Shown piece by piece: positions 1 through 64,000 of a DNA stretch of 64,000 nucleotides (the first letter of the stretch is position 1; every line of letters starts with the position of its first letter). Made by a program: the position numbers and the translations under genes. The notes under the pieces are model-generated. The model was not told where the DNA came from and did no database searches. It saw only the letters and a program-made list of their open reading frames with translations. The stretch comes from an uncultured Paracoccaceae bacterium (GTDB lineage: Bacteria; Pseudomonadota; Alphaproteobacteria; Rhodobacterales; Rhodobacteraceae): the NCBI GenBank assembly GCA_947487205.1, contig CANKVU010000023.1:1-64000 (forward strand), written 5' to 3'.

Positions 1-999
1 CTCAGCATCTCAACCGAAGCCGCCTGATCTTGACACCAGGCCACCTCCCAATTCCCACCATCTTGACGGACGTGACCAGCGAAATGGATAGGCCCCGGCG
101 TCTGACGAATGGGACCGGCGCGTGGCAGCGCGACCGGCCCAGCCTGTAGATGCCGCCTCATATGGCATCCCCCGCGCACACCGTAGCCCGAGGCACCTTC
201 GGTCGATAGGGGGGTGCCGCCTTCGGCAGCGAAGTCTCGCTACGGTCGATGCCGGTGCGACGATAGCCCCGATCCGGTTATCCACTCCGGGACGAAGCGA
301 CCTTGGGAGCGTAGGGAAGCAGCCCCGATCGAGACGTCAAGGATCGAGAGAGGGGCTGTGGAGAACCGGATCGGGGCGGGGATCGAAGAGAGCGATCATG
401 GCCCCTACGCGCGCGGCCTTCGCCGCGCGCTGGCGCTCTAGTCGGCCCGCGAGCGGGCCTCCCCGAGACCGGCGGCTTCATTCTCCCTGCGGCCCAGGTG
501 CGCCGTCGCCGGTCTCGTCCCGAGCCCGCCGCCGCCGCGGCCGCATGGTCGCCTGAAACCGCCGGTCTCGGCCCTCCGGGTGACGATCGCCGGTGCAATC
601 CCGGCCTCGAGGAATTGTCGAGAGCGGTAGAGCTGCGGCCCAGGTCCGAGCGTCGCCGGGGGATTCGTCGCTTCGCTCCGAACGCCCCGATCCTTGTTGG
701 GCCAGGTCGCGCGTTTCGCGCGCCCTGTCCGTTCGGGAACCGCCGGTTCCCCCACGCAAGGCCGTCCGCTTCACGGGGCGAAGGGGTTTCCCCACCCTTC
801 CTCCGCCTTCGGCTCCGTGCAGGGCGGGTGATACCCCTCCCCTTCGCCCCTACGGACAACCTTGCGTGGGTCCCCCTCCTGCCCTCGCCGGGAGGCAGGC
901 TTTGGAGAGAGGGCCGCTTCGCGGTCCTCGCTCCAAACCCCGCCCCGATTATTCGGCACCAGACCGGAAACGGGGCTCCACCACGAAGGAGGGCCAGAC
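1..999. other. Leading region without a recognisable gene
   Basis: All open frames here are arginine- and proline-rich and overlap each other on both strands, as expected from chance frames in very GC-rich DNA. None has a convincing ribosome site or family signature. Short degenerate repeats occur: the motif TGCGGCCCAGGT is seen near 490 and, with one change, near 635. The segment ends with the Shine-Dalgarno sequence of the ArdC-like gene (GAAGGAGGG at 986-994). A regulatory or leading-region role is possible but nothing specific can be shown. Confidence 0.5.
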
Positions 1000-1923
1000 A
1001 TGGCGACCCGCAAGAAGACCACGGCGAAGTTCGATCCCGAAGCCGAGATCACCGCAAAGATCATCGCCGCCATCGAGGCGGGCACCCCGCCGTGGCGTTG
1101 CCCGTGGACCGGCCAAGGTGGCGGCGCACCCTTCCCCCTCCGCCATGGCGGCGAGGGGTATCGCGGCATCAACGTGCTGATGTTGTGGCTCACCGCGAGC
1201 GAAAAGGGTTACGCCTCGCCCTACTGGATGACCTATCGGCAGGCGCAGGAGATGGGCGCGCAAGTCCGCAAGGGCGAGACCTCCACCATGATCGTCAAAT
1301 ACGGCACGTTCGAGAAAGAGAACGAGCAGGGCGAGGAAGAAAAGCGCCAGTATCTCCGGGCCTACCGCGTCTTTTGCGCCGACCAGATCGACGGCCTGCC
1401 CGACAGCTACTATCGCGAGCGCGAAGCGGCGGCCGACCTCGGGACGAAGCCGATTGCCGAGATCGAGGCATATTTCGCGAAGCTGGGCGCGACCATCGAG
1501 ACCACCGACGAGCCGCAAGCCTACTTCCATATCGGCCGCGACGTGATCCACATGCCGCCGATCGCCACGTTCCACGAGGCGCAGGGCTATTACGAAACCC
1601 TCGGGCACGAGGCCATCCATTATGTCGGCGGCAGCCCGCGACTGGACCGGATCAAGAAGTTCCCGACCAAGGAGGACCGGGCGCGCGAAGAGTTGGTCGC
1701 GGAGATCGGCCAGTGCATGTTGTTCGCAAGCATCGGCCTTGTGCCGACCATCGACCAGAGCGCGGCCTATGTCGAAAGCTGGCTCGCCGCGCTGAAGAAC
1801 GACAAGAAGGCGATCTTCAAGGCCGCCCGCGAGGCCCAGAAGGCGGTGGACTACATCACCGAACGGTGCGGCGCGACCATCACGGCGCAGGCCGACGCGG
1901 AGGCCGAGAGCGTGGCCGCTTAG
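1000..1923 (+). CDS. ardC: ArdC-like antirestriction protein (ssDNA-binding domain plus zincin-like domain)
   Basis: The 307-residue product begins MATRKKTTAKFDPEAEITAK and has the ArdC layout. Residues about 10-140 form the N-terminal ssDNA-binding domain, recognisable by GTPPWRCPW followed by the YRGINVLMLWL segment. A C-terminal metallopeptidase-like domain contains the zinc-binding helix LGHEAIHYVGG and a downstream acidic EELVAEIGQ segment. Known ArdC proteins protect incoming single-stranded plasmid DNA during conjugation and counter restriction; that role is inferred here from family and position in the transfer region. The start is fixed by a strong GAAGGAGGG seven bases upstream; the longer frame from 862 has no such site. 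A terminator follows directly. Confidence 0.88.
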   Translation: MATRKKTTAKFDPEAEITAKIIAAIEAGTPPWRCPWTGQGGGAPFPLRHGGEGYRGINVLMLWLTASEKGYASPYWMTYRQAQEMGAQVRKGETSTMIVKYGTFEKENEQGEEEKRQYLRAYRVFCADQIDGLPDSYYREREAAADLGTKPIAEIEAYFAKLGATIETTDEPQAYFHIGRDVIHMPPIATFHEAQGYYETLGHEAIHYVGGSPRLDRIKKFPTKEDRAREELVAEIGQCMLFASIGLVPTIDQSAAYVESWLAALKNDKKAIFKAAREAQKAVDYITERCGATITAQADAEAESVAA

Positions 1924-1948
1924 GCCCCCTGCCCTTTCCAGACACGCG

Positions 1949-1975
1949 AAGCGCGGCCCAGGAGGCCGCGCTTTT
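1949..1975 (+). terminator. Rho-independent terminator after ardC
   Basis: Arms AAGCGCGGCC (1949-1958) and GGCCGCGCTT (1964-1973) pair perfectly around a 5-base loop and run into CTTTTGCG. It lies 25 bases after the ardC stop codon, as expected for its terminator. Confidence 0.75.
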
Positions 1976-1999
1976 GCGTTGGCGGGTGCCGAAAAATCG

Positions 2000-2043
2000 G
2001 CGGCCGCGGTGTCCGTCCCGTGCGGGCCGGCCACCGCGGCCGC
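2000..2043. repeat. Long perfect inverted repeat between ardC and virC2
   Basis: GCGGCCGCGGTG (2000-2011) is the exact reverse complement of CACCGCGGCCGC (2032-2043), with a 20-base loop. It lies between the convergent ardC and virC2 genes and could act as a terminator for the minus-strand virC operon, although no T tract is evident. Confidence 0.55.
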
Positions 2044-2070
2044 GGCGCGTTCCGCGCCGTGGCCCCCGTG

Positions 2071-2745
2071 TCAGCCCTTGGCGAGATAGAGACCGAGAGC
2101 TGTTTTGAACACCAAACCGCCGAGCTGATATGCGCCGAGGATTCCGCGCGGATCGAGACTGGCTCTGGCGGCGTCGAGGAATGAGACCGGAACCGTCCTC
2201 ACGACTTCAATCGTTGTCAGGGACGTATAATCCACCGGCTTCGGGGAAGACTTGCCCCCGGAAAGCGTCTTGCGATATTCGTTCACACCGGCTGTCAAAG
2301 CCAGTGAGAACGCTTTCCGTTCCCCGTAGATCGCCGCCATCTCGTCGAAACTCTTGAAGACGCCTTCGGCCGGGATCGGAAGGTAGCCCCGCAGTGTTAC
2401 GCGATCGGCCTTCGCCGTCGCCCACGATCCGCGGCGACGTTGTTCGGCGGCTTTTGTCGGTGGTGGTTTCGGCGCAGAGTTCTCAACCGGCTTGCTTTCC
2501 GCCTCGGCGGTGCGCGCGGTGTCATCTGCCGGCGGATCATTTTCCTCAGCAGGTTCGGCAGTAGCGTCGCTGACCTCCGCTACATCCTCCGGGACCGCCT
2601 TGAGATGCGGACCAGGGCGTTCGTCGCTAACCTTTGCTTCATCCCCAGCTTTCCGTGAGGCCGGCTCGCGCTCGCTCGCCTTTGGAGGGTGCGCTTCACG
2701 CAAGGCTGCATAGCTCATTTCTGGGGGCAGCTTTTTCAGCGGCAT
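2071..2745 (-). CDS. virC2: VirC2-like conjugative DNA-processing protein
   Basis: This 224-residue protein has a long disordered N-terminal half rich in Ala, Pro and Glu (about residues 1-110). A compact C-terminal region follows, beginning RVTLRGYLPIPAEG and ending DPRGILGAYQLGGLVFKTA. Length, layout and position directly downstream of a VirC1-type ATPase match VirC2, which in Agrobacterium binds DNA through a ribbon-helix-helix-like fold and helps VirD2 process T-DNA. The virC1 stop overlaps the ATG (TGATG) and GGAGG lies seven bases upstream, so the genes are translationally coupled. A GTG one codon earlier is possible but too close to the ribosome site. Identity rests more on context than on strong motifs. 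Confidence 0.62.
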   Translation of the reverse strand: MPLKKLPPEMSYAALREAHPPKASEREPASRKAGDEAKVSDERPGPHLKAVPEDVAEVSDATAEPAEENDPPADDTARTAEAESKPVENSAPKPPPTKAAEQRRRGSWATAKADRVTLRGYLPIPAEGVFKSFDEMAAIYGERKAFSLALTAGVNEYRKTLSGGKSSPKPVDYTSLTTIEVVRTVPVSFLDAARASLDPRGILGAYQLGGLVFKTALGLYLAKG

Positions 2746-3461
2746 CACGCGGCCTCCGTCGTACTAAGGTTCGAGAGGATTTCGTCCGTCAGCGTTTCGC
2801 CGTGGCTCAAAGCGACTTGAACCTGCGGTGCCCGAAACCGCTTTCCCGGCGACGATTTCAAAACATCGTAGTAGCGGTTTAGCGGACCGGATCCCTTAAT
2901 ATCCTTGATGACTCGATGAGTAGGAAGGCGAGCCGCGAACATCGGAAATTGTTGCATCAGCACCATTCCCTCGCGTTCAGCCGCCGCGAATTTCTCGTCT
3001 TCGAGCGGCGTACGGTTCAGGAGGAAGCCGGTGGGAATATCCATCTTGGCGTTCTTCAAAAGCCGATGCACGTATTCAAGCGTCTTGAGAGCTTCATCGA
3101 GTTCCGAGACACAAAGATCGGTGGGAATGATGATGAGATCGCAATTCAGAAGGATTGTCTGGTTGAGGTCGGACCCGCCGCCCTTGGTATCGACCAAGGC
3201 GTAATCGAAGGATTCCGCTTCGGCACCTTCCAGGGCTTGCTCCAAATCGCTCTCTTCGCCGGCTTTCCAGACTTTCAGCTTCTCGTCATCCCAAGTGCCA
3301 TTGTTGATGGCGTAGGTGCGCCATGCTTCTAGCGGCCTGTTTTCATCGGCGTCGAGCAAAGCAACCCGCTTCCCTCTTTGGTTGAGGACCGATGCAACAA
3401 GCATCAGCGAAGTCGTTTTTCCGGCACCGCCCTTGTAGGACATGAACGCGATTGTCTGCAT
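2745..3461 (-). CDS. virC1: VirC1-like ParA/MinD-type ATPase
   Basis: The 238-residue product starts MQTIAFMSYKGGAGKTTSLM, a deviant Walker A motif (KGGAGKTT) at residues 10-17, and continues with VALLDADENRPLEAWR. The DADENRPL signature is characteristic of VirC1 rather than of general ParA partition proteins. VDTKGGGSDLNQ supplies the Walker A-prime/B region. In Agrobacterium VirC1 binds the overdrive enhancer beside the T-DNA border, gathers the relaxosome at the cell pole and stimulates T-strand formation. Here it is transcribed away from a tandem repeat array and a border-like oriT, with virC2 overlapping downstream. It may also provide partitioning, since no other ParA is visible. Confidence 0.82.
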   Translation of the reverse strand: MQTIAFMSYKGGAGKTTSLMLVASVLNQRGKRVALLDADENRPLEAWRTYAINNGTWDDEKLKVWKAGEESDLEQALEGAEAESFDYALVDTKGGGSDLNQTILLNCDLIIIPTDLCVSELDEALKTLEYVHRLLKNAKMDIPTGFLLNRTPLEDEKFAAAEREGMVLMQQFPMFAARLPTHRVIKDIKGSGPLNRYYDVLKSSPGKRFRAPQVQVALSHGETLTDEILSNLSTTEAA

Positions 3462-3593
3462 GGTCTCGCCTCTCGATTGCCACTCTTCGGCGGCCCTGTG
3501 TTGCGGTCAGCGAGGTTCAGACTCGGGGCATGATCTTTGCCGACCGGGATTGTGGGCGCCTACATCACCCCCCGCACTTATCGCGCTTATCGC

Positions 3594-3953
3594 AACCTCG
3601 GCACTTATCGCAACCTCGGCGACCTCGGCATTTATCGCAACCTCCGCTGTTATAGCAGCCTCGGCACACTCGGCAACCTCAGCACTAATCGCTACCTCGG
3701 CAACCTCAGCACTAATCGCTACCTCGGCAACCTCGGTATTTGTCGCTACCTCGGCAACCTCGGCACCTGTCGCAACCTCGGTAACCTCGGCACCTGTCGC
3801 AACCTCGGTAACCTCAGCACTTATCGTAACCTCGGTAACCTCAGCACTTATCGTAACCTCGGCAACCTCAGCACTTATCGTAACCTCGGCAACCTCAGCA
3901 CTTATCGTAACCTCGGCACTTATCGTAACCTCGGCAACCTCGGCACTTATCGC
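3594..3953. repeat. 360-bp tandem array built from 9-bp words, between virC1 and oriT
   Basis: Fourteen units follow one another without a break. Nine have the pattern AACCTCGGC-AACCTCAGC-ACTTATCGT or close variants (27 bp), and others are 18 or 36 bp long, so every length is a multiple of 9 and the total is exactly 40 nine-mers. Each unit ends in a variant of ACTTATCGC/T. Three frames stay open across it (one gives repeated ISAEVAEVT on the minus strand, another NLGNLSTYR on the plus strand), but candidate starts are GTG or TTG without good ribosome sites. Between a VirC1 gene and a border-like nick site the array is placed like an enhancer (overdrive), iteron or centromere-like site. That function is inference. 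Confidence 0.8.
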
Positions 3954-4156
3954 AAAAATCGCCTCTATTTTTTCCTCAGGAGAGCTGTTGGCCCTTTTGG
4001 GCCACCCCACCCTAGGGGAAACCCATTATCGCCGCTCAGTGGCCCGCACAGCCGCGCTACGGCCTCATAACGGTCTTCGGCGCACTCTGCGGTCTGGGCC
4101 TTTGTGTCCCCAGCGAGGGGAAACCAAGGCGTTGACCGATCAAAGCAAAGAGGTAA

Positions 4157-4228
4157 GGGTGGGGTTTAGTTGTTGGCAGGATATATTGTTGTGTAACACA
4201 CAGCAATAAGTAAGCCAGAACCCCACCC
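4157..4228. repeat. 10-bp perfect inverted repeat flanking the oriT core
   Basis: GGGTGGGGTT (4157-4166) is the exact reverse complement of AACCCCACCC (4219-4228). The arms bracket the border-like nick region, and the right arm abuts the ribosome site of virD1 (GGAGG at 4229). Such arms suit relaxosome binding at oriT or autoregulation of the virD operon. Confidence 0.7.
4174..4198 (-). other. oriT: oriT nic region resembling an Agrobacterium T-DNA border
   Basis: The plus strand reads TGGCAGGATATATTGT at 4174-4189 followed by TGTGTAA at 4190-4196. By eye, compared with the remembered 25-bp left T-DNA border consensus, 22 of 25 positions agree; differences are at positions 17, 24 and 25. On the minus strand it contains TATCCTG followed by C, the nic consensus of the VirD2/TraI(RP4) relaxase class, so cleavage is expected between 4177 and 4176. 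The transferred strand would then lead with the repeat array and virC genes, and virD1/virD2/virD4 would enter last. Only one copy was found, which fits a conjugative oriT rather than a T-DNA. Confidence 0.85.
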
Positions 4229-4240
4229 GGAGGACCGATT

Positions 4241-4717
4241 TTGACAAGCCAGGACACGAACACGCCGGATTGGCAGAACCGCGTGATGAAGGGCGGCGAT
4301 TGGGTCGATCCCGATGCACCCAGGAAGCCGAAGCGAGACGACAAGGTGTTCTCGATCCGGGCCACGAGGGCCGAGGTCGAGGAGTTCGACGCCCAGCTTG
4401 AGACGGTCGGGATGAAGCGCAGCCAGGCGCTCAGGATCGCGATGCGCCGGATCGCCGGCTTCGTGGAGGTCGATCCGGCGGTGGCGCAGGAGCTTCGGGA
4501 CGCTACGAGGCAGATCAGCGGCATCGCCAAGAACGTGAACCAGATCGCCCGCGCGGCGAACCGGACCCACGATCCCGATTACATCGGCTTCATGGAAGAG
4601 CGCCGGGCGCTCGGAAGGGAGCTGAGCCGGATCGAGGCGCAGATGCAGCGCATCCTCAATCTCGCAGCTCGTCGCCATGACGGCTTGGCGCGGTTGGACA
4701 AGGCTGCCCAGGAATGA
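4241..4717 (+). CDS. virD1: VirD1-like relaxosome accessory protein
   Basis: The 158-residue basic protein has a ribbon-helix-helix strand (KVFSIRATRAEVEEFDAQLE, residues about 35-54). It also has the VirD1 hallmarks RSQALRIAMRRIAGFVEVD, the ISGIAKNVNQIARAANRT helix and the C-terminal RILNLAARRHDGLA. VirD1 assists VirD2 in nicking at the border or oriT. The start is TTG, preceded at seven bases by a strong GGAGG; no other start has such a site. It lies immediately after the oriT region, and its stop overlaps the virD2 start (ATGA), giving a coupled oriT-virD1-virD2 arrangement. Confidence 0.85.
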   Translation: MTSQDTNTPDWQNRVMKGGDWVDPDAPRKPKRDDKVFSIRATRAEVEEFDAQLETVGMKRSQALRIAMRRIAGFVEVDPAVAQELRDATRQISGIAKNVNQIARAANRTHDPDYIGFMEERRALGRELSRIEAQMQRILNLAARRHDGLARLDKAAQE

Positions 4718-6552
4718 AGGATGTCCTCGTCCTTCTGGAACGCGGCCGCAAAGCGCCACCGACCGTTTCCGCGCTTGATGCGGTGATGGGCGAGGATTGG
4801 GCCGTGGTCGAGTTCGACAAAGCCCGCAAGGCCCGCCTCATACGAACGGGGATGCGCCAGAAGCACCAGCAGGACGTTTCGCGGAAATCCGCAGGCGGCG
4901 GCAGCGCCTATCTTCCCGGTCGCCGTCCGCAGGCCGTGGTGAAGATGGTTCGCGGGGGAGGGGCCTCCGACGTTCGCGGTCTCAAGGCCCAGATGGATTA
5001 TCTTTCGCGCGACGGCGAGCAGCCGCTTGTCCGTTCCGAGAGATACATGGGCGTCGAGATCGACGAGGCCGAACGCGAGACCATCGAGAGCGGTTGGGAA
5101 ATGCCGCCCGAGGGATCGAACCTGGCCGATCGCACGTCCCACTTCATCGTTAGCTTCCCCACCAATTCCAGCTACGACGCCGCCGAGCGATCCGGGCGGG
5201 CATGGGCCGAGGAAATGTTCGGCTCCGGGGATTACGGCGGTGACAGCTACGACTATTACACCGCCTTTCACACCGACCGGGATCACCCGCACATGCACGT
5301 CATCGTCAACCGGCGGGGCATGGACAATGGCGCATGGCTCAAAGTCTCCCAGCGGAGCGATCTGAATTACGACGCCATGCGCGAAACCCTTGTTCGGGTC
5401 GCGGGTCGCGAGGGGATCGAGCTAGAAGCGACGAGCCGCTACGAGCGGGCGATCCACGACCGGCCGATCCCGGATGCCGAGTATCGCAGAGCCAGGGACG
5501 AGGGCAGGGACGCCGTCGCCCCCGAGCATACCGAGCAATCCGCAATCCTCGCGGCGGCCGCGCTGATCCATCACGCGCGCCGGTTCGCGAGCGACGCCCG
5601 TCTCATCGAGCGCGAAGCGCCCGAGCTGGCAGCGGTCCTGCATCGCACTTCGGAAAGCATCGCGCAGGGCCGGACCCTGACCGAGCAGAGTTACGATCGT
5701 TCAAACAGCGGACAGGAGGTCAAGGCCATGAGCGAGAGGCTGGAAGAGAAGCGCAGCGAGGTTCGCGAGAACTTTGAACAGCTCGACAGAACTGCGGCGG
5801 AGGTCGATCCCGGTGCGGACCGGGTGCGGTTCGAGCGGCAGATCGCGCAGATGAAGGCGCAGTCGGCCTACGCAATGGGTCGGGAGCGGTCGGAATTGCG
5901 AGAGTATCAGCAGCGAGACACCAGCGGTCGCTACGACGGCATGGCCGGTGCCGAGACCGGACCGCAGGGCCAGGAAGCCCAACAGCGTGCCGAGGCCCAG
6001 GTGCGGCAAGTCGCGGAGCGGTATGGCGTCAATGCGGACGCCGCCGTGGAGCGATATTCAGGGGGCACTCCATCGGTCGGGCTGGCCCGCCAGTATGCGG
6101 CGGGCGAGGCACGCGAGCGCGAGCAGTCGCGCGCGGATCGGGGCGATCGGGAAGAGACGCCGGCGCAGCGCGATGCCGAGCTGACGAAGATGCACAACGA
6201 GATCGGCTCGATCTATCGCGAGGCGCGCGAGCAGGCCACCGGGCGCGATCGCAATGAGGCCCGCGACACACCCCGAGCCCCGGCCATAGAGAGGGAGGCG
6301 CGATCCGATGCGGGACGCGACGGTCGGGGCATCGACTCGTCGGCCGAGGCCGACGCCCGCAGCCAGGCCGAACAGGACCGCGCCGTCGAGCGGCAGGTTG
6401 CCGCCGAAGCGGCCCGACGCGCCCAGGAACAGGCTCGACAGGAAACCGAACAGCGTGACCGTCAGGAGCGAGCAGAAACCGAGACGCAACGATGGATCAG
6501 GGAACGGAAAGCACAGGAAGCGCGCGATCGCGACGGTGGACGGGGCGTGTGA
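4714..6552 (+). CDS. virD2: VirD2-type relaxase
   Basis: The 612-residue protein carries the relaxase motifs of the VirD2/MOBP-MOBQ class. The nucleophile tyrosine lies in MDYLSRDGE (Tyr96), and the metal-binding cluster is in AFHTDRDHPHMHVIVNRRG (His186 to His195), with LTTH-like and NYDAMRETL segments as in VirD2. It should nick the minus strand at the border-like site, stay bound to the 5-prime end and pilot it to VirD4. The C-terminal 250 residues are charged and coiled-coil-like (Arg, Glu, Gln-rich) and probably carry the secretion signal. An N-terminal extension of about 70 residues precedes the relaxase core and is not typical of Agrobacterium VirD2. Confidence 0.9.
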   Translation: MKDVLVLLERGRKAPPTVSALDAVMGEDWAVVEFDKARKARLIRTGMRQKHQQDVSRKSAGGGSAYLPGRRPQAVVKMVRGGGASDVRGLKAQMDYLSRDGEQPLVRSERYMGVEIDEAERETIESGWEMPPEGSNLADRTSHFIVSFPTNSSYDAAERSGRAWAEEMFGSGDYGGDSYDYYTAFHTDRDHPHMHVIVNRRGMDNGAWLKVSQRSDLNYDAMRETLVRVAGREGIELEATSRYERAIHDRPIPDAEYRRARDEGRDAVAPEHTEQSAILAAAALIHHARRFASDARLIEREAPELAAVLHRTSESIAQGRTLTEQSYDRSNSGQEVKAMSERLEEKRSEVRENFEQLDRTAAEVDPGADRVRFERQIAQMKAQSAYAMGRERSELREYQQRDTSGRYDGMAGAETGPQGQEAQQRAEAQVRQVAERYGVNADAAVERYSGGTPSVGLARQYAAGEAREREQSRADRGDREETPAQRDAELTKMHNEIGSIYREAREQATGRDRNEARDTPRAPAIEREARSDAGRDGRGIDSSAEADARSQAEQDRAVERQVAAEAARRAQEQARQETEQRDRQERAETETQRWIRERKAQEARDRDGGRGV

Positions 6553-6563
6553 GGACAGGGCCG

Positions 6564-6704
6564 ATGAAACCGAGCATCCAAGTTACACCGAGCGGCAAGG
6601 GGAAGGGCGTCGGCGTTGTCGTCCCGACGCTCGCCGCCGCTAGCGACACAATCGTTTCGATCGACGTGAAGACCGATCTGCGCCGGGATTTCGAGGGGGA
6701 TTAG
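6564..6704 (+). pseudogene. Walker A fragment of a VirD4-type coupling protein
   Basis: A 46-codon frame (ATG, preceded by GAGGACAGG) encodes PSGKGKGVGVVVPTL followed by SIDVKTDLRRDFEG. This aligns with the P-loop region of the intact virD4 just downstream (PSGAGKGAGIIIPTL and VLDPKGENFE) but is divergent from it. It looks like a remnant of a second coupling-protein gene left between virD2 and virD4, or a tiny gene with an isolated P-loop. It ends three bases before the virD4 start, so it is co-transcribed. Confidence 0.6.
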
Positions 6705-6707
6705 AGC

Positions 6708-9065
6708 ATGACGAAGGCCGTGAAGGATATTGCGACGCTCGCGCTCTGCGGCCTCGTTGTCGGCGTCCTGCTGGGGATCATCGCCGCCGGAGCCTACGCG
6801 ACCTGGATGGTGCGTGGCGATATGGCGAATATCGGCTTCGGCACGATCTTCGCCTTCGCGCCGTGGGAGATCGGATACTTCGGAGAACCCTTTCGCACGG
6901 CCCTCATGGTCGGGGGTGTCGTCGCCGCGATCCTGACCGTCGCCGTCCCGGCACTCGGGTTCCGCAAGGAGCTGACCAGTCACGGCGACGCCCGCTGGGC
7001 GGAGCCTGCCGAATTGAGCCGGCAGGGCATGACGGTTCACGCTCGCGTCGATCCCAAGAAGGGAGGTCTCATCGGGCCGATCTTCGGCAAGCTCGGAGGA
7101 CCGCGCAGCCGCAAGCCCTTCCTCACGTCCCAGAACAGCCCGAAAACGCCAGACGCCATTCCTCATTCTCTCATCGACGGTCCCTCCGGGGCCGGCAAGG
7201 GCGCCGGGATCATCATCCCGACGCTTCTGACGTATTGGGGATCGGTCATGGTCCTCGATCCGAAAGGCGAGAACTTCGAGGAAACCGCCCGACGCCGGAA
7301 GGCCATGGGCGACAAGATTTACCGCTTCGACCCCTACGCCGCCGATGGGCGCACGCACCGCTATAATCCGCTCGACTACATGGCCGAGGCCCCGCGGCAC
7401 GAACGCTTGAAGGAAGCAAAGCGCGTGGCCGCCAGCCTCATCATCAAGCACGGCAAGGAAGAAAACTTCCTTGGGGGTGCGCGCGATATATTCGCCGCCA
7501 CAGGAATCCTCATGGTTCATCGCGGCACCGGCACGATCGCCGCGATCTACGATGCGCTGACCCAGCCCGGCGGGGCCTTCGAAATACTCGCCAACCTAGC
7601 CGAAGAAGCCGACGAGGCCGGTATCCCCGAGGCGGCGGGGCTTCTGCGGCAATATGCAGGCTACGAGGCCAAAGTGCTGTCGTCGTATATGTCGGTGCTC
7701 TTCGAGGGCGGCCTGAACCTCTGGGCCGATCCTACCGTGCGAGCTGCTACATCGGCCACGGACTTCCGCGTCGAGCGCATGCGCCAGCAGGGCACATCGG
7801 TCTATGTCACCGTGTCACCCGGCGATCTTGTGCCTCTTGCCCCCCTTGTCCGAGTCCTCTTTCAACAGGCCATCGGCGTCATTTCTCAACGCAAGCCAGT
7901 TCTACAGAAAAGAAGGGGCTTTTGGGGGCGGCTACTCGGCCGGCCCAAGAGGAAGCCCGGCGCTCTTCACGAGCCATTTCCGGTCCTGTTCATCCTCGAC
8001 GAGTTCACGTCGATCGGCAAACTCGACATTCTCATCGACGCGCTGCGCTTCCTTCGGGGGTATGCCGGCCGGGTGATGATCGTGATCCAGTCGATTGCGT
8101 CGGTGCGGAAAATCTACGGTCGAGACGGGGCGGACGAGCTTCTTGGCCTTTGCGGGTTTCAGGTGTTCATGTCGCCCAGCGACAAGGAGACCCCCGAATA
8201 TATCTCGCGATCCGTGGGCAAGTTCACCCGTAAGTCCCGGTCGAAGCAGTGGACCTCGAACGAGTTCAAGAGCCAGTATAACGAACGGGACGAAGGATCG
8301 GAGCTGATACGGCCCGAGCAGGTCCGCATGATCGGCAAGCGCAAGATCATTGCCCTCATCGAAAACTGCCGTCCGGTTTTCACTGATCGCGCCACCTATT
8401 TCGAGGATCGCGTTCTCAAGCGCATATCCAAGGGCCAGACCGGCGATTATCCCATGCCGGATGTGCCGCTCCAACTCGGTCCAGAACCGGCTCCGCCGCC
8501 GAATTACAAATTCTACGAGGACGTTGACCCGCACGGGTTGGCAGGGACGCCCGCGGCCAACACGGCCGCGAACGGCCTAAAGAGCCAGGACCAGGCCGAA
8601 CCGATCGACGTTCCGGCTGCGAGCCACCAAGAGGTTCCGCAACGGTCACAAACGGCCGTCGACGAGGATCACGTCACTCCCGTGAATGGTCATCCGGTGA
8701 ACGGGGCAAAAGTCGAAGCCGACGATGAAGACGACGATGACCTGCCACCCGAAAAGGAAAGAGCCTACTACAGAGGGCTAAGCCACATGACGATCGAGCA
8801 AAGCCATTTGCACGACGTCATCCTTGAGCGAATCGCGGCCTCCAAAGCCCAAAACAAACCGCACGAAGATAGCGCGCCAGCAATCCGTCCGGTCAACGGC
8901 ACCCGTGGGAAGATCGAAGATCCATCCCCGGAACGCTCTGTCCCCGTCACTCCCCCGACCACGGGTTTGAGAAGACCAGTGGACCTGCAAGCTGTCAGCA
9001 AGGCGCGATCGGCCCTTGAGCAGTCCAAGGATGCGTCTCAATCGCGAACCGGCACGGACGACTGA
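6708..9065 (+). CDS. virD4: VirD4/TraG type IV coupling protein
   Basis: The 785-residue ATPase has two N-terminal membrane segments (about residues 10-33 and 64-84), Walker A GPSGAGKG at 158-165 followed by GIIIPTL, and Walker B PVLFILDEFTSIG. It also has the VirD4/TraG signatures VLDPKGENFEETARRR and VMIVIQSIASVRKIYG. It links the relaxosome to the VirB channel and energises transfer. It is longer than Agrobacterium VirD4 (about 650 residues) because of an acidic, proline-rich tail of roughly 180 residues after the ATPase core. The gene is in line with virD1-virD2 and directly precedes the SRAP gene. Confidence 0.93.
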   Translation: MTKAVKDIATLALCGLVVGVLLGIIAAGAYATWMVRGDMANIGFGTIFAFAPWEIGYFGEPFRTALMVGGVVAAILTVAVPALGFRKELTSHGDARWAEPAELSRQGMTVHARVDPKKGGLIGPIFGKLGGPRSRKPFLTSQNSPKTPDAIPHSLIDGPSGAGKGAGIIIPTLLTYWGSVMVLDPKGENFEETARRRKAMGDKIYRFDPYAADGRTHRYNPLDYMAEAPRHERLKEAKRVAASLIIKHGKEENFLGGARDIFAATGILMVHRGTGTIAAIYDALTQPGGAFEILANLAEEADEAGIPEAAGLLRQYAGYEAKVLSSYMSVLFEGGLNLWADPTVRAATSATDFRVERMRQQGTSVYVTVSPGDLVPLAPLVRVLFQQAIGVISQRKPVLQKRRGFWGRLLGRPKRKPGALHEPFPVLFILDEFTSIGKLDILIDALRFLRGYAGRVMIVIQSIASVRKIYGRDGADELLGLCGFQVFMSPSDKETPEYISRSVGKFTRKSRSKQWTSNEFKSQYNERDEGSELIRPEQVRMIGKRKIIALIENCRPVFTDRATYFEDRVLKRISKGQTGDYPMPDVPLQLGPEPAPPPNYKFYEDVDPHGLAGTPAANTAANGLKSQDQAEPIDVPAASHQEVPQRSQTAVDEDHVTPVNGHPVNGAKVEADDEDDDDLPPEKERAYYRGLSHMTIEQSHLHDVILERIAASKAQNKPHEDSAPAIRPVNGTRGKIEDPSPERSVPVTPPTTGLRRPVDLQAVSKARSALEQSKDASQSRTGTDD

Positions 9066-9069
9066 CGCC

Positions 9070-9747
9070 GTGTGCAACCTTTATGCCATGACAAAGGGGC
9101 AGGCGGCGATCCGGGAGATCGCCGCCATCATGTCTGACCGGACGGGCAACCTTGCCGCCCAGCCGGCGATCTTCCCCGACCAAGAGGCTCCGGTGGTCCG
9201 CAACGGCCAGGACGGCCGCGAGCTGGTAACGATGCGATGGGGGATGCCGTCGCCGCAATTCGCCCTGAAGAACCGCAAGACCGATCCCGGCGTGACGAAC
9301 ATCCGCAACCTCGGATCGCCGCATTGGCGGCGCTGGCTTGGTCCCGAGCATCGCTGCCTCGTTCCCTTCACCAGTTTCTCGGAATACCGCGTCGAGGCGG
9401 ACAAGTCGCGCACGCCGGTCTGGTTCGCGCGGGGAAAGGACCGGCCGCTCACCTTCTTCGCCGGAATCTGGACGCGCTGGACGAGCGTGCGGAAGGTGAA
9501 AGAAGGAGAGATCGAGGCCGAGCTCTACGGCTTCCTGACGACCGAGGCGAACAGCGTCGTCGGCGCGATCCACCCGAAGGCCATGCCGGTGATCCTGACC
9601 GAGCCCGAAGAATGGGAGACGTGGCTGACCGCGCCGTTCGAAGACGCCCGCGCCTTGCAGCGTCCGCTACCCGATGACGTGCTGTCCATCGTCGCGGAGG
9701 GCGCGCGTCACGACGCGGCCGATTCCGCTTCGAGCGCCGGCATGTAG
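9070..9747 (+). CDS. SRAP-domain protein (YedK/HMCES family)
   Basis: A GTG start puts Cys at position 2 (MCNLYAMTKGQ), the catalytic residue that family members use to form a thiazolidine cross-link with abasic sites in single-stranded DNA. Other hallmarks are the Asn-Leu-Tyr start, TMRWGMPSP, the N-I-R-N motif in GVTNIRNL, RCLVPFTSFSEY (conserved Glu) and AIHPKAMPVIL (conserved His). The length of 225 residues matches the family. Longer frames starting at 9016 would bury the Cys and are rejected. Location between virD4 and virB11 suggests protection of transferred ssDNA, but that is inference. Its last 40 bases overlap convergent virB11. Confidence 0.9.
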   Translation: MCNLYAMTKGQAAIREIAAIMSDRTGNLAAQPAIFPDQEAPVVRNGQDGRELVTMRWGMPSPQFALKNRKTDPGVTNIRNLGSPHWRRWLGPEHRCLVPFTSFSEYRVEADKSRTPVWFARGKDRPLTFFAGIWTRWTSVRKVKEGEIEAELYGFLTTEANSVVGAIHPKAMPVILTEPEEWETWLTAPFEDARALQRPLPDDVLSIVAEGARHDAADSASSAGM

Positions 9748-10709
9748 ACCTGCACGACCCCGCGTTCACCGCCGCGTCGGCCGACCTGCACGATGAGGTC
9801 GATCGTTCGCGTCGCATACTCGACCACATCGTCCCGCGTCTGGTTCAGACCAGCCCGCAGGACCATCATCGCCATGCGTTCGAGCGCCAGCTTCGGACTG
9901 TCGGCGTGGATCGTGCTGATCGAACCGGGATGCCCGGTGTTGATCGCTTCGAGGAAGTTGAACGCTTCGACGCCGCGGATTTCGCCCAGGATCAGGCGGT
10001 CGGGCCGCATCCGCAGGGTGCTTTCGAGAAGCCGGGCAGGGGACCGCTCCGATCCGTCGCGGCGGTCCGCGATCAAGGCCACGTTGTTCGGATGCGGCAG
10101 GTGCAGCTCCGGGGCATCCTCGATCGTGACCATCCGTTCGCCCTGGTCGCTCATCGCGAGGATGGCGCGGGCGAGAGTGGTCTTGCCGGAGGACGTGCCG
10201 CCCGAGACGAGCATGTTCAGCCGTTCGTCCACCGCCCGGCGGAGCAGGGCTTGCAGGTCGCCCGCATGGGCAAGCCCGCGCAGCTCTTCGAGGCGATGAC
10301 GCCGTTCGGCGTCCACATCGACGGACTGGCCGCCCAGGAAGCCGACCTCGCCCACATCGAGGACGCGGCTGACATACTTGCGGATCGACACTGATATGCC
10401 GCTGCCGATCGCGGGCGGGACGATGATCTGCACCCGCATGGACTGACCGAACACCATGATCCGGCCTGACACGATAGGGTGCTTCGGGCCGAGTTGATTG
10501 CCGGTCTCGCCGGCCAGGTGATTGCCGAGGGTCTGCAACCGCGTGGACGGGATTTCCCCGTCCCAGCGAGCCATGTGTTCCTGCCGGGCGTATTCTACCC
10601 ATACACCGCCATCGGGATTGATGACGACCTCGTTCACCTCGTCCGAGGTCAGGAGGCCGCGAAGAGGGCCGAGCCCTTGTTCGGCATGGGATCGGGGTAT
10701 TTCGTTCAT
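9708..10709 (-). CDS. virB11: VirB11 type IV secretion ATPase
   Basis: This 333-residue hexameric traffic ATPase has an N-terminal domain (LTSDEVNEVVINPDGGVWVE), Walker A GGTSSGKTT near residue 170, Asp box VTIEDAPEL, Walker B RLILGEIRG and the His box TGHPGSISTIHADS. It acts at the cytoplasmic face with VirB4 and VirD4 in pilus assembly and substrate transfer. It is the last gene of the virB operon, 16 bases after virB10, and runs convergently into the SRAP gene. Confidence 0.95.
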   Translation of the reverse strand: MNEIPRSHAEQGLGPLRGLLTSDEVNEVVINPDGGVWVEYARQEHMARWDGEIPSTRLQTLGNHLAGETGNQLGPKHPIVSGRIMVFGQSMRVQIIVPPAIGSGISVSIRKYVSRVLDVGEVGFLGGQSVDVDAERRHRLEELRGLAHAGDLQALLRRAVDERLNMLVSGGTSSGKTTLARAILAMSDQGERMVTIEDAPELHLPHPNNVALIADRRDGSERSPARLLESTLRMRPDRLILGEIRGVEAFNFLEAINTGHPGSISTIHADSPKLALERMAMMVLRAGLNQTRDDVVEYATRTIDLIVQVGRRGGERGVVQVYMPALEAESAAS

Positions 10710-10725
10710 TACATCATACCCTGAG

Positions 10726-12060
10726 CTAAAATATGAGGTCGCGGTTGACGAAGACCGTCAGCTCCGTCCCCTGGTCCACGTAGATGACCGGGCCGGCGGA
10801 GAGGTAATCTTCCATCGCACCCTGCGAGGCGCGTTCGAGATCGTCGCCCACGTCTTCGGCGATGTCTTCCTCGTTCGCACCGGCATTTTCGCGGATGATG
10901 ACCTGCGGCCCCGCTCCGACCAAGGAGATCAACGCGGCCGAGCCGAACCGGGCACGGAACCGGCTATCGACATAGCCGGCCTGTCCCGAGCGTCCGAGGC
11001 GGTCGGAACCGTAGCCCCCCAGCTCGACGCTGACGCCGGTGGGCGTGATCGCGCGGCTCCACGCCATCTGAACGCGGCCCTGCACCACCGACACGTCCGA
11101 ATTGTATTCCCCAATCAGGCGCGTCCCCTTTGGGAGTAGGACGTTCGCCCCGTCGTAAGAATACACGTCCCGCGCCACCACGGCGCGCATGACGCCCGGC
11201 AATTCGGAGCTTACCGCCGTCTCGAGAACGGCCTGAACCGTCGTGCCTTGCACGATCGTCCGGCTGGGCTGGGGGATGCGACCCGCTTGCGCCGTCTCGT
11301 GCGCTTGAGTTGAAGCGTCGGCCATGAACTGCTCCTGATCGTTCAGGTTGCGATTTCCGCCTGACCCTCTGCCCGCTGCGTTCCCGCCGGACCCGCGCAC
11401 GTTCGAGGCCCCGTCGATCACCACGCCTTCGGAATTGATCTGTTCCTCGCGGATCGCCGCGCGCCGCGCACGTTCCTCTTCAAGTCGCTCTCGCGCGCGG
11501 CGCTCTTCATCGGTTTCGCCATTGCCACCACCGAGGCCGGGGATCACGTTGGCTTCCCGTAGCTCGACGGGGCGGTTGCGGAGCGCGTCGATCTGCTCTT
11601 GCAGCGCCTCGCGCTCGCTGGCGAACTCATCGCGCAATTCCTGGCGCTGCCGTTCGAGCTCCGCGTCGAGATCGCCGTAACCCTCCGCGTTTTGAAGATC
11701 CCTGACGAGCTGTTCGAGGTCTGCGATCCGCTGCTCTTGCGGCGAAATCCCCTCATCCGCTTCGGGGAAGGGATCGGCCGTCTCGACCGGCTCCGTCTCG
11801 ATCGGGTCCGCGTCGGGAAAACCCGTGTCGATGTTCGGATCGGCCGTGACCGTTTCCTGCATGTCCTCGCTTTCCGACGATCCGCTCGTGAGCATGTCCT
11901 GAATGGCGCCGGGCGCGAGAAGAACCACGGCCAGGACCGCGAACACGATGACGAAGAGGATCGCGACGAGCGTGCGCGCGACGTTGCTTCCGCCGCTGTC
12001 GAGATATTCGACCCGCGAGTCCGCCCCTTCTTCAGGTTGGTTGGTGGTCTGATCGCTCAT
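10726..12060 (-). CDS. virB10: VirB10/TrbI-type channel scaffold protein
   Basis: The 444-residue bitopic inner-membrane protein has a cytoplasmic tail, one membrane segment (residues about 28-50), then an acidic linker and a Glu/Arg-rich coiled-coil periplasmic stretch (about 105-205). The conserved C-terminal barrel domain follows (TVVQGTTVQAVLETAVSSEL, LLPKGTRLIGEYNS, WSRAITPTG, SAALISLVGAGPQ, DQGTELTVFVNRDL). It spans the envelope and gates the outer-membrane pore in response to ATPase activity. Its start overlaps the virB9 stop. Confidence 0.95.
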   Translation of the reverse strand: MSDQTTNQPEEGADSRVEYLDSGGSNVARTLVAILFVIVFAVLAVVLLAPGAIQDMLTSGSSESEDMQETVTADPNIDTGFPDADPIETEPVETADPFPEADEGISPQEQRIADLEQLVRDLQNAEGYGDLDAELERQRQELRDEFASEREALQEQIDALRNRPVELREANVIPGLGGGNGETDEERRARERLEEERARRAAIREEQINSEGVVIDGASNVRGSGGNAAGRGSGGNRNLNDQEQFMADASTQAHETAQAGRIPQPSRTIVQGTTVQAVLETAVSSELPGVMRAVVARDVYSYDGANVLLPKGTRLIGEYNSDVSVVQGRVQMAWSRAITPTGVSVELGGYGSDRLGRSGQAGYVDSRFRARFGSAALISLVGAGPQVIIRENAGANEEDIAEDVGDDLERASQGAMEDYLSAGPVIYVDQGTELTVFVNRDLIF

Positions 12061-12812
12061 CAGTAACCTTCCACCCGAGGCGCGCGGCGGCCGCCGGGCA
12101 CGCTACGGATCACGTCGGCATGGGCGATGCACAGCTCTTCCTCCCCGAGCCGCAGGGTCCAGTAGGGCGAGGTGCGCTCCACCACGACCATGTTGCCCTC
12201 CTGCCGGGTGTTGACGATCGCCTCGCGCCCTTGCGCGTTGGCTGCGAAGATCGAGGGCCGCGGAGCTTCGCTGTCGAAGAGGAAATAAGTCCGTTGTCCG
12301 TCGTCGTAAACGCGGTAGGGGCGGAAACTCGTCGGATCGCCGGCGACGTAGTAGTTGAAGTCCTTGATCCGGGCCTCGCGCTTGAGCTGGGCCGACCGCG
12401 CCGCGGCTTCCTCGTCGGGATACCGGAAGCTCACGCGATAGCCGGGATTGGACGATCCTGCCCCGGCTTCCCCGGAGCGCACGTCGAACGAGTAGGCCCG
12501 CGCGTTCGTGTAGACGTTCATGTTGCTGTAAGCGCCCTCGATCACGGGCTTGATCGTCATGACGTTGCCCCGGTCGAGGCGCACGATTTCCCAGGACGCG
12601 CTGTCGCCGATCTGCACGCTGTCGATGGTCTCGCCGGCCGGAAACTCGATCGCCGTAATGTAGCGCAGGTAGGTCGGGAGCTGGTAAACCTGATGCTCGT
12701 CGTAGGTGTATTGCCGGATACGGGCGTCTTCGGGATAGGGACGCGCGGAGGTCTCGGCCGAGGCGGCCGAGCCGATCACGGCGCAGGCGAGGGCGGCGAA
12801 AGCGAGGCGCAT
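12060..12812 (-). CDS. virB9: VirB9 outer-membrane core protein
   Basis: The 250-residue protein starts with a cleavable signal peptide (MRLAFAALACAVIGSAASAE). It continues with VirB9 features: ARIRQYTYDEHQVYQL, TAIEFPAGETID, TIKPVIEGAYSNMNVYTN, and a C-terminal part containing FRPYRVYDDGQRTYF. With VirB10 and a VirB7-type lipoprotein it builds the outer-membrane core ring. It overlaps virB8 upstream and virB10 downstream by single-base junctions, so translation is coupled. Confidence 0.94.
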   Translation of the reverse strand: MRLAFAALACAVIGSAASAETSARPYPEDARIRQYTYDEHQVYQLPTYLRYITAIEFPAGETIDSVQIGDSASWEIVRLDRGNVMTIKPVIEGAYSNMNVYTNARAYSFDVRSGEAGAGSSNPGYRVSFRYPDEEAAARSAQLKREARIKDFNYYVAGDPTSFRPYRVYDDGQRTYFLFDSEAPRPSIFAANAQGREAIVNTRQEGNMVVVERTSPYWTLRLGEEELCIAHADVIRSVPGGRRAPRVEGY

Positions 12813-13498
12813 CAGTTCGTCTCCCGAGGGCTGAGGGTTTCCGCATCGACGCGGTAGGAGGTCACGGTGAAGCCCAGAGGGTTCGACCAGACCTGATCGA
12901 GATTGCGTTCGGTGCGCGGCCGAAACTCAAAGCCGACCGTCGCCACAAAATCCCGCTGGACCGGATTCTGGCCGGGACGTTCGAGGCGACGGACGAACCG
13001 GACTTGGGCGGTGTTGTCGCCCAGGACAGAGATCGAGCGGATGCGGACGGTGATCCGCACGTCGCGGCCATACCGCTCCGGCGGATAATTCTCGGAGCTA
13101 GAGTTCCAGACAGCGCGCAGGCTTTCCTGCGCCTGGCCGACCGACATGGCGTTGACGAGCGGGATGCGCTCGCTGTTGTCGGACGGGTCGTAGGTCTCGC
13201 GGTTGGTGATGTAGCGCACCAGCTCCGCTTCGAGCACCGCTTCCTGGTCGCTGAGGCTCGTGGGGCGGGTCGATACCACCTGTTCGGATTCGCCCGTCGT
13301 GCGGTCCACCATGACCACGTAGGGGCGAATTTCCTTGAGGGGCAACATCGCGACCATGGCCCCGACCGAGGCCAGCGCCACGCCAAGGCTCAGGGTTGCG
13401 ACTGTCCAGGCGACGCTTCGCTGACGGCGCAGGGAGAAGAACACCTCGTCCTCGAAAGTCGCTTGCGTAGTGGCGGGCTCTTTCCTCTTCCGGGCCAT
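12812..13498 (-). CDS. virB8: VirB8 inner-membrane assembly factor
   Basis: The 228-residue bitopic protein has a short cytoplasmic region, a membrane helix (residues about 30-53, SVAWTVATLSLGVALASVGA) and a periplasmic NTF2-like domain. The latter includes PYVVMVDRTTGE, LVRYITNRETYDP and AQVRFVRRLERPG. VirB8 nucleates assembly of VirB9 and VirB10. Its start lies 73 bases after virB6 ends; that gap has no lipoprotein gene, although virB7 normally sits there. Confidence 0.93.
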   Translation of the reverse strand: MARKRKEPATTQATFEDEVFFSLRRQRSVAWTVATLSLGVALASVGAMVAMLPLKEIRPYVVMVDRTTGESEQVVSTRPTSLSDQEAVLEAELVRYITNRETYDPSDNSERIPLVNAMSVGQAQESLRAVWNSSSENYPPERYGRDVRITVRIRSISVLGDNTAQVRFVRRLERPGQNPVQRDFVATVGFEFRPRTERNLDQVWSNPLGFTVTSYRVDAETLSPRETN

Positions 13499-13571
13499 CT
13501 TTACAGACTCCTATCCTTAAGCGGTCCCGCGAGGGCCGCTGAAATTCGTTCCAGTCGTGATCGGGCTGTGG

Positions 13572-14834
13572 TTACTTCTTCGCGCCGGGACCCCACGGCC
13601 CCATGTATGCGTCGTCTTTCTCCCAGGATCGGCGGACCCTCGGACGCTGACGCGTCACGCCGCCTCCGCTCGGTGGAGCTGGAGGATTGCCACCTCCCCT
13701 CATCTGTCCCCGCGCATGTTCCGCGCCGGCCGCTCGCGCGGCCTGACGGCGATCCGACCAACTGGTCTGCCGCCCGAACCTTGCGTTCGTTGCGCCAATG
13801 TCCTCCGCGCCCTGCTTCCGAGCGGCCGTCGTTTCCTTCCAGGACTGCGCAGTCGCACGCCAGCGGCTGTTGCCCCCGCGCGCTTCACTGGAACCAAGCC
13901 CGGCCGAAGCAGCCGCCGCGGCTTGTGTGACCCGTGGTCCACTATGACGGCCCACAAACTTTGCCCCCGACACGCTGGAGCGACCAGCACTCTTCGTGAG
14001 GTCCATGCCCTGACGTGCTTCGCGGAAGCCGTTGGCGGTCGCGACGATGGAGCCCGAGAGACCATTCACCAGCGTCGGAACTTGCGCCATCAGGAAGATC
14101 GCGGCCGCCGCGACGATGATGAACCCGGCGGCATCGGAAAGCTGCGACGCGCCATCGGCTGCCATGGCCAGCCCCTGTCCTATACCGAGAACCGTGCCAA
14201 TTACACCGGCGAGGACGAGCGGGATAAGCGCGAAACCGATAGTGAACCGCACCCAGCTCTCAAAGAGATTGCCGGTTGCTCGAAACATGAGAGTCGGGAT
14301 GAAAACCGGGGCGAGCGAGATCGCCATGGCGAGACCGACTTTGCCGAGGGAGGCCACGAGGATGGCGGCGCAAGCCATCAGTGCTCCCGCAATCCAGACA
14401 ACGATAGAGGCGAGGCTGATCGAGTAGAACGCGCTTTCGTCGGCAGCACGATCCGAGAACTCGAACAACTCGGTTATCATCAGGTCGAGGCCCTCGTAGA
14501 GATTGTCAGCGTCTCCAATCCCAGCGGCCGCCAGAAAATTGCCACCAATATCAGCCGGGACGTTCGTGACGATGTCGTAGATCGGTTGGAACTGCGCCCA
14601 GCTCGTCGCGACGGCCGTGATGACGACGAACCGGACCCCCCAAACGAGGTAGCTTCCGACACGGATCGGCACCCATTGCGTCAGCGTGTTGAGAGCCATG
14701 AAGGCCAACCCGACAAGACCCATGATCTGGCACGTCGTAGTGATCGGCCCGGCCAGGTTCAGGAACACCGCTTCGGCGTATCCACCGATTGCTGCGTCAA
14801 TCTGACTAAGAGTTTCCGCTACATGCGTCGCCAT
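13572..14834 (-). CDS. virB6: VirB6/TrbL-type polytopic channel protein
   Basis: The 420-residue membrane protein has about six hydrophobic segments between residues 25 and 290. It shows the VirB6 features PITTTCQIMGLVGLAFM, a large periplasmic loop (about 75-130) and SIVVWIAGALMACAAILVASLGKVGLAMAISLAPVF-like helices. The C-terminal 130 residues are basic, Gly/Ala/Arg-rich and probably cytoplasmic. It forms part of the inner-membrane DNA channel. A GGGAG ribosome site precedes ATG at 14834. Confidence 0.9.
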   Translation of the reverse strand: MATHVAETLSQIDAAIGGYAEAVFLNLAGPITTTCQIMGLVGLAFMALNTLTQWVPIRVGSYLVWGVRFVVITAVATSWAQFQPIYDIVTNVPADIGGNFLAAAGIGDADNLYEGLDLMITELFEFSDRAADESAFYSISLASIVVWIAGALMACAAILVASLGKVGLAMAISLAPVFIPTLMFRATGNLFESWVRFTIGFALIPLVLAGVIGTVLGIGQGLAMAADGASQLSDAAGFIIVAAAAIFLMAQVPTLVNGLSGSIVATANGFREARQGMDLTKSAGRSSVSGAKFVGRHSGPRVTQAAAAASAGLGSSEARGGNSRWRATAQSWKETTAARKQGAEDIGATNARFGRQTSWSDRRQAARAAGAEHARGQMRGGGNPPAPPSGGGVTRQRPRVRRSWEKDDAYMGPWGPGAKK

Positions 14835-14861
14835 GTGATGCTCCCTAAGCCGCTGCTAGCT

Positions 14862-15272
14862 TTACTTGATCGCGCCAACTTCGCGGCAATACTCATAAGA
14901 AGGGCCGGGGATTGGGCCCTTCTTGCGCTCATCGGGAACGAACTCTGCGAGCGAAAAGCGATCCATGCCGTAGTAGTCGTCTGGCACGGATGCTTCTATG
15001 GCATCCCAATCCCGCACATCCTTAAGGCACGTGATCGTGTAAGGCTGGCCATTGGCGAACGCTTCGCATTGGGCACGGATATAGCCAGCGTCCCAACGAT
15101 CCCGGTAGATTGCCAGAATGAGCTGCATCGAAAAGTTGTCAGTGCGCTCTGAAATGGCCGCTTGGTCTGAGCTTCCCCCGTCACATGCGAACGATCGCTC
15201 CTGGGCGGTCACACTGACCGGCAGGACTGTCGAAGCCGCCACAGCAGCCAAAATGGAACGTCCAATCATCAT
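14862..15272 (-). CDS. Exported protein of unknown function in the virB operon
   Basis: A 136-residue protein has a signal peptide ending near VTAQE and a mature part with three or four cysteines (SFACDGG, AQCEAF, ITCLKD, EYCREV), suggesting disulfides. It is coupled to virB5 (TGATG at 15272-15274) and precedes virB6. Entry-exclusion or surface proteins often occupy this slot in virB-type operons, but no family signature was recognised. A GTG codon immediately upstream could also start it. Confidence 0.72.
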   Translation of the reverse strand: MMIGRSILAAVAASTVLPVSVTAQERSFACDGGSSDQAAISERTDNFSMQLILAIYRDRWDAGYIRAQCEAFANGQPYTITCLKDVRDWDAIEASVPDDYYGMDRFSLAEFVPDERKKGPIPGPSYEYCREVGAIK

Positions 15273-15964
15273 CACTCATCCGCCGCTTGCATGAAGTTGC
15301 GTTGGCCTGCCCGATCACGGGCCGCCGTCAGGGCGTCCGACCCCATCGCGTTCGCCATAGCGGCTTGCAGGCGCAGGCTTTCGTTCAGCAGCACCGCAAT
15401 CTCGCCCAGCATCCGCGTGTTATAATCGACGCTTGCCTTGAGGTCCGGCGTGTCATCGATCCCGCCGATCAGGTCGTTCACGCGGCCAGTCGCGGCATCG
15501 GTCCGGGCGTAGGTGTCCTCCGCCGTCGCCATCGCCGCCATACCGGACCCGGCCTGCGTCGCGAGCGCACGTTCTTGCGGAAGATCGGAAGACAGGAAGT
15601 CGGACACGTCCGGCAGTCCGAAGGTCGTCTTCAGTTCGCCAATCCGCGAGGTCAGGGCGCTCGCATTGCCGCCGATCGCGCTGCCAGTCATGGCGTTGTC
15701 GAGGATGCCCGAGAGGCTATCGGCCGAGAACCGGGCACTTTGATCCGATGCCGAGTTGAGGATGCCGCTGATCCCCTTCGCGCCGGTCATGCTTTCAAGC
15801 TGGGCCTGCATTTTTTCCAGTTGAGCGATCTGGTTCTCGATTTGCTGGATGGCCCGCAAAACGGCGGTCGCATCGAAGACCGGCACGCCCTGGGCCTGCG
15901 CCCCGGCGGTCCCGGTCAGAGCGATGGCGGCGACCAACGCGGTACTGCGAAGGATGCGCTTCAT
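15272..15964 (-). CDS. virB5: VirB5-type minor pilin
   Basis: The 230-residue exported protein has a signal peptide (MKRILRSTALVAAIALTGTA, cleavage after AQA). The rest is a helical mature part: a coiled coil with AIQQIENQIAQLEKMQAQLE, and a C-terminal region with NTRMLGEIAVLLNESLRLQA. VirB5 caps the pilus and helps contact recipients. The start is set by AGGAGG ten bases upstream, inside the end of the lipoprotein gene; the longer frame from 16183 runs through that gene and is rejected. Confidence 0.9.
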   Translation of the reverse strand: MKRILRSTALVAAIALTGTAGAQAQGVPVFDATAVLRAIQQIENQIAQLEKMQAQLESMTGAKGISGILNSASDQSARFSADSLSGILDNAMTGSAIGGNASALTSRIGELKTTFGLPDVSDFLSSDLPQERALATQAGSGMAAMATAEDTYARTDAATGRVNDLIGGIDDTPDLKASVDYNTRMLGEIAVLLNESLRLQAAMANAMGSDALTAARDRAGQRNFMQAADE

Positions 15965-16086
15965 ACGATAGCCTCCTGATCGGTGTTGATGGGTTCCCAG
16001 TTGCACGCGCACGGCGACGTGCGTTCGGTGTAGGTTGCGCACCCGCCGAGCAGAGCGGTCAGGGCGAGCAGGGCCACGAGCTTCAT
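15961..16086 (-). CDS. virB7: Small VirB7-like lipoprotein
   Basis: A 41-codon gene encodes MKLVALLALTALLGGCATYT followed by a short polar tail with two further cysteines. The lipobox LLGGC places the acylated Cys at residue 16. VirB7 proteins of this size anchor the VirB9 core complex to the outer membrane. It is tightly coupled: its ATG overlaps the virB4 stop and its TGA overlaps the virB5 ATG. The position between virB4 and virB5, rather than between virB6 and virB8, is unusual, so an entry-exclusion lipoprotein is an alternative. Confidence 0.7.
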   Translation of the reverse strand: MKLVALLALTALLGGCATYTERTSPCACNWEPINTDQEAIV

Positions 16087-18419
16087 CAGACGGCTTCCTT
16101 CCATGTGTCATCGACGCGAGGTCCGGCCCCGAGCACATCGAGTAGCGGACCAAGAGCAGAAAGGTTGAAATCCACCACGGCACTGTCGTCGCCGTTGCGG
16201 ATCAGAACGTTCCGGTTTCCCGCGCCGGACGAGCCCAAGAAGTCCGCCTCCGCATCGGTAAGCCGGAGTGCGTCGAATTCGCCTTGCGTGGTGCTGGATG
16301 AGGGGAAGAGGATCTGCGTCGCCGCGCTTTCCATGATCGAGCCACCGGCGCGGCTCTCTACGATATGGCTCACGCGCTGGGTCAGCATGACGACCGCGAC
16401 GTTCTTCTTCCGCATCGTCAGCATCCAGTCTTTGAGCCGGGACTGGAAATACTCGTCATCGAGCATCTTCCACGCCTCATCGAGCACGACGAGCGTGGGC
16501 CGTCCGTCCTCGATGGTGCGCTCGATCCGGCGGAAGACATAAGAAAGCCAGGCCGTGCGAACCGCCGGAATGTCGAGGACTTCCGAGAGGTCGAAAGCCG
16601 TCACATCGTTGTTGAAGGCAAGGGGATCGGCATCCGTTCCAGTGAAGAGCCAATCGTATTGTCCGCCCACGTCCCATGGAGACATCCGGGTATAGAGGTC
16701 GCCGTCATCATCGACCGACATGAGCTGCGAGCGAAAATGCGGCAGGGTTTGCAGGTCGGGGACTGCATCTGCGCTCGCCTGCGTCGCGTTCGCCAACGCC
16801 TCGTTTTGAGCCGGCGACAACGGATCGGCCCCGCCTCCGGTCAAAAGCGCCCCCAGCCAATCGGTCAGCCAGGCCGTGCCGCGTGTATCAGCTTCGGCGC
16901 GGAACGGGTTGAAGCCGGTGTGTTCCCCGAGGCGAACAGGGGAGTAGCTGCCGCCAAGCGCCCGCATCGGCGCTTCGAGACCGCGATCCTTGTCGAAGAC
17001 GATGATCCGCGGGTTCACCCGCTGGGCCTGCGCCAGTAGGAACGCGGTCCCGAGCGACTTGCCCGAGCCGGTGCGACCAATGACGAGGGTATGGCCCACG
17101 GTCAGATCGCCCGGCGACCCCGCGAGGTGGAAATTGAAATGGTAGGGCTCGCCCGTCAGCGTCGGCAGCGTCGTGATCGGAGCGCCCCAGGGTTCCTCGC
17201 CCGGCAGGAGACCCTTGTTCGCCCCATGCAGCGCGGCGAAATCCGCGAAGCAGGCCGACGAGATCATGGAGGGCCGCGCCCGGTGAGCGAAGTTGCCGGG
17301 GTGCTGCGCGAAGTAGGCGCTCCGCGCACCAATGTCCTCGCGCACCGGCACGCCCTGGATGCGTTGCAACGCCGTGCGGACTCGGCTCGATAAGGCGTCG
17401 AGTTCGTCCTTGGTCCGCGTCGTCACCATCACCGTGAGTTGGTGGTGCCCAAAATTGATCCGGCCGGACGCGAGGTCGTCGGCCGCGTTCACGAGGTCTT
17501 CCCGTGCCGAGATCGCCGCGTCGTCGGCCGCGCTCATCTGGCGGGCGGTGCGCTGCACGCGGGAGAGCGCCGGCACAGTGTCCATCGGTGTAAAGGAATG
17601 ACCGATCACCGTGTTCGCCGGGAGATCAAGATTGCCGAGGAACCCCGTCACGGTCTCGTTCGGGTAGCCCTTGAGGCAGAACATTGCGCCCCATCGCATG
17701 TCGGCGCTGTTCATCCCGGCGACGAAAAACGTATCGCCCCGGAAGTCCACGCGGGACTCGGAGATAAGATCGCGGACGGGCCGGAAGTCGCGGGGCGGCT
17801 GAACGCGATTGAATTTACCCGTCGTCATCATTTTGAGATAGCCAAGCCAGCGCCCGTCGCTGGCTGTCAGCCGCTCAGGGCGCGTGGCCGAGAGAGCCTG
17901 CATCATGGTCGCGACGACTTCCTCGAGTTTCGCGATCCGCCGCTCGATCAAGTCTCGGCCGCTCTTTTTCGAGCCGCCGGTGAGTTTCGCCCAGAGCGTC
18001 GAAAGGGTCTGGGGCCGGATCACGACCGTCACCATCGTCGTCCGCTGGCGCAGGTTCATCCGCCCCAGAGCGGACTGCCATTGACGGTCGATCATTGCCG
18101 CGAACCCGTCGCCCGGCACGGGCGGCATTGCCGGATCGGCCTCGTGCGAAAAGCGGTGGACATAAAAAGCCGTATCAGCTTCGGCCTGAGCGACGTTTGC
18201 ACTCATGGCCTCCGCTACATCATCGACCAGTTGACCTTCGGTCGTGTCCGCATTGACCCCTTCCACGACGAAGGAGGCCATCACGTCACCGTCGCGCAGC
18301 AAGATCACACCGTCCCGAATGATCGACAGATAGGGGAGGTATTCCGCCAAGTATTGTTCGCGCGCGATCCCCTTCGGATCGGTCAGCTTCCGGGCGGCGC
18401 TCTGCTTCTTCTTAAGCAC
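16086..18419 (-). CDS. virB4: VirB4 type IV secretion ATPase
   Basis: The 777-residue ATPase has an N-terminal VirB4 domain (EYLPYLSIIRDGVILLRDGD) and a C-terminal RecA-like domain. That domain carries Walker A IGRTGSGKSLG, Walker B PTLVVLDEAWKMLDDEYF and the RMTMRKKN-to-LTQRVSHIVES motif region. It energises pilus biogenesis and substrate transport at the inner membrane. The GTG start overlaps virB3 by eight bases, and the stop overlaps the lipoprotein start. Confidence 0.96.
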   Translation of the reverse strand: MLKKKQSAARKLTDPKGIAREQYLAEYLPYLSIIRDGVILLRDGDVMASFVVEGVNADTTEGQLVDDVAEAMSANVAQAEADTAFYVHRFSHEADPAMPPVPGDGFAAMIDRQWQSALGRMNLRQRTTMVTVVIRPQTLSTLWAKLTGGSKKSGRDLIERRIAKLEEVVATMMQALSATRPERLTASDGRWLGYLKMMTTGKFNRVQPPRDFRPVRDLISESRVDFRGDTFFVAGMNSADMRWGAMFCLKGYPNETVTGFLGNLDLPANTVIGHSFTPMDTVPALSRVQRTARQMSAADDAAISAREDLVNAADDLASGRINFGHHQLTVMVTTRTKDELDALSSRVRTALQRIQGVPVREDIGARSAYFAQHPGNFAHRARPSMISSACFADFAALHGANKGLLPGEEPWGAPITTLPTLTGEPYHFNFHLAGSPGDLTVGHTLVIGRTGSGKSLGTAFLLAQAQRVNPRIIVFDKDRGLEAPMRALGGSYSPVRLGEHTGFNPFRAEADTRGTAWLTDWLGALLTGGGADPLSPAQNEALANATQASADAVPDLQTLPHFRSQLMSVDDDGDLYTRMSPWDVGGQYDWLFTGTDADPLAFNNDVTAFDLSEVLDIPAVRTAWLSYVFRRIERTIEDGRPTLVVLDEAWKMLDDEYFQSRLKDWMLTMRKKNVAVVMLTQRVSHIVESRAGGSIMESAATQILFPSSSTTQGEFDALRLTDAEADFLGSSGAGNRNVLIRNGDDSAVVDFNLSALGPLLDVLGAGPRVDDTWKEAV

Positions 18420-18687
18420 GGTAGATGATCCCTTTGCCCTTGAACCAGCTCTGCGGAAGCGGGGCTTTCGAGAGCGAGGTGAAGATCACGTCCATCAGGC
18501 GCGCGTCGTAGTTCGCCAGAATGCGAAGGGCGGCGTAGCCGACGATCGCGCTACCGACGAACCAGAGGAACGAGAGGGTCGCGATGAAGCCACCGATGAC
18601 CACCGCGAACAGCACGACCACGTAGGTCATGGGGAGACCCGCCACGGAGACGGGCCTCGTCAGTGCCAGGAAGCACGGGTTCCGCAT
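18412..18687 (-). CDS. virB3: VirB3 inner-membrane protein
   Basis: The 91-residue protein has the VirB3 pattern: PCFLALTRPVSVAGLP near the N-terminus, one long hydrophobic region (about 20-60), then a basic amphipathic tail. The ATG overlaps the virB2 stop codon (TGATG). VirB3 works with VirB4 in pilus formation. The larger frame extending to 19263 overlaps virB2 and is not used. Confidence 0.9.
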   Translation of the reverse strand: MRNPCFLALTRPVSVAGLPMTYVVVLFAVVIGGFIATLSFLWFVGSAIVGYAALRILANYDARLMDVIFTSLSKAPLPQSWFKGKGIIYRA

Positions 18688-18977
18688 CAGGCCCCGATGC
18701 CGCCGAGAATGGTGGCCGCGCCGAAGAGGATCACGAGACCGAGCACGATGGAGAGGGCGAAGCCCCAGTTCATCCGGCCCGAAAGGAACATGATGCCGAC
18801 GCCTGCGAGGGCGACGAGACCGATGGCCCGCCCGGTCGTGCCCGTGAGAGCCGTGCCAAGGGTCGTGAAGAACGTGTTCACCGGCGAGAGGTCCTGTGCC
18901 AGCGCAGGCGACGCGGCGGCGATTATGGCAAGCGTGCAAAGCACGACCCGCCGAACGGAGATGTTCAGTAGTTCCAT
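18687..18977 (-). CDS. virB2: VirB2 major pilin
   Basis: The 96-residue prepilin has a long signal sequence cleaved after ALA (residue about 27). Two hydrophobic helices separated by a short SGRMNWG loop follow ([14 protein letters not shown] and [19 protein letters not shown]), the standard VirB2 design. It polymerises into the conjugative pilus. It overlaps virB1 by 13 bases and virB3 by one. Confidence 0.92.
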
Positions 18978-19621
18978 ACAGAGGTGTTCCCTTGGCTGCT
19001 GTCGGAGGTCGATTGCGTCGCGGGAGTAACCGCCGGCGCAGGGTCTGCCGTGGGCGACAAGCCCACCGCGGCAGAGATTTTGGCGACGTAGGCGCGCGTC
19101 TCCCGGTAGGGCGGCACGCCGCCATACTGGACGACCCTATGCGGCCCCGCGTTGTAGGCCGCGAGCGCGAGACGCGCGTCGCCAAATCGTTCGAGCTGCG
19201 CGCAGAGATACCGCGCAGCTCCGTCGAGGTTTTGAACGGGGTCCCACGGGTCCGACACGCCAAGAGCCCGCGCGGTCCCAGGCATCAGTTGCCCGAGGCC
19301 CTGAGCACCTTTTGGAGACAGCGCACGCGGATTGAAGGCACTCTCGGCCCGGACAAGCTCTGTGAAAAGCCGGGTGAACGTCACCACATCGAGACCAGCC
19401 GCCCGCGGCCCCCGACCGCCGGCGTGTCGCAAAGCTACGTCCTGTGCGAGCTCTGCGTAGGAGTCATAGCTTTTGCTGCTGGTGACGATGCGATCCCGGC
19501 TCGCTTCGGGTTCGGGATCTTCACGTTCCGCTTGTCGCTCACCGTTGACGAAGACTTCGCCATCCGGACCGAACTCTAGAACGGTCGCACGACATACACC
19601 CGCCCCGAGGAAAACGGCCAC
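18965..19621 (-). CDS. virB1: VirB1-type lytic transglycosylase
   Basis: The C-terminal 160 residues form a SLT domain: catalytic Glu in [19 protein letters not shown], then [34 protein letters not shown] and [13 protein letters not shown]. It opens peptidoglycan for the secretion channel. The start is uncertain: the GTG given here yields a short hydrophobic leader ending CRA, but the frame continues upstream with [12 protein letters not shown], which would complete a classical signal peptide if a non-ATG codon near 19655 were used. Either start overlaps the preceding membrane gene. Confidence 0.8.
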
Positions 19622-20028
19622 ATAAGCGCAACATACGGCAGCAAGACAATGACGCCGAGCCAGGTTTTGTAGAACAGCAAGGCAACGCCTCCCGAGAAAT
19701 AAAGGCAGTTGAGCAGGAACCTGTGCAGTTCGTCCATGGAGTGCGCGATCAGCCAGGCACCTATTACCGGGTAGGCGATCCACCCCAGCACCCAGACCCA
19801 ATCGCCATATTCCCGGAGCATCATCGGACGCGAGAACAGCATCCACGCCGCGCCCGCGAGAACTCCGAAGCGGACGATCTCCAAGATCACATACCAGATC
19901 GCTTTCGGCGGGCGGAACCTCGTGCGCAGCTTGGCCGGAGTTTCGGCCTTCACCTCGCTCGGCTCTTCGCCGCGGCCTTCCTTGAATTTCGAGAACGAAA
20001 CGACTTTCGGCTCGGCCATGGCCCTCAT
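19576..20028 (-). CDS. Membrane protein of unknown function upstream of virB1
   Basis: The product is 150 residues (ATG at 20019 is an alternative). It has a polar N-terminus followed by hydrophobic segments near 43-63, 75-95 and 108-135. It shares the virB operon orientation and overlaps virB1. No family was recognised. It may be an accessory factor of the transfer system. Confidence 0.7.
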
Positions 20029-20108
20029 GCCCCTTTAATTGCGACCCGCCATCAGGTGCTTGCGGTGCTCTCGCCTGAAGACTCCCATGACGAAGGCATC
20101 CTTTGTTC

Positions 20109-20399
20109 TCATGTCTCCTCTGGGTCTCCGAGTGACGGGTAGGGGAGGAATACACCCTCGGATTGTGGGAAGAGGTCTCGGTTATAGCTGACGACGGCGT
20201 CGGCGGTCTTGAGTACCTTTGGCTTGGCCGTCTTGCTGACCAAGACAGGCTGCCGATCACCGTCCGGGAAAGTGATGTAGACCTCCCATTCGAGACGATT
20301 TTTGTCTGAGACAAAGGGAACGTACGACAACGTCGCGCCTCGGCTGACTTCTTCTCGGACGTGTATTCCAAGGACGGGCGGCCTTCTGGCTTCGCTCAT
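20109..20399 (-). CDS. Small protein of unknown function at the head of the virB operon
   Basis: The 96-residue soluble protein ([20 protein letters not shown]) has predicted beta structure ([20 protein letters not shown]). It is the first frame after the divergent control region and may be the first gene of the virB transcript. Candidate roles include a small regulator, but no DNA-binding motif is evident. Confidence 0.55.
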
Positions 20400-20920
20400 C
20401 GCTGCCTCTCGCTCATCAATTCACAGGCGAGTTACCACAGCGGCAAGCTATGACAAACGTGAACAGAAGGTCAGGTTGTTATTCTGACCCATCTTCTGGT
20501 CTCGGTTGTAAGCCTATATTGATCCAAAAACGTCTTTCAACCCAGAAAGAGATTTTGGACCGAACAAAGTTTCTGCTCGTCAGCCTGAGCAACTTTCGGT
20601 AGTGTCGGGGTGCCGTAAAGGGAGGCTCGGTCGCAAGGCGGCCTTCGCCTTCAATTGCGGCCATTAACAATCGCGTGTAACGATGCAACCCAAAAGCAGA
20701 AGAATCTGAGGAGCAGGCAAGGAGCAGACCCCAGAAAAGATAACCCCCGCTAAGGCGGCAACCTAGCGGGGGGCTAAACCTAAGGGACGGCAATCCCTGA
20801 AAATCTTCTGATCGAGATCCGGTTTAGTCCCTCTTCCGTGGTTGAGCAAGCGAAAACGCATCTGTGCGAACGGGTGTGGCTTGCCTGCCGCCTTGCGGTC
20901 CAACCGTGAGGAAACGAGCA
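20400..20920. promoter_or_regulatory. Divergent control region between the virB operon and repC
   Basis: About 520 bases lack a credible gene and separate the minus-strand virB operon from plus-strand repC. They contain an inverted repeat GGTCAG-N9-CTGACC (20469-20489) close to the expected virB promoter. They also contain a strong hairpin that acts as a terminator only on the minus strand (20744-20772). The overall AT content is higher than in neighbouring coding DNA. A repC-controlling antisense RNA is the most likely further content. Confidence 0.6.
20735..20772 (-). terminator. Minus-strand terminator upstream of repC, possible antisense-RNA terminator
   Basis: Arms CCCCCGCTA (20744-20752) and TAGCGGGGG (20764-20772) pair perfectly with an 11-base loop. 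Read on the minus strand, the hairpin is followed by TTATCTTTT, giving a rho-independent terminator facing away from repC. In repABC-type replicons a short counter-transcribed RNA ends in such a hairpin just upstream of repC. A weak promoter-like TTGCTC with TAAACC 16-17 bases later lies upstream on the minus strand (about 20820-20850). Confidence 0.6.
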
Positions 20921-22108
20921 GTGAACCAAGACCATACAAGCACGCAAGAACGTGCAGACGATGTTGTGGGGACATTCCCCAAGCTAACCGACGGACTTCA
21001 ACGCGACAGCTTTCTCGTCCTGATCGAGGCGGCCCGGCCTATCCTAAACATCGGGCGGGGCGCGCTGTGCACCCTCCGCGCGCATGCGCGCCATACTCGA
21101 CCGCGCGACTGGACCAGTCCGGATCGGGAGCCGGTTTGTTACAAGCGTCAGATCGACATCGCAGCCGAGATCGGTGCAGACGAGCGTACCGTCCGGCGCC
21201 ACGAACGCGCCCTCGAGGCGGCCGGCCTGATCGAGTGCCGGACGATGGGGAACGGCAACCGCAGCCTGGTCGGAGAGCGTGGGATCGTTTTTACCCCAGC
21301 GATCCGGAAGATGGACCAAATCCGGTGCTACCTGGCGCACCGCGAAGCAGAGCATCGTGAAGCCGCCCAGCTCCGCGCCGAACGAAGCACCCACAAGCGT
21401 CTCATCGTCGACCACTTGAGAGAGCACGACGAGGGCAGGGGTCTTACACAGGAACTCGTGGAGATCGCAAATGCCATTGCCATGTGGCCGAGCGCGTCTG
21501 GATTGCGCGGCCTGCCCCTTGAAGCCCTCCGCAAGCATGTGAAAGAGGCGAGTATCCTTGCCGAGCGTCTGTGGACTTTTTGCAATGACCGGACAGAAGA
21601 GTCCGCTCGACCGGACAAAAATGTCCGGTCCTATATACAAGCTACAAACGAAGACATCTTTGTATCCTGTAATCCGTCACCGGATCACGACTGCTTAGAA
21701 AAAAAGAAGAGAGCGGCCGACGCACTGGACAAGGCCGATCCCCTGGTAAATCTGACACCGCGGCGGATCTACGCTCTGGCCTCTGAAGATTTGAGGTTTC
21801 GAGTGGATCTGCGGAAGGGGGATCGGTTCGTTCCGACCTGGCACGACATCGAAATGGCCGCCCATGACCTGCGTCCTGATCTTGGGATCGGGCCTGAGAG
21901 CTGGACGCAGGCGATCGAGACCATGGGCGGCCCGATGGCGACCCTTGCCCTTATTCTGGCCGATGCGCGGCGTGAGCACCCAACAGACCCGGTACGAAAC
22001 CCGGGAGGATATCTGCGCGGCATGACCCGGGCCTTTCAAAAGGGGCGACTGAACTTGGTCGGCAGTCTTGAAGGGCTCTCGCTCTGGAGACGAAGAGAGA
22101 CGGCATGA
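20921..22108 (+). CDS. repC: RepC-type plasmid replication initiator
   Basis: The 395-residue protein matches RepC of alphaproteobacterial plasmids. It has an N-terminal winged-helix domain (QIDIAAEIGADERTVRRHER and ALEAAGLIEC), a middle region with LPLEALRKHVKEAS, and a C-terminal domain ending NPGGYLRGMTRAFQKGRLNL. RepC binds an origin usually located inside its own gene. The GTG start follows GAGGAAACG; an ATG frame from 20864 lacks a site and overlaps the regulatory region. No repA or repB neighbours are present, so partition must come from elsewhere (perhaps the VirC1 ATPase) or is absent. Expression is probably limited by the antisense region upstream. Confidence 0.88.
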   Translation: MNQDHTSTQERADDVVGTFPKLTDGLQRDSFLVLIEAARPILNIGRGALCTLRAHARHTRPRDWTSPDREPVCYKRQIDIAAEIGADERTVRRHERALEAAGLIECRTMGNGNRSLVGERGIVFTPAIRKMDQIRCYLAHREAEHREAAQLRAERSTHKRLIVDHLREHDEGRGLTQELVEIANAIAMWPSASGLRGLPLEALRKHVKEASILAERLWTFCNDRTEESARPDKNVRSYIQATNEDIFVSCNPSPDHDCLEKKKRAADALDKADPLVNLTPRRIYALASEDLRFRVDLRKGDRFVPTWHDIEMAAHDLRPDLGIGPESWTQAIETMGGPMATLALILADARREHPTDPVRNPGGYLRGMTRAFQKGRLNLVGSLEGLSLWRRRETA

Positions 22109-22608
22109 CAAGGGCCGTGATCACCGCCGCAGTCCTGTTTGTGACGGCTCTGGCCGCCTGTCAGCAAGACGCCGCCACGTCGACCTTGGAAGAAGAGATT
22201 ACGGTTTACGAAGGCGTTCCCAAGATCCACGACGGCGACAACGTGAAGATCCACGGTGTGAACATCCGTCTTCTCGGCATCGATGCCTGCGAACTCGGCC
22301 AGCCGGCCCGCGTCGGCGATACCCGGATCGACTGTGGGATCTGGGCACGCGACCGTTTCCGCAACTTGATCGGCTCTCACTCAATTCGCTGCGAGAGTGC
22401 CGAGCGCGATGTCTACGATCGGCCGTTGGCCATCTGCTACAGCGGCCGGATCGAGATCAATCGCACTCTGGTAGAGACCGGAATCGTATTCGCTTACGGC
22501 CGAAACTCGGATTACGAGAACGAACAGGACAAAGCACGACGAGCTGGAGAAGGCATCTGGGGATTCCAAGAAGTCGAACGGCCAAGAAACTACCGGCGTC
22601 AAAACTAG
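22105..22608 (+). CDS. Exported thermonuclease (SNase)-like protein
   Basis: The 167-residue protein has a lipoprotein-type signal (LFVTALAAC, Cys19) and a degenerate staphylococcal-nuclease fold: DGDNVKIHGVNIRLLGIDACEL, AERDVYDRPLAICY and RTLVETGIVFAYGR. The canonical RLxGIDAPE motif reads RLLGIDACE, and the second catalytic Arg is in DVYDRPLA. Its ATG overlaps the repC stop, so it is coupled to the replicon. Secreted nuclease-like proteins of this type are common on conjugative plasmids of Alphaproteobacteria; the function is unproven. Confidence 0.8.
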   Translation: MTRAVITAAVLFVTALAACQQDAATSTLEEEITVYEGVPKIHDGDNVKIHGVNIRLLGIDACELGQPARVGDTRIDCGIWARDRFRNLIGSHSIRCESAERDVYDRPLAICYSGRIEINRTLVETGIVFAYGRNSDYENEQDKARRAGEGIWGFQEVERPRNYRRQN

Positions 22609-22759
22609 AAATATTGTTATAATATAACATAAACTATATTCTCGGGCTTTTACCGCGGCGAGGTCCCGACCCCGCCTGCACAAGCTGTTCTTCCGTTTAC
22701 ATTGGCGACAAAGCATCATAAGTATGATAAAGGAAGACCAATCAAAGAAGGCTACCTTA

Positions 22760-23023
22760 ATGCCCGCAGTCGAACGCATGACGATCACGATGCCTGCCGA
22801 GATGGCTGAAACCTTGCGACAGACGGTAGCTGGCGGCGAGTACGCCTCGACCAGCGAGGTCGTTCGGGAGGCGCTTCGCGACTGGTCCCGAAGCCGCGAT
22901 ACGGAGCGCCGCGATCTCGAAGCCCTGCGCGATGCGATCCGGGCCGGGCTCGACAGTGGTCCGGGTGTACCGGCTGACCAGGTCTTCGCCGAGCTGCGCG
23001 CACGCTACGCCACCAAGTCCTGA
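22760..23023 (+). CDS. parD: ParD-type antitoxin
   Basis: The 87-residue ribbon-helix-helix protein (MPAVERMTITMPAEMAETLR) has the family motif YASTSEVVREALRDW and a C-terminal toxin-binding tail. It neutralises ParE and probably represses its own promoter in the AT-rich stretch at 22610-22640. ATG 22760 has GAAGG nine bases upstream; the ATG at 22724 has none. ParE starts three bases after its stop. Confidence 0.9.
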   Translation: MPAVERMTITMPAEMAETLRQTVAGGEYASTSEVVREALRDWSRSRDTERRDLEALRDAIRAGLDSGPGVPADQVFAELRARYATKS

Positions 23024-23025
23024 GC

Positions 23026-23319
23026 GTGCGACGCCTGAGCATTCTGCCCGCGGCGCGGGCAGACCTGATCGAGATCGGCGACTTCATCGCCGTCGATAAC
23101 CCTGAACGCGCCGTTTGCTTCGTGGCCGAAATCGAGGCCAAGATCCTCGCAGTTGCGGCTCGACCCGAGAGTTTCCCCGCCCGCGACGAGCTCCACGCAG
23201 GCTTGAGGTCTGCGCGACATGGCCGCTACCTCATCTTCTTCGTCGCCGTGGAAGACGAAGTTCGGATCGTCCGGGTGCTGCACGGAGCCCGTGACTTGCC
23301 GAGGCTGTTCGAGGAATAG
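23026..23319 (+). CDS. parE: ParE-type toxin
   Basis: The 97-residue RelE/ParE-fold protein begins MRRLSILPAARADLIEIGDF and has the pattern ARPESFPARDEL, GRYLIFF and VRIVRVLHGARDL. Family members block replication, often through gyrase. The GTG start lies three bases after parD, a standard toxin-antitoxin layout serving plasmid maintenance here. It is convergent with the restriction gene that follows. Confidence 0.9.
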   Translation: MRRLSILPAARADLIEIGDFIAVDNPERAVCFVAEIEAKILAVAARPESFPARDELHAGLRSARHGRYLIFFVAVEDEVRIVRVLHGARDLPRLFEE

Positions 23320-23347
23320 TCCCGGTTCGGGTCAGCTCGAGACGAAG

Positions 23348-26038
23348 CTATTCGCGTTTTCCTACCGCGGCACGCAACTGACCCGTCATGTCGATCCCGT
23401 GTGCCATCTTGCGGACCATGAGAAAGACATTTCCCGTCGTTCGTGCCCAAATGCGCCCGATCGTGTCCTTCTCCCGCGCTTCAGGGGCCCCGACCAGGTG
23501 CTCGCCCTTGTATTCCACCACGAAGAGGCGCCCGTCGGTAAGCCGCGCGATGAAATCCGGATAGAAGCGGTGCCCGACGCGGGGCAGAGAGAAGGAGTGC
23601 GGGTGTCGAGCGACGTTGCGGGTCCAGACCTCCACCTCGTCCAGACTGTCGAGCGACCAGGCACATTGAAATTCCTCCCCGTTCGCATCGCCATCAATGA
23701 GGGGTGCACGGTCGGCACCCAGCAGGTGGCGGCGGAAGCGGAAGGCTCCTGTGGGCTGGGTAGGAACAGTGGCATAGGTCTCGGCATCGAATCGGATGAT
23801 CTGCCGTGTATCATGGGTTGGCGCGGCCTCGTCATCCAGTAAGGCCATCTGGTAAGCGCGACGACGCGCCTCCTCGCGAATGGAGCCCAGCTTCCAGCGG
23901 ATGCGCGCGGCTACCTGATGTTGCCAGTCGATCAAGGTGCGGACATCGAGGCCGCGCTCCGTCAGTAGATCGGTGATCAGCGCCGCGATCCAGGGCATTA
24001 TCTCGGACTGGGGAATGTCCGGCGCACGGCATTCACGCTCGAGCCATTGAACCAGCGACGCCTCGAGATCCGCGTCCGAGGCCGTGGAGAAGCCCGGAAG
24101 CGCAGTCTGCTCCTGCGTCGTGCGGCTGTAGACGAGACGCTCACCATCGAGATCGATTTCCACCACATCGTGCGAGCGATGGAAGCTCAGCTCCTCTTCC
24201 GACAGGCGCGCGGCGTGGCGGTCGAGCGACCAATCCACGCGCTCCATCATCGCATCGGTCTCGGCCAAGAAGGTCTCGCCCTCCATGCGAACCAGAAGCT
24301 GTGGCACCTCGATAGTGACGCCCCGTTCTGCGAGGGAACGATCAGCCTCCACATTTGCGCGGTGATCGGCGATGCGGGCCTCGAAAGCGGGGAGTTCGGC
24401 AGCAGGCGTGATGTCTCGGACCGTGTTCGCTACCTCCTCCGATACCGCCCCGCGGACACCAACGACCAACGTACCGTCCTCCTTCGGGACGAAATCGACG
24501 CCCTCGTCCTGCAGCGCATAAAGGCGCGTCCGGGTCGCCTCGTCATCGGCCACGGTGACCTGGAAGACGGGTTTCGGGCGCACCGGATCGGGATCGAACA
24601 GAGTGCCCTGCGGGTCGACCTCGATGCCGCGTGGCTTGAGGCTCTCGCGCACCTCTTCGTCGGTGAAGCCCATGTCGATAAGCTTGTCGGTCAGTGCCTG
24701 CGCCGCTTCGCGGAACGAGGGCTCGGAGACATGGGCGTAAGCGCTGTTCAACGCGGCATCCTTGCGCCGGGCGGCGTAGGGCATGCGCAGCACACGGCCC
24801 AGGAGCTGTTCCACCGCACTTTTGCTCTGAAGACGTTGGGTCGCGCAGAGGACATAGGCCGAGGGGCAATCCCACCCCTCTTTCAGCGCGTCCACGGTGA
24901 TAACGTGGCGCGTCTGTTCTTTCGGGTCGCGCAGGTTCACCCCGTCGAGTTCGCGCTGCTCCCCTGTCGCAATGCGAATGCGATCCTCGGGGACCAGCTT
25001 TTCTTCCACCAGGTATCGTTTCAGCTCGGCCACGGTGGGATGCCCGTTCTTCGCCTGAGCCTGGTAGAGCACCACCGGGCGGATGTGGTCGCGATCCCTA
25101 TTGGCTTTCTCCTCGAGCATGTTTCGCGTCGCTACCGCGCCCGTCACCGCCTCGCGCCAGTCGTCATGCGGGCGGACGCGGATCGGCAGCTTGATCATCT
25201 CTTCGTCCTTCAACGCGCGGGCGGTGACGGAATGCAGGATGTTGTTGCGGTCCCTGGGTGTGGCGGTGAACTCGACGATGGCGGCTGGACGGATACGGGC
25301 CTGCACATCGCGCGTGAGGCCCGAGACCGCGTTATGCGCCTCATCCACGATCATCAGCGGCCGCTGGTGATAGAGCAGGTTGGCAAAGGAGAACTTCACC
25401 GCGCCGGCGGTCAACATGTCGTTCCCCGCCGCTTCCTCCGGAGAGACAACCTCCATTCCCTCCGTCGGTACGGCCGAGAAATGCGGCTCCAGCTCCTCAT
25501 GATGCGCATAGACTTTGCGCCCCGTGGTGTTCGTTACCCGGAACGCCTGGATGGTCGAGACCACCACGCACGCCGATCGCGCCAGGTCCTGGGGGCGCAA
25601 CATTTCGAACTCGGCGATGTCGAAAACGCGCACATGGCCGCCGAAATTCTCGTCGAGGCGGCGGCGATAAGGATGGGCGCGGTCCTTCAGTGCCTCCAGC
25701 GTTTGCGTCTTGATGGCGTCGGACGGCACGAACCACAGGGTCAGGGGATGGGCCCGGCGCAGGTAACTGCGCGCGGCGAGCCGGATCGTCTCGGCGGCCA
25801 GTAGCGTCTTGCCGCCCCCGGTGGGCAGGCGGAGGCAGACATAGGGCACGTCCGGCAGCGCTTCGAGCGGTCGATAGGTGCGCGGCTCCAACTTGCGCCC
25901 CTCCAGCGCTGAAAGCCGCTCCTGCTGGGCAACCGCGTGGGCGAAGGCGGCTTCCGGCCCTGAGGCCAAGGCCCGGGCGAAGAAAGCGTCGAGCGTGGCG
26001 AGCGTGGCCTTCTGGTACTCCTTGAGCTGCATGGTCAC
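23348..26038 (-). CDS. res: Type III restriction enzyme Res subunit (helicase-nuclease)
   Basis: The 896-residue protein is a superfamily 2 ATPase: Q/Walker A region CLRLPTGGGKTLLAAE, Walker B IVDEAHNAVS, motif III EFTATP, and motif VI QLLGRVLRMP. A C-terminal PD-(D/E)xK nuclease follows (HRFYPDFIARLTDG then LFVVEYKG). With the adjacent Mod methyltransferase it forms a type III restriction-modification system that translocates on DNA and cuts unmodified targets. Its start overlaps the mod stop (ATGA), so both are expressed together. Confidence 0.9.
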   Translation of the reverse strand: MTMQLKEYQKATLATLDAFFARALASGPEAAFAHAVAQQERLSALEGRKLEPRTYRPLEALPDVPYVCLRLPTGGGKTLLAAETIRLAARSYLRRAHPLTLWFVPSDAIKTQTLEALKDRAHPYRRRLDENFGGHVRVFDIAEFEMLRPQDLARSACVVVSTIQAFRVTNTTGRKVYAHHEELEPHFSAVPTEGMEVVSPEEAAGNDMLTAGAVKFSFANLLYHQRPLMIVDEAHNAVSGLTRDVQARIRPAAIVEFTATPRDRNNILHSVTARALKDEEMIKLPIRVRPHDDWREAVTGAVATRNMLEEKANRDRDHIRPVVLYQAQAKNGHPTVAELKRYLVEEKLVPEDRIRIATGEQRELDGVNLRDPKEQTRHVITVDALKEGWDCPSAYVLCATQRLQSKSAVEQLLGRVLRMPYAARRKDAALNSAYAHVSEPSFREAAQALTDKLIDMGFTDEEVRESLKPRGIEVDPQGTLFDPDPVRPKPVFQVTVADDEATRTRLYALQDEGVDFVPKEDGTLVVGVRGAVSEEVANTVRDITPAAELPAFEARIADHRANVEADRSLAERGVTIEVPQLLVRMEGETFLAETDAMMERVDWSLDRHAARLSEEELSFHRSHDVVEIDLDGERLVYSRTTQEQTALPGFSTASDADLEASLVQWLERECRAPDIPQSEIMPWIAALITDLLTERGLDVRTLIDWQHQVAARIRWKLGSIREEARRRAYQMALLDDEAAPTHDTRQIIRFDAETYATVPTQPTGAFRFRRHLLGADRAPLIDGDANGEEFQCAWSLDSLDEVEVWTRNVARHPHSFSLPRVGHRFYPDFIARLTDGRLFVVEYKGEHLVGAPEAREKDTIGRIWARTTGNVFLMVRKMAHGIDMTGQLRAAVGKRE

Positions 26039-27585
26039 GTCCTCGCCGAGATGTCGTAGGGTGTCTGGCGAAAGAGGATGCCTTGGTCCTTCAGCGTTGC
26101 GTCCGAAAGGCGGCAGGCGGCACCGTAGACCACCAGATCGCCTGCGAAGTCCGGGGCAGCGGTGGCGAGCTCGTCGCGTATCAAGCGCAGCACGGGACGG
26201 GTCAGCACGTTGCCCCCGCCGGCGCTGCGGTCCTTCAGGATGCCATTATAGAGTAGCGCTACGACGCGCTCCCCCGCTACCCCCAGCAAGGGGCTATTCG
26301 GTACGTTGCCAAGCGGCTGGCGGGTTTCGGAAAACCAGACGTGCCGGGCGAGATCGGCGAAACGGATCGCGGGGTCGATCCGCCCGTCTTCGTCGAACAC
26401 GGCCTGCCCGAGGGCGCAGAAGCGGAACCCCCCGCCGCCATGCCAGTCCACGTCTTTGGAGATCCCGCCCTGCTCGCCCTCGACGACCTTCTGCATCCGC
26501 AGCGCGCAATGGGTGCGGGCATGGTCACCCATCTCCACTCCGATCCAGCGGCGGCCCATCTTGTGCGCGACGGCGGCCGTGGTGCCGGAACCAAGGAAGG
26601 AGTCGAGCACGAGGTCGCCGGGATTGGTGGCGATGTGGAGGATGCGCTGGATGAGAGCTTCAGGCTTTGGCGTAGAGAAATCGGCATCTGCGGAGAGCGC
26701 GCGAACTTCTCGCCTCGCGTCCTGATTGTCTCCGACCTCAGTCCGCAGCCACAGAGTATCCGGGACAATTCCCGTCTTTACCTCGTTGAGAAAAGACTTT
26801 TTTCGCGGCTTCTCTAGCTCACCGTTTGTACCCCACCAGAGCCTCGCATCCCGGATGTTCTCTTTGGTGGCGCCGCGATCAAAGGCCCAGACCCGGTTTC
26901 GAGCTGGCCAGACATCATGGCCGGTCTTCGGATGCTGGATCGGGTAGTAGAGGTTGGGTCTCTCGTCGACGGTTTTGGCACAGGTGTAGACGACCGACTG
27001 CCAAAGACCTCGCGGATCATCGTCTGGATTCTTGTAGCCTTTCAATTGTTGCTCTGTGCGGGGGATTTTCTGAGGCGAGAAGTCGACGGCTGACTTCGCA
27101 TAGACGTGAACGTGATCGTGGCTATTGCTGAAACCAAAGGCGTCGTTTTGCTTTGCGTACTTCTTCTGCCAGATCACGTTTCCAACGAAATTCCGCCGCC
27201 CGAAGATCTCGTCCATCACGACCTTGAGGTAATGTCCCTCGTTGTCGTCGATCGACACCCAGATCGAGCCGTCCTCGCTCAGGAACTCGCGCAGCAGCGT
27301 CAGGCGGGGCACGATCATGGCCAGCCATTTCGCGTGCTCCAAGCTGTCGTCGTAATGCTCGAAGGCCGAGCGGGTGTTGTAAGGCGGGTCGATATAGATG
27401 CATTTCACCCGGCCCGCGTAGAAGGGCAGCAGCGCCTTCAGCGCCTCCAGGTTGTCGCCCTGCACCAAGAGGCCGTCGTCGCCGTCGCCATGGCCCAGCT
27501 CCGGGATCTCGTCGAGCAGGCGGTACTGCACCCGATCCGCCGCACGCAGATCCTCGTCCCTCGTCAACCAGTGCAGCAGCGGCAT
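26035..27585 (-). CDS. mod: Type III DNA adenine methyltransferase Mod
   Basis: The 516-residue enzyme has catalytic DPPY (CIYIDPPYNTRSAFEHYDDS) N-terminal to the AdoMet motif LDSFLGSGTTAAVAHKMGR. This is the beta-class order of Mod subunits and related N6-adenine methylases. The central target-recognition region is around residues 170-270. The start MPLLHWLTRDED follows GGGGG seven bases upstream; the frame continues upstream to 27690 without a site. It precedes and overlaps res. Confidence 0.9.
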   Translation of the reverse strand: MPLLHWLTRDEDLRAADRVQYRLLDEIPELGHGDGDDGLLVQGDNLEALKALLPFYAGRVKCIYIDPPYNTRSAFEHYDDSLEHAKWLAMIVPRLTLLREFLSEDGSIWVSIDDNEGHYLKVVMDEIFGRRNFVGNVIWQKKYAKQNDAFGFSNSHDHVHVYAKSAVDFSPQKIPRTEQQLKGYKNPDDDPRGLWQSVVYTCAKTVDERPNLYYPIQHPKTGHDVWPARNRVWAFDRGATKENIRDARLWWGTNGELEKPRKKSFLNEVKTGIVPDTLWLRTEVGDNQDARREVRALSADADFSTPKPEALIQRILHIATNPGDLVLDSFLGSGTTAAVAHKMGRRWIGVEMGDHARTHCALRMQKVVEGEQGGISKDVDWHGGGGFRFCALGQAVFDEDGRIDPAIRFADLARHVWFSETRQPLGNVPNSPLLGVAGERVVALLYNGILKDRSAGGGNVLTRPVLRLIRDELATAAPDFAGDLVVYGAACRLSDATLKDQGILFRQTPYDISART

Positions 27586-27955
27586 GCTCGTCCCCCGTCC
27601 CGTCGGCTCTTGGTGGGCCGACTTGTCGCCGCAGGCTATGCGATCCCGTCCGGGCCGGGAAGCCGTCGGCTCTTCGACGTCTTGGTCCACTGTCTATGGG
27701 GTGCTGCAGCGCGTACCAAGCCAGAGAACTGACAAAAGGGATTTTCAGCTTGGTAGCGGCCGTTCGCCGTCCGGCGCCTGGATGACCGTAGCGCGGGGGC
27801 AGACTGCCACTGATAGTGGCCGCGAATGAGGTCGTACGCGGTCCCTGCCAGCCTCTTCGGGCAACCGAACGCTGCGTCGCAGCTTTCCCGAAAGCCACCG
27901 TTCCGGGTTGAGCGCAATGTCTGAATAGCTTGCGCTTTTTAGACGCCCTCTGGTC
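27586..27955. other. Intergenic region upstream of mod
   Basis: About 370 bases contain only chance frames. They should hold the promoter of the mod-res operon, transcribed leftward. The segment GTCTGAATAGCTTGCGCTTT near 27918 is more AT-rich than its surroundings, but no clear -35/-10 pair or hairpin stands out. Confidence 0.4.
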
Positions 27956-28168
27956 TCACGTGTCGCGGTTCACGTTGTCTTTTTTCGAGCGATCAGGATT
28001 ATCCCTAGCATACTCCCGGCCTCCGATTTTGATCACGTGTGCATCTGGATGCTCCCCTCTCTTAATCTCGGCCACGATGTTCCGACGAGGGACGTTCCTC
28101 CTGCTACCGACATCGTAGTGTTCATTTCTTCCACCTGGGCCGTCACCTTTGCCTTTAATCTTGGTCAT
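27956..28168 (-). CDS. DUF3892-like small protein
   Basis: A 70-residue protein (MTKIKGKGDGPGGRNEHYDV) shows the family pattern GRNEHYDVGSR, VPRRNIVAEIKRGEHP, HVIKIGGREYARDNPD and SxxDNVN. Such small proteins are often found near defence or mobile genes and have no known function. GAGGA precedes the ATG by nine bases; the longer frame lacks a site. Confidence 0.75.
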   Translation of the reverse strand: MTKIKGKGDGPGGRNEHYDVGSRRNVPRRNIVAEIKRGEHPDAHVIKIGGREYARDNPDRSKKDNVNRDT

Positions 28169-28490
28169 CGCGTTGTCCTCGAGTAACCCCCGCTGAATCT
28201 GGCACGACGACGTAGACGTAACAGCGCCACGCATTGACTGATACCGACTCACCGTACCCTTGTACCATATTTTGGGGCAATAGTGTTTAATGGCGCTGCA
28301 TGAAGTTGGTAGGCGTGCGGTGCCATGCTGTGCCAGTTAGGCCCTAACTGGACATTCGTATGAATCGACCGTGCTGCGGTGCAGCCTCCCACAAAGTAAG
28401 CTTTCGCTGTGATTGGCAAGAGACTGTCCTTATTTGATATTCTTAGTCGCGAAAAAGTGCTATTTCTAATTCTGTCGATATCCAAGCCGT
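28169..28490. other. AT-richer intergenic region with a 19-bp palindrome
   Basis: About 320 bases between the DUF3892 gene and the membrane-protein gene hold no credible gene. Base composition is lower in GC than neighbouring genes. At 28333-28351 lies a perfect palindrome, CCAGTTAGG-C-CCTAACTGG, which could be an operator or a terminator of the operon upstream. Confidence 0.5.
28333..28351. promoter_or_regulatory. Perfect 19-bp palindrome
   Basis: CCAGTTAGG (28333-28341) and CCTAACTGG (28343-28351) are exact reverse complements around one central base. The position is 165 bases upstream of the DUF3892 start and 140 bases downstream of the membrane-protein stop, compatible with an operator for the former. 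No T tract follows on either strand. Confidence 0.5.
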
Positions 28491-29288
28491 TCACGGTGGC
28501 GCTGTTGATCGGCTGGTCCCGTCTTCGGAAATTGACAGGGGCAGGCATACAGGGGCGCCGCTGAGTCCTGGAAGATGATAGCGTAGTCCGCCGTTTGCAA
28601 AACCGTGGCTGTCTACCCGCGGAAGGCCGAGCGGGGTGCAGATCTGTTCATTCGGGAAGATGCTCGACTCTTGCTGTGCTTTTCCGATCGCGGTCATCGT
28701 ATCAGTTACCCAATCGATCGCGACGATCAGCATGATCGCAAGGAAAGCCCGAAAAATGTGAGCCTGCGTCAGGCGGATATAGGTGATCTTCCTGTTATTG
28801 AGCGGATAATTCAGCCGCGTTGCGTCGATTAGCCGAGATGCTATCGTTGCTCGGGCGTCCTCATCGTCAAGGGCGTCGGACAGATCTCCCTCAGCAATCA
28901 CCACTGTCGCGCTCGGTGCCAAAGCCTTCGCCGAATACAACCCCGCCATAAGGATGTAGAGTAGGGCGATCGCGAGGAGGGCGAGATCCAACGCCAGCAC
29001 GGGGTACCGGAACCGGTTTGTTACCGAAGGCGTCAGGACACCAACCACGGGGAGCACGGCGGCAAGAAAAGCCAGATAGAGCGCGGCTTTGGTATCCGCG
29101 CTCTGTCGCCGCCGCACCTCATCGTCGTGCAATCGGGTCGCGACTTCCATTGCTAGCGCCGCGTTTTTCGCGAGGTTTTCAGTGGTTGCGACCCGGTCCG
29201 GCGGCTTGACCGAAGCGCTCCCCGCTTGGGGAAAGATTACGTCCAGCCAATCTATAAAACTAGTTTTCCACCCGCGTCCGTCGCTCAT
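28491..29288 (-). CDS. Three-helix membrane protein of the graspetide-like operon
   Basis: This 265-residue protein has a soluble N-terminus with helical AMEVATRLHDDEVRRRQ. Membrane segments follow at about 67-86, 96-119 and 178-196, the first introduced by a DTKAALYLAF motif. The cytoplasmic loop (about 125-175) is acidic then basic. The paired helices after a charged helix recall two-transmembrane effector domains such as SLATT or PycTM, but I cannot assign it to either. Its ATG overlaps the stop of the ATP-grasp gene (ATGA), so it is part of that operon. It could be an exporter partner, immunity protein or membrane effector. The last 60 residues look poorly conserved. Confidence 0.75.
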   Translation of the reverse strand: MSDGRGWKTSFIDWLDVIFPQAGSASVKPPDRVATTENLAKNAALAMEVATRLHDDEVRRRQSADTKAALYLAFLAAVLPVVGVLTPSVTNRFRYPVLALDLALLAIALLYILMAGLYSAKALAPSATVVIAEGDLSDALDDEDARATIASRLIDATRLNYPLNNRKITYIRLTQAHIFRAFLAIMLIVAIDWVTDTMTAIGKAQQESSIFPNEQICTPLGLPRVDSHGFANGGLRYHLPGLSGAPVCLPLSISEDGTSRSTAPP

Positions 29289-30247
29289 CGGATCAGCGCG
29301 TCTACGATAGTTGCAGCAATCGCTACTCCCTCGACCCGCTCTAACCAAGCCCATTGCCCGTTCGGATTTGCCTCCAAAAACCAGAAACTTCCGTCCCGAT
29401 CCTCGACTAGGTCGATTGCAGCGAAGCGTAGATTGAGGTTATGGACGACTGCTACGCAGGCGGATGCGACCGCGTCCGGCAGATCAATCCGTTCGTGCAG
29501 GAGATCGGTCCGTTCGCCGCGGCGCCAGTCCACCCGGGTCTCCTCGTGCGCCTGAGAGTGGATTGCGACCGCGATGGCGATCCAGTCCACAACCGTGACG
29601 CGCAGATCGCGACGTTTTGGAATTTGTGCTTGTACAATCACTGGTACGGCCTCGAACGCCACGCGGTCCTCCTCGCGCAGATTGGCCAGCTTTGAAGTAA
29701 AGATGACTTGGCCGGGCCCGCTCGGGTCTTCTACCAGCGCTCGGCGCAGCGGCTTGATCACACACTCATGCGCCGCGAGAAGGCTCTGCGCGGAGTCGAT
29801 CTCGTTTCCAATCGCCGTGGGTGGAACGCGCAGTCCGCAGGCGCGGGCGACGGCCAACTGGCGCGGCTTGTCCTCTGCGCGCAAAATCGCAAAGGGCGAG
29901 TTCAGCCAGCGCCCCTCCAGCGCGTTCCAAAGGCTGCGCGCTGCGGCGCTCCACTCCTGCACCGCGTATGCACGCGCCTCGCTGGCTCCGTTTTCGCCGG
30001 GCTCGGGCCGTTCCGGACGGCGGTAATAACCTGACCCGAAACTGGCGAGATCGTGCGCGACACCGCGAACCTTGATCGTCCCGGTCAGTGCGTCCGCCTC
30101 CGCGAACGTTACGACCGTCTTTGGCAGGTCCTCGGTGTTGAGGCGAAGAAAGGGCACATCTCGGCGGCGCAGTTCCTGGACGAGGTAGTCGGTAGTAATG
30201 TCCTGCTTGTTGGTCGCGAGCAGGACGCCGCTGGCGAACTTAGACAA
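29285..30247 (-). CDS. MvdD-like ATP-grasp peptide ligase (graspetide maturase)
   Basis: The product is about 320 residues long and resembles microviridin-type ligases. An N-terminal preATP-grasp domain (VLLATNKQDITTDYLVQELR, FLRLNTEDLP) leads to a central domain with SPFAILRAEDKPRQLAVARA and the ATP-binding lysine in CVIKPLRR. The C-terminal metal site LRFAAIDLVEDRDGSFWFLE continues with ANPNGQWAW, closely matching MvdC/MvdD. Such enzymes join acidic side chains to Thr/Ser or Lys in a precursor peptide, making ester or amide macrocycles. The likely TTG start (30247) sits at the end of the preceding precursor gene, whose stop it overlaps. The next gene overlaps by ATGA. Function is inferred from family and operon. 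Confidence 0.82.
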   Translation of the reverse strand: MSKFASGVLLATNKQDITTDYLVQELRRRDVPFLRLNTEDLPKTVVTFAEADALTGTIKVRGVAHDLASFGSGYYRRPERPEPGENGASEARAYAVQEWSAAARSLWNALEGRWLNSPFAILRAEDKPRQLAVARACGLRVPPTAIGNEIDSAQSLLAAHECVIKPLRRALVEDPSGPGQVIFTSKLANLREEDRVAFEAVPVIVQAQIPKRRDLRVTVVDWIAIAVAIHSQAHEETRVDWRRGERTDLLHERIDLPDAVASACVAVVHNLNLRFAAIDLVEDRDGSFWFLEANPNGQWAWLERVEGVAIAATIVDALIR

Positions 30248-30599
30248 GCATCTCGGCGGTGTCGTCGGCTTCCCGTCCCGCATCCGTCTTGGTTTGAATT
30301 GCCGCGATTAGCACACCCGGACCTTCGTCTTCTTGTTCAAGTTTAATCGCGGTCTTGGTCTGCAGCATATTGCCCGCAGAAAGCGAAGGGTCATCGTCCT
30401 GCTCGGTGTGCGTTCGCGACTTGGTCTTAAGCGAGGGTAGCGGGCCGGGCGTATGGATTGCAGGCTCTTCGCCCTCTGGCGTCTGCACCAGCCACATGTC
30501 GCGCTCAAAACAGTAGCGTCCGGGCAAGAGTGGCTCAGCCCGGCGCGGAATGGCGTATCGCAGCAGGATGGGCTGAGTCTCTTCTGCCATGCGATCCAT
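30240..30599 (-). CDS. Candidate graspetide precursor with three 22-residue repeats
   Basis: A 119-residue protein: residues 1-50 form a possible leader or recognition region (AIPRRAEPLLPGRYCFERDM), followed by three motif copies starting at residues 57, 79 and 101, exactly 22 apart. They read LKTKSRTHTEQDDD, LQTKTAIKLEQEDE and IQTKTDAGREADD, that is [LI]-x-T-K-[ST] followed six to seven residues later by an acidic cluster. Threonine and acidic side chains spaced like this are what ATP-grasp ligases connect in graspetides. AAGAGAG lies seven bases before the ATG, and the stop overlaps the ligase start. The repeat class is not one I recognise; precursor assignment is inference from pattern and context. 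Confidence 0.72.
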   Translation of the reverse strand: MDRMAEETQPILLRYAIPRRAEPLLPGRYCFERDMWLVQTPEGEEPAIHTPGPLPSLKTKSRTHTEQDDDPSLSAGNMLQTKTAIKLEQEDEGPGVLIAAIQTKTDAGREADDTAEMLV

Positions 30600-30630
30600 C
30601 GTCGAACTCTCTTCTGATATCTGCTTCTAA

Positions 30631-30848
30631 TGGCCTGCCCCGTCGGGTGGTCCGGTTTAAGTCTTAGTGCATAACGGGTCTCGGCACCAAGGTGGATGCC
30701 TGCGGTAGGGCTAGTTCCGGTCCACAAGACGGGGGCTAGGGGATGGCGGCCGGCGCAGGCGGTCGATAGCCCAGCGGTGAGTGAGGCCGCACCGTATGGT
30801 AGTGAACCAGCCACGCCTCGATCGCCACGAGGGCTTCGGCCAGCGTCG
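30631..30848 (-). mobile_element. Remnant of an IS3-family (IS407-like) element: transposase C-terminus and one end
   Basis: On the minus strand a frame to the stop at 30736 encodes LAEALVAIEAWLVHYHTVRP then HSPLGYRPPAPAAIP. This is the characteristic C-terminus of the IS3-family integrase-type transposase (HYNTxRPHSSLGYRPPAP). Downstream, TGGCCTGCCCCGTCGGGTGG (30631-30650, plus strand) followed by TCCGGTTT resembles the terminal inverted repeat of that group. The rest of the element is missing; its inner end abuts the stop of the ABC-type ATPase gene. The IS end lies 31 bases before the graspetide precursor start. Confidence 0.75.
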
Positions 30849-30851
30849 AGC

Positions 30852-32696
30852 CTAATTGAAAAGCCCTTGGCCACCATCGTAGCGAAGCGCCTTCACAGCC
30901 TCCGGCAGGTCGCCTGGCGGTGTATCATTCTCGATGACGATAAATTGGGCGACATCTGATAGACTCGCGAGGTGGGCGTAGAACCTCGCGTTTAATCCCG
31001 TCTCGGCCAAGGCCTCGTCGCCTTCATCGCGAACCTCGCCGTCCGACGGCGCGCGGTAGGCGCGAAGCGGAGTGTCCAAGATGAGGAACCCCGGGTGCGG
31101 GCGCTGCTGCTCATGGCAGTGAATCAGAAGTGCGACCTGGAAGGCCGAATGGAGGATTGCGCGGACGCCCTTGCCGTTCCCGCGCCTCTCCTTGCCATCG
31201 ACGATGAGGTCTTGGGCGGCAAGGTCGAAAATCACCGTCTCGACGTTGGGATAGCCCCAAGCCACCAGCACCCGCTTGACCACGAGCGCGAGATCGTGTG
31301 CCTCCGCTGTCGATAAACTTGGATCGAAATCCTCGGCCTTGGGCCGGCCCGGGATCGCCTGCGCCTTCAAGACGGTGATGCGCCGCTCGATCTCCTCGAT
31401 GCGCGCGCGGCGGCTTTGCTCTTCACGCAGGCGGCGCAGGGTTTCGTCGGCGGCCACGAACCTCTCGCGAACTCCTCGGTCATCGCCGGCGAGGTTGCTA
31501 AGCGTGGCGCGCTCACCTTTCAACTGCTCCTGGAGGTCTGCAGCCGACTTCTGACCGTCTTCAATTTCTTGTCGAATGCGGGACAGTGTATCGTCCAATT
31601 CAGCACGTTCACGTTTGATTTTTGCGATCTCGCTCGCGACGGCGGCTTGCTGTTCGGCGATCCGGTCGAGATGGGGGTCGTCATGCTGATGCGCCGGATC
31701 TGCCCCGCAGAGCGGACAGTTCATCTGCGCGAACTTGCGCGTTAGGAAACCCCCTTCCTCCAACCCTTCTAGCCTGGTGATGTCGGAGATCAGCGTCCGG
31801 CGCAGTTCATTGAAGCGTAACGACATGGCGCGCAGGTCAGCCGTCCGCGCCTCGATGTCTCGATGCAAGTCCCGCGTCGTGTTGACGACCGACCGCGCGG
31901 CATCGATGGCGTTCTGGCGTTCACGAACGGCGGCATCAGCCCCGCCGCGCTCCGCTTCCGCGTCTGCGATGGCGGCACCGAGCGCTTCGTCCGTTCGATC
32001 CGGATCAATCTCGGCGAGGTCGCTTTCGAGGAGTTCCTTTAGAACTGTGATCTTGCCATTGCGCGCGGCAGTCTGCTCGATCTTGGATGGGACGGTCGCA
32101 ACGGCCGATCCGTCGATCCCGGTTACGATGAATTTCAGAAGGCTCTTATCTTCTGCCGTGGGGGCGTCGCCCTTGCGAACCGTGACGCTGTCCTCGCCGA
32201 CGATCCGCTTCTCGTCGACGTAGACATGCCGCATCAATTGGCGGAAAGTGAATGCCACCTTCTCGGCGCGCTCGTTCTTCAGGAGTTCAGCTCGCCGAAA
32301 GCCGAGGCGGTCGAGCAGATTCGTCGATAGGCTTGCTCCGGTCTCCGCATGCTGCGCGCCCAGGCTCGCGTAGCCGGGCATGCTGGTACTAATCGTATCG
32401 TGGTGGCCTTCCGCTATTTCGATGGCACCGCCAGCGATGCCGCGCTGAAGCGTGATCTGCTCTCCGTCGCCGAAGGAGAGCCAAAGGGTGCAACGGTTCA
32501 TCCCGCGCCCTTCGGGAGGTATGGAAAGTGCTCCCCTTGCACCGAGCAAGAAGTCGACCGCCTTAGCGGTGAAGGACTTCCCATGGTTCGACGCCCCCCA
32601 GAGAATGGTAAGGCCCGGTCCGTAGTGGACGACTACCTGATCGCGCTCCGGGCCGCTAAAGGCCAAACGGTCGATATGCATCCGGACCGGCGGCAT
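30852..32696 (-). CDS. ABC-three-component (ABC-3C) system SMC/RecN-like ATPase
   Basis: The 614-residue ATPase has Walker A LWGASNHGKSFTAKA near residue 35, a long coiled coil (about 230-460) interrupted by a zinc-hook-like CPLCGA, and Walker B GFLILDTPLRAY near residue 530. Rad50/SMC-type ATPases with a CxxC hook, followed by two smaller overlapping partners, define ABC-3C conflict systems described by comparative genomics. It is the last gene of a three-gene operon, beginning three bases after the middle component. It probably couples sensing of invading DNA or RNA to the effector. Its gene borders the IS remnant. Confidence 0.75.
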   Translation of the reverse strand: MPPVRMHIDRLAFSGPERDQVVVHYGPGLTILWGASNHGKSFTAKAVDFLLGARGALSIPPEGRGMNRCTLWLSFGDGEQITLQRGIAGGAIEIAEGHHDTISTSMPGYASLGAQHAETGASLSTNLLDRLGFRRAELLKNERAEKVAFTFRQLMRHVYVDEKRIVGEDSVTVRKGDAPTAEDKSLLKFIVTGIDGSAVATVPSKIEQTAARNGKITVLKELLESDLAEIDPDRTDEALGAAIADAEAERGGADAAVRERQNAIDAARSVVNTTRDLHRDIEARTADLRAMSLRFNELRRTLISDITRLEGLEEGGFLTRKFAQMNCPLCGADPAHQHDDPHLDRIAEQQAAVASEIAKIKRERAELDDTLSRIRQEIEDGQKSAADLQEQLKGERATLSNLAGDDRGVRERFVAADETLRRLREEQSRRARIEEIERRITVLKAQAIPGRPKAEDFDPSLSTAEAHDLALVVKRVLVAWGYPNVETVIFDLAAQDLIVDGKERRGNGKGVRAILHSAFQVALLIHCHEQQRPHPGFLILDTPLRAYRAPSDGEVRDEGDEALAETGLNARFYAHLASLSDVAQFIVIENDTPPGDLPEAVKALRYDGGQGLFN

Positions 32697-32698
32697 AG

Positions 32699-33217
32699 TC
32701 AGACCGAGTCTCCCATATGGATCGTTCCGTCGATCTCATGCTCCCAGCGATCCACGCCGGCCGAGAGCCGTTCGAAGAATGTCTCGTAGCCTTCGGTCTC
32801 GGCTTGGTCGGCGATCCACTGCGCAGCCTCGCGCAGCCTCGCGTTGTAGTCGCTCTGCATGAGATCGACCATGGCCGACGCCAGGTCCCGGGTGCGGAAA
32901 ATGAAACCATCAGCGTCCGCCAAGCGGTCCAGCAGAAAGGCCCTTTCCATCAATGCAAGGCCGTCCTCGACCAAACGGCGGCGCACGAAGAACTCGCCCC
33001 GCCGCGGTGATACGGGCGGATGGAGGCTCTCGGGACCGTCTTTATCCACGTCGATGTCACCGGCGTGGACGGCGTAGTAGTCGAGAAGCGACAGGGTTTT
33101 AAGATCGAAGGCTCTCGGCGCGAAGGCGTCGAGGATGACCACGGCCCGCAGGCCAGCTTCCAAGGGCGTATTGAACAGCGCGGGCTGATCGGGTGCAGGG
33201 ACGGTGTCGGCGCTCAT
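32699..33217 (-). CDS. ABC-3C middle component
   Basis: The 172-residue helical protein includes VILDAFAPRAFDLKTLSLLD, YYAVHAGDID, and RLVEDGLALMERAFLLDRL. This is the small bridging type of subunit found between the effector and ATPase in ABC-three-component systems. ATG at 33217 overlaps the stop of the upstream gene (ATGA); a longer frame from 33265 lies inside that gene. The specific middle-component subgroup cannot be fixed by eye. Confidence 0.65.
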   Translation of the reverse strand: MSADTVPAPDQPALFNTPLEAGLRAVVILDAFAPRAFDLKTLSLLDYYAVHAGDIDVDKDGPESLHPPVSPRRGEFFVRRRLVEDGLALMERAFLLDRLADADGFIFRTRDLASAMVDLMQSDYNARLREAAQWIADQAETEGYETFFERLSAGVDRWEHEIDGTIHMGDSV

Positions 33218-34245
33218 CGGTCCCACCGGAGCGGCATCGCGCCTTCGCTCGCGTGGTGGTGGCATGCGCCCTGCTTCGCGCGTGGCGTTACGCGGCGGTG
33301 CTTACCAAGCGGCCCGCTCACCTCGACATTGGCCGCCGTTCCAATCACACCGAGCAGGCGATCATAGCGCGGACCACCTTCATGCGCGTCGTAATGATCT
33401 TGGACGGCGTCGAGCACGTCCGTGTCGACTTGGTTGAGAAGGGCCGCGTCGAGGTTGTCCCGGAAGTGGAGGCGGAACGCTTTGCGCTCCAAGAACTGAC
33501 ATCGTGCGCGTGTCATACGTGGTCCGTAGTCAGGATCGGCCATCACCGCGTCGTGATCGGCGAAGGGAGTGCCTCTATGTTCGGCGTAGACCTTCTTGAT
33601 CTGTCCCAGATAGCCCACTTCATCGGCGCTCGGCGCAGCGGTCACCTCTGCATCACCCACTGTGGGCGCGGCCCCGGGGTCGTCGTCGAACAACTCGACC
33701 ATCAGGCCGCGCATCTGACGCTGTTCTACAATATCCGAGGCCTTCCACAACAAGACGTTCTCGAACGGGTATTGCTCGATGGCCGCGCATATCGCGGGCG
33801 TCAGAACGGCCTCGCCGTCGGTGATGCCCGTCCGGCAATGCGCGTCCCAGCCCTCGATCAGTGCTGGGCCGATCTTCGAGGGCCGACCGACGAGCTTGAG
33901 TACATCACGGACCGCCGAATTGGGCACGACGAATATGTAGCGGCGTGGCAGCGTGAACTCCCCCTGGTCCGCATAGAAAAACATCTTGCCCAACTCGATC
34001 AGGAACGCCCCAAAGCCGAGCGGCCGCTTGAGGTGCTTGCACTGATGGTTGTCCCAAGCATCGTCGTAGCGCTTCGCCGTTAGGAATCCCACCGCGTCGC
34101 GCCCCTGGTCCGCCGACGCGGTTGGGCGGTCGAAGCCGACATATTCATCACCTGCCTCGACCAGCCGGGCGATCCACTTCTTGATTAGCTCTTCGAGGTC
34201 GTCGTCAGTCAGGGCCAACAGTCGGCGCGTGTTATTCAACGGCAT
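33214..34245 (-). CDS. ABC-3C C-terminal-domain protein with restriction-nuclease-like N-terminus
   Basis: The N-terminal 120 residues resemble a PD-(D/E)xK nuclease fold: GFDRPTASADQGRDAVGFL then WDNHQCKHLKRPL, giving the G-x-D and Q-x-K elements of REase domains. A second half (about 200-343) carries ADEVGYLGQIKKVYAEH, RARCQFLERKAFRLHFRDN and a C-terminal helical part, as in ABC-3C C-terminal-domain proteins fused to effectors. It is the first gene of the operon. ATG 34245 has GAGGGAG six bases upstream, better than upstream codons. The expected role is a nuclease effector controlled by the ATPase; this is inferred. Confidence 0.7.
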   Translation of the reverse strand: MPLNNTRRLLALTDDDLEELIKKWIARLVEAGDEYVGFDRPTASADQGRDAVGFLTAKRYDDAWDNHQCKHLKRPLGFGAFLIELGKMFFYADQGEFTLPRRYIFVVPNSAVRDVLKLVGRPSKIGPALIEGWDAHCRTGITDGEAVLTPAICAAIEQYPFENVLLWKASDIVEQRQMRGLMVELFDDDPGAAPTVGDAEVTAAPSADEVGYLGQIKKVYAEHRGTPFADHDAVMADPDYGPRMTRARCQFLERKAFRLHFRDNLDAALLNQVDTDVLDAVQDHYDAHEGGPRYDRLLGVIGTAANVEVSGPLGKHRRVTPRAKQGACHHHASEGAMPLRWDR

Positions 34246-34466
34246 GTCAACTCCCTCGATCTCTAAAATCGACAGGCGTCGATCCAACGGCGAAAGTGTA
34301 GTCGTCAACCGCAGTCACCACCAGCGACCAGCTCTCATTCGTCATCTGACCGTCAGAGACGTATGAACCTGGATTCTGCCACACCCGGTTGGGACGAACA
34401 CCGTCAACGTATGCCGGCCTAACGATCTCGTGGAGAAAACGTCAGTCCACTGCATTCTAGCTGGGT

Positions 34467-34504
34467 CGGGTCGTTTGCAGGAGAGTGCGAAATCCTACGC
34501 TAAG
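34467..34504 (+). repeat. Left 38-bp terminal inverted repeat of the Tn3-family unit
   Basis: It reads CGGGTCGTTTGCAGGAGAGT followed by GCGAAATCCTACGCTAAG, matching the right end (reverse complement) at 36 of 38 positions. The outermost base is C rather than G. It resembles the terminal repeats of Tn5393-type elements as I remember them. It is flanked outside by TGGGT. Confidence 0.88.
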
Positions 34505-34530
34505 GCCAAGACGGCTCGCCTTGAGTTCGC

Positions 34531-34773
34531 TCACGCCTTCGGTTCGGGTTCCTTGCCGAACAGCTGCTGCAGGAGCCGCTCGGACCGCTCCAGCCCGTCG
34601 TCGGTGAAGGCGACCGATTTCGCCTTTCCCACCGGGTCGGTGATCCATCCCTTCCGATGCAACCGGTCCATGCTGTCCCAGTCGAACCCCTTCCAGGCGC
34701 GCCGGCCGTCGTGGAGGGTCAGGCGCAGGAGGGCCAGCACGGCCGCGTCGATCTTGTCCTCGTCGAGATCCAT
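34531..34773 (-). CDS. DUF6429-like small protein
   Basis: The 80-residue protein (MDLDEDKIDAAVLALLRLTL) has the pattern HDGRRAWKGFDWDSMDRLHR, KGWITDPVGKAKSVAFTDDG and LERSERLLQQLF. This is a small domain common beside transposase genes, with no assigned function. GAGAAGG lies upstream of ATG 34773. It sits just inside the left transposon end, which suggests it belongs to the transposon backbone rather than to the cargo. Confidence 0.72.
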   Translation of the reverse strand: MDLDEDKIDAAVLALLRLTLHDGRRAWKGFDWDSMDRLHRKGWITDPVGKAKSVAFTDDGLERSERLLQQLFGKEPEPKA

Positions 34774-34840
34774 GACGGCCTTCTCTTTCACGATCTACCA
34801 GAGCACAGCCTGGGAGCTTCAGGCATCCCCTGAAAGCTAC

Positions 34841-34951
34841 TGCGACATCCCGTTTGCGACGCTTTGTTTGCGACATGGGAAAGGATACGAAATGACCGAC
34901 GCTGACGGCAGAGGACCAGTCTGTTTCGCAAACCTTCGTTTGCGACAACCG
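34841..34951. repeat. Resolvase-site-like repeats near the left transposon end
   Basis: The motif TTTGCGAC occurs at 34853, 34867 and 34939. Together with an inverted copy it forms a 26-bp imperfect dyad at 34922-34947 with TGT and ACA ends. A similar 26-bp site sharing GTTTGCGACA precedes the serine resolvase gene at 44039-44064. Spacing and TGTC-like ends resemble res subsites of Tn3-family elements. The remainder of 34774-35089 holds no credible gene. Confidence 0.5.
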
Positions 34952-35089
34952 ACATTCGCTTCGCCGGGCCGGAGGGTCGGCAGTGCGGGACTTAGTGCCC
35001 ATTTGCTGGGTCAGCACGAATGTCCGCTACAGTCAGCATCATCACGATACCACAAAGCCGCGGTGGGGGCTCAAATCCAATCATGGAGC

Positions 35090-35851
35090 TCAGTGAATGA
35101 AATCCTCGAGTACCTCGTGGAAGATGCCGGGCTTCTCAAGATGTGCCGCGTGCGAAGCACCCGGGATCACGGCGAGCTCGGCAGCTGGCAGCGTTCGCCA
35201 CAACGCCTCGATCTGAGGCCAGCGGTAGGATCGGTCAGTCTCGCCCCAGATGACGCGCGTGGGCATGGTGAGATGAGACAGCGCGGCGCGACCGTCCCAC
35301 TTTTCCATAGCGTCGAGGGCGGCGAGAGCTGCCCCCAGGCTCGCCTGTGCCCCGATGCGGCGGATTGCGGGGAACTGTGGCCCGTTCTCTCCGTCGCGGA
35401 ACCAGGTGGCGGCGATGCGTCGGCTGGTCTCGGCCACGCCGTCCGAGCGAAGCCTTCGGCGCGAGACCTCAAGCGGCTCGAACCTGTCCGGCAGGGCACC
35501 GAGCGGACCGGTTCCGTAGAGGACGAGACGCTCCACCCGGTCAGGGTGCCTCGCCGCGATCTCCTGCACAACCATGCCGCCCATCGAATGCCCGAGCAGG
35601 ATGAAGCGACCGACGCCGAGAGCGTCGAGAAGGCTCGTCACTGCTTCCGCGAACCCTTCGATGCGGTCGCATCCCTGCCGGTCAGATGCCGCACCGAAGC
35701 CGGGGAGGTCCGGCGCAATGACATCGTGGCTCTCGCTGTAGCGGGCAATCTCCGCTTCCCATTGCGCCGCGCCCCCGAGGTAGCCGTGGACGAGGACGAG
35801 CGCTGGCCCGTTCCCGGCGCGGCGATGAGAGAGAACGCCCGAAGAGGTCAT
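35090..35851 (-). CDS. Alpha/beta-fold hydrolase
   Basis: The 253-residue enzyme has oxyanion-hole LVHGYLGGAAQW, nucleophile elbow LLGHSMGGMV (Ser89), acid in WGETDRSYRW and catalytic His in GASHAAHLEKP. Its ATG overlaps the dctM stop, so it is the last gene of the TRAP operon. It may hydrolyse an ester or amide of the imported substrate; specificity is not evident. Confidence 0.85.
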   Translation of the reverse strand: MTSSGVLSHRRAGNGPALVLVHGYLGGAAQWEAEIARYSESHDVIAPDLPGFGAASDRQGCDRIEGFAEAVTSLLDALGVGRFILLGHSMGGMVVQEIAARHPDRVERLVLYGTGPLGALPDRFEPLEVSRRRLRSDGVAETSRRIAATWFRDGENGPQFPAIRRIGAQASLGAALAALDAMEKWDGRAALSHLTMPTRVIWGETDRSYRWPQIEALWRTLPAAELAVIPGASHAAHLEKPGIFHEVLEDFIH

Positions 35852-37149
35852 CCCATCTGCTCCGGCAACCAGAGCGCCGCCTGCGGTGCGAGGATCAGAA
35901 CGAGGATCAGAAGCACCATCGCCCCGATGAACGGCAGGCAGCCCATGATGACGTCGCCGATCGTCACCTGATCGCGGCTGATCGCCTGGATGACATAGAG
36001 GTTGAGGCCGACAGGCGGGGTAAGCACCGCGATCTCCATGGTGATGGTGTAGACGACGCCGAACCAGATCAGGTCGAAGCCCGCCGCCTCCATCAGCGGA
36101 TAGATCGTGGGCAGCGTGATGAAGGTCATCGACACTGGCTCGAGAAACATGCCGAGGACGATGTAGAAGACCAGCACGATCAGCAGCACCGTGTAGGGCG
36201 AGAGGTCGAACGACAGAAAGAGCTCGGTGAACTCCTGCGGCACACGGTAGTAGGTCAGCACGAAGCCGAAGAGGACACCCGCCGACAGCAGCAGCCCGAG
36301 ATAGCCCATCGTGCGCATGGTTGCGAAGAGCGCGTCCTTGAACCCCTGCCAGGTCAGCCCGCCGACCCCGAAGGCCAGCGCCACCGTCAGGAGCGCCGCG
36401 ACAGCCGCAGCCTCGGTCGGCGTGGCGATGCCGGCATAGATCGCCACCGTGATCACAAGCCCGATGAGGACGACCGGCCCGATGGTGCTGAGGATCATCA
36501 GCGTGGGCATCTTCTCGGCCTCTTCCTGACCGGGGATGTCCTGCGGCTTCAGCGCGCCCCAGACCAGCACGATGACGACGAAGCTCGACACCAAGATCAG
36601 GCCAGGGATGACGCCGGCGATGAAGAGATCGCCAATGCTCTGGTCGGCGACGATGCCGTAGAAGAGCAGGATCAGGCTGGGCGGGATCAGCACCGAAAGC
36701 GTGCCGCCCGCGGCCAGGACGCCGCTCGACAGCCGCTTGCCATAACCGAGCCGCAGCATCTCGGGCAATGCGACGCCGCCGATGGTCAAAGCGCCCACCA
36801 TGGACGAGCCGCAGACCGCGCCGAACCCGGCGCTGGCGCCGATCGATCCGTAGGCGGCGGAGCCCTTGATGCGGACGCCCTGATGCAAGAACTGGTAGAG
36901 ATTGGGTCCGATCTGCGACTTTCCTATGAGCTCCCCCAGAAAGACGAAGAGCGGGACCGCAAGCAGAATGTAGTCGATCCAGACGCCCCAAAGCTTCAAC
37001 TCGGAGGAGACGACAGAGGTCTCGAACCCCTGGATCTGCCAGAGGAACGGCAGCGAGGCGGCGGCCAGCGCGAAGGGGATGGGAAGCCCGATCACGATGA
37101 ATAGCATTAGAAGCCCGAGCAGGCCCAGTCCGACGGTATACCATTCCAT
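35848..37149 (-). CDS. dctM: TRAP transporter large permease (DctM/SiaM type)
   Basis: The 433-residue protein has about a dozen membrane segments and the DctM signatures GLPIPFALA, YGSIGASAGFGAVCGSS, LPEMLRLGYGKRLSSGVLAA and GGTLSVLIPPSLILLFYG. The C-terminal part includes ITMEIAVLTPPVGLNLYVIQ. It forms the sodium-driven transport unit with DctQ. It starts 12 bases after dctQ and overlaps the hydrolase gene. Confidence 0.93.
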   Translation of the reverse strand: MEWYTVGLGLLGLLMLFIVIGLPIPFALAAASLPFLWQIQGFETSVVSSELKLWGVWIDYILLAVPLFVFLGELIGKSQIGPNLYQFLHQGVRIKGSAAYGSIGASAGFGAVCGSSMVGALTIGGVALPEMLRLGYGKRLSSGVLAAGGTLSVLIPPSLILLFYGIVADQSIGDLFIAGVIPGLILVSSFVVIVLVWGALKPQDIPGQEEAEKMPTLMILSTIGPVVLIGLVITVAIYAGIATPTEAAAVAALLTVALAFGVGGLTWQGFKDALFATMRTMGYLGLLLSAGVLFGFVLTYYRVPQEFTELFLSFDLSPYTVLLIVLVFYIVLGMFLEPVSMTFITLPTIYPLMEAAGFDLIWFGVVYTITMEIAVLTPPVGLNLYVIQAISRDQVTIGDVIMGCLPFIGAMVLLILVLILAPQAALWLPEQMG

Positions 37150-37161
37150 AATGGATGCCTT

Positions 37162-37659
37162 CTATTCTGCGGGCGTGCGGATCAGACGGATGAGCCGCAG
37201 CATCGCGTAGAACGTGAAAAGGATCAGGGCCAGGGCACCTGGCGCCCAAAACAGGTAGCGCGGCCAGAGCAGTATCTCGGAGGCGGCGCCGGAGTAGAAC
37301 GACCGGATCGTGGCGCTGACGCCGGCATAGGCAAAGAACCCGCCCACCCCCAGCATCAGGATGTAGTTGACAATCTCGATGCCCTTGCGCAGCCCCGGAG
37401 AGAGATGGTCGGTGGCCATGGTGACCTTGGGATAGGCGTCTTCGCGCATGGCGAAGGCGAGGCCCGCGAATGCCACCGGAAAGAGCAGCAGCGCTGTTGC
37501 CTCGGTGACCATCCGATCGGGTTGGCCAAGCGCGTAGCGCACGAACACGCCGTAGGAGATCCACAGCATCTGGATCAGCACGATCAGTGCGCCCGCGCCC
37601 GCCATCCAGACAACCACCCGCTCGACGCCACGTATCAGACGGTCCAGACCATCGCTCAT
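37162..37659 (-). CDS. dctQ: TRAP transporter small permease (DctQ type)
   Basis: The 165-residue membrane protein has four predicted helices and the family pattern: a first helix with VVVWMAGAGALIVLIQMLWI, YALGQPDRMVTEATALLLFP, VAFAGLAFAMREDAYPKVTM and a final helix LILFTFYAMLRLIRLI. It partners DctM. It lies 73 bases after dctP in the same orientation. Confidence 0.9.
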   Translation of the reverse strand: MSDGLDRLIRGVERVVVWMAGAGALIVLIQMLWISYGVFVRYALGQPDRMVTEATALLLFPVAFAGLAFAMREDAYPKVTMATDHLSPGLRKGIEIVNYILMLGVGGFFAYAGVSATIRSFYSGAASEILLWPRYLFWAPGALALILFTFYAMLRLIRLIRTPAE

Positions 37660-37732
37660 AATGCAGCCTCATCGGTCATGGGGAAGGGTTGCCTGCCACG
37701 AAGTGCAGGCAGTCGATGGCAAGGCGGGAACG

Positions 37733-38722
37733 TCAGCGCGCGTGTTCCGCCATCAGGTCGCGGAACTTGCCTGCAAGCTCCGGGCCGCACGCATTGTCGA
37801 CCTCGGCGTTCCACGTGTCCGAGACGCTGGCGATCAGCTCGTCGGTCTTCTCCGGCGGCAGGGTCGCCTCGGTGCCGCCCTCCGACAGGGCTGTCTCGAT
37901 CTGCTCGTCGACCCACTCCTCGTAAATTGGCTGCAGCCAGGCTTCGGTCTCGGCGGCGGCCTCGGTCAGGGCGGTCTGCTCCTCCGAGGTCAGCCCGTCG
38001 AACTTGTTCTTGTTCATCATGTAGATGATGTTGCCATAGAAGAGGTTTGCGTTGATCATGTGCGGCATCACGTCCCACAGTTTCCATGAGCTGTAGGTGG
38101 CGACGCCCATGTCGATGCCGTCGACCACGCCGCGTTCGGCCGACTGGAAGACCTCCTTTGGAGCGACGAAGACCGGCTGGCCGCCCCAAGTCTCGATCAT
38201 CAGGCTGACGAGCGGCCCGATCGAGCGCACGAGCTTGCCGTCGAGGTTGCCGAGGTCGACGCCTTCCTCCTCGAACCACCATTCCTGGTCGTAGGAGTAG
38301 TTCGAGTTGATGAGCGGCACGAGACCCCGCTCCGCCGCCTCGTCGCGGATCAGGTCTGCATAGGCGGCGTCGAGCTCAGGCTGCTCGTCGAGGTTGACGT
38401 TGGCCGGGTAGAGCGACGTCACGACGTAGCAGGGCAGGCGGTTGTCAGCGTTGATCCAGCTGATGTCGGAGACGCCGCCCTGGACTGCGTCGATTCCCTC
38501 AGACCAGCCGTGCAGAGTGGACGACGGAAAGATCTCGACTGTGACGCTGCCACCGGTCTTTTCCTCGACGAGCTCGGCGAAGTGCTGAAAGCCCTGATAG
38601 CGAACATCGGATTCGTTGACGTATGTGGACAGGCGGATCGTCGTCTCGGCCTGCGCCGCGCTGGCGCTTGCGGCCAGCGCCGCAGCAATGGCGGTCGCAA
38701 TTGTAGTCCAGGATGCGGTCAT
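37733..38722 (-). CDS. dctP: TRAP transporter periplasmic substrate-binding protein (DctP type)
   Basis: The 329-residue protein has a signal peptide (MTASWTTIATAIAAALAASA, cleavage after AQA). The DctP fold follows: TTIRLSTYVNESDVRYQGFQ, GGSVTVEIFPSSTLHG, the ligand-carboxylate-binding Arg region GKLVRSIGPL, and SAERGVVDGIDMGVATY. It captures the substrate for DctQM. Because the unit also carries cuyA- and cuyZ-like genes, an organosulfonate such as cysteate is a plausible ligand. Start 38722 has GGGAGAG upstream; the longer frame from 38815 does not. Confidence 0.9.
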   Translation of the reverse strand: MTASWTTIATAIAAALAASASAAQAETTIRLSTYVNESDVRYQGFQHFAELVEEKTGGSVTVEIFPSSTLHGWSEGIDAVQGGVSDISWINADNRLPCYVVTSLYPANVNLDEQPELDAAYADLIRDEAAERGLVPLINSNYSYDQEWWFEEEGVDLGNLDGKLVRSIGPLVSLMIETWGGQPVFVAPKEVFQSAERGVVDGIDMGVATYSSWKLWDVMPHMINANLFYGNIIYMMNKNKFDGLTSEEQTALTEAAAETEAWLQPIYEEWVDEQIETALSEGGTEATLPPEKTDELIASVSDTWNAEVDNACGPELAGKFRDLMAEHAR

Positions 38723-38791
38723 GTGTCTCTCTCCCTTTTTACTTTCCCTTAGGGAAGCAGAGGATCGAACACCCCGCCAATCGAAACATCT

Positions 38792-38815
38792 CATGAATTC
38801 ATGCAAAATACGCAT
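38792..38815. promoter_or_regulatory. Candidate LysR-binding sites between dctP and lysR
   Basis: Two adjacent dyads lie in the divergent intergenic region: CATGAATTCATG (38792-38803, perfect) and ATGCAAAATACGCAT (38801-38815, ATGC/GCAT arms). The second fits a T-N11-A LysR box. The position suits activation of the TRAP operon by the adjacent regulator. Confidence 0.5.
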
Positions 38816-38863
38816 AGTTATGATATACTAGGGTGATAGACGACGTCAAAAGGCCGGACAAAA

Positions 38864-39748
38864 ATGGATCTGAACTGGTTGCAGGATTTCGTTTGCCTCG
38901 GACGGACGCTCAACTTCACCCGTGCGGCAGAGGAGCGGAACATCACCCAGCCGGCTTTCAGCCGGCGCATCAAGTCGCTGGAGATCTGGCTTGGGGCGCC
39001 GCTGGTTAAGCGCTCCACCTATCCGGTCCAGCTCTCCGACGCTGGCGTGCAGTTTTTGCCCGTCGCGCGTGAGACGATCACCGCGCTCACCGATATCCGG
39101 CAGTCCATCCGTGCCGAGGAGCGCGGCACGACGGCATTTCAACGGTTCGCGGTGCTGCACACGATCTCGGTCAACTACCTGTCTTACAGGATCGCCGAGC
39201 TCGAAGACTGCATTCCTGGCCTGCGCGTCCGCGTCTACTCGGACAACCTGCGCGTCTGCTGCCAGATGCTGCAGGAAGGGACGTGCGATTTCCTGCTCTA
39301 CTATCGCCATCGAGACGTGGCGCCGGTTTTCGACGAGCGGCAATTCGCGCGCAAGGATATCGGAACGGAGCAGATGCTCCCTGTGGCCGAAACGCGCGCG
39401 GCAAGGGCGGGAGGCTGGTACCTCTCGTCCGACGCCGGCGAGGACATGCCGTATCTCGGCTACGATCCGACAAGTTTCCTCGGCACCGTGGTCGACCAGA
39501 CGATTGGTGACCGCAAACCGCAGCTGGCGCTGCGCTACATGGATGCGCTGACAGAATCCATCAAGCGCCGCACGCTCGCCGGAAGCGGCGTCGCCTGGCT
39601 GCCGGAGAACGCGATCGCCGACGAGATCGCGCGGGGGCTTCTGGTGCCGGTCGGTGGCAAGGAATGGCAGGCAACCCTGACGCTGTCACTCTTCTGCTCG
39701 CTCAATCGGCTGGATCGCGTCGGCGGGGCGGTGTGGGAGGCGCTCTGA
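38864..39748 (+). CDS. LysR-family transcriptional regulator
   Basis: The 294-residue regulator has an N-terminal winged helix (LNFTRAAEERNITQPAFSRR, IKSLEIWLGAPLVKR) and a substrate-binding-like C-terminal domain. It is divergent from the TRAP operon and probably controls it, with an organosulfonate or intermediate as inducer. Its last 60 bases overlap the convergent second LysR gene. Confidence 0.9.
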   Translation: MDLNWLQDFVCLGRTLNFTRAAEERNITQPAFSRRIKSLEIWLGAPLVKRSTYPVQLSDAGVQFLPVARETITALTDIRQSIRAEERGTTAFQRFAVLHTISVNYLSYRIAELEDCIPGLRVRVYSDNLRVCCQMLQEGTCDFLLYYRHRDVAPVFDERQFARKDIGTEQMLPVAETRAARAGGWYLSSDAGEDMPYLGYDPTSFLGTVVDQTIGDRKPQLALRYMDALTESIKRRTLAGSGVAWLPENAIADEIARGLLVPVGGKEWQATLTLSLFCSLNRLDRVGGAVWEAL

Positions 39749-40636
39749 GAGTGGAGCGAGGCGGGCCAGAAGATTGTGCCGGACGCGGTCGATCCCGGGC
39801 CTGCGGCTCTCGGGCAGCCAGATCATCATGAGGTTCAGCTCCTTAGCCGGAAGCGTGTCGTCGAGCCGGCAGAGTTCGCTTCGGCCAAGCGCCTCCTCAA
39901 CGAGCGACCGCGGCAGCCACGCCACCCCGATGCCTGCAAGCACGTACCTGAAGGCCGCGAGCGTCAGCGCCGTCTCTGCCCGGGAAGCCGTGGAAATGCC
40001 CGCCGGCAACCGCGGCAAGAGGCTGCGCGAAAAGACATGCCCCAGAAAGACGTCTGCGGGATAGCTCACGATCGGGATCACTGGACCGGCGGCTGCCTCG
40101 CGGAGCTGAGGCGTGCAAACCGGAAGCAGAAGCTCGCGGTCCAGCAAGACGCTTTGGAACGCGCGGGGGATGGCCGGGTCGCGCTCGTCTGGCGACACGT
40201 ACATCAACGCGAAGTCGACCTCCCCCGAGAGTAGCTTCATCAGGCACTCGTCGCGGTTCGCCGACCGCACCCGGACCGAGACCTCGCCCCCTTCGGTCAG
40301 GGCGGCGACGACGCGCGGCGAGACTGTCGTCGTGATTGCGTGCTGGCAGGCGAAGGCGACGGTGGTGCCGTTGCCTCCCGGCGCGTTGCGCAGGGCCGTG
40401 CGCAAGCGCTCCAGCCGAACCGCCACATCCCGCAGCTCGGGCTCCAGCGCACGGACCGCCGGCAGCACTTCCAGAGGCTTGCGCGACCGGTCGAAGAGCG
40501 GCGCGCCGATACTGTCCTCGATCATGCGGATTCGCCGCGTGAAGGCGGACTGCGTGACGAACCGCCGGTCGGCCGCCCGCGCCAGCGAGCCCGTGTCCAT
40601 CACGGCGAGCACGTCCTCAATCCATTCCAGTCGCAT
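39686..40636 (-). CDS. LysR-family transcriptional regulator, possibly CuyR-like
   Basis: The 316-residue regulator has the HTH region TGSLARAADRRFVTQSAFTR and IRMIEDSIGAPLFDRSRK. It is divergent from the cuyA-like gene, where an LTTR would be expected to act; the 107-bp spacer has TTGC/GCAA elements. Both LysR genes share the tail architecture ending in an AGIGVAWLP or AGSGVAWLP motif, suggesting they are paralogues. Confidence 0.88.
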   Translation of the reverse strand: MRLEWIEDVLAVMDTGSLARAADRRFVTQSAFTRRIRMIEDSIGAPLFDRSRKPLEVLPAVRALEPELRDVAVRLERLRTALRNAPGGNGTTVAFACQHAITTTVSPRVVAALTEGGEVSVRVRSANRDECLMKLLSGEVDFALMYVSPDERDPAIPRAFQSVLLDRELLLPVCTPQLREAAAGPVIPIVSYPADVFLGHVFSRSLLPRLPAGISTASRAETALTLAAFRYVLAGIGVAWLPRSLVEEALGRSELCRLDDTLPAKELNLMMIWLPESRRPGIDRVRHNLLARLAPLSERLPHRPADAIQPIERAEE

Positions 40637-40743
40637 GGGTCCAGCCCAAATTGCACAACCTGCATGTTGCTGACGGAATTACGCATTAGCAATCCTTTAT
40701 TACCCCACGTAAGTGTCATTGCAGGCAACTTGAGGATAGACCC

Positions 40744-41781
40744 ATGCATCTCGCCCGCTTTCCCCGCCGCTTTATCGCTCACCTGCCCACGCCGCTGGAG
40801 CGGCTGGATCGCCTCTCGGCCGAGCTCGGCGGGCCCGAGATCTGGATCAAGCGCGACGACTGCACCGGCCTTAGCACCGGCGGCAACAAGACCCGCAAGC
40901 TCGAGTTCCTGATGGCCGAGGCCGAGCTGCAGGGCGCAGACACGGTGATCACACAAGGCGCGACGCAGTCGAACCACGCCCGCCAGACCGCCGCCTTCGC
41001 GGCCAAGCTCGGCATGAAGTGCCACATCCTGCTCGAGGACCGGACCGGCTCGAAGGACGCCAACTACAACCACAACGGCAACGTCCTGCTCGACCACCTG
41101 CACGGCGCCACGACCGAGAAGCGTCCCGCCGGCGGCGACATGAACGCCGAGATGGAGAAGGTCGCCGAGGAGATGCGCGAAGACGGACGCAACGTCTACG
41201 CCATCCCCGGCGGCGGCTCGAACCCCACTGGTGCGCTTGGCTACGTCAACTGCGCCTTCGAACTGCTGGCGCAGCTCAACGACAGCGCGACGAAGATCGA
41301 CCACATCGTGCACGCGACCGGCAGCGCCGGTACACAGGCCGGGCTGATCGTCGGCCTCAAGGCGATGAACGCGCAGATCCCGCTTCTGGGGATCGGCGTC
41401 CGCGCGCCGAAGGAGACGCAGGAAGCGAACGTCTTCAAGCTCGCCTCTGCCACCGCCGAGAAACTCGGCTGCCCGGGCGTCGTCTCTCGCGAGGATGTGG
41501 TCGCTAACACCGACTATGTCGGCGAAGGCTACGGCATTCCAACCGAGAGCGGCCTCGAGGCGATCGCCATGTTCGCCGAGCTCGAGAGCATCCTGCTCGA
41601 CCCGGTCTACTCCGCCAAGGGCGCCGCCGGCTTCATCGACCTGATCCGCAAGGGCCATTTTAAGAAGGGCGAGCGGGTCGTGTTCCTGCACACCGGCGGC
41701 TCCGCCGCGCTCTTCGGCTACACCGCCGCCTTCGACTTCGCCGACCGTTGGACCGGTCAGGAAAAGCCGCAAGCCGCCTGA
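40744..41781 (+). CDS. cuyA: PLP-dependent L-cysteate sulfo-lyase / D-cysteine desulfhydrase
   Basis: The 345-residue fold-type II PLP enzyme has the PLP lysine in [12 protein letters not shown], the motif [31 protein letters not shown] for phosphate binding and [12 protein letters not shown]. Within the ACC deaminase/D-cysteine desulfhydrase family, the adjacent exporter-like gene and LysR regulator match the cuyRZA arrangement for cysteate degradation known in marine roseobacters. The expected reaction is cysteate to pyruvate, ammonium and sulfite. D-cysteine desulfhydrase is the main alternative. GAGGA lies eight bases before the ATG. Confidence 0.8.
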
Positions 41782-41876
41782 CGGCGGCAGATCGGCGCGC
41801 GCGTCCACATGCGCGCGCCGATCCTGTTCGATGTTCGTGCCTGCATCCGGCGTTCAGGTCAGTCCGAGAGGTCGTC

Positions 41877-42908
41877 ATGGTTCAGTCTCCCGCCCCCTTC
41901 GCCGCCCGATTCCGCATGCCGCAGAACCTGGGCTCGCTGCTGCCCGGCTTCTCAGTCGCGCTCGTCATCGGGATCGCGGCGCAGTTCCTCTCGGACCATT
42001 ACGGTGCGCCGGCGATGCTGATGGCGCTGTTGCTTGGCATCGCCTTCCACTTCCTCGCCGAGGAGGGGCGCTGCGTGCCGGGCATCAACGTCACCGCGCG
42101 CACCGTTCTGCGCTTCGGCGTGGCGCTTCTCGGTGCGCGGATCAGCGTCGATCTCCTAATCGGCCTCGGCGCGCCGCTCATCGTACTGACCATCGCCGGT
42201 GTCGTCCTGACCATCCTCTTCGGGCTCATCGGCGCGCGGCTTCTCGGCCGCGGCTGGCGCTTTGCGCTTCTGACCGGCGGCTCGGTCGCGATTTGCGGCG
42301 CCTCGGCGGCGATGGCGATCGCCGCGGTCCTGCCCAAGAACGAGCATTCCGAAAGCAACCTCATCTTTACCGTGCTGTCCGTGACCGTGCTCTCGACCAT
42401 CGCGATGATCGTCTATCCGCTCGTAACCACGCTCGCCGGGCTCGACCCGCTCGCCACGGGCGTGTTCCTCGGCGGCACCATCCACGACGTGGCGCAGGTC
42501 GTGGGCGCGGGCTTCTCGGTCAGCGAGGAGACCGGCGAGACGGCGACACTGGTCAAGCTCATCCGGGTAACGATGCTCGCCCCGGTCGTGCTCTGCTTCG
42601 CGCTCGCCATCCGTGCGCGCGGCCAGACGGGCGAGACCGCCGAGGCGCGCCCGCCCCTGATCCCGGGCTTCGTGCTGGCGTTCCTGGCGCTCGCGGCGCT
42701 GAACTCGATAGGCGTCGTGCCCGCCGCCGTGTCAGACTTCCTGGGCGACCTCTCACGCTGGGCGCTCCTCGTTGCCATCGCCGCGGTTGGCATGAAGACG
42801 GCGCTGCGCACCATCCTCGATGTCGGCGGCCAAGCCATCGTCCTGATCGTCGCCGAGACGGTGTTCCTCGCCGTCTTCATCCTCATCGGCCTGCACTGGC
42901 TGACCTAA
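41877..42908 (+). CDS. cuyZ: Putative sulfite exporter, YeiH/UPF0324 family
   Basis: The 343-residue protein has about ten membrane segments. It carries the UPF0324 features TVLRFGVALLGARISVDLLI, SVAICGASAAMAIAAVLP, GTIHDVAQVVGAG and VGMKTALRTILDVG. Members next to cuyA have been proposed to export sulfite released by desulfonation; that assignment is from gene context. Start 41877 has GAGAGG upstream. It follows cuyA by 95 bases and probably shares its transcript. Confidence 0.82.
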   Translation: MVQSPAPFAARFRMPQNLGSLLPGFSVALVIGIAAQFLSDHYGAPAMLMALLLGIAFHFLAEEGRCVPGINVTARTVLRFGVALLGARISVDLLIGLGAPLIVLTIAGVVLTILFGLIGARLLGRGWRFALLTGGSVAICGASAAMAIAAVLPKNEHSESNLIFTVLSVTVLSTIAMIVYPLVTTLAGLDPLATGVFLGGTIHDVAQVVGAGFSVSEETGETATLVKLIRVTMLAPVVLCFALAIRARGQTGETAEARPPLIPGFVLAFLALAALNSIGVVPAAVSDFLGDLSRWALLVAIAAVGMKTALRTILDVGGQAIVLIVAETVFLAVFILIGLHWLT

Positions 42909-43310
42909 CGGCGCGGAACTTCCCGTGGTGGTGAAAGCGCCACGGCTTGGCAGCCCAAGGAACTTCCCGTGTCCCGATGGGACAGCAGCGCCCTGTGGAA
43001 CGCCGCGAGCAGAGAATGCCCGCGCCGCAGAACCGCCATTCATCTTCGTTGCAGCATCGGTCGAGAAGGGCTCTCTCCGGGCCTTCGCTACGCTCTGCTC
43101 GAATGGCCGGTCCTTGCTTAGCGTAGGATTTCGCACTCTCCTGCAAATGACCCCTGGGTGTCCGACTCGAACGATCCTCCGCCAACGATGCAGCGATTAT
43201 TCGATAGCTCCGCAATGTGGACCCCCGACGCACCTCGCAGTGAAGGTTCGCTTCCCACCCTTCCGTTCGCTTCTGCCTCGCAACGGCGGCCGAGCTTCAA
43301 GCTCACCGCC
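42909..43310. other. Right end of the transposition unit and junction, no gene
   Basis: The first 208 bases lie inside the Tn3-family unit. They contain a direct repeat GGAACTTCCCGTG at 42915-42927 and 42959-42971. After the right terminal repeat (43117-43154) and the TGGGT duplication, another 150 bases lead to the end of vapC. Open frames here are chance frames. Confidence 0.55.
43117..43154 (-). repeat. Right 38-bp terminal inverted repeat of the Tn3-family unit
   Basis: Read on the minus strand it begins GGGGTCATTTGCAGGAGAGT and ends CCTACGCTAAG, the Tn3-family terminal pattern. It pairs with the left end with two differences. The flank outside is TGGGT, identical to the left flank. Confidence 0.88.
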
Positions 43311-43721
43311 TCAGGGTGCCTCCCAGTTTTGGATCTTGAGCCCAGGCACTCTCTCGAATTCTTTTGTATTCTCCGTGACGATAGGCAGGTCTCTCGCCTT
43401 GGCCTGACCGGCGATCAGCACGTCATAGGGTCCGATCTGTATCCCCTGCCCCGCGAGATGGGCCCCGATCGCTCCAGCCCCCGCGGCATCCTCTTCGGTG
43501 AACGGCAAGACCTCCAACGGGCCGGCCAGGAGATCGTCGATCCGCGCATGATTCCGGGCGGGCCGCGCGCTTCGATCGGCCTCGTAGCGGAGCTCAAAGA
43601 CGACCACCGTCGAGATCGCGATGCGTTCGCCGTCTGCAAGCGCCTCCTTGAGCCTGACCCGAATGGTAGGCGGACGGTCGTTCAGGACCGCGATGACGAC
43701 ATTCGTATCGAGACAGATCAC
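43311..43721 (-). CDS. vapC: VapC-type PIN-domain toxin
   Basis: The 136-residue ribonuclease has the PIN residues: Asp in ICLDTNVVIAVL, Glu in VFELRYEADR, Asp in GPYDVLIAGQA and the TENTKEFERV segment. It cleaves RNA when freed from VapB. It follows vapB by eight bases. The pair lies just outside the transposition unit and probably stabilises the plasmid. Confidence 0.9.
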   Translation of the reverse strand: MICLDTNVVIAVLNDRPPTIRVRLKEALADGERIAISTVVVFELRYEADRSARPARNHARIDDLLAGPLEVLPFTEEDAAGAGAIGAHLAGQGIQIGPYDVLIAGQAKARDLPIVTENTKEFERVPGLKIQNWEAP

Positions 43722-43729
43722 CCAGGGAC

Positions 43730-43981
43730 TCAGTCGTCGAACATCCCGCGGTCGGCCGGCATGGAGGGTTGGTCTTTGCCCTCCTCCATGAACGGCTTGG
43801 CGTAGGTATCGAGGCTCTCAAACCATTCGTCGACATTCGAGATGATCGGCTCGAGGATCAGGCGGCGACCGTCGCGCCGAACCCGGACCTCCTCTCCCTC
43901 CATGCGGAAGGCCTTCGGGAGCCGTACGGCCTGGCTTCGGCCATGCATGAAGGTCTTCGCGATGCCCGATGTATCGCCCAT
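43730..43981 (-). CDS. vapB: VapB-type antitoxin (AbrB fold)
   Basis: The 83-residue protein ([20 protein letters not shown]) has the swapped-hairpin DNA-binding motif [20 protein letters not shown] and an acidic toxin-binding tail. It neutralises VapC and probably represses the operon. ATG 43981 has GGAG upstream; earlier frame codons lack a site. Confidence 0.88.
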
Positions 43982-44038
43982 GTCGGGCTCCGATGGTATC
44001 ATCATTGACGCATACCAAAACGAAGCCGTTGGGAAGGG

Positions 44039-44120
44039 TGTCAACTAACGAACGGTTTGCGACACCGCGAAAGCACCCCAATAACGTATGTCACAAACTC
44101 AGCTTTCAGACTTGTTGACA
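44039..44120. promoter_or_regulatory. Candidate res site upstream of the serine resolvase
   Basis: Two dyad-like elements with TGTC and GACA ends lie in the 120 bases before the resolvase: 44039-44064 (26 bp, TGTCAACTAA to TTTGCGACA) and 44089-44120 (32 bp, TGTCACAAAC to CTTGTTGACA). This two-subsite arrangement resembles res. The first shares GTTTGCGACA with repeats inside the transposition unit at 34922-34947. Confidence 0.55.
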
Positions 44121-44160
44121 GAGGTTTCTTTTTGCCACCACTTGTTGGCATGGTCGGGAC

Positions 44161-44757
44161 ATGACCCGCACCTTCGCCTACGCTCGCGTTTCTACCATCG
44201 GCCAGACCGTCGAGAACCAGCTTGGCGAGATCGAGGCGGCAGGGTTCAGCATCGCCCCGCATCGCATCATCACGGAAACGATCTCGGGAAGCGTCACTGC
44301 GCGCGAGCGTCCGCAGTTCGCACGGCTTTTGGATCGGATCGAGCCCGGCGACGCGATCGTGGTGACAAAGCTTGACCGTCTCGGCCGGGACGCGATCGAC
44401 GTGGCCGGAACGATCAAGGCGCTGTCGAGAATTCCCGTGCAGGTTCACTGCCTCGCCCTTCCGGGCGTTGACCTGACCAGTTCGACCGGATCTCTCACCA
44501 TGCAGGTCCTGAACGCGGTCGCGCAGTTCGAGCGAGATCTTCTCATCGAGCGCACCCATGCCGGAATTGCGCGTGCCCGGTCCCAAGGCAAGAAGATCGG
44601 CAGACCGCCAGCGCTGTCACCAGACGACGCGCAAAAGATCACTGCGGCGCTGGCGACTGGTGCCTCCGTTGCGTCTCTCGCCCGGGTTTATGGGGTCAGC
44701 CGCGCGACCGTAGCGAAACTGCGCGACCGAGCGAAGGAGAATTCACCTCTGGGATGA
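44161..44757 (+). CDS. Serine recombinase of the resolvase/invertase family
   Basis: The 198-residue protein has the catalytic N-terminal domain: Ser in FAYARVSTIGQTVENQ, RPQFARLLDRIEPGDAIVVT, KLDRLGRDAIDV and the long E-helix FERDLLIERTHAGIARARSQ. A C-terminal HTH follows (GASVASLARVYGVSRATVAK). It could resolve cointegrates of Tn3-family elements or plasmid multimers. No transposase is adjacent, so it stands alone next to res-like sites. Confidence 0.9.
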   Translation: MTRTFAYARVSTIGQTVENQLGEIEAAGFSIAPHRIITETISGSVTARERPQFARLLDRIEPGDAIVVTKLDRLGRDAIDVAGTIKALSRIPVQVHCLALPGVDLTSSTGSLTMQVLNAVAQFERDLLIERTHAGIARARSQGKKIGRPPALSPDDAQKITAALATGASVASLARVYGVSRATVAKLRDRAKENSPLG

Positions 44758-44807
44758 TTCAGCGGATTCTGTATGAGACAAGATAGTTGCCAGCATGAAG
44801 GTCCCCA

Positions 44808-45368
44808 ATGCGCCTGACTCACATCCTCTTCGTCTTATCGCTCGCCGTTGTGGCTCTTGCCGTCGCCTCCCCTCAGGCAGCGAAAGCCCAGGACTATGAC
44901 ATGGATTGCAAACTGCTGCTCTGCCTGCCGGGCGGCTTTCCAGACGGCTGCGGCGATGCCTACGATCACATGATCGACCGCATCCGCGACGGCAAATCAC
45001 CAATCGGCACCTGCGCCATGGCCGGCGGCGGCGAATACGATGACTACGAGATCGACTACGATTTCAACGGCGCAACCTCGCGCGACGGTTGGCAGTGCCC
45101 CGAGGGAACGAGGCTCTTCCACGAGTCCAATCCGGCCGAGGCAAACCGCAGCTCGGTCCAGGTCTTCTGCTATGAGAACAGCGATACGGTGCGGCTTGGG
45201 GACAATACCCGGACCTACTACACCGGCATGAGCCGTCCTGATCGCACAGACTTCACGCTCGACATGACGATGAACGCCAGCGCCGAGACACCCTATGAGA
45301 CCGGCGTGATGCGGTTCAGCACCGGGCGCGCACGCGACTGGATGACAGACATCACCTACGGACAATGA
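44808..45368 (+). CDS. TrbM-like exported protein
   Basis: The 186-residue protein has a signal peptide (cleavage near AKAQ). The motif MDCKLLLCLPGGFPDGCGDA and then IGTC recalls the CxxxLCL...C pattern of TrbM, an accessory exported protein of conjugation systems. The rest of the protein contains more cysteines and looks extracytoplasmic. It overlaps the next exported gene by four bases. The family call is tentative. Confidence 0.62.
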   Translation: MRLTHILFVLSLAVVALAVASPQAAKAQDYDMDCKLLLCLPGGFPDGCGDAYDHMIDRIRDGKSPIGTCAMAGGGEYDDYEIDYDFNGATSRDGWQCPEGTRLFHESNPAEANRSSVQVFCYENSDTVRLGDNTRTYYTGMSRPDRTDFTLDMTMNASAETPYETGVMRFSTGRARDWMTDITYGQ

Positions 45369-45682
45369 CCGCCGGACCTCGCCTTCTCTCGCTCGTGATA
45401 ATGCTCGCCTTGGCACCAGCCGCGGCCAGCGCACAGGTTGCGTGCATCCCGCTGGGAGAGCCCTACCCCTACGAGCCGTCCGACCTCGGTGCCGAGCTGC
45501 GGCAGATCGTGAACGAGCAATACGAGGACTACGTCTCAGGGATCGAAGACTATATCAACTGCCTTGAGACCGAGCGAGTCGATGCGATGCAAACCGCCGA
45601 TCAAGTCGTGCAACGATGGGTCCGCTACTTTGGAGACAACGCGGCGCTCCACTATGAAATTCAGCCGGACAGAGATCCGTGA
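45365..45682 (+). CDS. Small exported protein of unknown function
   Basis: The 105-residue protein has a signal peptide (LLSLVIMLALAPAAASAQ) and a helical, acidic mature part with two cysteines (VACIPLGE, YINCLETE). It is coupled to the TrbM-like gene by ATGA overlap, so the two probably act together, perhaps in mating-pair function. No family recognised. Confidence 0.7.
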   Translation: MTAGPRLLSLVIMLALAPAAASAQVACIPLGEPYPYEPSDLGAELRQIVNEQYEDYVSGIEDYINCLETERVDAMQTADQVVQRWVRYFGDNAALHYEIQPDRDP

Positions 45683-45742
45683 CCTCGCGCAGGGACACCG
45701 GGACGCGGTGGCGGCGCGGTGTCTCGGAGAATGGCAGGAACA

Positions 45743-45907
45743 TCAGAGCATGTGTTCAATGAAGATGGTCAGCACCAACCCAATGAGGGTGCCGATGATC
45801 CCGGCGGCGGTGGCGTGCTGCACCTTGTCGAGGCGGTTGCCGCCCCGGCGAGAGGCGGTGCGGACGCCCCAGATGATGCCGATGAGGAGTGCGGCGAGAA
45901 CGATCAT
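45743..45907 (-). CDS. Small membrane protein, two predicted helices
   Basis: A 54-residue protein MIVLAALLIGIIWGVRTASR continues RGGNRLDKVQHATAAGIIGT and ends with a second hydrophobic helix and IEHML. A paralogous sequence with RGGNRLDIAHYATGF occurs at 58475-58641, and the conservation between them supports coding. It follows the acyltransferase-like gene in the same orientation. Function unknown. Confidence 0.65.
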   Translation of the reverse strand: MIVLAALLIGIIWGVRTASRRGGNRLDKVQHATAAGIIGTLIGLVLTIFIEHML

Positions 45908-46075
45908 GATTGATTCTCATTGTGTTGGGTTGGAAACAACGGCAATCCGGCGGCGCTGCTGAGAAACCTAGGCTGGGAAGCCGGAGTGGTGGCGGGACCA
46001 AGTGAGCCCCTCGCGACGCAGTGTCGTCAGCTGATCTTCAGTTGCATCCGCCTACATGGATTCAAGAATGGCCGA

Positions 46076-46936
46076 TCATCGCGCTAGCTCAACAAGCGGG
46101 ATCAGGACACCGAGCAGCACGGGTTGATGGACGAGATAGATTGGGAGGCTGTGCCGACCGGCCCACGCCAGAAATCGAGCGATACGTCCGTCGATCGGCC
46201 GCGCGCGATGAAGCCAGCCCCGTGCAAGGGCCAGCCGCGTTCCGGCCATGCCGAGCAGTGTCAGGCCGACCCACGGAAAAACGGGAACGAAGTCGTTGCT
46301 GGACGGGGGTGAGGCCGCAAAGCCGGTCCAGGCCAACCATCGCGGATCGAAGTCCGCCGACGTCCAGATGAATCCGAAAGCGAGAGCTACGAGGCCGAGT
46401 ATTGCGATGGTGAGTTTATTGAGGCGCAGTACGAGCGCGCCGACGACGCTCGCCGCCGCGACGGCGTGCAGGATGCCGAAATAGACGAAGGTCTGCGGAA
46501 AAGTGATGCGGGTCAGGAGGCTGATAGTCAGCGCCGCCGCTATCAGTATGGCGAGGCGTCGCATGAATGCGTCTCGTCGGAACCCACCCGCCGCGGCAAG
46601 AACGAGGCTCACACCGACGAGCACCATGAAGGTGCCTGCGAGCAAGCGGCCGAACAGCAGCCATAGCGGGTGGGACGCAACTTCGGGTGGAATGACACGA
46701 AGAAAGGATAGGTCCCACACAAGATGGAAGAGCACCACACCTGCGATTGCGATCCCGCGCGCAACATCGACGATGACGAGACGCGGAATTTCGATCGTCT
46801 GGGACGCCGGCTCCTGGGCAGATGCCGCGCGATTGGCGCCGCCGTCGTAGGGATCGGCTGCAATTCGAAAAGAGGCCGGTTGGTCGTGTCGTCGCCTCGG
46901 GCCAGTTTCGAATGTATCCGAACGACGTCGACTCAT
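46076..46936 (-). CDS. DUF1624/heparan-alpha-glucosaminide N-acetyltransferase-like membrane protein
   Basis: The 286-residue protein has a polar N-terminus of about 50 residues, then seven or eight membrane helices starting with [20 protein letters not shown]. Family features are the DxxRG-x-Ax-xxM/V-x-xF-H motif, [17 protein letters not shown] and [15 protein letters not shown]. It may transfer acyl groups in the envelope. The start overlaps the STAS-like gene stop (ATGA). Confidence 0.8.
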
Positions 46937-47295
46937 CTACCGCGCGTCCATTCGACGGCGGCACCCATCTCGCCCGTATCGAACCTTCGCATCTCGGCTC
47001 GGGTCAGGGCGCCAACCAGGTTCGTGCCCCATTCCATCAGGGTTCCTTCGCCAACGATAGCCACGCGGCTGAAGTCGTTCGCATGGGCGGTGTCGAGCTT
47101 CAGGTCTTCCAGCATTGCGGGCGGTCCGTCGTAACCTTCGAAGTTTGCGAGATCGAGGACGAGGCCGGGTTTGGCCGACCTTTCGAGCCGCCTGTGAAGA
47201 AGGGCGTGCATCCGCTGCAGATCGCTTTCGCTCAGCTTGCCCTCGCAGGCGATGCCGATGACGTCGTCATGCGTGGTTTCGGTCTCCGTGAACAT
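46933..47295 (-). CDS. SpoIIAA-like (STAS-fold) protein
   Basis: The 120-residue protein ([20 protein letters not shown]) has the SpoIIAA-like family layout: [20 protein letters not shown], then [20 protein letters not shown]. These are small cytoplasmic or membrane-associated lipid-binding-like proteins of unclear role. It overlaps the CDF gene end by 29 bases and the acyltransferase start by 4, so the three form an operon. Confidence 0.8.
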
Positions 47296-48232
47296 GGGCG
47301 TTCTCCTTTTCGCTGGATTTTCCATGACCGTAGAGACTGGCGCCTTCGTGCGCGTGATCCTCGTGTTCGAATTCAAGGCTGGAATGGCCGATGCCGAACT
47401 CCTCTTTCAGCCGTTCCTTGATCTTGGCCTTGATGGCCTCGATCCGATGCCAACCGCTCTCTGTCAGCACGACGTGGCAGTCGAGCGCCGCCTCATGCTC
47501 CTGCATCTGCCAGAGATGGACGTGATGGACGTCCTCGACTCCCTCGACGCCACGCATCGCGTCGAGGACGGCGTCGCAATCCATCTCGGGAGGGCTGCCC
47601 AGCATCAGCGTCCGGACCGGACCGCCGATCTCGGTCAACGCCAGGTACAGGATATAGAGCGCGATTCCGATCGTGATGGCCGGGTCGACCCATCGCATGT
47701 CGTAGAGGATGATGAGCGATCCGCCGATGATAACGGCCAAGGAGGCGAGCGCATCGGAGAGGTTGTGCAGGAACAGGGCGCGGATGTTCACGCTGCCCTT
47801 CTGCATCGAGTAGGTGAGCAGCGCCGTCAGCGTATCCACGACCAGCGCCACGCCGCCGAGGATCACAACCGTCCACCCCGCGACCTCGGGCGGGTCGATC
47901 ATCCGCATGCCTCCCTCGTAGATCAGGTAGAACCCGATCAGGATCAACGTCGTGTAGTTGATGAGGGCGGCCACGATCTCGATGCGGCCGTAGCCGAAGG
48001 TCATGCGCTCGTCCGCCGGCCGCCGGGCGATCTTGCGCGCCGCGAAGGCGATCACCAGCGAGGCCATGTCGGAGAAGTTGTGCAGCGCATCTGCGATCAG
48101 CGCGAGGCTGCCCGACAGGATGCCGCCGACGATCTGTGCGACGGTCAGGAGCCCGTTGGCCCAGATCGCAATGGAGACGCGGCGGTCGCCGGATTCAGGG
48201 TCGATATGGGCATGGCCATGATCGTGCGGCAC
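47267..48232 (-). CDS. Cation diffusion facilitator, CzcD/ZitB type
   Basis: The 321-residue transporter has six helices with the zinc-site motifs LIADALHNFSDMASL (HxxxD) and ALFLHNLSDALASLAV. The C-terminal metal-binding domain includes VHHVHLWQMQEHEAALDCHV. N- and C-termini are His-rich. It exports Zn, Cd, Co or similar ions in exchange for protons. The GTG start has AGGAG eight bases upstream, but that site lies inside a 5-prime hairpin (48242-48258). A MerR-type promoter precedes it, so metal induction is expected. Confidence 0.92.
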   Translation of the reverse strand: MPHDHGHAHIDPESGDRRVSIAIWANGLLTVAQIVGGILSGSLALIADALHNFSDMASLVIAFAARKIARRPADERMTFGYGRIEIVAALINYTTLILIGFYLIYEGGMRMIDPPEVAGWTVVILGGVALVVDTLTALLTYSMQKGSVNIRALFLHNLSDALASLAVIIGGSLIILYDMRWVDPAITIGIALYILYLALTEIGGPVRTLMLGSPPEMDCDAVLDAMRGVEGVEDVHHVHLWQMQEHEAALDCHVVLTESGWHRIEAIKAKIKERLKEEFGIGHSSLEFEHEDHAHEGASLYGHGKSSEKENAHVHGDRNHA

Positions 48233-48241
48233 GGAAAGGCT

Positions 48242-48258
48242 CCTCGAATCGTTCGAGG
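48242..48258 (-). promoter_or_regulatory. Leader hairpin covering the ribosome site of the CDF gene
   Basis: On the minus strand CCTCGAA-CGA-TTCGAGG forms a perfect 7-bp stem with a 3-base loop. Its 3-prime arm includes the start of the AGGAG Shine-Dalgarno element of the CDF gene. It could reduce translation or, alternatively, be a protein operator downstream of the promoter. Confidence 0.55.
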
Positions 48259-48262
48259 ATGG

Positions 48263-48292
48263 ATGTAATGGCTACAGCGGCTGTAGCTTCAA
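48263..48292 (-). promoter_or_regulatory. MerR-type promoter of the CDF operon
   Basis: On the minus strand: -35 TTGAAG (48292-48287), a spacer with the perfect dyad CTACAGCCGCTGTAG (48286-48272), then TTACAT (48268-48263), 18 bp later, or TACATC at 19 bp. A long spacer filled by a dyad is the hallmark of ZntR/CueR/MerR targets. The same layout precedes the P-type ATPase gene at 61824-61853. Confidence 0.72.
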
Positions 48293-48303
48293 GGCCCGTT
48301 TCG

Positions 48304-48630
48304 TCACGTGCCGCGCGGTGCAACCAGAATGATCGTCGCGCCGACAAGACAGATCGCGGTACCGATCAGATCCCACCTGTCCGGACGTTCTCCCTCGGCC
48401 AGCCACATCCAGAGAACCGATGCCGCGATATAGACGCCGCCATAGGCTGCGAAGGCGCGCCCCGCCGCGACGGTGTCGACCTGAGCGAGCAGCCATCCGA
48501 AGAGCGCGAGTGCAAGAAGGCCCGGGGCCAGCCAGAGCGGCGAAGCACCGAGGCGCCACCATGCCCAGATGGCGAAGCAACCGGCGATCTCGGCCAGCGC
48601 GGCAAGCGGATAGGCAAGTGCGGCGGGCAT
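48304..48630 (-). CDS. ynfA: YnfA/UPF0060 family membrane protein
   Basis: The 108-residue protein has four helices and the family hallmarks [39 protein letters not shown] and [20 protein letters not shown]. The family is small-multidrug-resistance-like with no proven substrate here. It lies between the two CDF-type genes in the same orientation, upstream of the MerR-type promoter. Confidence 0.92.
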
Positions 48631-48662
48631 GTCAGGCGCGGCTCTAATTGCGGTTTTGCCCG

Positions 48663-49277
48663 CTATCCCACCGGATCGTCATGGACGGCCTTGTGGTGCT
48701 CTCCGTGGGCATCCCGCAGGATTTCGACGCCACCCCAGGCCGCGACCGCCGCCACCGCCACGCCGACGACCAGGTCGGGCCAGTTGCTGCCCAGCCAGGC
48801 CACCAGCCCGCCCGCGACGAGAATACCGAGATTGGCCACGAAATCGTTCAGGCTGAACGTGTTGGCGGCGCGCACGTTCACGTCCGGTTCCCGGATGCGG
48901 CGCAGCAGGATCACGCAGGCCAGGTTCACCACTGCCGCGATGATCGCCATGACGATCATGATGGGACCGAGGGGATCCGATCCTTCCAGGAAGCGTCGTC
49001 CCGCATCGAAAAGGATCCCGATGGCGAAGAGAATAAGGAGGCTGCCTGAAACGGTCGCGGCGATGCGCTTCCATCGGTCGGACCGCGACATGGCAAAAAG
49101 GCTGAGCGCGTAGACGAAGGCGTCGGACGTGTTGTCGAGCCCGTTGGCGATCAGGGCTGAAGAATCGCCGAACGCACCGCTGCCGAAAAAGCCGACAGCG
49201 ATGGCGACGTTCAGCCCGAGGACGATCCACAGGATGCGGCGTTGCCGGGCGTCTCGCGGATTGATCTTCTCGCTCAT
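48663..49277 (-). CDS. Short CDF-like cation transporter
   Basis: The 204-residue membrane protein has the CDF helix pattern: [20 protein letters not shown], then [20 protein letters not shown], and a final [20 protein letters not shown]. Metal-site residues differ from CzcD (DNTSD and NDFVA in place of HNFSD and HNLSD), and the cytoplasmic C-terminal domain is missing. It may carry a different ion. It is the first gene after the MerR regulator, 65 bases downstream. Confidence 0.8.
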
Positions 49278-49341
49278 ACCGTGCGCCTCTTGCCTGACAC
49301 CCGGACAGAGGAGGACGAGGCGCAGGTCCGGTTGCAGAACC

Positions 49342-49770
49342 TCACACCCCGATCTCCTCATGATCCGTCAGGCACTCGGAATGGTCGCGCAAGACCTCGA
49401 GCACCCGGCAATCCGCCGTTCTGCCGCCGCTGCATTCGCGCACCATCCGTCGAAGCTCGGTCTGCAGCGCTTCGAGCCGCGCCATCCGCCGCTCCACCTG
49501 CTTCAGCTGTCGCCGTGCGATCGTGTCGGCCTCCTGGCAGGGCCGGTCGGGGTGATCGCCGAGATCCAGTAGTTCGCGGATCGCGTCGAGCGAGAAGCCC
49601 AGCTGACGTGAATGCCGAATAAAGGACAACCGGTCGAGTTCGGCTTCGCCGTAGCGGCGCTGCCCGCCTTCGGTCCGGCCGGGCTCGGGCATCAGGCCGA
49701 TCTGCTCGTAGTAACGGATCGTCTGCACCTTGGTGCCGGTCTTCTTCGCCAGATTGCCAATCGTCAACAT
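49342..49770 (-). CDS. MerR-family metal regulator, ZntR-like
   Basis: The 142-residue regulator has HTH LTIGNLAKKTGTKVQTIRYY, QIGLMPEPGRTEGGQRRYGE and a dimerisation helix (QLKQVERRMARLEALQTELR). Metal-site cysteines lie in RPCQEADT and ECSGGRTADCRVLEVL, and the C-terminus is His-containing. This arrangement parallels ZntR and related Zn/Cd/Pb sensors. Likely targets are the two MerR-type promoters in the window plus its own gene; the flanking region 49785-49810 contains an imperfect dyad. Confidence 0.88.
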   Translation of the reverse strand: MLTIGNLAKKTGTKVQTIRYYEQIGLMPEPGRTEGGQRRYGEAELDRLSFIRHSRQLGFSLDAIRELLDLGDHPDRPCQEADTIARRQLKQVERRMARLEALQTELRRMVRECSGGRTADCRVLEVLRDHSECLTDHEEIGV

Positions 49771-49947
49771 CCGGGAGCTCCACCAAACGTATAGTCTTAG
49801 TAGGTTTACGGGAATGGATTGGCAAGGGCGTCCAGCCTTTCACATGCGCGTGACAGGGCTGCGGAGCCCGGGCGAAAGTGGTTGAACCTCCAGTGGCTAG
49901 AGGATGTATCCGCGTCGTTAACCAAGAACGGCAGGCAGGCGGGTCGC

Positions 49948-50556
49948 GTGACGCTGACACTCTTTCGGAAAGCGCTCTGGGCGCTGGCGGGTGTTGCGGC
50001 CCTGGCACTGGTCTGGCCACTCCTCTGGGCCGACTATCGCGCTGATCGTGCGCGGGCTGAAAGGGAACCGGCCTTCCAGGCTGATTTCGAGTTGACGGAT
50101 CACCGGGGGATGTTCCGCACGCAGGAGGATTTCGCAGGTCGGTGGATGCTGGTCTTCTTCGGCTTCGCCAACTGCCCGGATGTCTGCCCCACCACCCTCT
50201 CCGAGGTCGCCACCATCATGGAGGGTCTCGGCAACGATGCGGAGCAGGTCCAGCCGCTCTTCATCTCGATCGACCCCGAGCGCGACACGCCTTCGGCGCT
50301 TGCCGATTTTGTGCCGCGCTTCGAGGCAGGGATCATCGGACTAACCGGAACGCCCGATCAGATCGCGACGACCTCGCAGACATTCAAGATTTTCTACGAG
50401 AGGTTCGAGGAGGCCTCGGCACCGGATGGCTACACGATGAGCCATTCGTCCCAACTGTTCCTGTTCGGCCCGGAGGCGGGCTACGTCGCCTCTTGGGCCT
50501 ATAACACACCGGCAGAGGAGATCCTCGCCGATCTGCGGGAGCGGATCGCCCAATGA
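49948..50556 (+). CDS. SCO1/SenC family copper/thiol protein (first copy)
   Basis: The 202-residue protein is anchored by an N-terminal helix (LWALAGVAALALVWPLLWAD). It has the thioredoxin-fold copper site FFGFANCPDVCPTTLSE (CxxxC) and the distal His in YTMSHSSQLFLF. SCO proteins deliver copper or keep thiols reduced for the CuA site of cytochrome oxidase. GTG 49948 is the most likely start; an upstream frame to 49819 lacks family similarity. It overlaps dsbB, so it probably works in the same periplasmic thiol pathway. Confidence 0.88.
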   Translation: MTLTLFRKALWALAGVAALALVWPLLWADYRADRARAEREPAFQADFELTDHRGMFRTQEDFAGRWMLVFFGFANCPDVCPTTLSEVATIMEGLGNDAEQVQPLFISIDPERDTPSALADFVPRFEAGIIGLTGTPDQIATTSQTFKIFYERFEEASAPDGYTMSHSSQLFLFGPEAGYVASWAYNTPAEEILADLRERIAQ

Positions 50557-50978
50557 CACCGAGGCTCATCGGCGACGCCGCGCTCGCCAGCGCATGGATC
50601 TTGGCCCTCACCGCCTCGCTCGCCGTGCTGTTCGTCGGCGAGGTGCTGGGCCAGACGCCGTGCCTTCTATGCTGGTATCAGCGCGCATTCATGTTCCCGC
50701 TGACCATCGTTCTGGGCCTCGGACTGTGGTGGCAAGACCGTCGCGTCGGGCGTTACGGCGTGGTTCTCGCGCTTGCCGGCGGCGCCGTCGCGCTCTGGCA
50801 TTTGGGACTCTACGCCGATCTCATCCCCGAGCGCATCCAGCCCTGCACCGTAACAGGTCCGTCCTGCACCGACGCCGACCAACTCATTCTTGGTGTCCCC
50901 ATCCCGCTTTTGTCGTTTCTCGCCTTCGCACTCATCGCCGGCCTCTCGGCCGCTTCGCTCACCGATACCAAGAGATGA
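50553..50978 (+). CDS. dsbB: DsbB-like disulfide bond formation protein
   Basis: The 141-residue four-helix protein has QTPCLLCWYQRAFMFPL (CxxC) and a second periplasmic pair in IQPCTVTGPSCTD. It reoxidises the adjacent DsbA-family protein and passes electrons to quinone. It overlaps the SCO gene upstream and the dsbA-type gene downstream (both ATGA), giving a three-gene thiol-redox operon. Confidence 0.92.
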   Translation: MTPRLIGDAALASAWILALTASLAVLFVGEVLGQTPCLLCWYQRAFMFPLTIVLGLGLWWQDRRVGRYGVVLALAGGAVALWHLGLYADLIPERIQPCTVTGPSCTDADQLILGVPIPLLSFLAFALIAGLSAASLTDTKR

Positions 50979-51616
50979 CCCGGAAATACCTGATCCTCGG
51001 CGCGCTCGCGCTTGCCCTCGCCGTCTTCGTTGCTGCGGCCTGGTTCGGAACCCGCCCCGCGCCCGTCGCACCCGAGATGGCCGAGGCCCTGCTGCGCCCC
51101 TATTCGCCTATCCTGGGCCCGGAGGAGGCACCCGTCACTATCGTCGAGTTCCTCGACCCGGCCTGCGAGGCCTGCCGCGCCTTCTATCCCGTGGTGAAGG
51201 ACATCATGGCCGAGCATGGCGACGCCGTGCGCGTGGCAATCCGCTACACCCCGTTCCATGGGGAGGCGTCGGAAGAGGCGATCCGGGTTCTGGAAGCCGC
51301 TCGGATGCAGGGCGTCTTCGAGCCGGTGCTGGAAGCGCTCCTGCGCGAGCAGCCCCGCTGGGCGTCGCATGGCGCGCCGGAACCGGGCCTGATCCTCGAG
51401 ATCGCCGCATCGGCCGGTCTCGACGCCGAAGCCGCCAAGACGCAGATGCTGGCACCCGATGTCCTCGGCATCCTCAACCAGGACCGTGCGGATGTCGAAG
51501 CCGTCGGTGTGAGCGGGACGCCGACCTTCTTCGTCAACGGCAAGCCCCTCGATCCGTTCGGAGAGGCGGAGCTCCGGGCGCTGGTCGCGGCGGAAGTCGA
51601 GGCGGCTGAAAGCTGA
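50975..51616 (+). CDS. DsbA-family thiol:disulfide oxidoreductase (BdbD-like)
   Basis: The 213-residue protein has an N-terminal anchor (ILGALALALAVFVAAAWFG) and thioredoxin fold with catalytic CEAC in FLDPACEACRAFYPVV. It also has the cis-Pro loop VSGTPTFFVNGKPLD. It introduces disulfides in exported proteins and pairs with DsbB. The start overlaps the dsbB stop. Confidence 0.92.
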   Translation: MTRKYLILGALALALAVFVAAAWFGTRPAPVAPEMAEALLRPYSPILGPEEAPVTIVEFLDPACEACRAFYPVVKDIMAEHGDAVRVAIRYTPFHGEASEEAIRVLEAARMQGVFEPVLEALLREQPRWASHGAPEPGLILEIAASAGLDAEAAKTQMLAPDVLGILNQDRADVEAVGVSGTPTFFVNGKPLDPFGEAELRALVAAEVEAAES

Positions 51617-51656
51617 TCTGGCAGGACGCGCGATCGACAACCGAGAAGGAGCAGAA

Positions 51657-52121
51657 ATGAAGTCCATCCTCATCGCCATGCTCGTGGCCATGACCTTGCC
51701 CTTCGGCCTCGCGACATCCGCACGCGCCGGAGCCGGAGATGTCGTCGTCGAGAATGCATGGTCGCGTGCCTCCATCGGCACCTCCCGCCCCGGCGCGGCC
51801 TACATGGACATCCGCAATGCGGGCGACGAAGACGTCATGCTGACCGGGCTCCGGACAGACCTTGCCGGGATGCCCGAAATTCACCTGACCTCCACCAACG
51901 AGCAGGGCGTGAGCTCGATGAGCCCGGTGGGCGAGATCGCCATCGCACCCGGTGAGACTGTCGCACTCGCGCCCGGCGGTATGCACGCCATGCTGATGCA
52001 GCTGAGACGACCGATGGAAGAGGGCGAGACCTTCCCGCTCACGCTCCTATTCTCCGACGGCGGTGAGGTGACGGTCGAAGTGCCGATCCGCGGCATCGCG
52101 GCGCGCGGGCCGGACGACTGA
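51657..52121 (+). CDS. PCu(A)C-type periplasmic copper chaperone
   Basis: The 154-residue protein has a signal peptide ending ARA. Copper ligands follow the pattern H-M-x10-M-x21-H-x-M in MPEIHLTSTNEQGVSSM and PGGMHAMLMQLRRP. PCu(A)C delivers Cu(I) to the CuA or CuB site of cytochrome c oxidase together with SCO. GAAGGAG precedes the start, and the SCO gene follows by one-base overlap. Confidence 0.92.
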   Translation: MKSILIAMLVAMTLPFGLATSARAGAGDVVVENAWSRASIGTSRPGAAYMDIRNAGDEDVMLTGLRTDLAGMPEIHLTSTNEQGVSSMSPVGEIAIAPGETVALAPGGMHAMLMQLRRPMEEGETFPLTLLFSDGGEVTVEVPIRGIAARGPDD

Positions 52122-52747
52122 TGCGGCGACGCAGTGTTCTTGGATACGGCGCCGCAGCTTTCGGCGTGATCGGGCTGACACTTGTCGCGGGCTGGTGGCG
52201 GGTCGACGGTCCCGGCGCGCCGCAAGCTGTTGGCGCGCGCCCGCTACCGCTCACCGAGATGGAGTTCAGCCTTACGGATCATGAAGACCGCACGGTCGGA
52301 CCGGAGACGTTGATCGGATCGCCAACCATCGCCTTCTTCGGCTTCACCTATTGTCCTGACGTATGCCCGACCACGCTTACGGACATTTCCGATTGGCTGG
52401 ACGCATTGGAAGGGGATGCGGAGAAACTGAATGTCGTCTTCATCACGGTCGATCCGGAGCGGGACACCGTGGAGGCGATGGCGGAGTACGTCGATTACTT
52501 CCACCCGGCGATCCGGGGCTGGACCGGTACGGAGCGGCAGATAGCCCGAGCGGTTGAAGGTTTTCGGGCGACCTACGAAAAGGTTCCGACCGAGAACGGC
52601 GGCTACACGATGAACCACACGGCGAGCGTCTTCCTGTTCGACGCGCAGGGACGCTTCGTGACCACCATCGACTACCACGAACCGAGAGAATTCGCGGTGC
52701 CGAAGATTCGCCGCGCAATGAACGAAGAAGAAGCAGAGGGGGCATAA
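52121..52747 (+). CDS. SCO1/SenC family protein (second copy)
   Basis: The 208-residue protein has a twin-arginine-like N-terminus (MRRRSVLGYGAAAF), the copper site GFTYCPDVCPTTLTDISD and distal His in YTMNHTASVFLF. It is coupled to the PCu(A)C gene, an arrangement used for delivering copper to the oxidase. It overlaps the M23 peptidase start by one base. Confidence 0.92.
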   Translation: MRRRSVLGYGAAAFGVIGLTLVAGWWRVDGPGAPQAVGARPLPLTEMEFSLTDHEDRTVGPETLIGSPTIAFFGFTYCPDVCPTTLTDISDWLDALEGDAEKLNVVFITVDPERDTVEAMAEYVDYFHPAIRGWTGTERQIARAVEGFRATYEKVPTENGGYTMNHTASVFLFDAQGRFVTTIDYHEPREFAVPKIRRAMNEEEAEGA

Positions 52748-54132
52748 TGAGGTTGAGATACTGGGCAGCAGGATTGGCGATGACCGGCAGTGCGATGGCG
52801 ATGGCAACGGTACCGACCGGCACGGCCATGAGCGAGCCGGTCGCACCGGGCCCGGCCGAGGCGGCTCTGGGGATGCCCGGGCCCGTCGCGTTTTCGGAAA
52901 AGCTGGACGCCGTTGCGCTCGATGCCGCCCTCGCGGTGCCGGCCCGGGATCTTGACACCCTATCTCTGGCCTTTCCGACAGAAGCACAGGTCGTGCCGAT
53001 CGCCGGGAATCCCCCGCTCAAGGCCGACCCTCAGCCGATCATATGGTCGCGCGAAATTGCTTCCGGCGAGACACTCGACGCGCTTCTGACGCAAGCCGGC
53101 CTTGCCAAGGCGGATCGCGATGAAGCGGCGCTGGCACTTGGAGTCGAATACGATCTCCGGCGCCTGCAACCGGGCTTCGGGGTGACAGTCACGATGATGC
53201 CGGAGGGCATCCTGCGCAGCGTCGTTCTGGACGTCGAGGACGGCATGCGGATCGAAGCGATCTTCGGCGCCCAGCCCGAGATCCGTGTCGTGACCCCCGA
53301 CCCGGAAACCGCGACCCTGGCTGGAAAGGTTCGTATCGCGAGCTCACTCTTCGCGGCGCTCGACGAGGCGGGCATACCGGAGCGTTTCGCCGTCGATCTG
53401 GCGCAAATCCTGGGGGGCACCGTGGATTTTCGCCGCGATCTCAGTGGCGACGAAACGCTGCGCGTCCTCTGGCGCGAGGCGCGCCTGGAGGGTGAGATCA
53501 TCGGGCAACCCGAGATTGCCTTCGCTGCGCTCGATCTTGGGAACGCGCTTTACGAGATCGTCTGGCCCGAGGACGGCACGGGCCGGGCCACGGTCTATCT
53601 CGATGGGGAGGTGGTTCGCGTCTTTGCCCAGCCTGTGGAGGGGTCGCGGCTCAGCTCCGTCTTCGGCCAGCGCAAGCATCCCATCTACGGCAATGTGCGC
53701 ATGCATACCGGTGTCGATTTCGCAGCCTCACGCGGGACGCCGGTGCATGCGACGGCGCCGGGGCGCATCGCCTTCATCGGTCGCCGGGGCGGCTACGGGC
53801 GCGTCGTCGAGATCGCTCACGGCACGGAGACCATGACGCGCTATGCGCATCTGAGCGCCGTGCCCGAGGGCCTTGCCAAAGGTCAGCGTGTCTCGGCTGG
53901 CGACATGATCGGACGGGTCGGGGCGACCGGAACGGCGACGGGGCCGAACCTGCACTACGAGGTGCGCGTGGACGGGCGTCCGACCGACCCGCTGTCCGAT
54001 GAGCGTCTTGCGGAGGCTATCGAGCACGAAGCGCAGGACGGCGCGGGCCTGGGTCGGCTGACCGAGGCGCGTACGCGCCTCGAGGATGCGCTCTCCTTGG
54101 ATCTTGCATCGAGCATTCCCGAAAGGCTCTGA
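52747..54132 (+). CDS. M23-family (LytM) zinc metallopeptidase
   Basis: The 461-residue exported protein has an N-terminal signal, then a middle region with a LysM/OapA-like ISWSREIASGETLDALL segment (about residues 95-160). The C-terminal M23 domain carries Zn ligands in RMHTGVDFAAS and LHYEVRVDGRP with TRYAHLSAV between. It should cut peptidoglycan cross-links. Its place among copper and thiol genes is unexpected but the coupling (one-base overlap) is clear. Confidence 0.9.
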   Translation: MRLRYWAAGLAMTGSAMAMATVPTGTAMSEPVAPGPAEAALGMPGPVAFSEKLDAVALDAALAVPARDLDTLSLAFPTEAQVVPIAGNPPLKADPQPIIWSREIASGETLDALLTQAGLAKADRDEAALALGVEYDLRRLQPGFGVTVTMMPEGILRSVVLDVEDGMRIEAIFGAQPEIRVVTPDPETATLAGKVRIASSLFAALDEAGIPERFAVDLAQILGGTVDFRRDLSGDETLRVLWREARLEGEIIGQPEIAFAALDLGNALYEIVWPEDGTGRATVYLDGEVVRVFAQPVEGSRLSSVFGQRKHPIYGNVRMHTGVDFAASRGTPVHATAPGRIAFIGRRGGYGRVVEIAHGTETMTRYAHLSAVPEGLAKGQRVSAGDMIGRVGATGTATGPNLHYEVRVDGRPTDPLSDERLAEAIEHEAQDGAGLGRLTEARTRLEDALSLDLASSIPERL

Positions 54133-54285
54133 ACCATGAGAGATCTACTTGCCGCGATGACGACCGCCACCGGCGTCCATCCTGCCACCAATGCTCCGAC
54201 CGAAGCGGACCGGGTCCACGATGGCATCCTCAGTCGCGATGACGGATCGACGGTCGTCTTCGCGCGCGACGAAGGAAACTGCTCG

Positions 54286-54591
54286 GTGTCGCAAGAACGG
54301 GCTACGGGCAAGACGATCATCCTTTTCGCAGGGTTGCTGGCGCTTGGGGGCTGCGCTGTTCCCTCCGGGGAGGTCGTGGGCCCGGAGCCGACCATATCCC
54401 CCGAAGTGCTGATGCAGCTGAGCGCCTTGGCCGCCCCCTACCAAGATCTGCAGTCGGTGCGTCTGCGGCCCGGGGACGGGTGCTACTGGTACCGGCATGT
54501 CGGGCCGGTGGAGGCGACCATGCTGCCGCTCCGCACGCCTGAAGGACGCCCGATCTGCACTCAGGCCAGGGCGCAGGCGGGGGGCTCGTGA
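54286..54591 (+). CDS. Small lipoprotein of unknown function
   Basis: The 101-residue protein starts at GTG with AAGGA eight bases upstream (MSQERATGKTIILFAGLLAL) and has the lipobox LALGGC. The mature part is short with two cysteines (GDGCYWY, PICTQA). A longer frame from ATG 54136 exists, but it would place the signal sequence 50 residues inside the protein. It could be a substrate of the LspA and Lnt encoded nearby. Confidence 0.6.
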   Translation: MSQERATGKTIILFAGLLALGGCAVPSGEVVGPEPTISPEVLMQLSALAAPYQDLQSVRLRPGDGCYWYRHVGPVEATMLPLRTPEGRPICTQARAQAGGS

Positions 54592-54734
54592 ATGGGCCTG
54601 TGCCTGCGCTAGAAACCGACATGTCGAGCCCAGTCAGAGCCTTTCTTTGCCTGGAAGGTCGCAAGCAAGGAACGGGGGATCGATGCACGTCCGCCCCTGC
54701 CGGAAAGGGCGGTTTGCAGGGGTGCAGAAAACGA

Positions 54735-55406
54735 TCAGCTATGCGCTGTGACCGGCCCGTCGCCCTCGGCCGGATAGAGGAAGGCCGTTACCCCGGTTTC
54801 GACCCGCTCGTAGAGGTCGTTGATATGGGGCATGACCATGCGCACGCACCCCGAACTCGCCCGGCTGCCGATCGAACGGGGGTAAGGTGTTCCGTGGATC
54901 CGAAGATACGTGTCGCGGTCGCCGACATAGAGATAGAGCGCGCGCGACCCGAGCGCGTTTCGAGGACCGGGTTCCATCCCTTCTTCGTACTGGGCGTAGG
55001 CGTCCGGCTCCCTCTCGATCATCGCCTGCGTCGGGGTCCAGTGCGGCCACTCCACCTTGCGCCGGATCGTGTAGGTGCCCGGCTCGTAAAGACCGCCCCG
55101 CCCGATTGCCACGCCATAGCGCATGGCGGTTCCGCCCGCTTCGATATGGTAGAGATACCGCGCGGTCGCATCGACATGGATGTCTCCGGGCACCAACCCC
55201 GGCCGCGCCTCGACCCGTTGCGGCAGCAGACGCGGGTGCAGGCCCCAGGGGTTCGTCGTGGCAGGAACGTAATTCGGCGGCGTCACCTGCGTGTCCCAGG
55301 CGCTCTTCTGAGCCTCCGTCGGCCAAGTGCTTGCGAGAACGGGTCCGGCGATCGGCGCGGAGACCATCGCGGCGGTCGTCGCAATAAAATGGCGTCTGGT
55401 CAGCAT
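54735..55406 (-). CDS. L,D-transpeptidase (YkuD domain)
   Basis: The 223-residue protein has a Tat-type signal (MLTRRHFIATTAAMVSAPIA). The YkuD core includes IHVDATARYLYHIEAGGTAM, the catalytic motif YLRIHGTPYPRSIGSRASSG, then CVRMVMPHINDLYERV (Cys nucleophile). It forms 3-3 peptidoglycan links or attaches proteins to the wall. It is transcribed opposite to its neighbours. Confidence 0.92.
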   Translation of the reverse strand: MLTRRHFIATTAAMVSAPIAGPVLASTWPTEAQKSAWDTQVTPPNYVPATTNPWGLHPRLLPQRVEARPGLVPGDIHVDATARYLYHIEAGGTAMRYGVAIGRGGLYEPGTYTIRRKVEWPHWTPTQAMIEREPDAYAQYEEGMEPGPRNALGSRALYLYVGDRDTYLRIHGTPYPRSIGSRASSGCVRMVMPHINDLYERVETGVTAFLYPAEGDGPVTAHS

Positions 55407-55618
55407 TTTGGAGATACGCTCCCGGGAGTCTTTTGTGTTTCAGAGCTTCCTGCGAAGCATCCCTTCAGCCTAGAAAAGATGCCTGCGGATGTCTCGCGTA
55501 CTCACATGGGTGTGACCGAGCATCCCTTTGCGGGCCGCTCCGACGCGCAAGGCATACGCGGCCGCAAGAGGCTAACGTCGCAGTTTTCGTCGATTTCCCC
55601 GTCTTCTCAGGAGAGGCC

Positions 55619-56401
55619 ATGAACGAGTTGTCCCCGATCGCTCTCGGCTTCTTCGGCAGCCTTGCCGCTGGATCTTTAACCGCCATCGGCGCCGTGCCGG
55701 TGCTTTTCGGCCGGGTCCCGTCCCGGGCCACCCGCGATATGGCGCTCGGCTTCGCGGCCGGCGTGATGCTGGCGGCGTCCTTCTTTTCGCTGATCATTCC
55801 CGCGCTGGATGCGGCCGAGCCCATGTTCGAGAACGGCGCGATGCCCGCCGGCATCGTGTGCGTCTCGATCTTGCTCGGGATGGGTGCGGTCGCACTGATG
55901 AACGAGCGCCTGCCGCACGAGCATTTCAGGACCGGGCGCGAGGGACCGGAAGCGGCATCGTTGCGGCGCGTCTGGCTCTTCATCATCGCGATCACCATCC
56001 ACAATTTCCCCGAGGGTCTGGCGGTCGGCGTGGGCTTCGGCGCGGACGGGTTGTCCGGCGGCCTGCCGCTCGCGATCGGCATCGGGCTCCAGAACGCGCC
56101 AGAGGGACTGGCGGTCGCTGTGTCGCTCCTCGGCGAGGGTTATCACAAGGCCCGCGCATGGGGCATTGCGGCCCTGACCGGCCTGGTGGAGCCGGTGGGC
56201 GGCCTTCTGGGTGCCGGGATCATCACGTTGTCCCAGCCGCTCCTGCCCTGGGGTCTCGCCTTTGCGGCCGGCGCGATGCTCTACGTCATCAGTCACGAGA
56301 TCATCCCCGAGACCCATCGCAGCGGGCATCAGAACCGCGCGACACTTGGCTTGGCTATAGGCCTGGTCCTGATGCTCTTCCTGGACGTTTGGCTGGGATG
56401 A
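55619..56401 (+). CDS. ZIP-family metal transporter
   Basis: The 260-residue protein has eight helices. The metal path residues are in ITIHNFPEGLAVGVGFG (helix IV) and LQNAPEGLAVAVSL (helix V), with LVEPVGGLLGA and VISHEIIPETH later. ZIP proteins import Zn, Fe or other divalent metals. GGAGAGG precedes the ATG. It overlaps lspA by ATGA, linking import of metal to lipoprotein processing genes. Confidence 0.92.
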   Translation: MNELSPIALGFFGSLAAGSLTAIGAVPVLFGRVPSRATRDMALGFAAGVMLAASFFSLIIPALDAAEPMFENGAMPAGIVCVSILLGMGAVALMNERLPHEHFRTGREGPEAASLRRVWLFIIAITIHNFPEGLAVGVGFGADGLSGGLPLAIGIGLQNAPEGLAVAVSLLGEGYHKARAWGIAALTGLVEPVGGLLGAGIITLSQPLLPWGLAFAAGAMLYVISHEIIPETHRSGHQNRATLGLAIGLVLMLFLDVWLG

Positions 56402-56892
56402 CGGCAATGAAATCTTCCAGTTCTTATCTCTCCATTGCAGGGGGCGTTGCCGTAGCGGCATTCGCACTCGATCAGGCAACGAAGGCGCTAGCCGCCGCGA
56501 ACGCTGAAATCCTCGCCAGAGGCCTTGCCGTCGCTCCCGGTTTCAACCTCACTTTTCACCGCAATTCCGGCGTGAGCTTCGGCCTGCTGGACGACGTGCC
56601 GTCCTTCGTCCTGGTGGCGCTCGCTCTGGCCATCATCGCCTGGCTTACGGTCCGCGTGTTCCGGGCCGAACGGTTGGGTGATGCCATCGGCTACGGGCTG
56701 ATCCTGGGCGGCGCGATTGGCAACGTGACGGACAGGCTTAGGTTCGGTGGCGTGACCGACTTTCTCGACTTCTATGTCGGAGGGGCACACTGGCCTGCCT
56801 TCAACCTTGCCGACACGGCAATCCTTTGTGGCTTGGTCATGCTTGTGCTCTGGTCGTATCATCCGGTCCGCCGGCAGTCGGACGCGACTTGA
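56398..56892 (+). CDS. lspA: Lipoprotein signal peptidase (LspA)
   Basis: The 164-residue membrane aspartyl peptidase has FHRNSGVSFGLLDD, IGNVTDRLRFGGVTDFLDFY (first catalytic Asp region) and PAFNLADTAILCGL (second Asp). LspA cleaves prolipoproteins at the lipobox Cys. LspA homologues are known in metal-resistance operons (for example pbrBC), and a plasmid copy beside ZIP and Lnt fits that theme. Confidence 0.94.
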   Translation: MTAMKSSSSYLSIAGGVAVAAFALDQATKALAAANAEILARGLAVAPGFNLTFHRNSGVSFGLLDDVPSFVLVALALAIIAWLTVRVFRAERLGDAIGYGLILGGAIGNVTDRLRFGGVTDFLDFYVGGAHWPAFNLADTAILCGLVMLVLWSYHPVRRQSDAT

Positions 56893-56903
56893 TCGGACGC
56901 TTG

Positions 56904-58478
56904 ATGAGGCGTGGTCCGAAGCACGTCGTCCGCCTAAGGGCTTCGTCACGCGGCGTTGCGGCATTCGCGGCAGGTTCGGCGGCGGTTCTGACGCTGCCGC
57001 CCTATTCGATCATCGTCCTCGTTCCCGTCGCCTACGGCGTATTGTTTCTGCTGGTGCGAGGCCGCTTGCCCTTGGTGGCCGGAGCGATGGGATGGCTTTT
57101 CGGTCTCGGTTATTTCGGGATCGGGCTTTCCTGGATCGGTGAGAGCTTTCAGGTGGATGCCGAGCGTTTCGGAGCGCTTGCGATCCCGGCCGTCATAGGC
57201 CTTAGCGCGCTTCTTGCGGTCTTCCCGGTCCTGGCCACCACGGCATTCGCATTCCTCCGCAAATGGACCCGGATTCGAGGACCGGCCGCGGCGGTCTTGT
57301 TCGCGACATGCTGGACAGCGACCGAATGGCTGCGCGGCCATGTGCTGACCGGCTTTCCGTGGAACCTCGCGGCTTATGCGATGACGGACTATGCTGCGCT
57401 TCGCCAGCCCGTCGCCTGGATCGGTAGTTACGGCCTCGGATTTCTTGTGCTCCTTGCGAGCGCCCTTATAGCGCAGTCGATTGCATCGCGAGGAAGTTCG
57501 CGCCACGCGTCGCTCTTGTTTGCGGGCCTTGTCGTGGTTGGCGTGTGGACGATGGGGATAGTCCGCACTGCTCAGCCCCTGCCGATGCCTGCCGGTGTTT
57601 CGGTGCGTATCGTCCAAGGCAACGTGCCCCAACGAGAGAAATGGGATCCCGGCAACGCTGCAGCGACCTTATCGCGCTATCTCGATCTGTCTGCGAAAGG
57701 CGGGCCTGTCGACGTAGTGCTCTGGCCAGAGACGGCCTATCCGGGATTTCTGGACGAGAACGCGGACGCGAGAGATCGCATCGGGAACGCGCTTCCCGAC
57801 GGACGTAGTCTCCTGACCGGCGCCCCCGATCGGACCACGCACAAACCCGAGCCGCGCTATTTCAACACGATCCAGGCCTACGACGGGTCCGGTGCAGCCG
57901 TGACCGGTTACGCCAAGCATCACCTTGTGCCCTTCGGCGAGTATGTTCCGTTCAGGGACTGGTTGCCGGTGGAACGCCTGACCAAGGGGCGTGGCGACTT
58001 CACGCCCGGGCCTGGCCCGAGAACGCTTGCGATCCCGGGCCTGCCGCTCCTGGCCGCTTCGATCTGCTACGAGATCATTTTTCCTGGCCATGTCGTGGAC
58101 AATACGATCCGTCCCGATTGGATCTTCAACGCCACCAATGATGCTTGGTTCGGAACGTCCATCGGTCCGGAACAGCACCTCGCGGCGGCCCGCATGCGCG
58201 CCGTCGAAGAGGGCCTGCCGGTGATCCGCGCCGCGAATACGGGCATCTCGGCGGTGATTGACGCGAAAGGAACCATCATCCAATCGCTCGGGCTGGAAGC
58301 GACGGGGGTTATCGATGACGACTTGCCCGCAGCACTACCCGCCACCCTGTACGCGCGCGCAGGAGATTGGATGCTGTCCCCTCTCGGTGTCGTCATGTGG
58401 TTGCTTGCTCTCGGACTGGACCGGTTTGCGTCACCCCGGCCGGGCTTGCCGTATCTCATCTCAAGGAGTTCCGAATGA
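56904..58478 (+). CDS. lnt: Apolipoprotein N-acyltransferase (Lnt)
   Basis: The 524-residue protein has an N-terminal membrane domain of about six helices and a nitrilase domain. The latter has catalytic Glu in VVLWPETAYPGF, Lys in GYAKHHLVPFGEYVPF and Cys in LAASICYEIIFPG. It adds the third acyl chain to lipoproteins. The start may be ATG 56904 or TTG 56889; upstream frame overlaps lspA. Lnt is normally a single chromosomal housekeeping gene, so this may be a second, island-borne copy. Confidence 0.92.
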   Translation: MRRGPKHVVRLRASSRGVAAFAAGSAAVLTLPPYSIIVLVPVAYGVLFLLVRGRLPLVAGAMGWLFGLGYFGIGLSWIGESFQVDAERFGALAIPAVIGLSALLAVFPVLATTAFAFLRKWTRIRGPAAAVLFATCWTATEWLRGHVLTGFPWNLAAYAMTDYAALRQPVAWIGSYGLGFLVLLASALIAQSIASRGSSRHASLLFAGLVVVGVWTMGIVRTAQPLPMPAGVSVRIVQGNVPQREKWDPGNAAATLSRYLDLSAKGGPVDVVLWPETAYPGFLDENADARDRIGNALPDGRSLLTGAPDRTTHKPEPRYFNTIQAYDGSGAAVTGYAKHHLVPFGEYVPFRDWLPVERLTKGRGDFTPGPGPRTLAIPGLPLLAASICYEIIFPGHVVDNTIRPDWIFNATNDAWFGTSIGPEQHLAAARMRAVEEGLPVIRAANTGISAVIDAKGTIIQSLGLEATGVIDDDLPAALPATLYARAGDWMLSPLGVVMWLLALGLDRFASPRPGLPYLISRSSE

Positions 58479-58641
58479 TCATGCTTGCAGCCCTTCTCGG
58501 AGGGCAGGATCGGGTGCCCGGCTCGCTGAGAAACGTGGTGGCAACCGGTTGGACATCGCGCATTACGCCACCGGTTTCGCCATGTCCTCCGGACTGCTCT
58601 CTTTCATCGTGACGATCTTTCTCGGCCGCATCGCCGGATGA
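58475..58641 (+). pseudogene. Frameshifted paralogue of the small two-helix membrane protein
   Basis: The ATG overlaps the lnt stop and has AAGGAG upstream. It encodes MIMLAALLGG, then continuity is lost. In the next frame the sequence resumes as SGARLAEKRGGNRLDIAHYA, TGFAMSSGLLSFIVTIFLGR, IAG and stop. Together these align end to end with the 54-residue protein at 45743-45907. One base change near 58501-58507 separates the halves, so it is a frameshift mutation, a sequencing error or a recoding site. Confidence 0.65.
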
Positions 58642-58710
58642 TCCCGCACCGCCGGGCCAACGGCACCATCATTTGTCGCAAGCGGCATCCCTTGCAAAGG
58701 ATGACCACCC

Positions 58711-58926
58711 ATGGTGCCACATCATACGTTATGGCAAGCAGAAGGAGGGCAGGCTTCGACGGTGCCCAAGGACAAGCTCGATAGAGCGCCCAGGACTGCG
58801 TCGGAGCAGCGGGCGCGTAGCAGCGATGGCAACCGCGCCGTGGCCATGCTTTTGGTCTGCGTCACGCTCGTCTTTCTCGGTGGCGCCCTCGGTATCGGTT
58901 TGCTGGTGCTTTATGGCCCGTTCTGA
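58711..58926 (+). CDS. Small single-helix membrane protein
   Basis: The 71-residue protein has a charged N-terminal half and one membrane helix (AVAMLLVCVTLVFLGGALGI) near the C-terminus. AAGGA lies nine bases before the ATG, and its end overlaps the third SCO gene by 14 bases. Small proteins of this shape occur with cytochrome oxidase assembly genes, but no family was recognised. Confidence 0.6.
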   Translation: MVPHHTLWQAEGGQASTVPKDKLDRAPRTASEQRARSSDGNRAVAMLLVCVTLVFLGGALGIGLLVLYGPF

Positions 58927-59542
58927 AGGGCGATGCCTCTCCCGGCGCGATGTGCTCAACCTCGCGGCCATGGGCAGCGTGGCGGTACTGACGGGATGCG
59001 GGACCGAGATGTGGTACGGCAAGGACGTGACCGGTATTCTTCCCGATCTCGATTTCGACCTGACCCGCGCGCAAGACGGTCAGGCGGTCACCGAGGAAGA
59101 TTACGAAGGCCAGGTCGTCGCTCTCTTCTTCGGCTTCACCTTCTGCCCGGACATCTGTCCAATGACCCTGTCGAACCTTTCCGGAATCGTTGACCGTCTC
59201 GGGGAGGATGCGGACGATCTCTCGATTCTGTTCGTCACCGTGGACCCCGATCGAGACACGCTACCGGTCCTAGCTGATTATACCGCCGCATTTACCCCCC
59301 GTGCCGCGGGCTTGAGGGGCACACCAGACCAGCTCGCACGTTTGGCACGGCGCCTGAAGGTCACCTACAAGGTCGAACCTCACCCCGAAGGCGGAGTCGA
59401 TTACGCCGTCTCGCACGGCAAATCGGTCTATGTTTTCGACCGTTCCGGCGCAGCGCGCCTGCTTTGGCCAGAGTTCGACACGCTGCAAGCCGATGTCGCG
59501 GCGGCGACCGAAGATATCCAGCGTCTGATCGCAGGCGAATGA
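58913..59542 (+). CDS. SCO1/SenC family lipoprotein (third copy)
   Basis: The 209-residue protein has an arginine-rich lipoprotein signal with lipobox VLTGC. The copper site GFTFCPDICPMTLSNLSG and distal His in YAVSHGKSVYVF are present. Compared with the other two copies the CxxxC loop is CPDIC rather than CPDVC. It is followed by a convergent ctaG gene, so a role in oxidase assembly is likely. Confidence 0.92.
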   Translation: MARSEGRCLSRRDVLNLAAMGSVAVLTGCGTEMWYGKDVTGILPDLDFDLTRAQDGQAVTEEDYEGQVVALFFGFTFCPDICPMTLSNLSGIVDRLGEDADDLSILFVTVDPDRDTLPVLADYTAAFTPRAAGLRGTPDQLARLARRLKVTYKVEPHPEGGVDYAVSHGKSVYVFDRSGAARLLWPEFDTLQADVAAATEDIQRLIAGE

Positions 59543-59553
59543 CGGGTCGCATG

Positions 59554-60462
59554 CTAGAGATCGGCGCCCGCACGCCGCATATTGCCGACCACGGCCAGGA
59601 CCGCGATCACGCTCATCATCGCGGGCGGGATCCAGATAACGATCCCGCCGATCTGCTGGTCGGTCACGGCGGAGATCGACGCAAAGTAACGTCCGCAAAA
59701 GGCGTAGTATGGGAAGAGATCCGTCGTCGAGAAGGTGATGAGGGCGCCGAGGACGATTTGCGGAAACATCACGCCGACCGCCAGAGCGGCACGGATCCCG
59801 AATCTCACACGCGCTGGTGGGTTGGGCCGGCTGTCGAGGACGAGTGCCCAGAACAGAATCCCGTCGACGACCATTGTCCAGTTCATCACCTGATAGAGAA
59901 CGGGATCGAGCATGGCGACGAAATGCGCCGGCGGGATCAGCCAGAACCAGAACAGCCCCACGAACAGAACGGCCGCGACGACCGGTTGCTGAAGGGCGCC
60001 GTAGAGCCGCCTCGCGGCCCGGTGACCGCAGATGGCTTGCAGCCATTCCGGGCCGCCGGCCAGCACTGCCGGGCCGCCCGCACTCAGAGCGAGAAGGACA
60101 GGACCGACATGGTGCATCGCCACATGCTGGAGCCGGTTGGTGAAGAACATCCTCTGGGCGAGGTATTCGAAGCCGGTCTGGGTCACGGCCCAGAGGAGAC
60201 CCAGGCCCGCCCAGAAGGCGACTTGGCGCCAGACCCCCGGACGTTGCACCCTCGACAGGCGCCCAAGACCTCGGCCGAACCAGAAACCCGAGAGCGTCAC
60301 GGCCAGATAGATCGGCCAGGAGAACTCGTAGGGCGCCAAAGCTGGTACCGATGCAGGACGATATGTTGTCGCCAGCCACAGGACGGCGCCGACGACACCG
60401 ATGAGTATGTAGACCACCGATGCCGTCCGCGGCGATTTGCCGGTAATCGAGGTTTCGTCCAT
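59554..60462 (-). CDS. ctaG: CtaG-type (caa3) cytochrome oxidase assembly protein (first copy)
   Basis: The 302-residue polytopic protein has about seven helices. It carries RLQHVAMHHVGPVLLALSAG, FVGLFWFWLIPPAHFVAMLD, MNWTMVVDGILFWALVLDSR and TDQQIGGIVIWIPPAMM, features of the CtaG_Bacillus type. This differs from the mitochondrial Cox11-type CtaG. ATG 60462 has GGAACG upstream; GTG two codons earlier is an alternative. It is divergent from a second homologue. Confidence 0.86.
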   Translation of the reverse strand: MDETSITGKSPRTASVVYILIGVVGAVLWLATTYRPASVPALAPYEFSWPIYLAVTLSGFWFGRGLGRLSRVQRPGVWRQVAFWAGLGLLWAVTQTGFEYLAQRMFFTNRLQHVAMHHVGPVLLALSAGGPAVLAGGPEWLQAICGHRAARRLYGALQQPVVAAVLFVGLFWFWLIPPAHFVAMLDPVLYQVMNWTMVVDGILFWALVLDSRPNPPARVRFGIRAALAVGVMFPQIVLGALITFSTTDLFPYYAFCGRYFASISAVTDQQIGGIVIWIPPAMMSVIAVLAVVGNMRRAGADL

Positions 60463-60608
60463 GCTCACCGTTCCAAACTCGGTCGTCCGCCTCTGATCGA
60501 CAAGGCGACATCCGGACCGCTGTCGGGTGCATACCGTGGCAGCACCCCGCGCCCCGCCGAACCGATGGTACTTTCAGGTGGAACTGACATGGCGTCGCGG
60601 TTGCGTCG

Positions 60609-61592
60609 ATGACCAATCCGCTCTCCTTCGACCCGTTCGGGGCGCAGCTGTCCCCGGTATCGCTTTTCGTAATCGCCGCGATGGCCATGCTCTACATGCG
60701 CGGTCTCATGCAACCGAAGCGCCTCCGCCCGGAGCCTCGGCCGTGGCAAAGCGGGATGCTGTTTGTTGGCCTCGGCTGCTTGTTGCTAGCCTTCAATGCG
60801 CCGCTTGCCCCTCTGGGTCGTTCGCTTTTTTCCGTGCATCAGATCAATCATCTTCTGGTTCGGCTCCTCGGCCCTCTGTTGATTGTGATGGCGCAGCCAT
60901 GGGGCGTGTGGAGAGCGGGAGCGCCGCGCAACTTGCGAAGGCAGCTCGCCTCTATGTCCCTCCACCCAGCCGGGCGTGTTTTTCGAAGCCCATGGGCTGC
61001 AACCGCTCTGCTCATCGCGGCCCTCTACATCTGGCAGGTGCCGGCTATCTTTGGGCTCGCGCAGCGAAATCCGGCCATTGAGCTTGGTGCACATCTCGGT
61101 ATGGCCGCGGCGGGCCTCTGGTACTTTTCATTGCTCCTCGATCCGCGCGATCCGCCCGAGGGGATGCGGCGCGGTGCGCGACTCCTCAGTGGGATAATCG
61201 TCATCGTCTCGAACATCCTGCTGGGCTCGCTGACGACATTGAAAGAGATCGCCCTCTACGGTGCGACAGACCAGGGTGCCGGCCTCACACCGCTTACGGA
61301 CGAAACAGTTGGCGGGTACACGATCTGGGTGCCGTCTTCGATGATCATGATCGTCGCCATCGTTCTGGTCTTCAACGGCTGGAACCGGTCCGAAGAACGC
61401 CGTTGGAATGCCCGGCACGCTTTGATGCGGCAGTCGAACTCGGCCGCTCTCGAATTTCCCGAAACCGCGGAAGAGCTTCGGCTCAAGGTAACGCGGCCCA
61501 ACCGGGATCTGGGCCGCACGCTGGGATTGGCAGCGTTTTCGATGTTCGCCATCGTCATGGTGACGGCTATCACCGTGGCATCGCTTGGATGA
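60609..61592 (+). CDS. ctaG: CtaG-type cytochrome oxidase assembly protein (second copy)
   Basis: The 327-residue polytopic protein has SVHQINHLLVRLLGPLLIVM, LYIWQVPAIFGLAQRNPAIE, LGMAAAGLWYFSLLLDPRDP and DETVGGYTIWVPSSMIMIVA. These match the same positions as the first copy, but the two are clearly divergent. The pair faces away from a 146-bp spacer holding both promoters. No cytochrome oxidase subunit genes are present in the window. Confidence 0.86.
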   Translation: MTNPLSFDPFGAQLSPVSLFVIAAMAMLYMRGLMQPKRLRPEPRPWQSGMLFVGLGCLLLAFNAPLAPLGRSLFSVHQINHLLVRLLGPLLIVMAQPWGVWRAGAPRNLRRQLASMSLHPAGRVFRSPWAATALLIAALYIWQVPAIFGLAQRNPAIELGAHLGMAAAGLWYFSLLLDPRDPPEGMRRGARLLSGIIVIVSNILLGSLTTLKEIALYGATDQGAGLTPLTDETVGGYTIWVPSSMIMIVAIVLVFNGWNRSEERRWNARHALMRQSNSAALEFPETAEELRLKVTRPNRDLGRTLGLAAFSMFAIVMVTAITVASLG

Positions 61593-61888
61593 AGGCGATG
61601 GTCGATGGCATATCGCGTCTCGGGGGACCCCTTTCGATCGATCTGAACGCGATGCGGATGCCGCTCCGGCGCCGGAAGACGGAAAAGCGAAGCTTCAACG
61701 TGGCGCTCGAAATCGGCGCTCTCACGGGTCCGGACCACACCGGGTATCTTACAAGCTAGACCAGATGGCTGCGCGGCGGCAATCGAAGCGTTACCGCCCG
61801 GCGAATCTTAATAGCGGCGCGTCTTGAGGCTAAAGTTGCTGTAGGTCTTAGATTGGGATGTGATCGGGAATCACGGCGGAGTAACTTC
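61593..61888. other. Spacer before the P-type ATPase, with one possible coupled small frame
   Basis: A 56-codon frame (61589-61759, ATG overlapping the ctaG stop) encodes MKAMVDGISRLGGPLSIDLN and a basic tail. Neither family nor hydrophobic pattern supports it beyond the overlap, so it is not called as a gene. The second half of the spacer contains the MerR-type promoter of the ATPase gene. Confidence 0.4.
61824..61853 (+). promoter_or_regulatory. MerR-type promoter of the P-type ATPase gene
   Basis: -35 TTGAGG (61824-61829) is followed by the dyad-like spacer CTAAAGTTGCTGTAGGTC, then TTAGAT (61848-61853) at 18 bp or TAGATT at 19 bp. This geometry equals that of the CDF promoter at 48263-48292. 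The core resembles operators of ZntR/CadR-type regulators, so the ZntR-like protein at 49342-49770 is the likely activator. Confidence 0.7.
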
Positions 61889-64000
61889 ATGGCACACGCT
61901 TCCCCAGCACATCGCGAGTGGCGTGTGACGGGCATGGATTGCGGCTCATGTGCCGCCAAGGTGCGCGGCGCGGTCGAGCGCCTGCCCGGCGTCGAGGATG
62001 TCGATGTGGCGCTCATGGCCGAACGACTACGGCTGACGCTCGATGAGACACAGACACCGCCCGAGCGGATCGAGAAGGCCGTGCGTGGCGTCGGCTTCGG
62101 CATCGCGCCCAAGGGCGCCCGACCGGAAAAGCCCAAGGACGGATTCGTCCTGCCGGATGGAGCCTTTCCCGATGATGCGGAGAGCTCGGAGACCGACAGC
62201 GAGCCGGAGGAGGAAGTCGGACCGACCGAAGATGGGCCGACCTCTTGGATAAAAACCTCCAAGGGCCGACTGGTGATCGGCACCGGCGCATTGCTTGCGG
62301 CGGCCTGGGCGTTCCGCCTCGTCCTCCCGGCCGAGATCGCCCATTGGGCCTTCGTCGTGGCGACCTTGGTCGGGATCGTGCCCGTGGCGCGGCGCGCCGT
62401 CGCCATGATGCGGGCCGGCATGCCCTTCACCATCGAGATGCTGATGACCATCGCCGCCGGTGGTGCGTTGGTGATCGGCGAGCCGGAAGAGGCCGCGCTG
62501 GTCGTCTTCCTCTTCGCCGTGGGCGAACTTCTCGAAGGCGTGTCGGCCGGCAAGGCGCGCGACAGCATCCGGGCCCTCTCCAAGCTCGTGCCGAAGACCG
62601 CGCGGCTCGAGGTGGGCGGCAAGACACGTGAGGTCCCGGCCGAAAAGCTCCAGGTGGGCCAGGTGGTGCAGGTCCGCCCCGGCGACCGGGTGCCCTGCGA
62701 CGGCGAGGTGATCGAGGGCACGTCGGGCGTCGACGAGAGCCCGGTGACCGGCGAGAGTGTGCCCAGCCTGAAGGAGCTGGGCGCGGAGGTCTTCGCAGGG
62801 TCGATCAACGCCGAGGCGCTCTTGCGCGTGCGGGTGTTGAGGTCGGCCGAGGACAACACCATCGCCCGCATCGTCCGCCTCGTGGAGGAAGCCGAGAGCG
62901 CCCGCGCTCCGACCGAGCGCTTCATCGACCGGTTCAGCCGAATCTACATGCCCGCGGTGGTCGGCGTCGCTGTCCTCGTCGCCGTCGTCCCGCCGCTGGC
63001 CTTCGGGCTGGCCTGGGGCGAGTGGGTCTACCGGGCGCTGGCGCTGCTGCTGATCGGCTGCCCCTGCGCGCTGGTCATCTCGGTACCGGCGTCGATCGCT
63101 TCCGCGCTGTCGACCGGGGCCCGGAACGGCCTGCTGATGAAGGGCGGCGCGGTGATCGAGGCGGCGGCCCGTACCACCCATGTCGCCTTCGACAAGACCG
63201 GGACGCTGACGCATGGCAGGCCCCGCGTGACGGACGTCTCGGTGCTGAGCGGCACCGAGGGCGACCTCATGGCGCTTGCCGCCGGGGTCGAGAGCGGCGC
63301 GAGCCATCCGCTCGGACAGGCGATCTGCGCCGAGGCCGAGCGGCGCGGCGTCGACGCGGCGACGGCCACCGGCGGCCGTGCGCTCCCCGGCAAGGGGGCG
63401 GAAGCCTCCATCGACGGCGTGACCGTCAGCGTGGGCTCCCCACGTCTGGCAAACGAGCGCGGTGCGCTCACGGACGACCTGAGGGCCCGCGTGGCGGCGC
63501 TGGAAGCCGAAGGCAAGACGGTGGTCGTCGTGCTGCGTGAGGACGTGCCCCAGGGTCTCATCGCGCTCAGGGACGAGCCGCGCGCCGATGCGGCGGACGC
63601 TGTCGCAGAGCTGCGCAACCTTGGCATCTCTTCGATCATGCTGACCGGGGACAATGCGCGCACGGCCCGGGCCATCGCCGAGGGGCTCGGGATCGAGCAT
63701 CGCTCCGAACTCATGCCGGAAGACAAGGTGACGGCGATCCGCGATCTGACGACGAACGCCCGCGTGATGATGATCGGCGACGGGATCAACGACGCGCCCG
63801 CGCTCGCCGCCGCGCATGTCGGTGTCGCCATGGGATCGAGCACCGACGTGGCGCTCGAGACGGCCGACGCGGCGATCCTGCGCGACCGCGTGACCGATGT
63901 GGCGGGCCAGATCCGCCTCGCCCGGGCCACCATGTCGAACATCCGCCAGAACATCGCTATCGCGCTAGGGCTCAAAGCGGTGTTTCTCGTCACGACGGTG
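61889..64000 (+). CDS. zntA: Heavy-metal P1B-type ATPase, ZntA/CadA-like (cut by window end)
   Basis: 704 codons are visible and the gene continues beyond the window. Order of elements: N-terminal HMA domain with GMDCGSCAAKV, acidic linker (about residues 85-115), membrane helices and actuator domain (TSGVDESPVTGESVP). Then come the ion-binding CPC in IGCPCALVIS, phosphorylation DKTGTLTHG, ASHPL and hinge MIGDGINDAPALAA. It exports Zn, Cd or Pb. A MerR-type promoter precedes it by 35 bases, indicating metal induction. Confidence 0.95.
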   Translation, partial: MAHASPAHREWRVTGMDCGSCAAKVRGAVERLPGVEDVDVALMAERLRLTLDETQTPPERIEKAVRGVGFGIAPKGARPEKPKDGFVLPDGAFPDDAESSETDSEPEEEVGPTEDGPTSWIKTSKGRLVIGTGALLAAAWAFRLVLPAEIAHWAFVVATLVGIVPVARRAVAMMRAGMPFTIEMLMTIAAGGALVIGEPEEAALVVFLFAVGELLEGVSAGKARDSIRALSKLVPKTARLEVGGKTREVPAEKLQVGQVVQVRPGDRVPCDGEVIEGTSGVDESPVTGESVPSLKELGAEVFAGSINAEALLRVRVLRSAEDNTIARIVRLVEEAESARAPTERFIDRFSRIYMPAVVGVAVLVAVVPPLAFGLAWGEWVYRALALLLIGCPCALVISVPASIASALSTGARNGLLMKGGAVIEAAARTTHVAFDKTGTLTHGRPRVTDVSVLSGTEGDLMALAAGVESGASHPLGQAICAEAERRGVDAATATGGRALPGKGAEASIDGVTVSVGSPRLANERGALTDDLRARVAALEAEGKTVVVVLREDVPQGLIALRDEPRADAADAVAELRNLGISSIMLTGDNARTARAIAEGLGIEHRSELMPEDKVTAIRDLTTNARVMMIGDGINDAPALAAAHVGVAMGSSTDVALETADAAILRDRVTDVAGQIRLARATMSNIRQNIAIALGLKAVFLVTTV

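What the first reader, a model, noticed from the sequence alone, without database searches (positions are those of the whole stretch)
30240..30599. Candidate graspetide precursor with three evenly spaced T-K-[ST] / acidic repeats
Motif copies start at residues 57, 79 and 101 of a 119-residue protein, exactly 22 apart, each pairing [LI]-x-T-K-[ST] with a nearby cluster of Glu/Asp. The next gene is an MvdD-like ATP-grasp ligase, the enzyme class that joins acidic side chains to Thr/Ser/Lys in such peptides. I do not recognise this repeat as any characterised graspetide class.
Basis: partly seen in the sequence, partly recalled or inferred. Interest (0 to 1): 0.85.

Follow-up and report, generated by a model that had tools for sequence, protein, structure and literature searches.

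The report
Graspetide module with defence-like membrane protein
A bacterial three-gene set makes a probably cross-linked repeat peptide and a membrane protein that resembles phage-defence effectors, and it sits among anti-phage genes, which suggests that this peptide family may work in bacterial immunity.

Summary
It belongs to a large family: of 83 upstream ORFs in related loci, 80 carry at least two copies of [TS]x[TS]x4Ex[DE][DE] (66 with the strict Lys form), and the leader fits the graspetide "Phhx(1,2)h" motif. New is a third gene that overlaps the ligase stop. A homologue follows the ligase in 82 of 85 loci. It is a remote relative of PycTM, the membrane effector of the anti-phage system Pycsar: 34 of 53 members match a PycTM model, whereas no model matches more than 1 of 30 control membrane proteins. 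The window's unit lies between a type III restriction system and Lamassu. Flanks of 40 units match 191+159 PADLOC models, paired control regions 15+6; some units are on phages and plasmids. Best reading (about 50%): an intracellular, graspetide-controlled membrane-effector module for defence. Main rival: a thuringinin-like secreted inhibitor with a transport or immunity protein. Cross-links, defence and the relation to published graspetide groups are untested.

The parts
30240..30599 (-). Graspetide-type precursor (119 aa + stop)
30513..30572 (-). Leader recognition segment (P10 to Y29), fits Phhx(1,2)h and the conserved PGxY
   Evidence: P10 and R19 nearly invariant, Y29 invariant in 40 hand-picked precursors; motif as in PMC8939145 section 5
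30390..30431 (-). Core repeat 1, residues 57-70, LKTKSRTHTEQDDD
30324..30365 (-). Core repeat 2, residues 79-92, LQTKTAIKLEQEDE
30258..30299 (-). Core repeat 3, residues 101-114, IQTKTDAGREADDT
29285..30283 (-). MvdC/MvdD-type ATP-grasp ligase (graspetide synthetase); the ORF as listed overlaps the precursor by 44 bp
28491..29288 (-). Third gene: 265-aa PycTM-like membrane protein, ATG overlaps the ligase stop (ATGA)

Best explanation
The locus is a three-gene module. The ribosome makes a multi-core precursor; the ATP-grasp ligase binds its leader and joins Thr/Ser (and perhaps the Lys) of each TK[ST]x4ExDD unit to the Glu/Asp that follow, giving a multivalent cross-linked peptide that stays in the cell. 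This peptide is the ligand that holds back or triggers the third protein, a PycTM-like membrane effector, by contacting its conserved cytoplasmic helices. Phage infection, for example by destroying the peptide or by releasing it, then opens the effector and damages the membrane, an abortive-infection type of defence. Shown: gene order, family-wide linkage, repeat conservation, remote similarity of gene 3 to PycTM, defence-rich surroundings, carriage on phages and plasmids. Inferred: cross-linking, peptide-effector contact, direction of control, membrane damage, defence.
For: A gene-3 homologue follows the ligase in 82 of 85 loci: 78 by BLAST grouping and L030, L070, L071, L083 by profile (L070 and L071); in L075 it lies before the precursor ORFs, L011 ends at the contig end, L003 has none by profile. 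The gene-3 profile hits 40 of 40 genomes that carry the unit, every hit inside the fetched unit locus (against the ranges). PADLOC PycTM models match 34, 28 and 24 of 53 gene-3 proteins at E<=0.05, best 1.8e-7; in 30 control membrane proteins no model matches more than one member and no PycTM model is among the 25 of 56 shown. In 395 Bacteroidia genomes the only hits of the gene-3 profile besides the centre were a divergent triad (L157) and two proteins that carry Pfam PycTM at E about 5e-33; in a set of 566 proteins these two score about 2e-7 and the next 0.027. Flanks of 40 units match 191+159 PADLOC models at E<=1e-15, paired controls 15+6. Window: Lamassu upstream and type III methyltransferase downstream. 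TKT-repeat triads on viral contigs L094-L097 (4 of 17 hits), on Leptospira phage LE1, on a gut phage clone and on plasmids L091-L093 and L153. dN/dS of the three genes 0.11-0.24.
Against: No experiment. PycTM similarity is remote: no Pfam PycTM match at E<=5 in 5 gene-3 members and that of L157, and none among the 25 of 61 families shown for 53 members; hhalign against two PycTM proteins gives probability 33%; fold searches had no hit at E<=0.001. The two PycTM proteins had been found with the same profile. PADLOC model counts are not independent, proteins could not be counted, and the controls too hold some defence names (PDC-S13, PDC-S35, type I specificity, AriA). Two defence-linked families chosen without regard to the flank results showed only weak enrichment near the unit (N6_Mtase 2 of 45, expected 0.31, P 0.04; HSDR_N 2 of 37, the same two loci, counted by eye). 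The GajA test (5 of 25, expected 0.17) was chosen after GajA had been seen in the flanks. The flanks were not scanned for exporters or peptidases, so an exporter near the unit is not excluded. One paper states that all characterised graspetides are protease inhibitors (PMC8939145 section 3).
Confidence: 0.5

Rival explanations
1. A thuringinin-like secreted graspetide (protease inhibitor or antibiotic); gene 3 is its transporter or immunity protein.
For: Makarova et al. describe an uncharacterised membrane protein (cluster 18) specific to thuringinin loci and suggest transport (PMC8939145 section 7); thuringinin is trivalent with two esters per repeat (PMC12291112 passage), as three repeats might give here; characterised graspetides are stated to be protease inhibitors.
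Against: The constant unit seen is precursor, ligase, gene 3, with no transporter or peptidase recurring next to it in the ORFs read and no conserved GG site visible, though wider flanks were not scanned for such genes; gene 3 is a small protein with long helices whose best PADLOC hits are PycTM, while Pfam gives only weak scattered hits, among them MFS_1 at E 0.025 for L157; defence-rich flanks.
Confidence: 0.28
2. A toxin-antitoxin style maintenance module of mobile elements: gene 3 is the toxin, the (modified) peptide the antitoxin.
For: Compact overlapping operon, plasmids and phages as carriers, sporadic distribution: 2 of 385 alphaproteobacterial and 1 of 369 gammaproteobacterial genomes, the search centres included, with at most 7 candidates scored in each genome shown.
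Against: An ATP-grasp enzyme that must act on every repeat is a costly antitoxin; no precedent was seen in the listings of the papers searched. Not cleanly separable from defence.
Confidence: 0.12
3. The ligase does not cross-link the repeats but adds amino acids to them (RimK-like), and the repeats are an acidic binding protein.
For: The ligase shares the RimK ATP-grasp domain.
Against: The best full-length similarity is to graspetide-type ligases, and Thr, Lys, Glu and Asp at fixed spacing are the most conserved columns.
Confidence: 0.05

Closest known systems
Thuringinin and Makarova cluster 13 (Lee et al. groups 3, 5, 6), known here from PMC8939145 sections and PMC12291112 passages
   Same: Repeated Thr/Glu/Asp cores in one precursor, one ATP-grasp enzyme, an uncharacterised membrane protein in the locus
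   Different: Core sequence and the cluster 18 sequence could not be compared (not held); no PycTM link or defence-island context is mentioned in the sections read
Microviridin MvdC/MvdD system
   Same: Ligase family; leader motif type; Thr and Lys before acidic residues
   Different: Core TKTx4ExDD repeats instead of TxKxPSD; one ligase; a membrane effector-like gene
Pycsar (PycC + PycTM)
   Same: Gene 3 is a remote PycTM relative
   Different: No cyclase in the unit; a peptide-making pair stands in the place of the cyclase
Panoptes OptSE (PMC12657218 passages)
   Same: Logic of a membrane effector controlled by a small ligand made next door
   Different: Ligand there is a cyclic dinucleotide; OptE has a beta-barrel sensor

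Membership tests
Graspetides | ATP-grasp ligase of the MvdC/MvdD type | tested here: met
   scores are below the curated NCBIfam cut-offs, best TIGR04187 248.7 of 350 bits
Graspetides | Adjacent precursor with conserved leader motif Phhx(1,2)h | tested here: met
   motif definition
Graspetides | Conserved Ser/Thr/Lys donors followed by Asp/Glu acceptors | tested here: met
Graspetides | Conserved GG-type cleavage site before the core | tested here: not met
   none visible by eye in the 40-row alignment; PMC8939145 finds it in about half of precursors, so it does not define the class
Graspetides | Side-chain lactone/lactam cross-links | not testable with these tools
   needs mass spectrometry
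Thuringinin type (Lee groups 3, 5, 6) | Published core motif | not testable with these tools
   Lee 2020, Roh 2019 and Ramesh 2021 not held; no Bacillus among the 30 of 88 plasmid records shown
Thuringinin type (Lee groups 3, 5, 6) | Repeated cores and a locus-specific membrane protein | tested here: inconclusive
   both present here; identity with cluster 18 not shown
Pycsar | PycTM or PycTIR effector | tested here: inconclusive
   remote similarity
Pycsar | Pyrimidine cyclase PycC in the operon | tested here: not met
   the unit is precursor, ligase, gene 3; no dedicated search for a cyclase was run
Known PADLOC defence systems | Model match of precursor or ligase | tested here: not met
   P0001 and P0002 have no match at E<=0.01

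The most novel reading that the evidence does not exclude
A new kind of anti-phage system in which a ribosomally made, enzymatically cross-linked multivalent peptide, not a nucleotide, is the signal or guard that controls a PycTM-like membrane effector; it would also give a whole graspetide group an intracellular immune role.
Probability: 0.45. Interest if true: 0.93.

Novelty: new variant of a known kind. Interest (0 to 1): 0.72.

Why it matters
The biological roles of most graspetide groups are open; a 2022 paper states that all characterised ones are protease inhibitors (PMC8939145 section 3). If this widespread group is an immune module, it would make a post-translationally cross-linked peptide the messenger or guard of a membrane effector, a role known for cyclic nucleotides, and would turn a natural-product class into something testable by plaque assay.

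Tried and rejected
Group assignment: the primary papers on graspetide groups were not held, and searches for motif strings gave nothing relevant. No NCBIfam model matches any of 40 precursors at E<=0.01. The structure of gene 3 (pLDDT 81) gave no PDB or viral match at E<=0.001; NINJ1 at rank 22 (E 0.72) and Claudin-3 by sequence (E 0.007) were rejected as chance or generic membrane matches. Protein-level counts of defence genes were not possible, since the tool shows 25 models only. Promoter and terminator scans were no better than shuffles. No tRNA in the window.

Selection biases: the upstream ORF with most motif copies was taken (the candidate ORFs within the search windows are listed for the 80 main loci); L072 was dropped from the precursor count because its frame is broken; five pairs of loci have identical precursor ends; of 428 related loci only the best 80 were returned; the 40 rows, the 53 and the 40 flank loci were picked by hand, the last mostly for contig length; 10 of the 30 control membrane proteins come from flanks of units; the control side is a mixed alignment and a weak control; in the large samples at most 7 candidates per listed genome were scored.

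Full report
WHAT IS THERE. The ORF lies on the minus strand, 30599 to 30240. Its three repeats are LKTKSRTHTEQDDD, LQTKTAIKLEQEDE and IQTKTDAGREADDT, starting at residues 57, 79 and 101; in 200,000 shuffles no sequence had two copies of TK[ST]x4Ex[DE][DE]. The ligase ORF as listed starts 44 bp inside the precursor and matches MvdC/MvdD-type profiles; its closest solved relatives by sequence are named ATP grasp ligase, MvdD-like, AMdnB and CdnC. A third gene, 29288..28491, begins with an ATGA overlap of the ligase stop.

FAMILY. A pattern scan of one genome for each of 84,980 species gave 539 stretches, of which 428 encode a relative of the ligase; the best 80 were fetched. By record title they come from alpha-, beta- and gammaproteobacteria, Bacteroidota, Bacillota and Nitrospirota. 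Upstream ORFs were read in all 80. Of 83 precursors counted (L003 and L011-L093; L072 dropped as broken; the window not counted), 82 have at least one [TS]x[TS]x4Ex[DE][DE] and 80 at least two; the one without is L003. With the strict form TK[ST]x4Ex[DE][DE] the numbers are 80 and 66 of 83; five pairs of loci have identical precursor ends. In the 253 copies with enough flanking sequence, Lys at position 2, which the pattern did not impose, is present in 87%, Leu two before the first Thr in 67% and Glu three before it in 68%. In a hand-picked alignment of 40 precursors, invariant columns are M1, Y29 and ten repeat positions (K, E, T, D); nearly invariant are P10, R19 and further T, K, E, D. Most sphingomonad precursors, in which Lys is often replaced, were left out of it; they suggest that two Thr with Glu and two Asp are the minimum. 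P10 followed by hydrophobic residues fits the leader motif of Makarova et al. 2022 (PMC8939145, section 5). dN/dS of the precursor is 0.12-0.24 in seven comparisons. Two divergent loci have other repeats: L003 (copies that end in DPxDPDRVR) and L157 (copies with EPxD[ST]D).

THE THIRD GENE. In 85 loci (window, L003, L011-L093), 83 had an ORF behind the ligase by the rule used, and 78 of these form one BLAST-linked group. A profile of 51 members (A5) finds the gene also behind the ligase of L030, L070, L071 and L083, which makes 82 of 85. In L075 it lies before the precursor ORFs, L011 ends at the contig end, and L003 has a membrane protein there that the profile does not match; in L027 the gene is broken in two. 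In 40 genomes with the unit the profile hits only the fetched unit loci. Samples by class show that it is rare: 2 of 385 Alphaproteobacteria, 1 of 369 Gammaproteobacteria and 4 of 395 Bacteroidia, search centres included, with at most 7 candidates scored per listed genome. AlphaFold gives an all-helical protein, helices 43-85, 96-123 and 145-209, mean pLDDT 81. P20 and R60 are invariant and E57, K67, N165 and K167 nearly so; R60, E57, K67 and N165, K167 lie in the long helices, by eye just before the first and last membrane spans, probably on the cytoplasmic side (inference).

LINK TO PYCTM. PADLOC PycTM models match 34, 28 and 24 of 53 members at E<=0.05, best 1.8e-7; CBASS-type 2TM effector models match 6, 5 and 4. 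Among 30 control membrane proteins no model matches more than one, and no PycTM model is among the 25 of 56 shown. From the other side, the gene-3 profile found in 395 Bacteroidia genomes, besides its centre, one divergent triad and two HD-domain proteins, which Pfam calls PycTM at about 5e-33. In 566 proteins those two score about 2e-7 and the next 0.027; hhalign gives P 0.00045 against 0.54 for a mixed control alignment. The shared stretch is an ADxKA-like segment before the first span. Against: Pfam PycTM itself does not match the gene-3 members examined and the hhalign probability is 33%, so this is remote homology at best. PycTM is described as disrupting membrane integrity when cyclic pyrimidines activate it (PMC11224242 passages).

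SURROUNDINGS. In the window, LmuB, LmuC and LmuA models (Lamassu) match 30852-34308 and type III methyltransferase models match 26035-27690. VirB4 is at 16086-18419 (TrwK, E 1.7e-83); a RepC-like gene at 20864-22108, a VirB6-like gene at 13572-14834 and the type III restriction subunit at 23348-26038 are recognised by eye only. For 40 loci the flanks (triads removed; 137 and 123 ORFs) match 191 and 159 PADLOC models at E<=1e-15; 40 regions of the same contigs (138 and 136 ORFs) match 15 and 6. Names shown for the flanks include Gabija, Wadjet, type III and type I restriction, DRT2, PARIS AriA, Qat and Tmn; for the controls RtcR and mad genes, which I take as generic, but also PDC-S13, PDC-S35, PDC-S05, type I specificity and AriA. 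Models are not independent. A genome-wide test with GajA, chosen after seeing it, gave 5 of 25 genes within 15 kb of a unit (expected 0.17); N6_Mtase gave 2 of 45 (expected 0.31, P 0.04), HSDR_N 2 of 37 rows at the same two loci. Units with TKT repeats and gene 3 also occur on four IMG/VR contigs of 17 hits, with a fifth, L098, that has a gene-3 relative (E 8e-8) but another precursor; on Leptospira phage LE1 (L151) and a gut phage clone (L152); and on plasmids of Agrobacterium, Croceicoccus, Pseudomonas and Sinorhizobium.

READING. The constant parts are the peptide, its ligase and the membrane protein. No transporter or peptidase recurs next to them in the ORFs read, but the wider flanks were not scanned for such genes. 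This looks less like a secreted natural product and more like the two-part logic of messenger-gated effectors. I therefore favour a graspetide-gated membrane effector in defence, at about 50%. The strongest rival is the transport view of PMC8939145. Whether this family is thuringinin's group I could not test; I think it likely from recall and from the shared features, but claim no membership.

LITERATURE. In the listings shown, searches on graspetide, thuringinin, motif strings, ATP-grasp with SLATT, anti-phage, PycTM or defense island (several listings were cut) gave no paper that ties graspetides to PycTM or to defence islands; the library is open-access only. PMC8939145: sections 3, 5, 6 (parts 1-2 of 3), 7, 12 and 14 read. 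PMC13097080: introduction and section 7 read, plus passages; it mentions groups 34 and 35 with long repeat precursors. PMC9576775: section 11 read, plus passages. PMC7823629, PMC9826346, PMC12291112, PMC13003496, PMC11118758, PMC11278168, PMC9503650, PMC11224242, PMC12657218 and PMC5512222: passages only.

Noticed in passing
window 30852-34308 (-): Lamassu LmuB, LmuC and LmuA directly upstream of the precursor, same strand.
   Followed up: partly
window 23348-27690 (-): Type III restriction pair; the methyltransferase is confirmed by PADLOC, the restriction subunit recognised by eye, with no PDB match.
   Followed up: partly
window 13572-22108: VirB4, VirB6-like and RepC-like genes (by eye): the window is probably a conjugative plasmid or integrated element.
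   Followed up: partly
window about 30740-30880 (-): Looks like the C-terminal remnant of a transposase between Lamassu and the precursor (by eye).
   Followed up: no
L157 1339-3360 (-): Divergent Bacteroidia triad with a different repeat (EPxD[ST]D) but the same gene order.
   Followed up: partly
L003 268-2451 (-): Distant alphaproteobacterial locus: DPxDPDRVR repeats, 31% identical ligase, and a membrane protein in the third position that neither BLAST nor the profile joins to the family.
   Followed up: partly
L158 895-2115, L159 856-2079: HD-domain proteins with a C-terminal PycTM domain directly before what looks like polyphosphate kinase; no cyclase among the ORFs read.
   Followed up: no
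L098 5780-7616: Viral contig with a short precursor-like ORF without TKT repeats, a graspetide ligase and a remote gene-3 relative (E 8e-8).
   Followed up: partly
L041 and L046: Two separate triads in one Pseudomonas japonica genome.
   Followed up: no
L075 3856-4993: Two overlapping ORFs with TKT repeats before one ligase; here gene 3 lies upstream of the precursors, not behind the ligase.
   Followed up: partly
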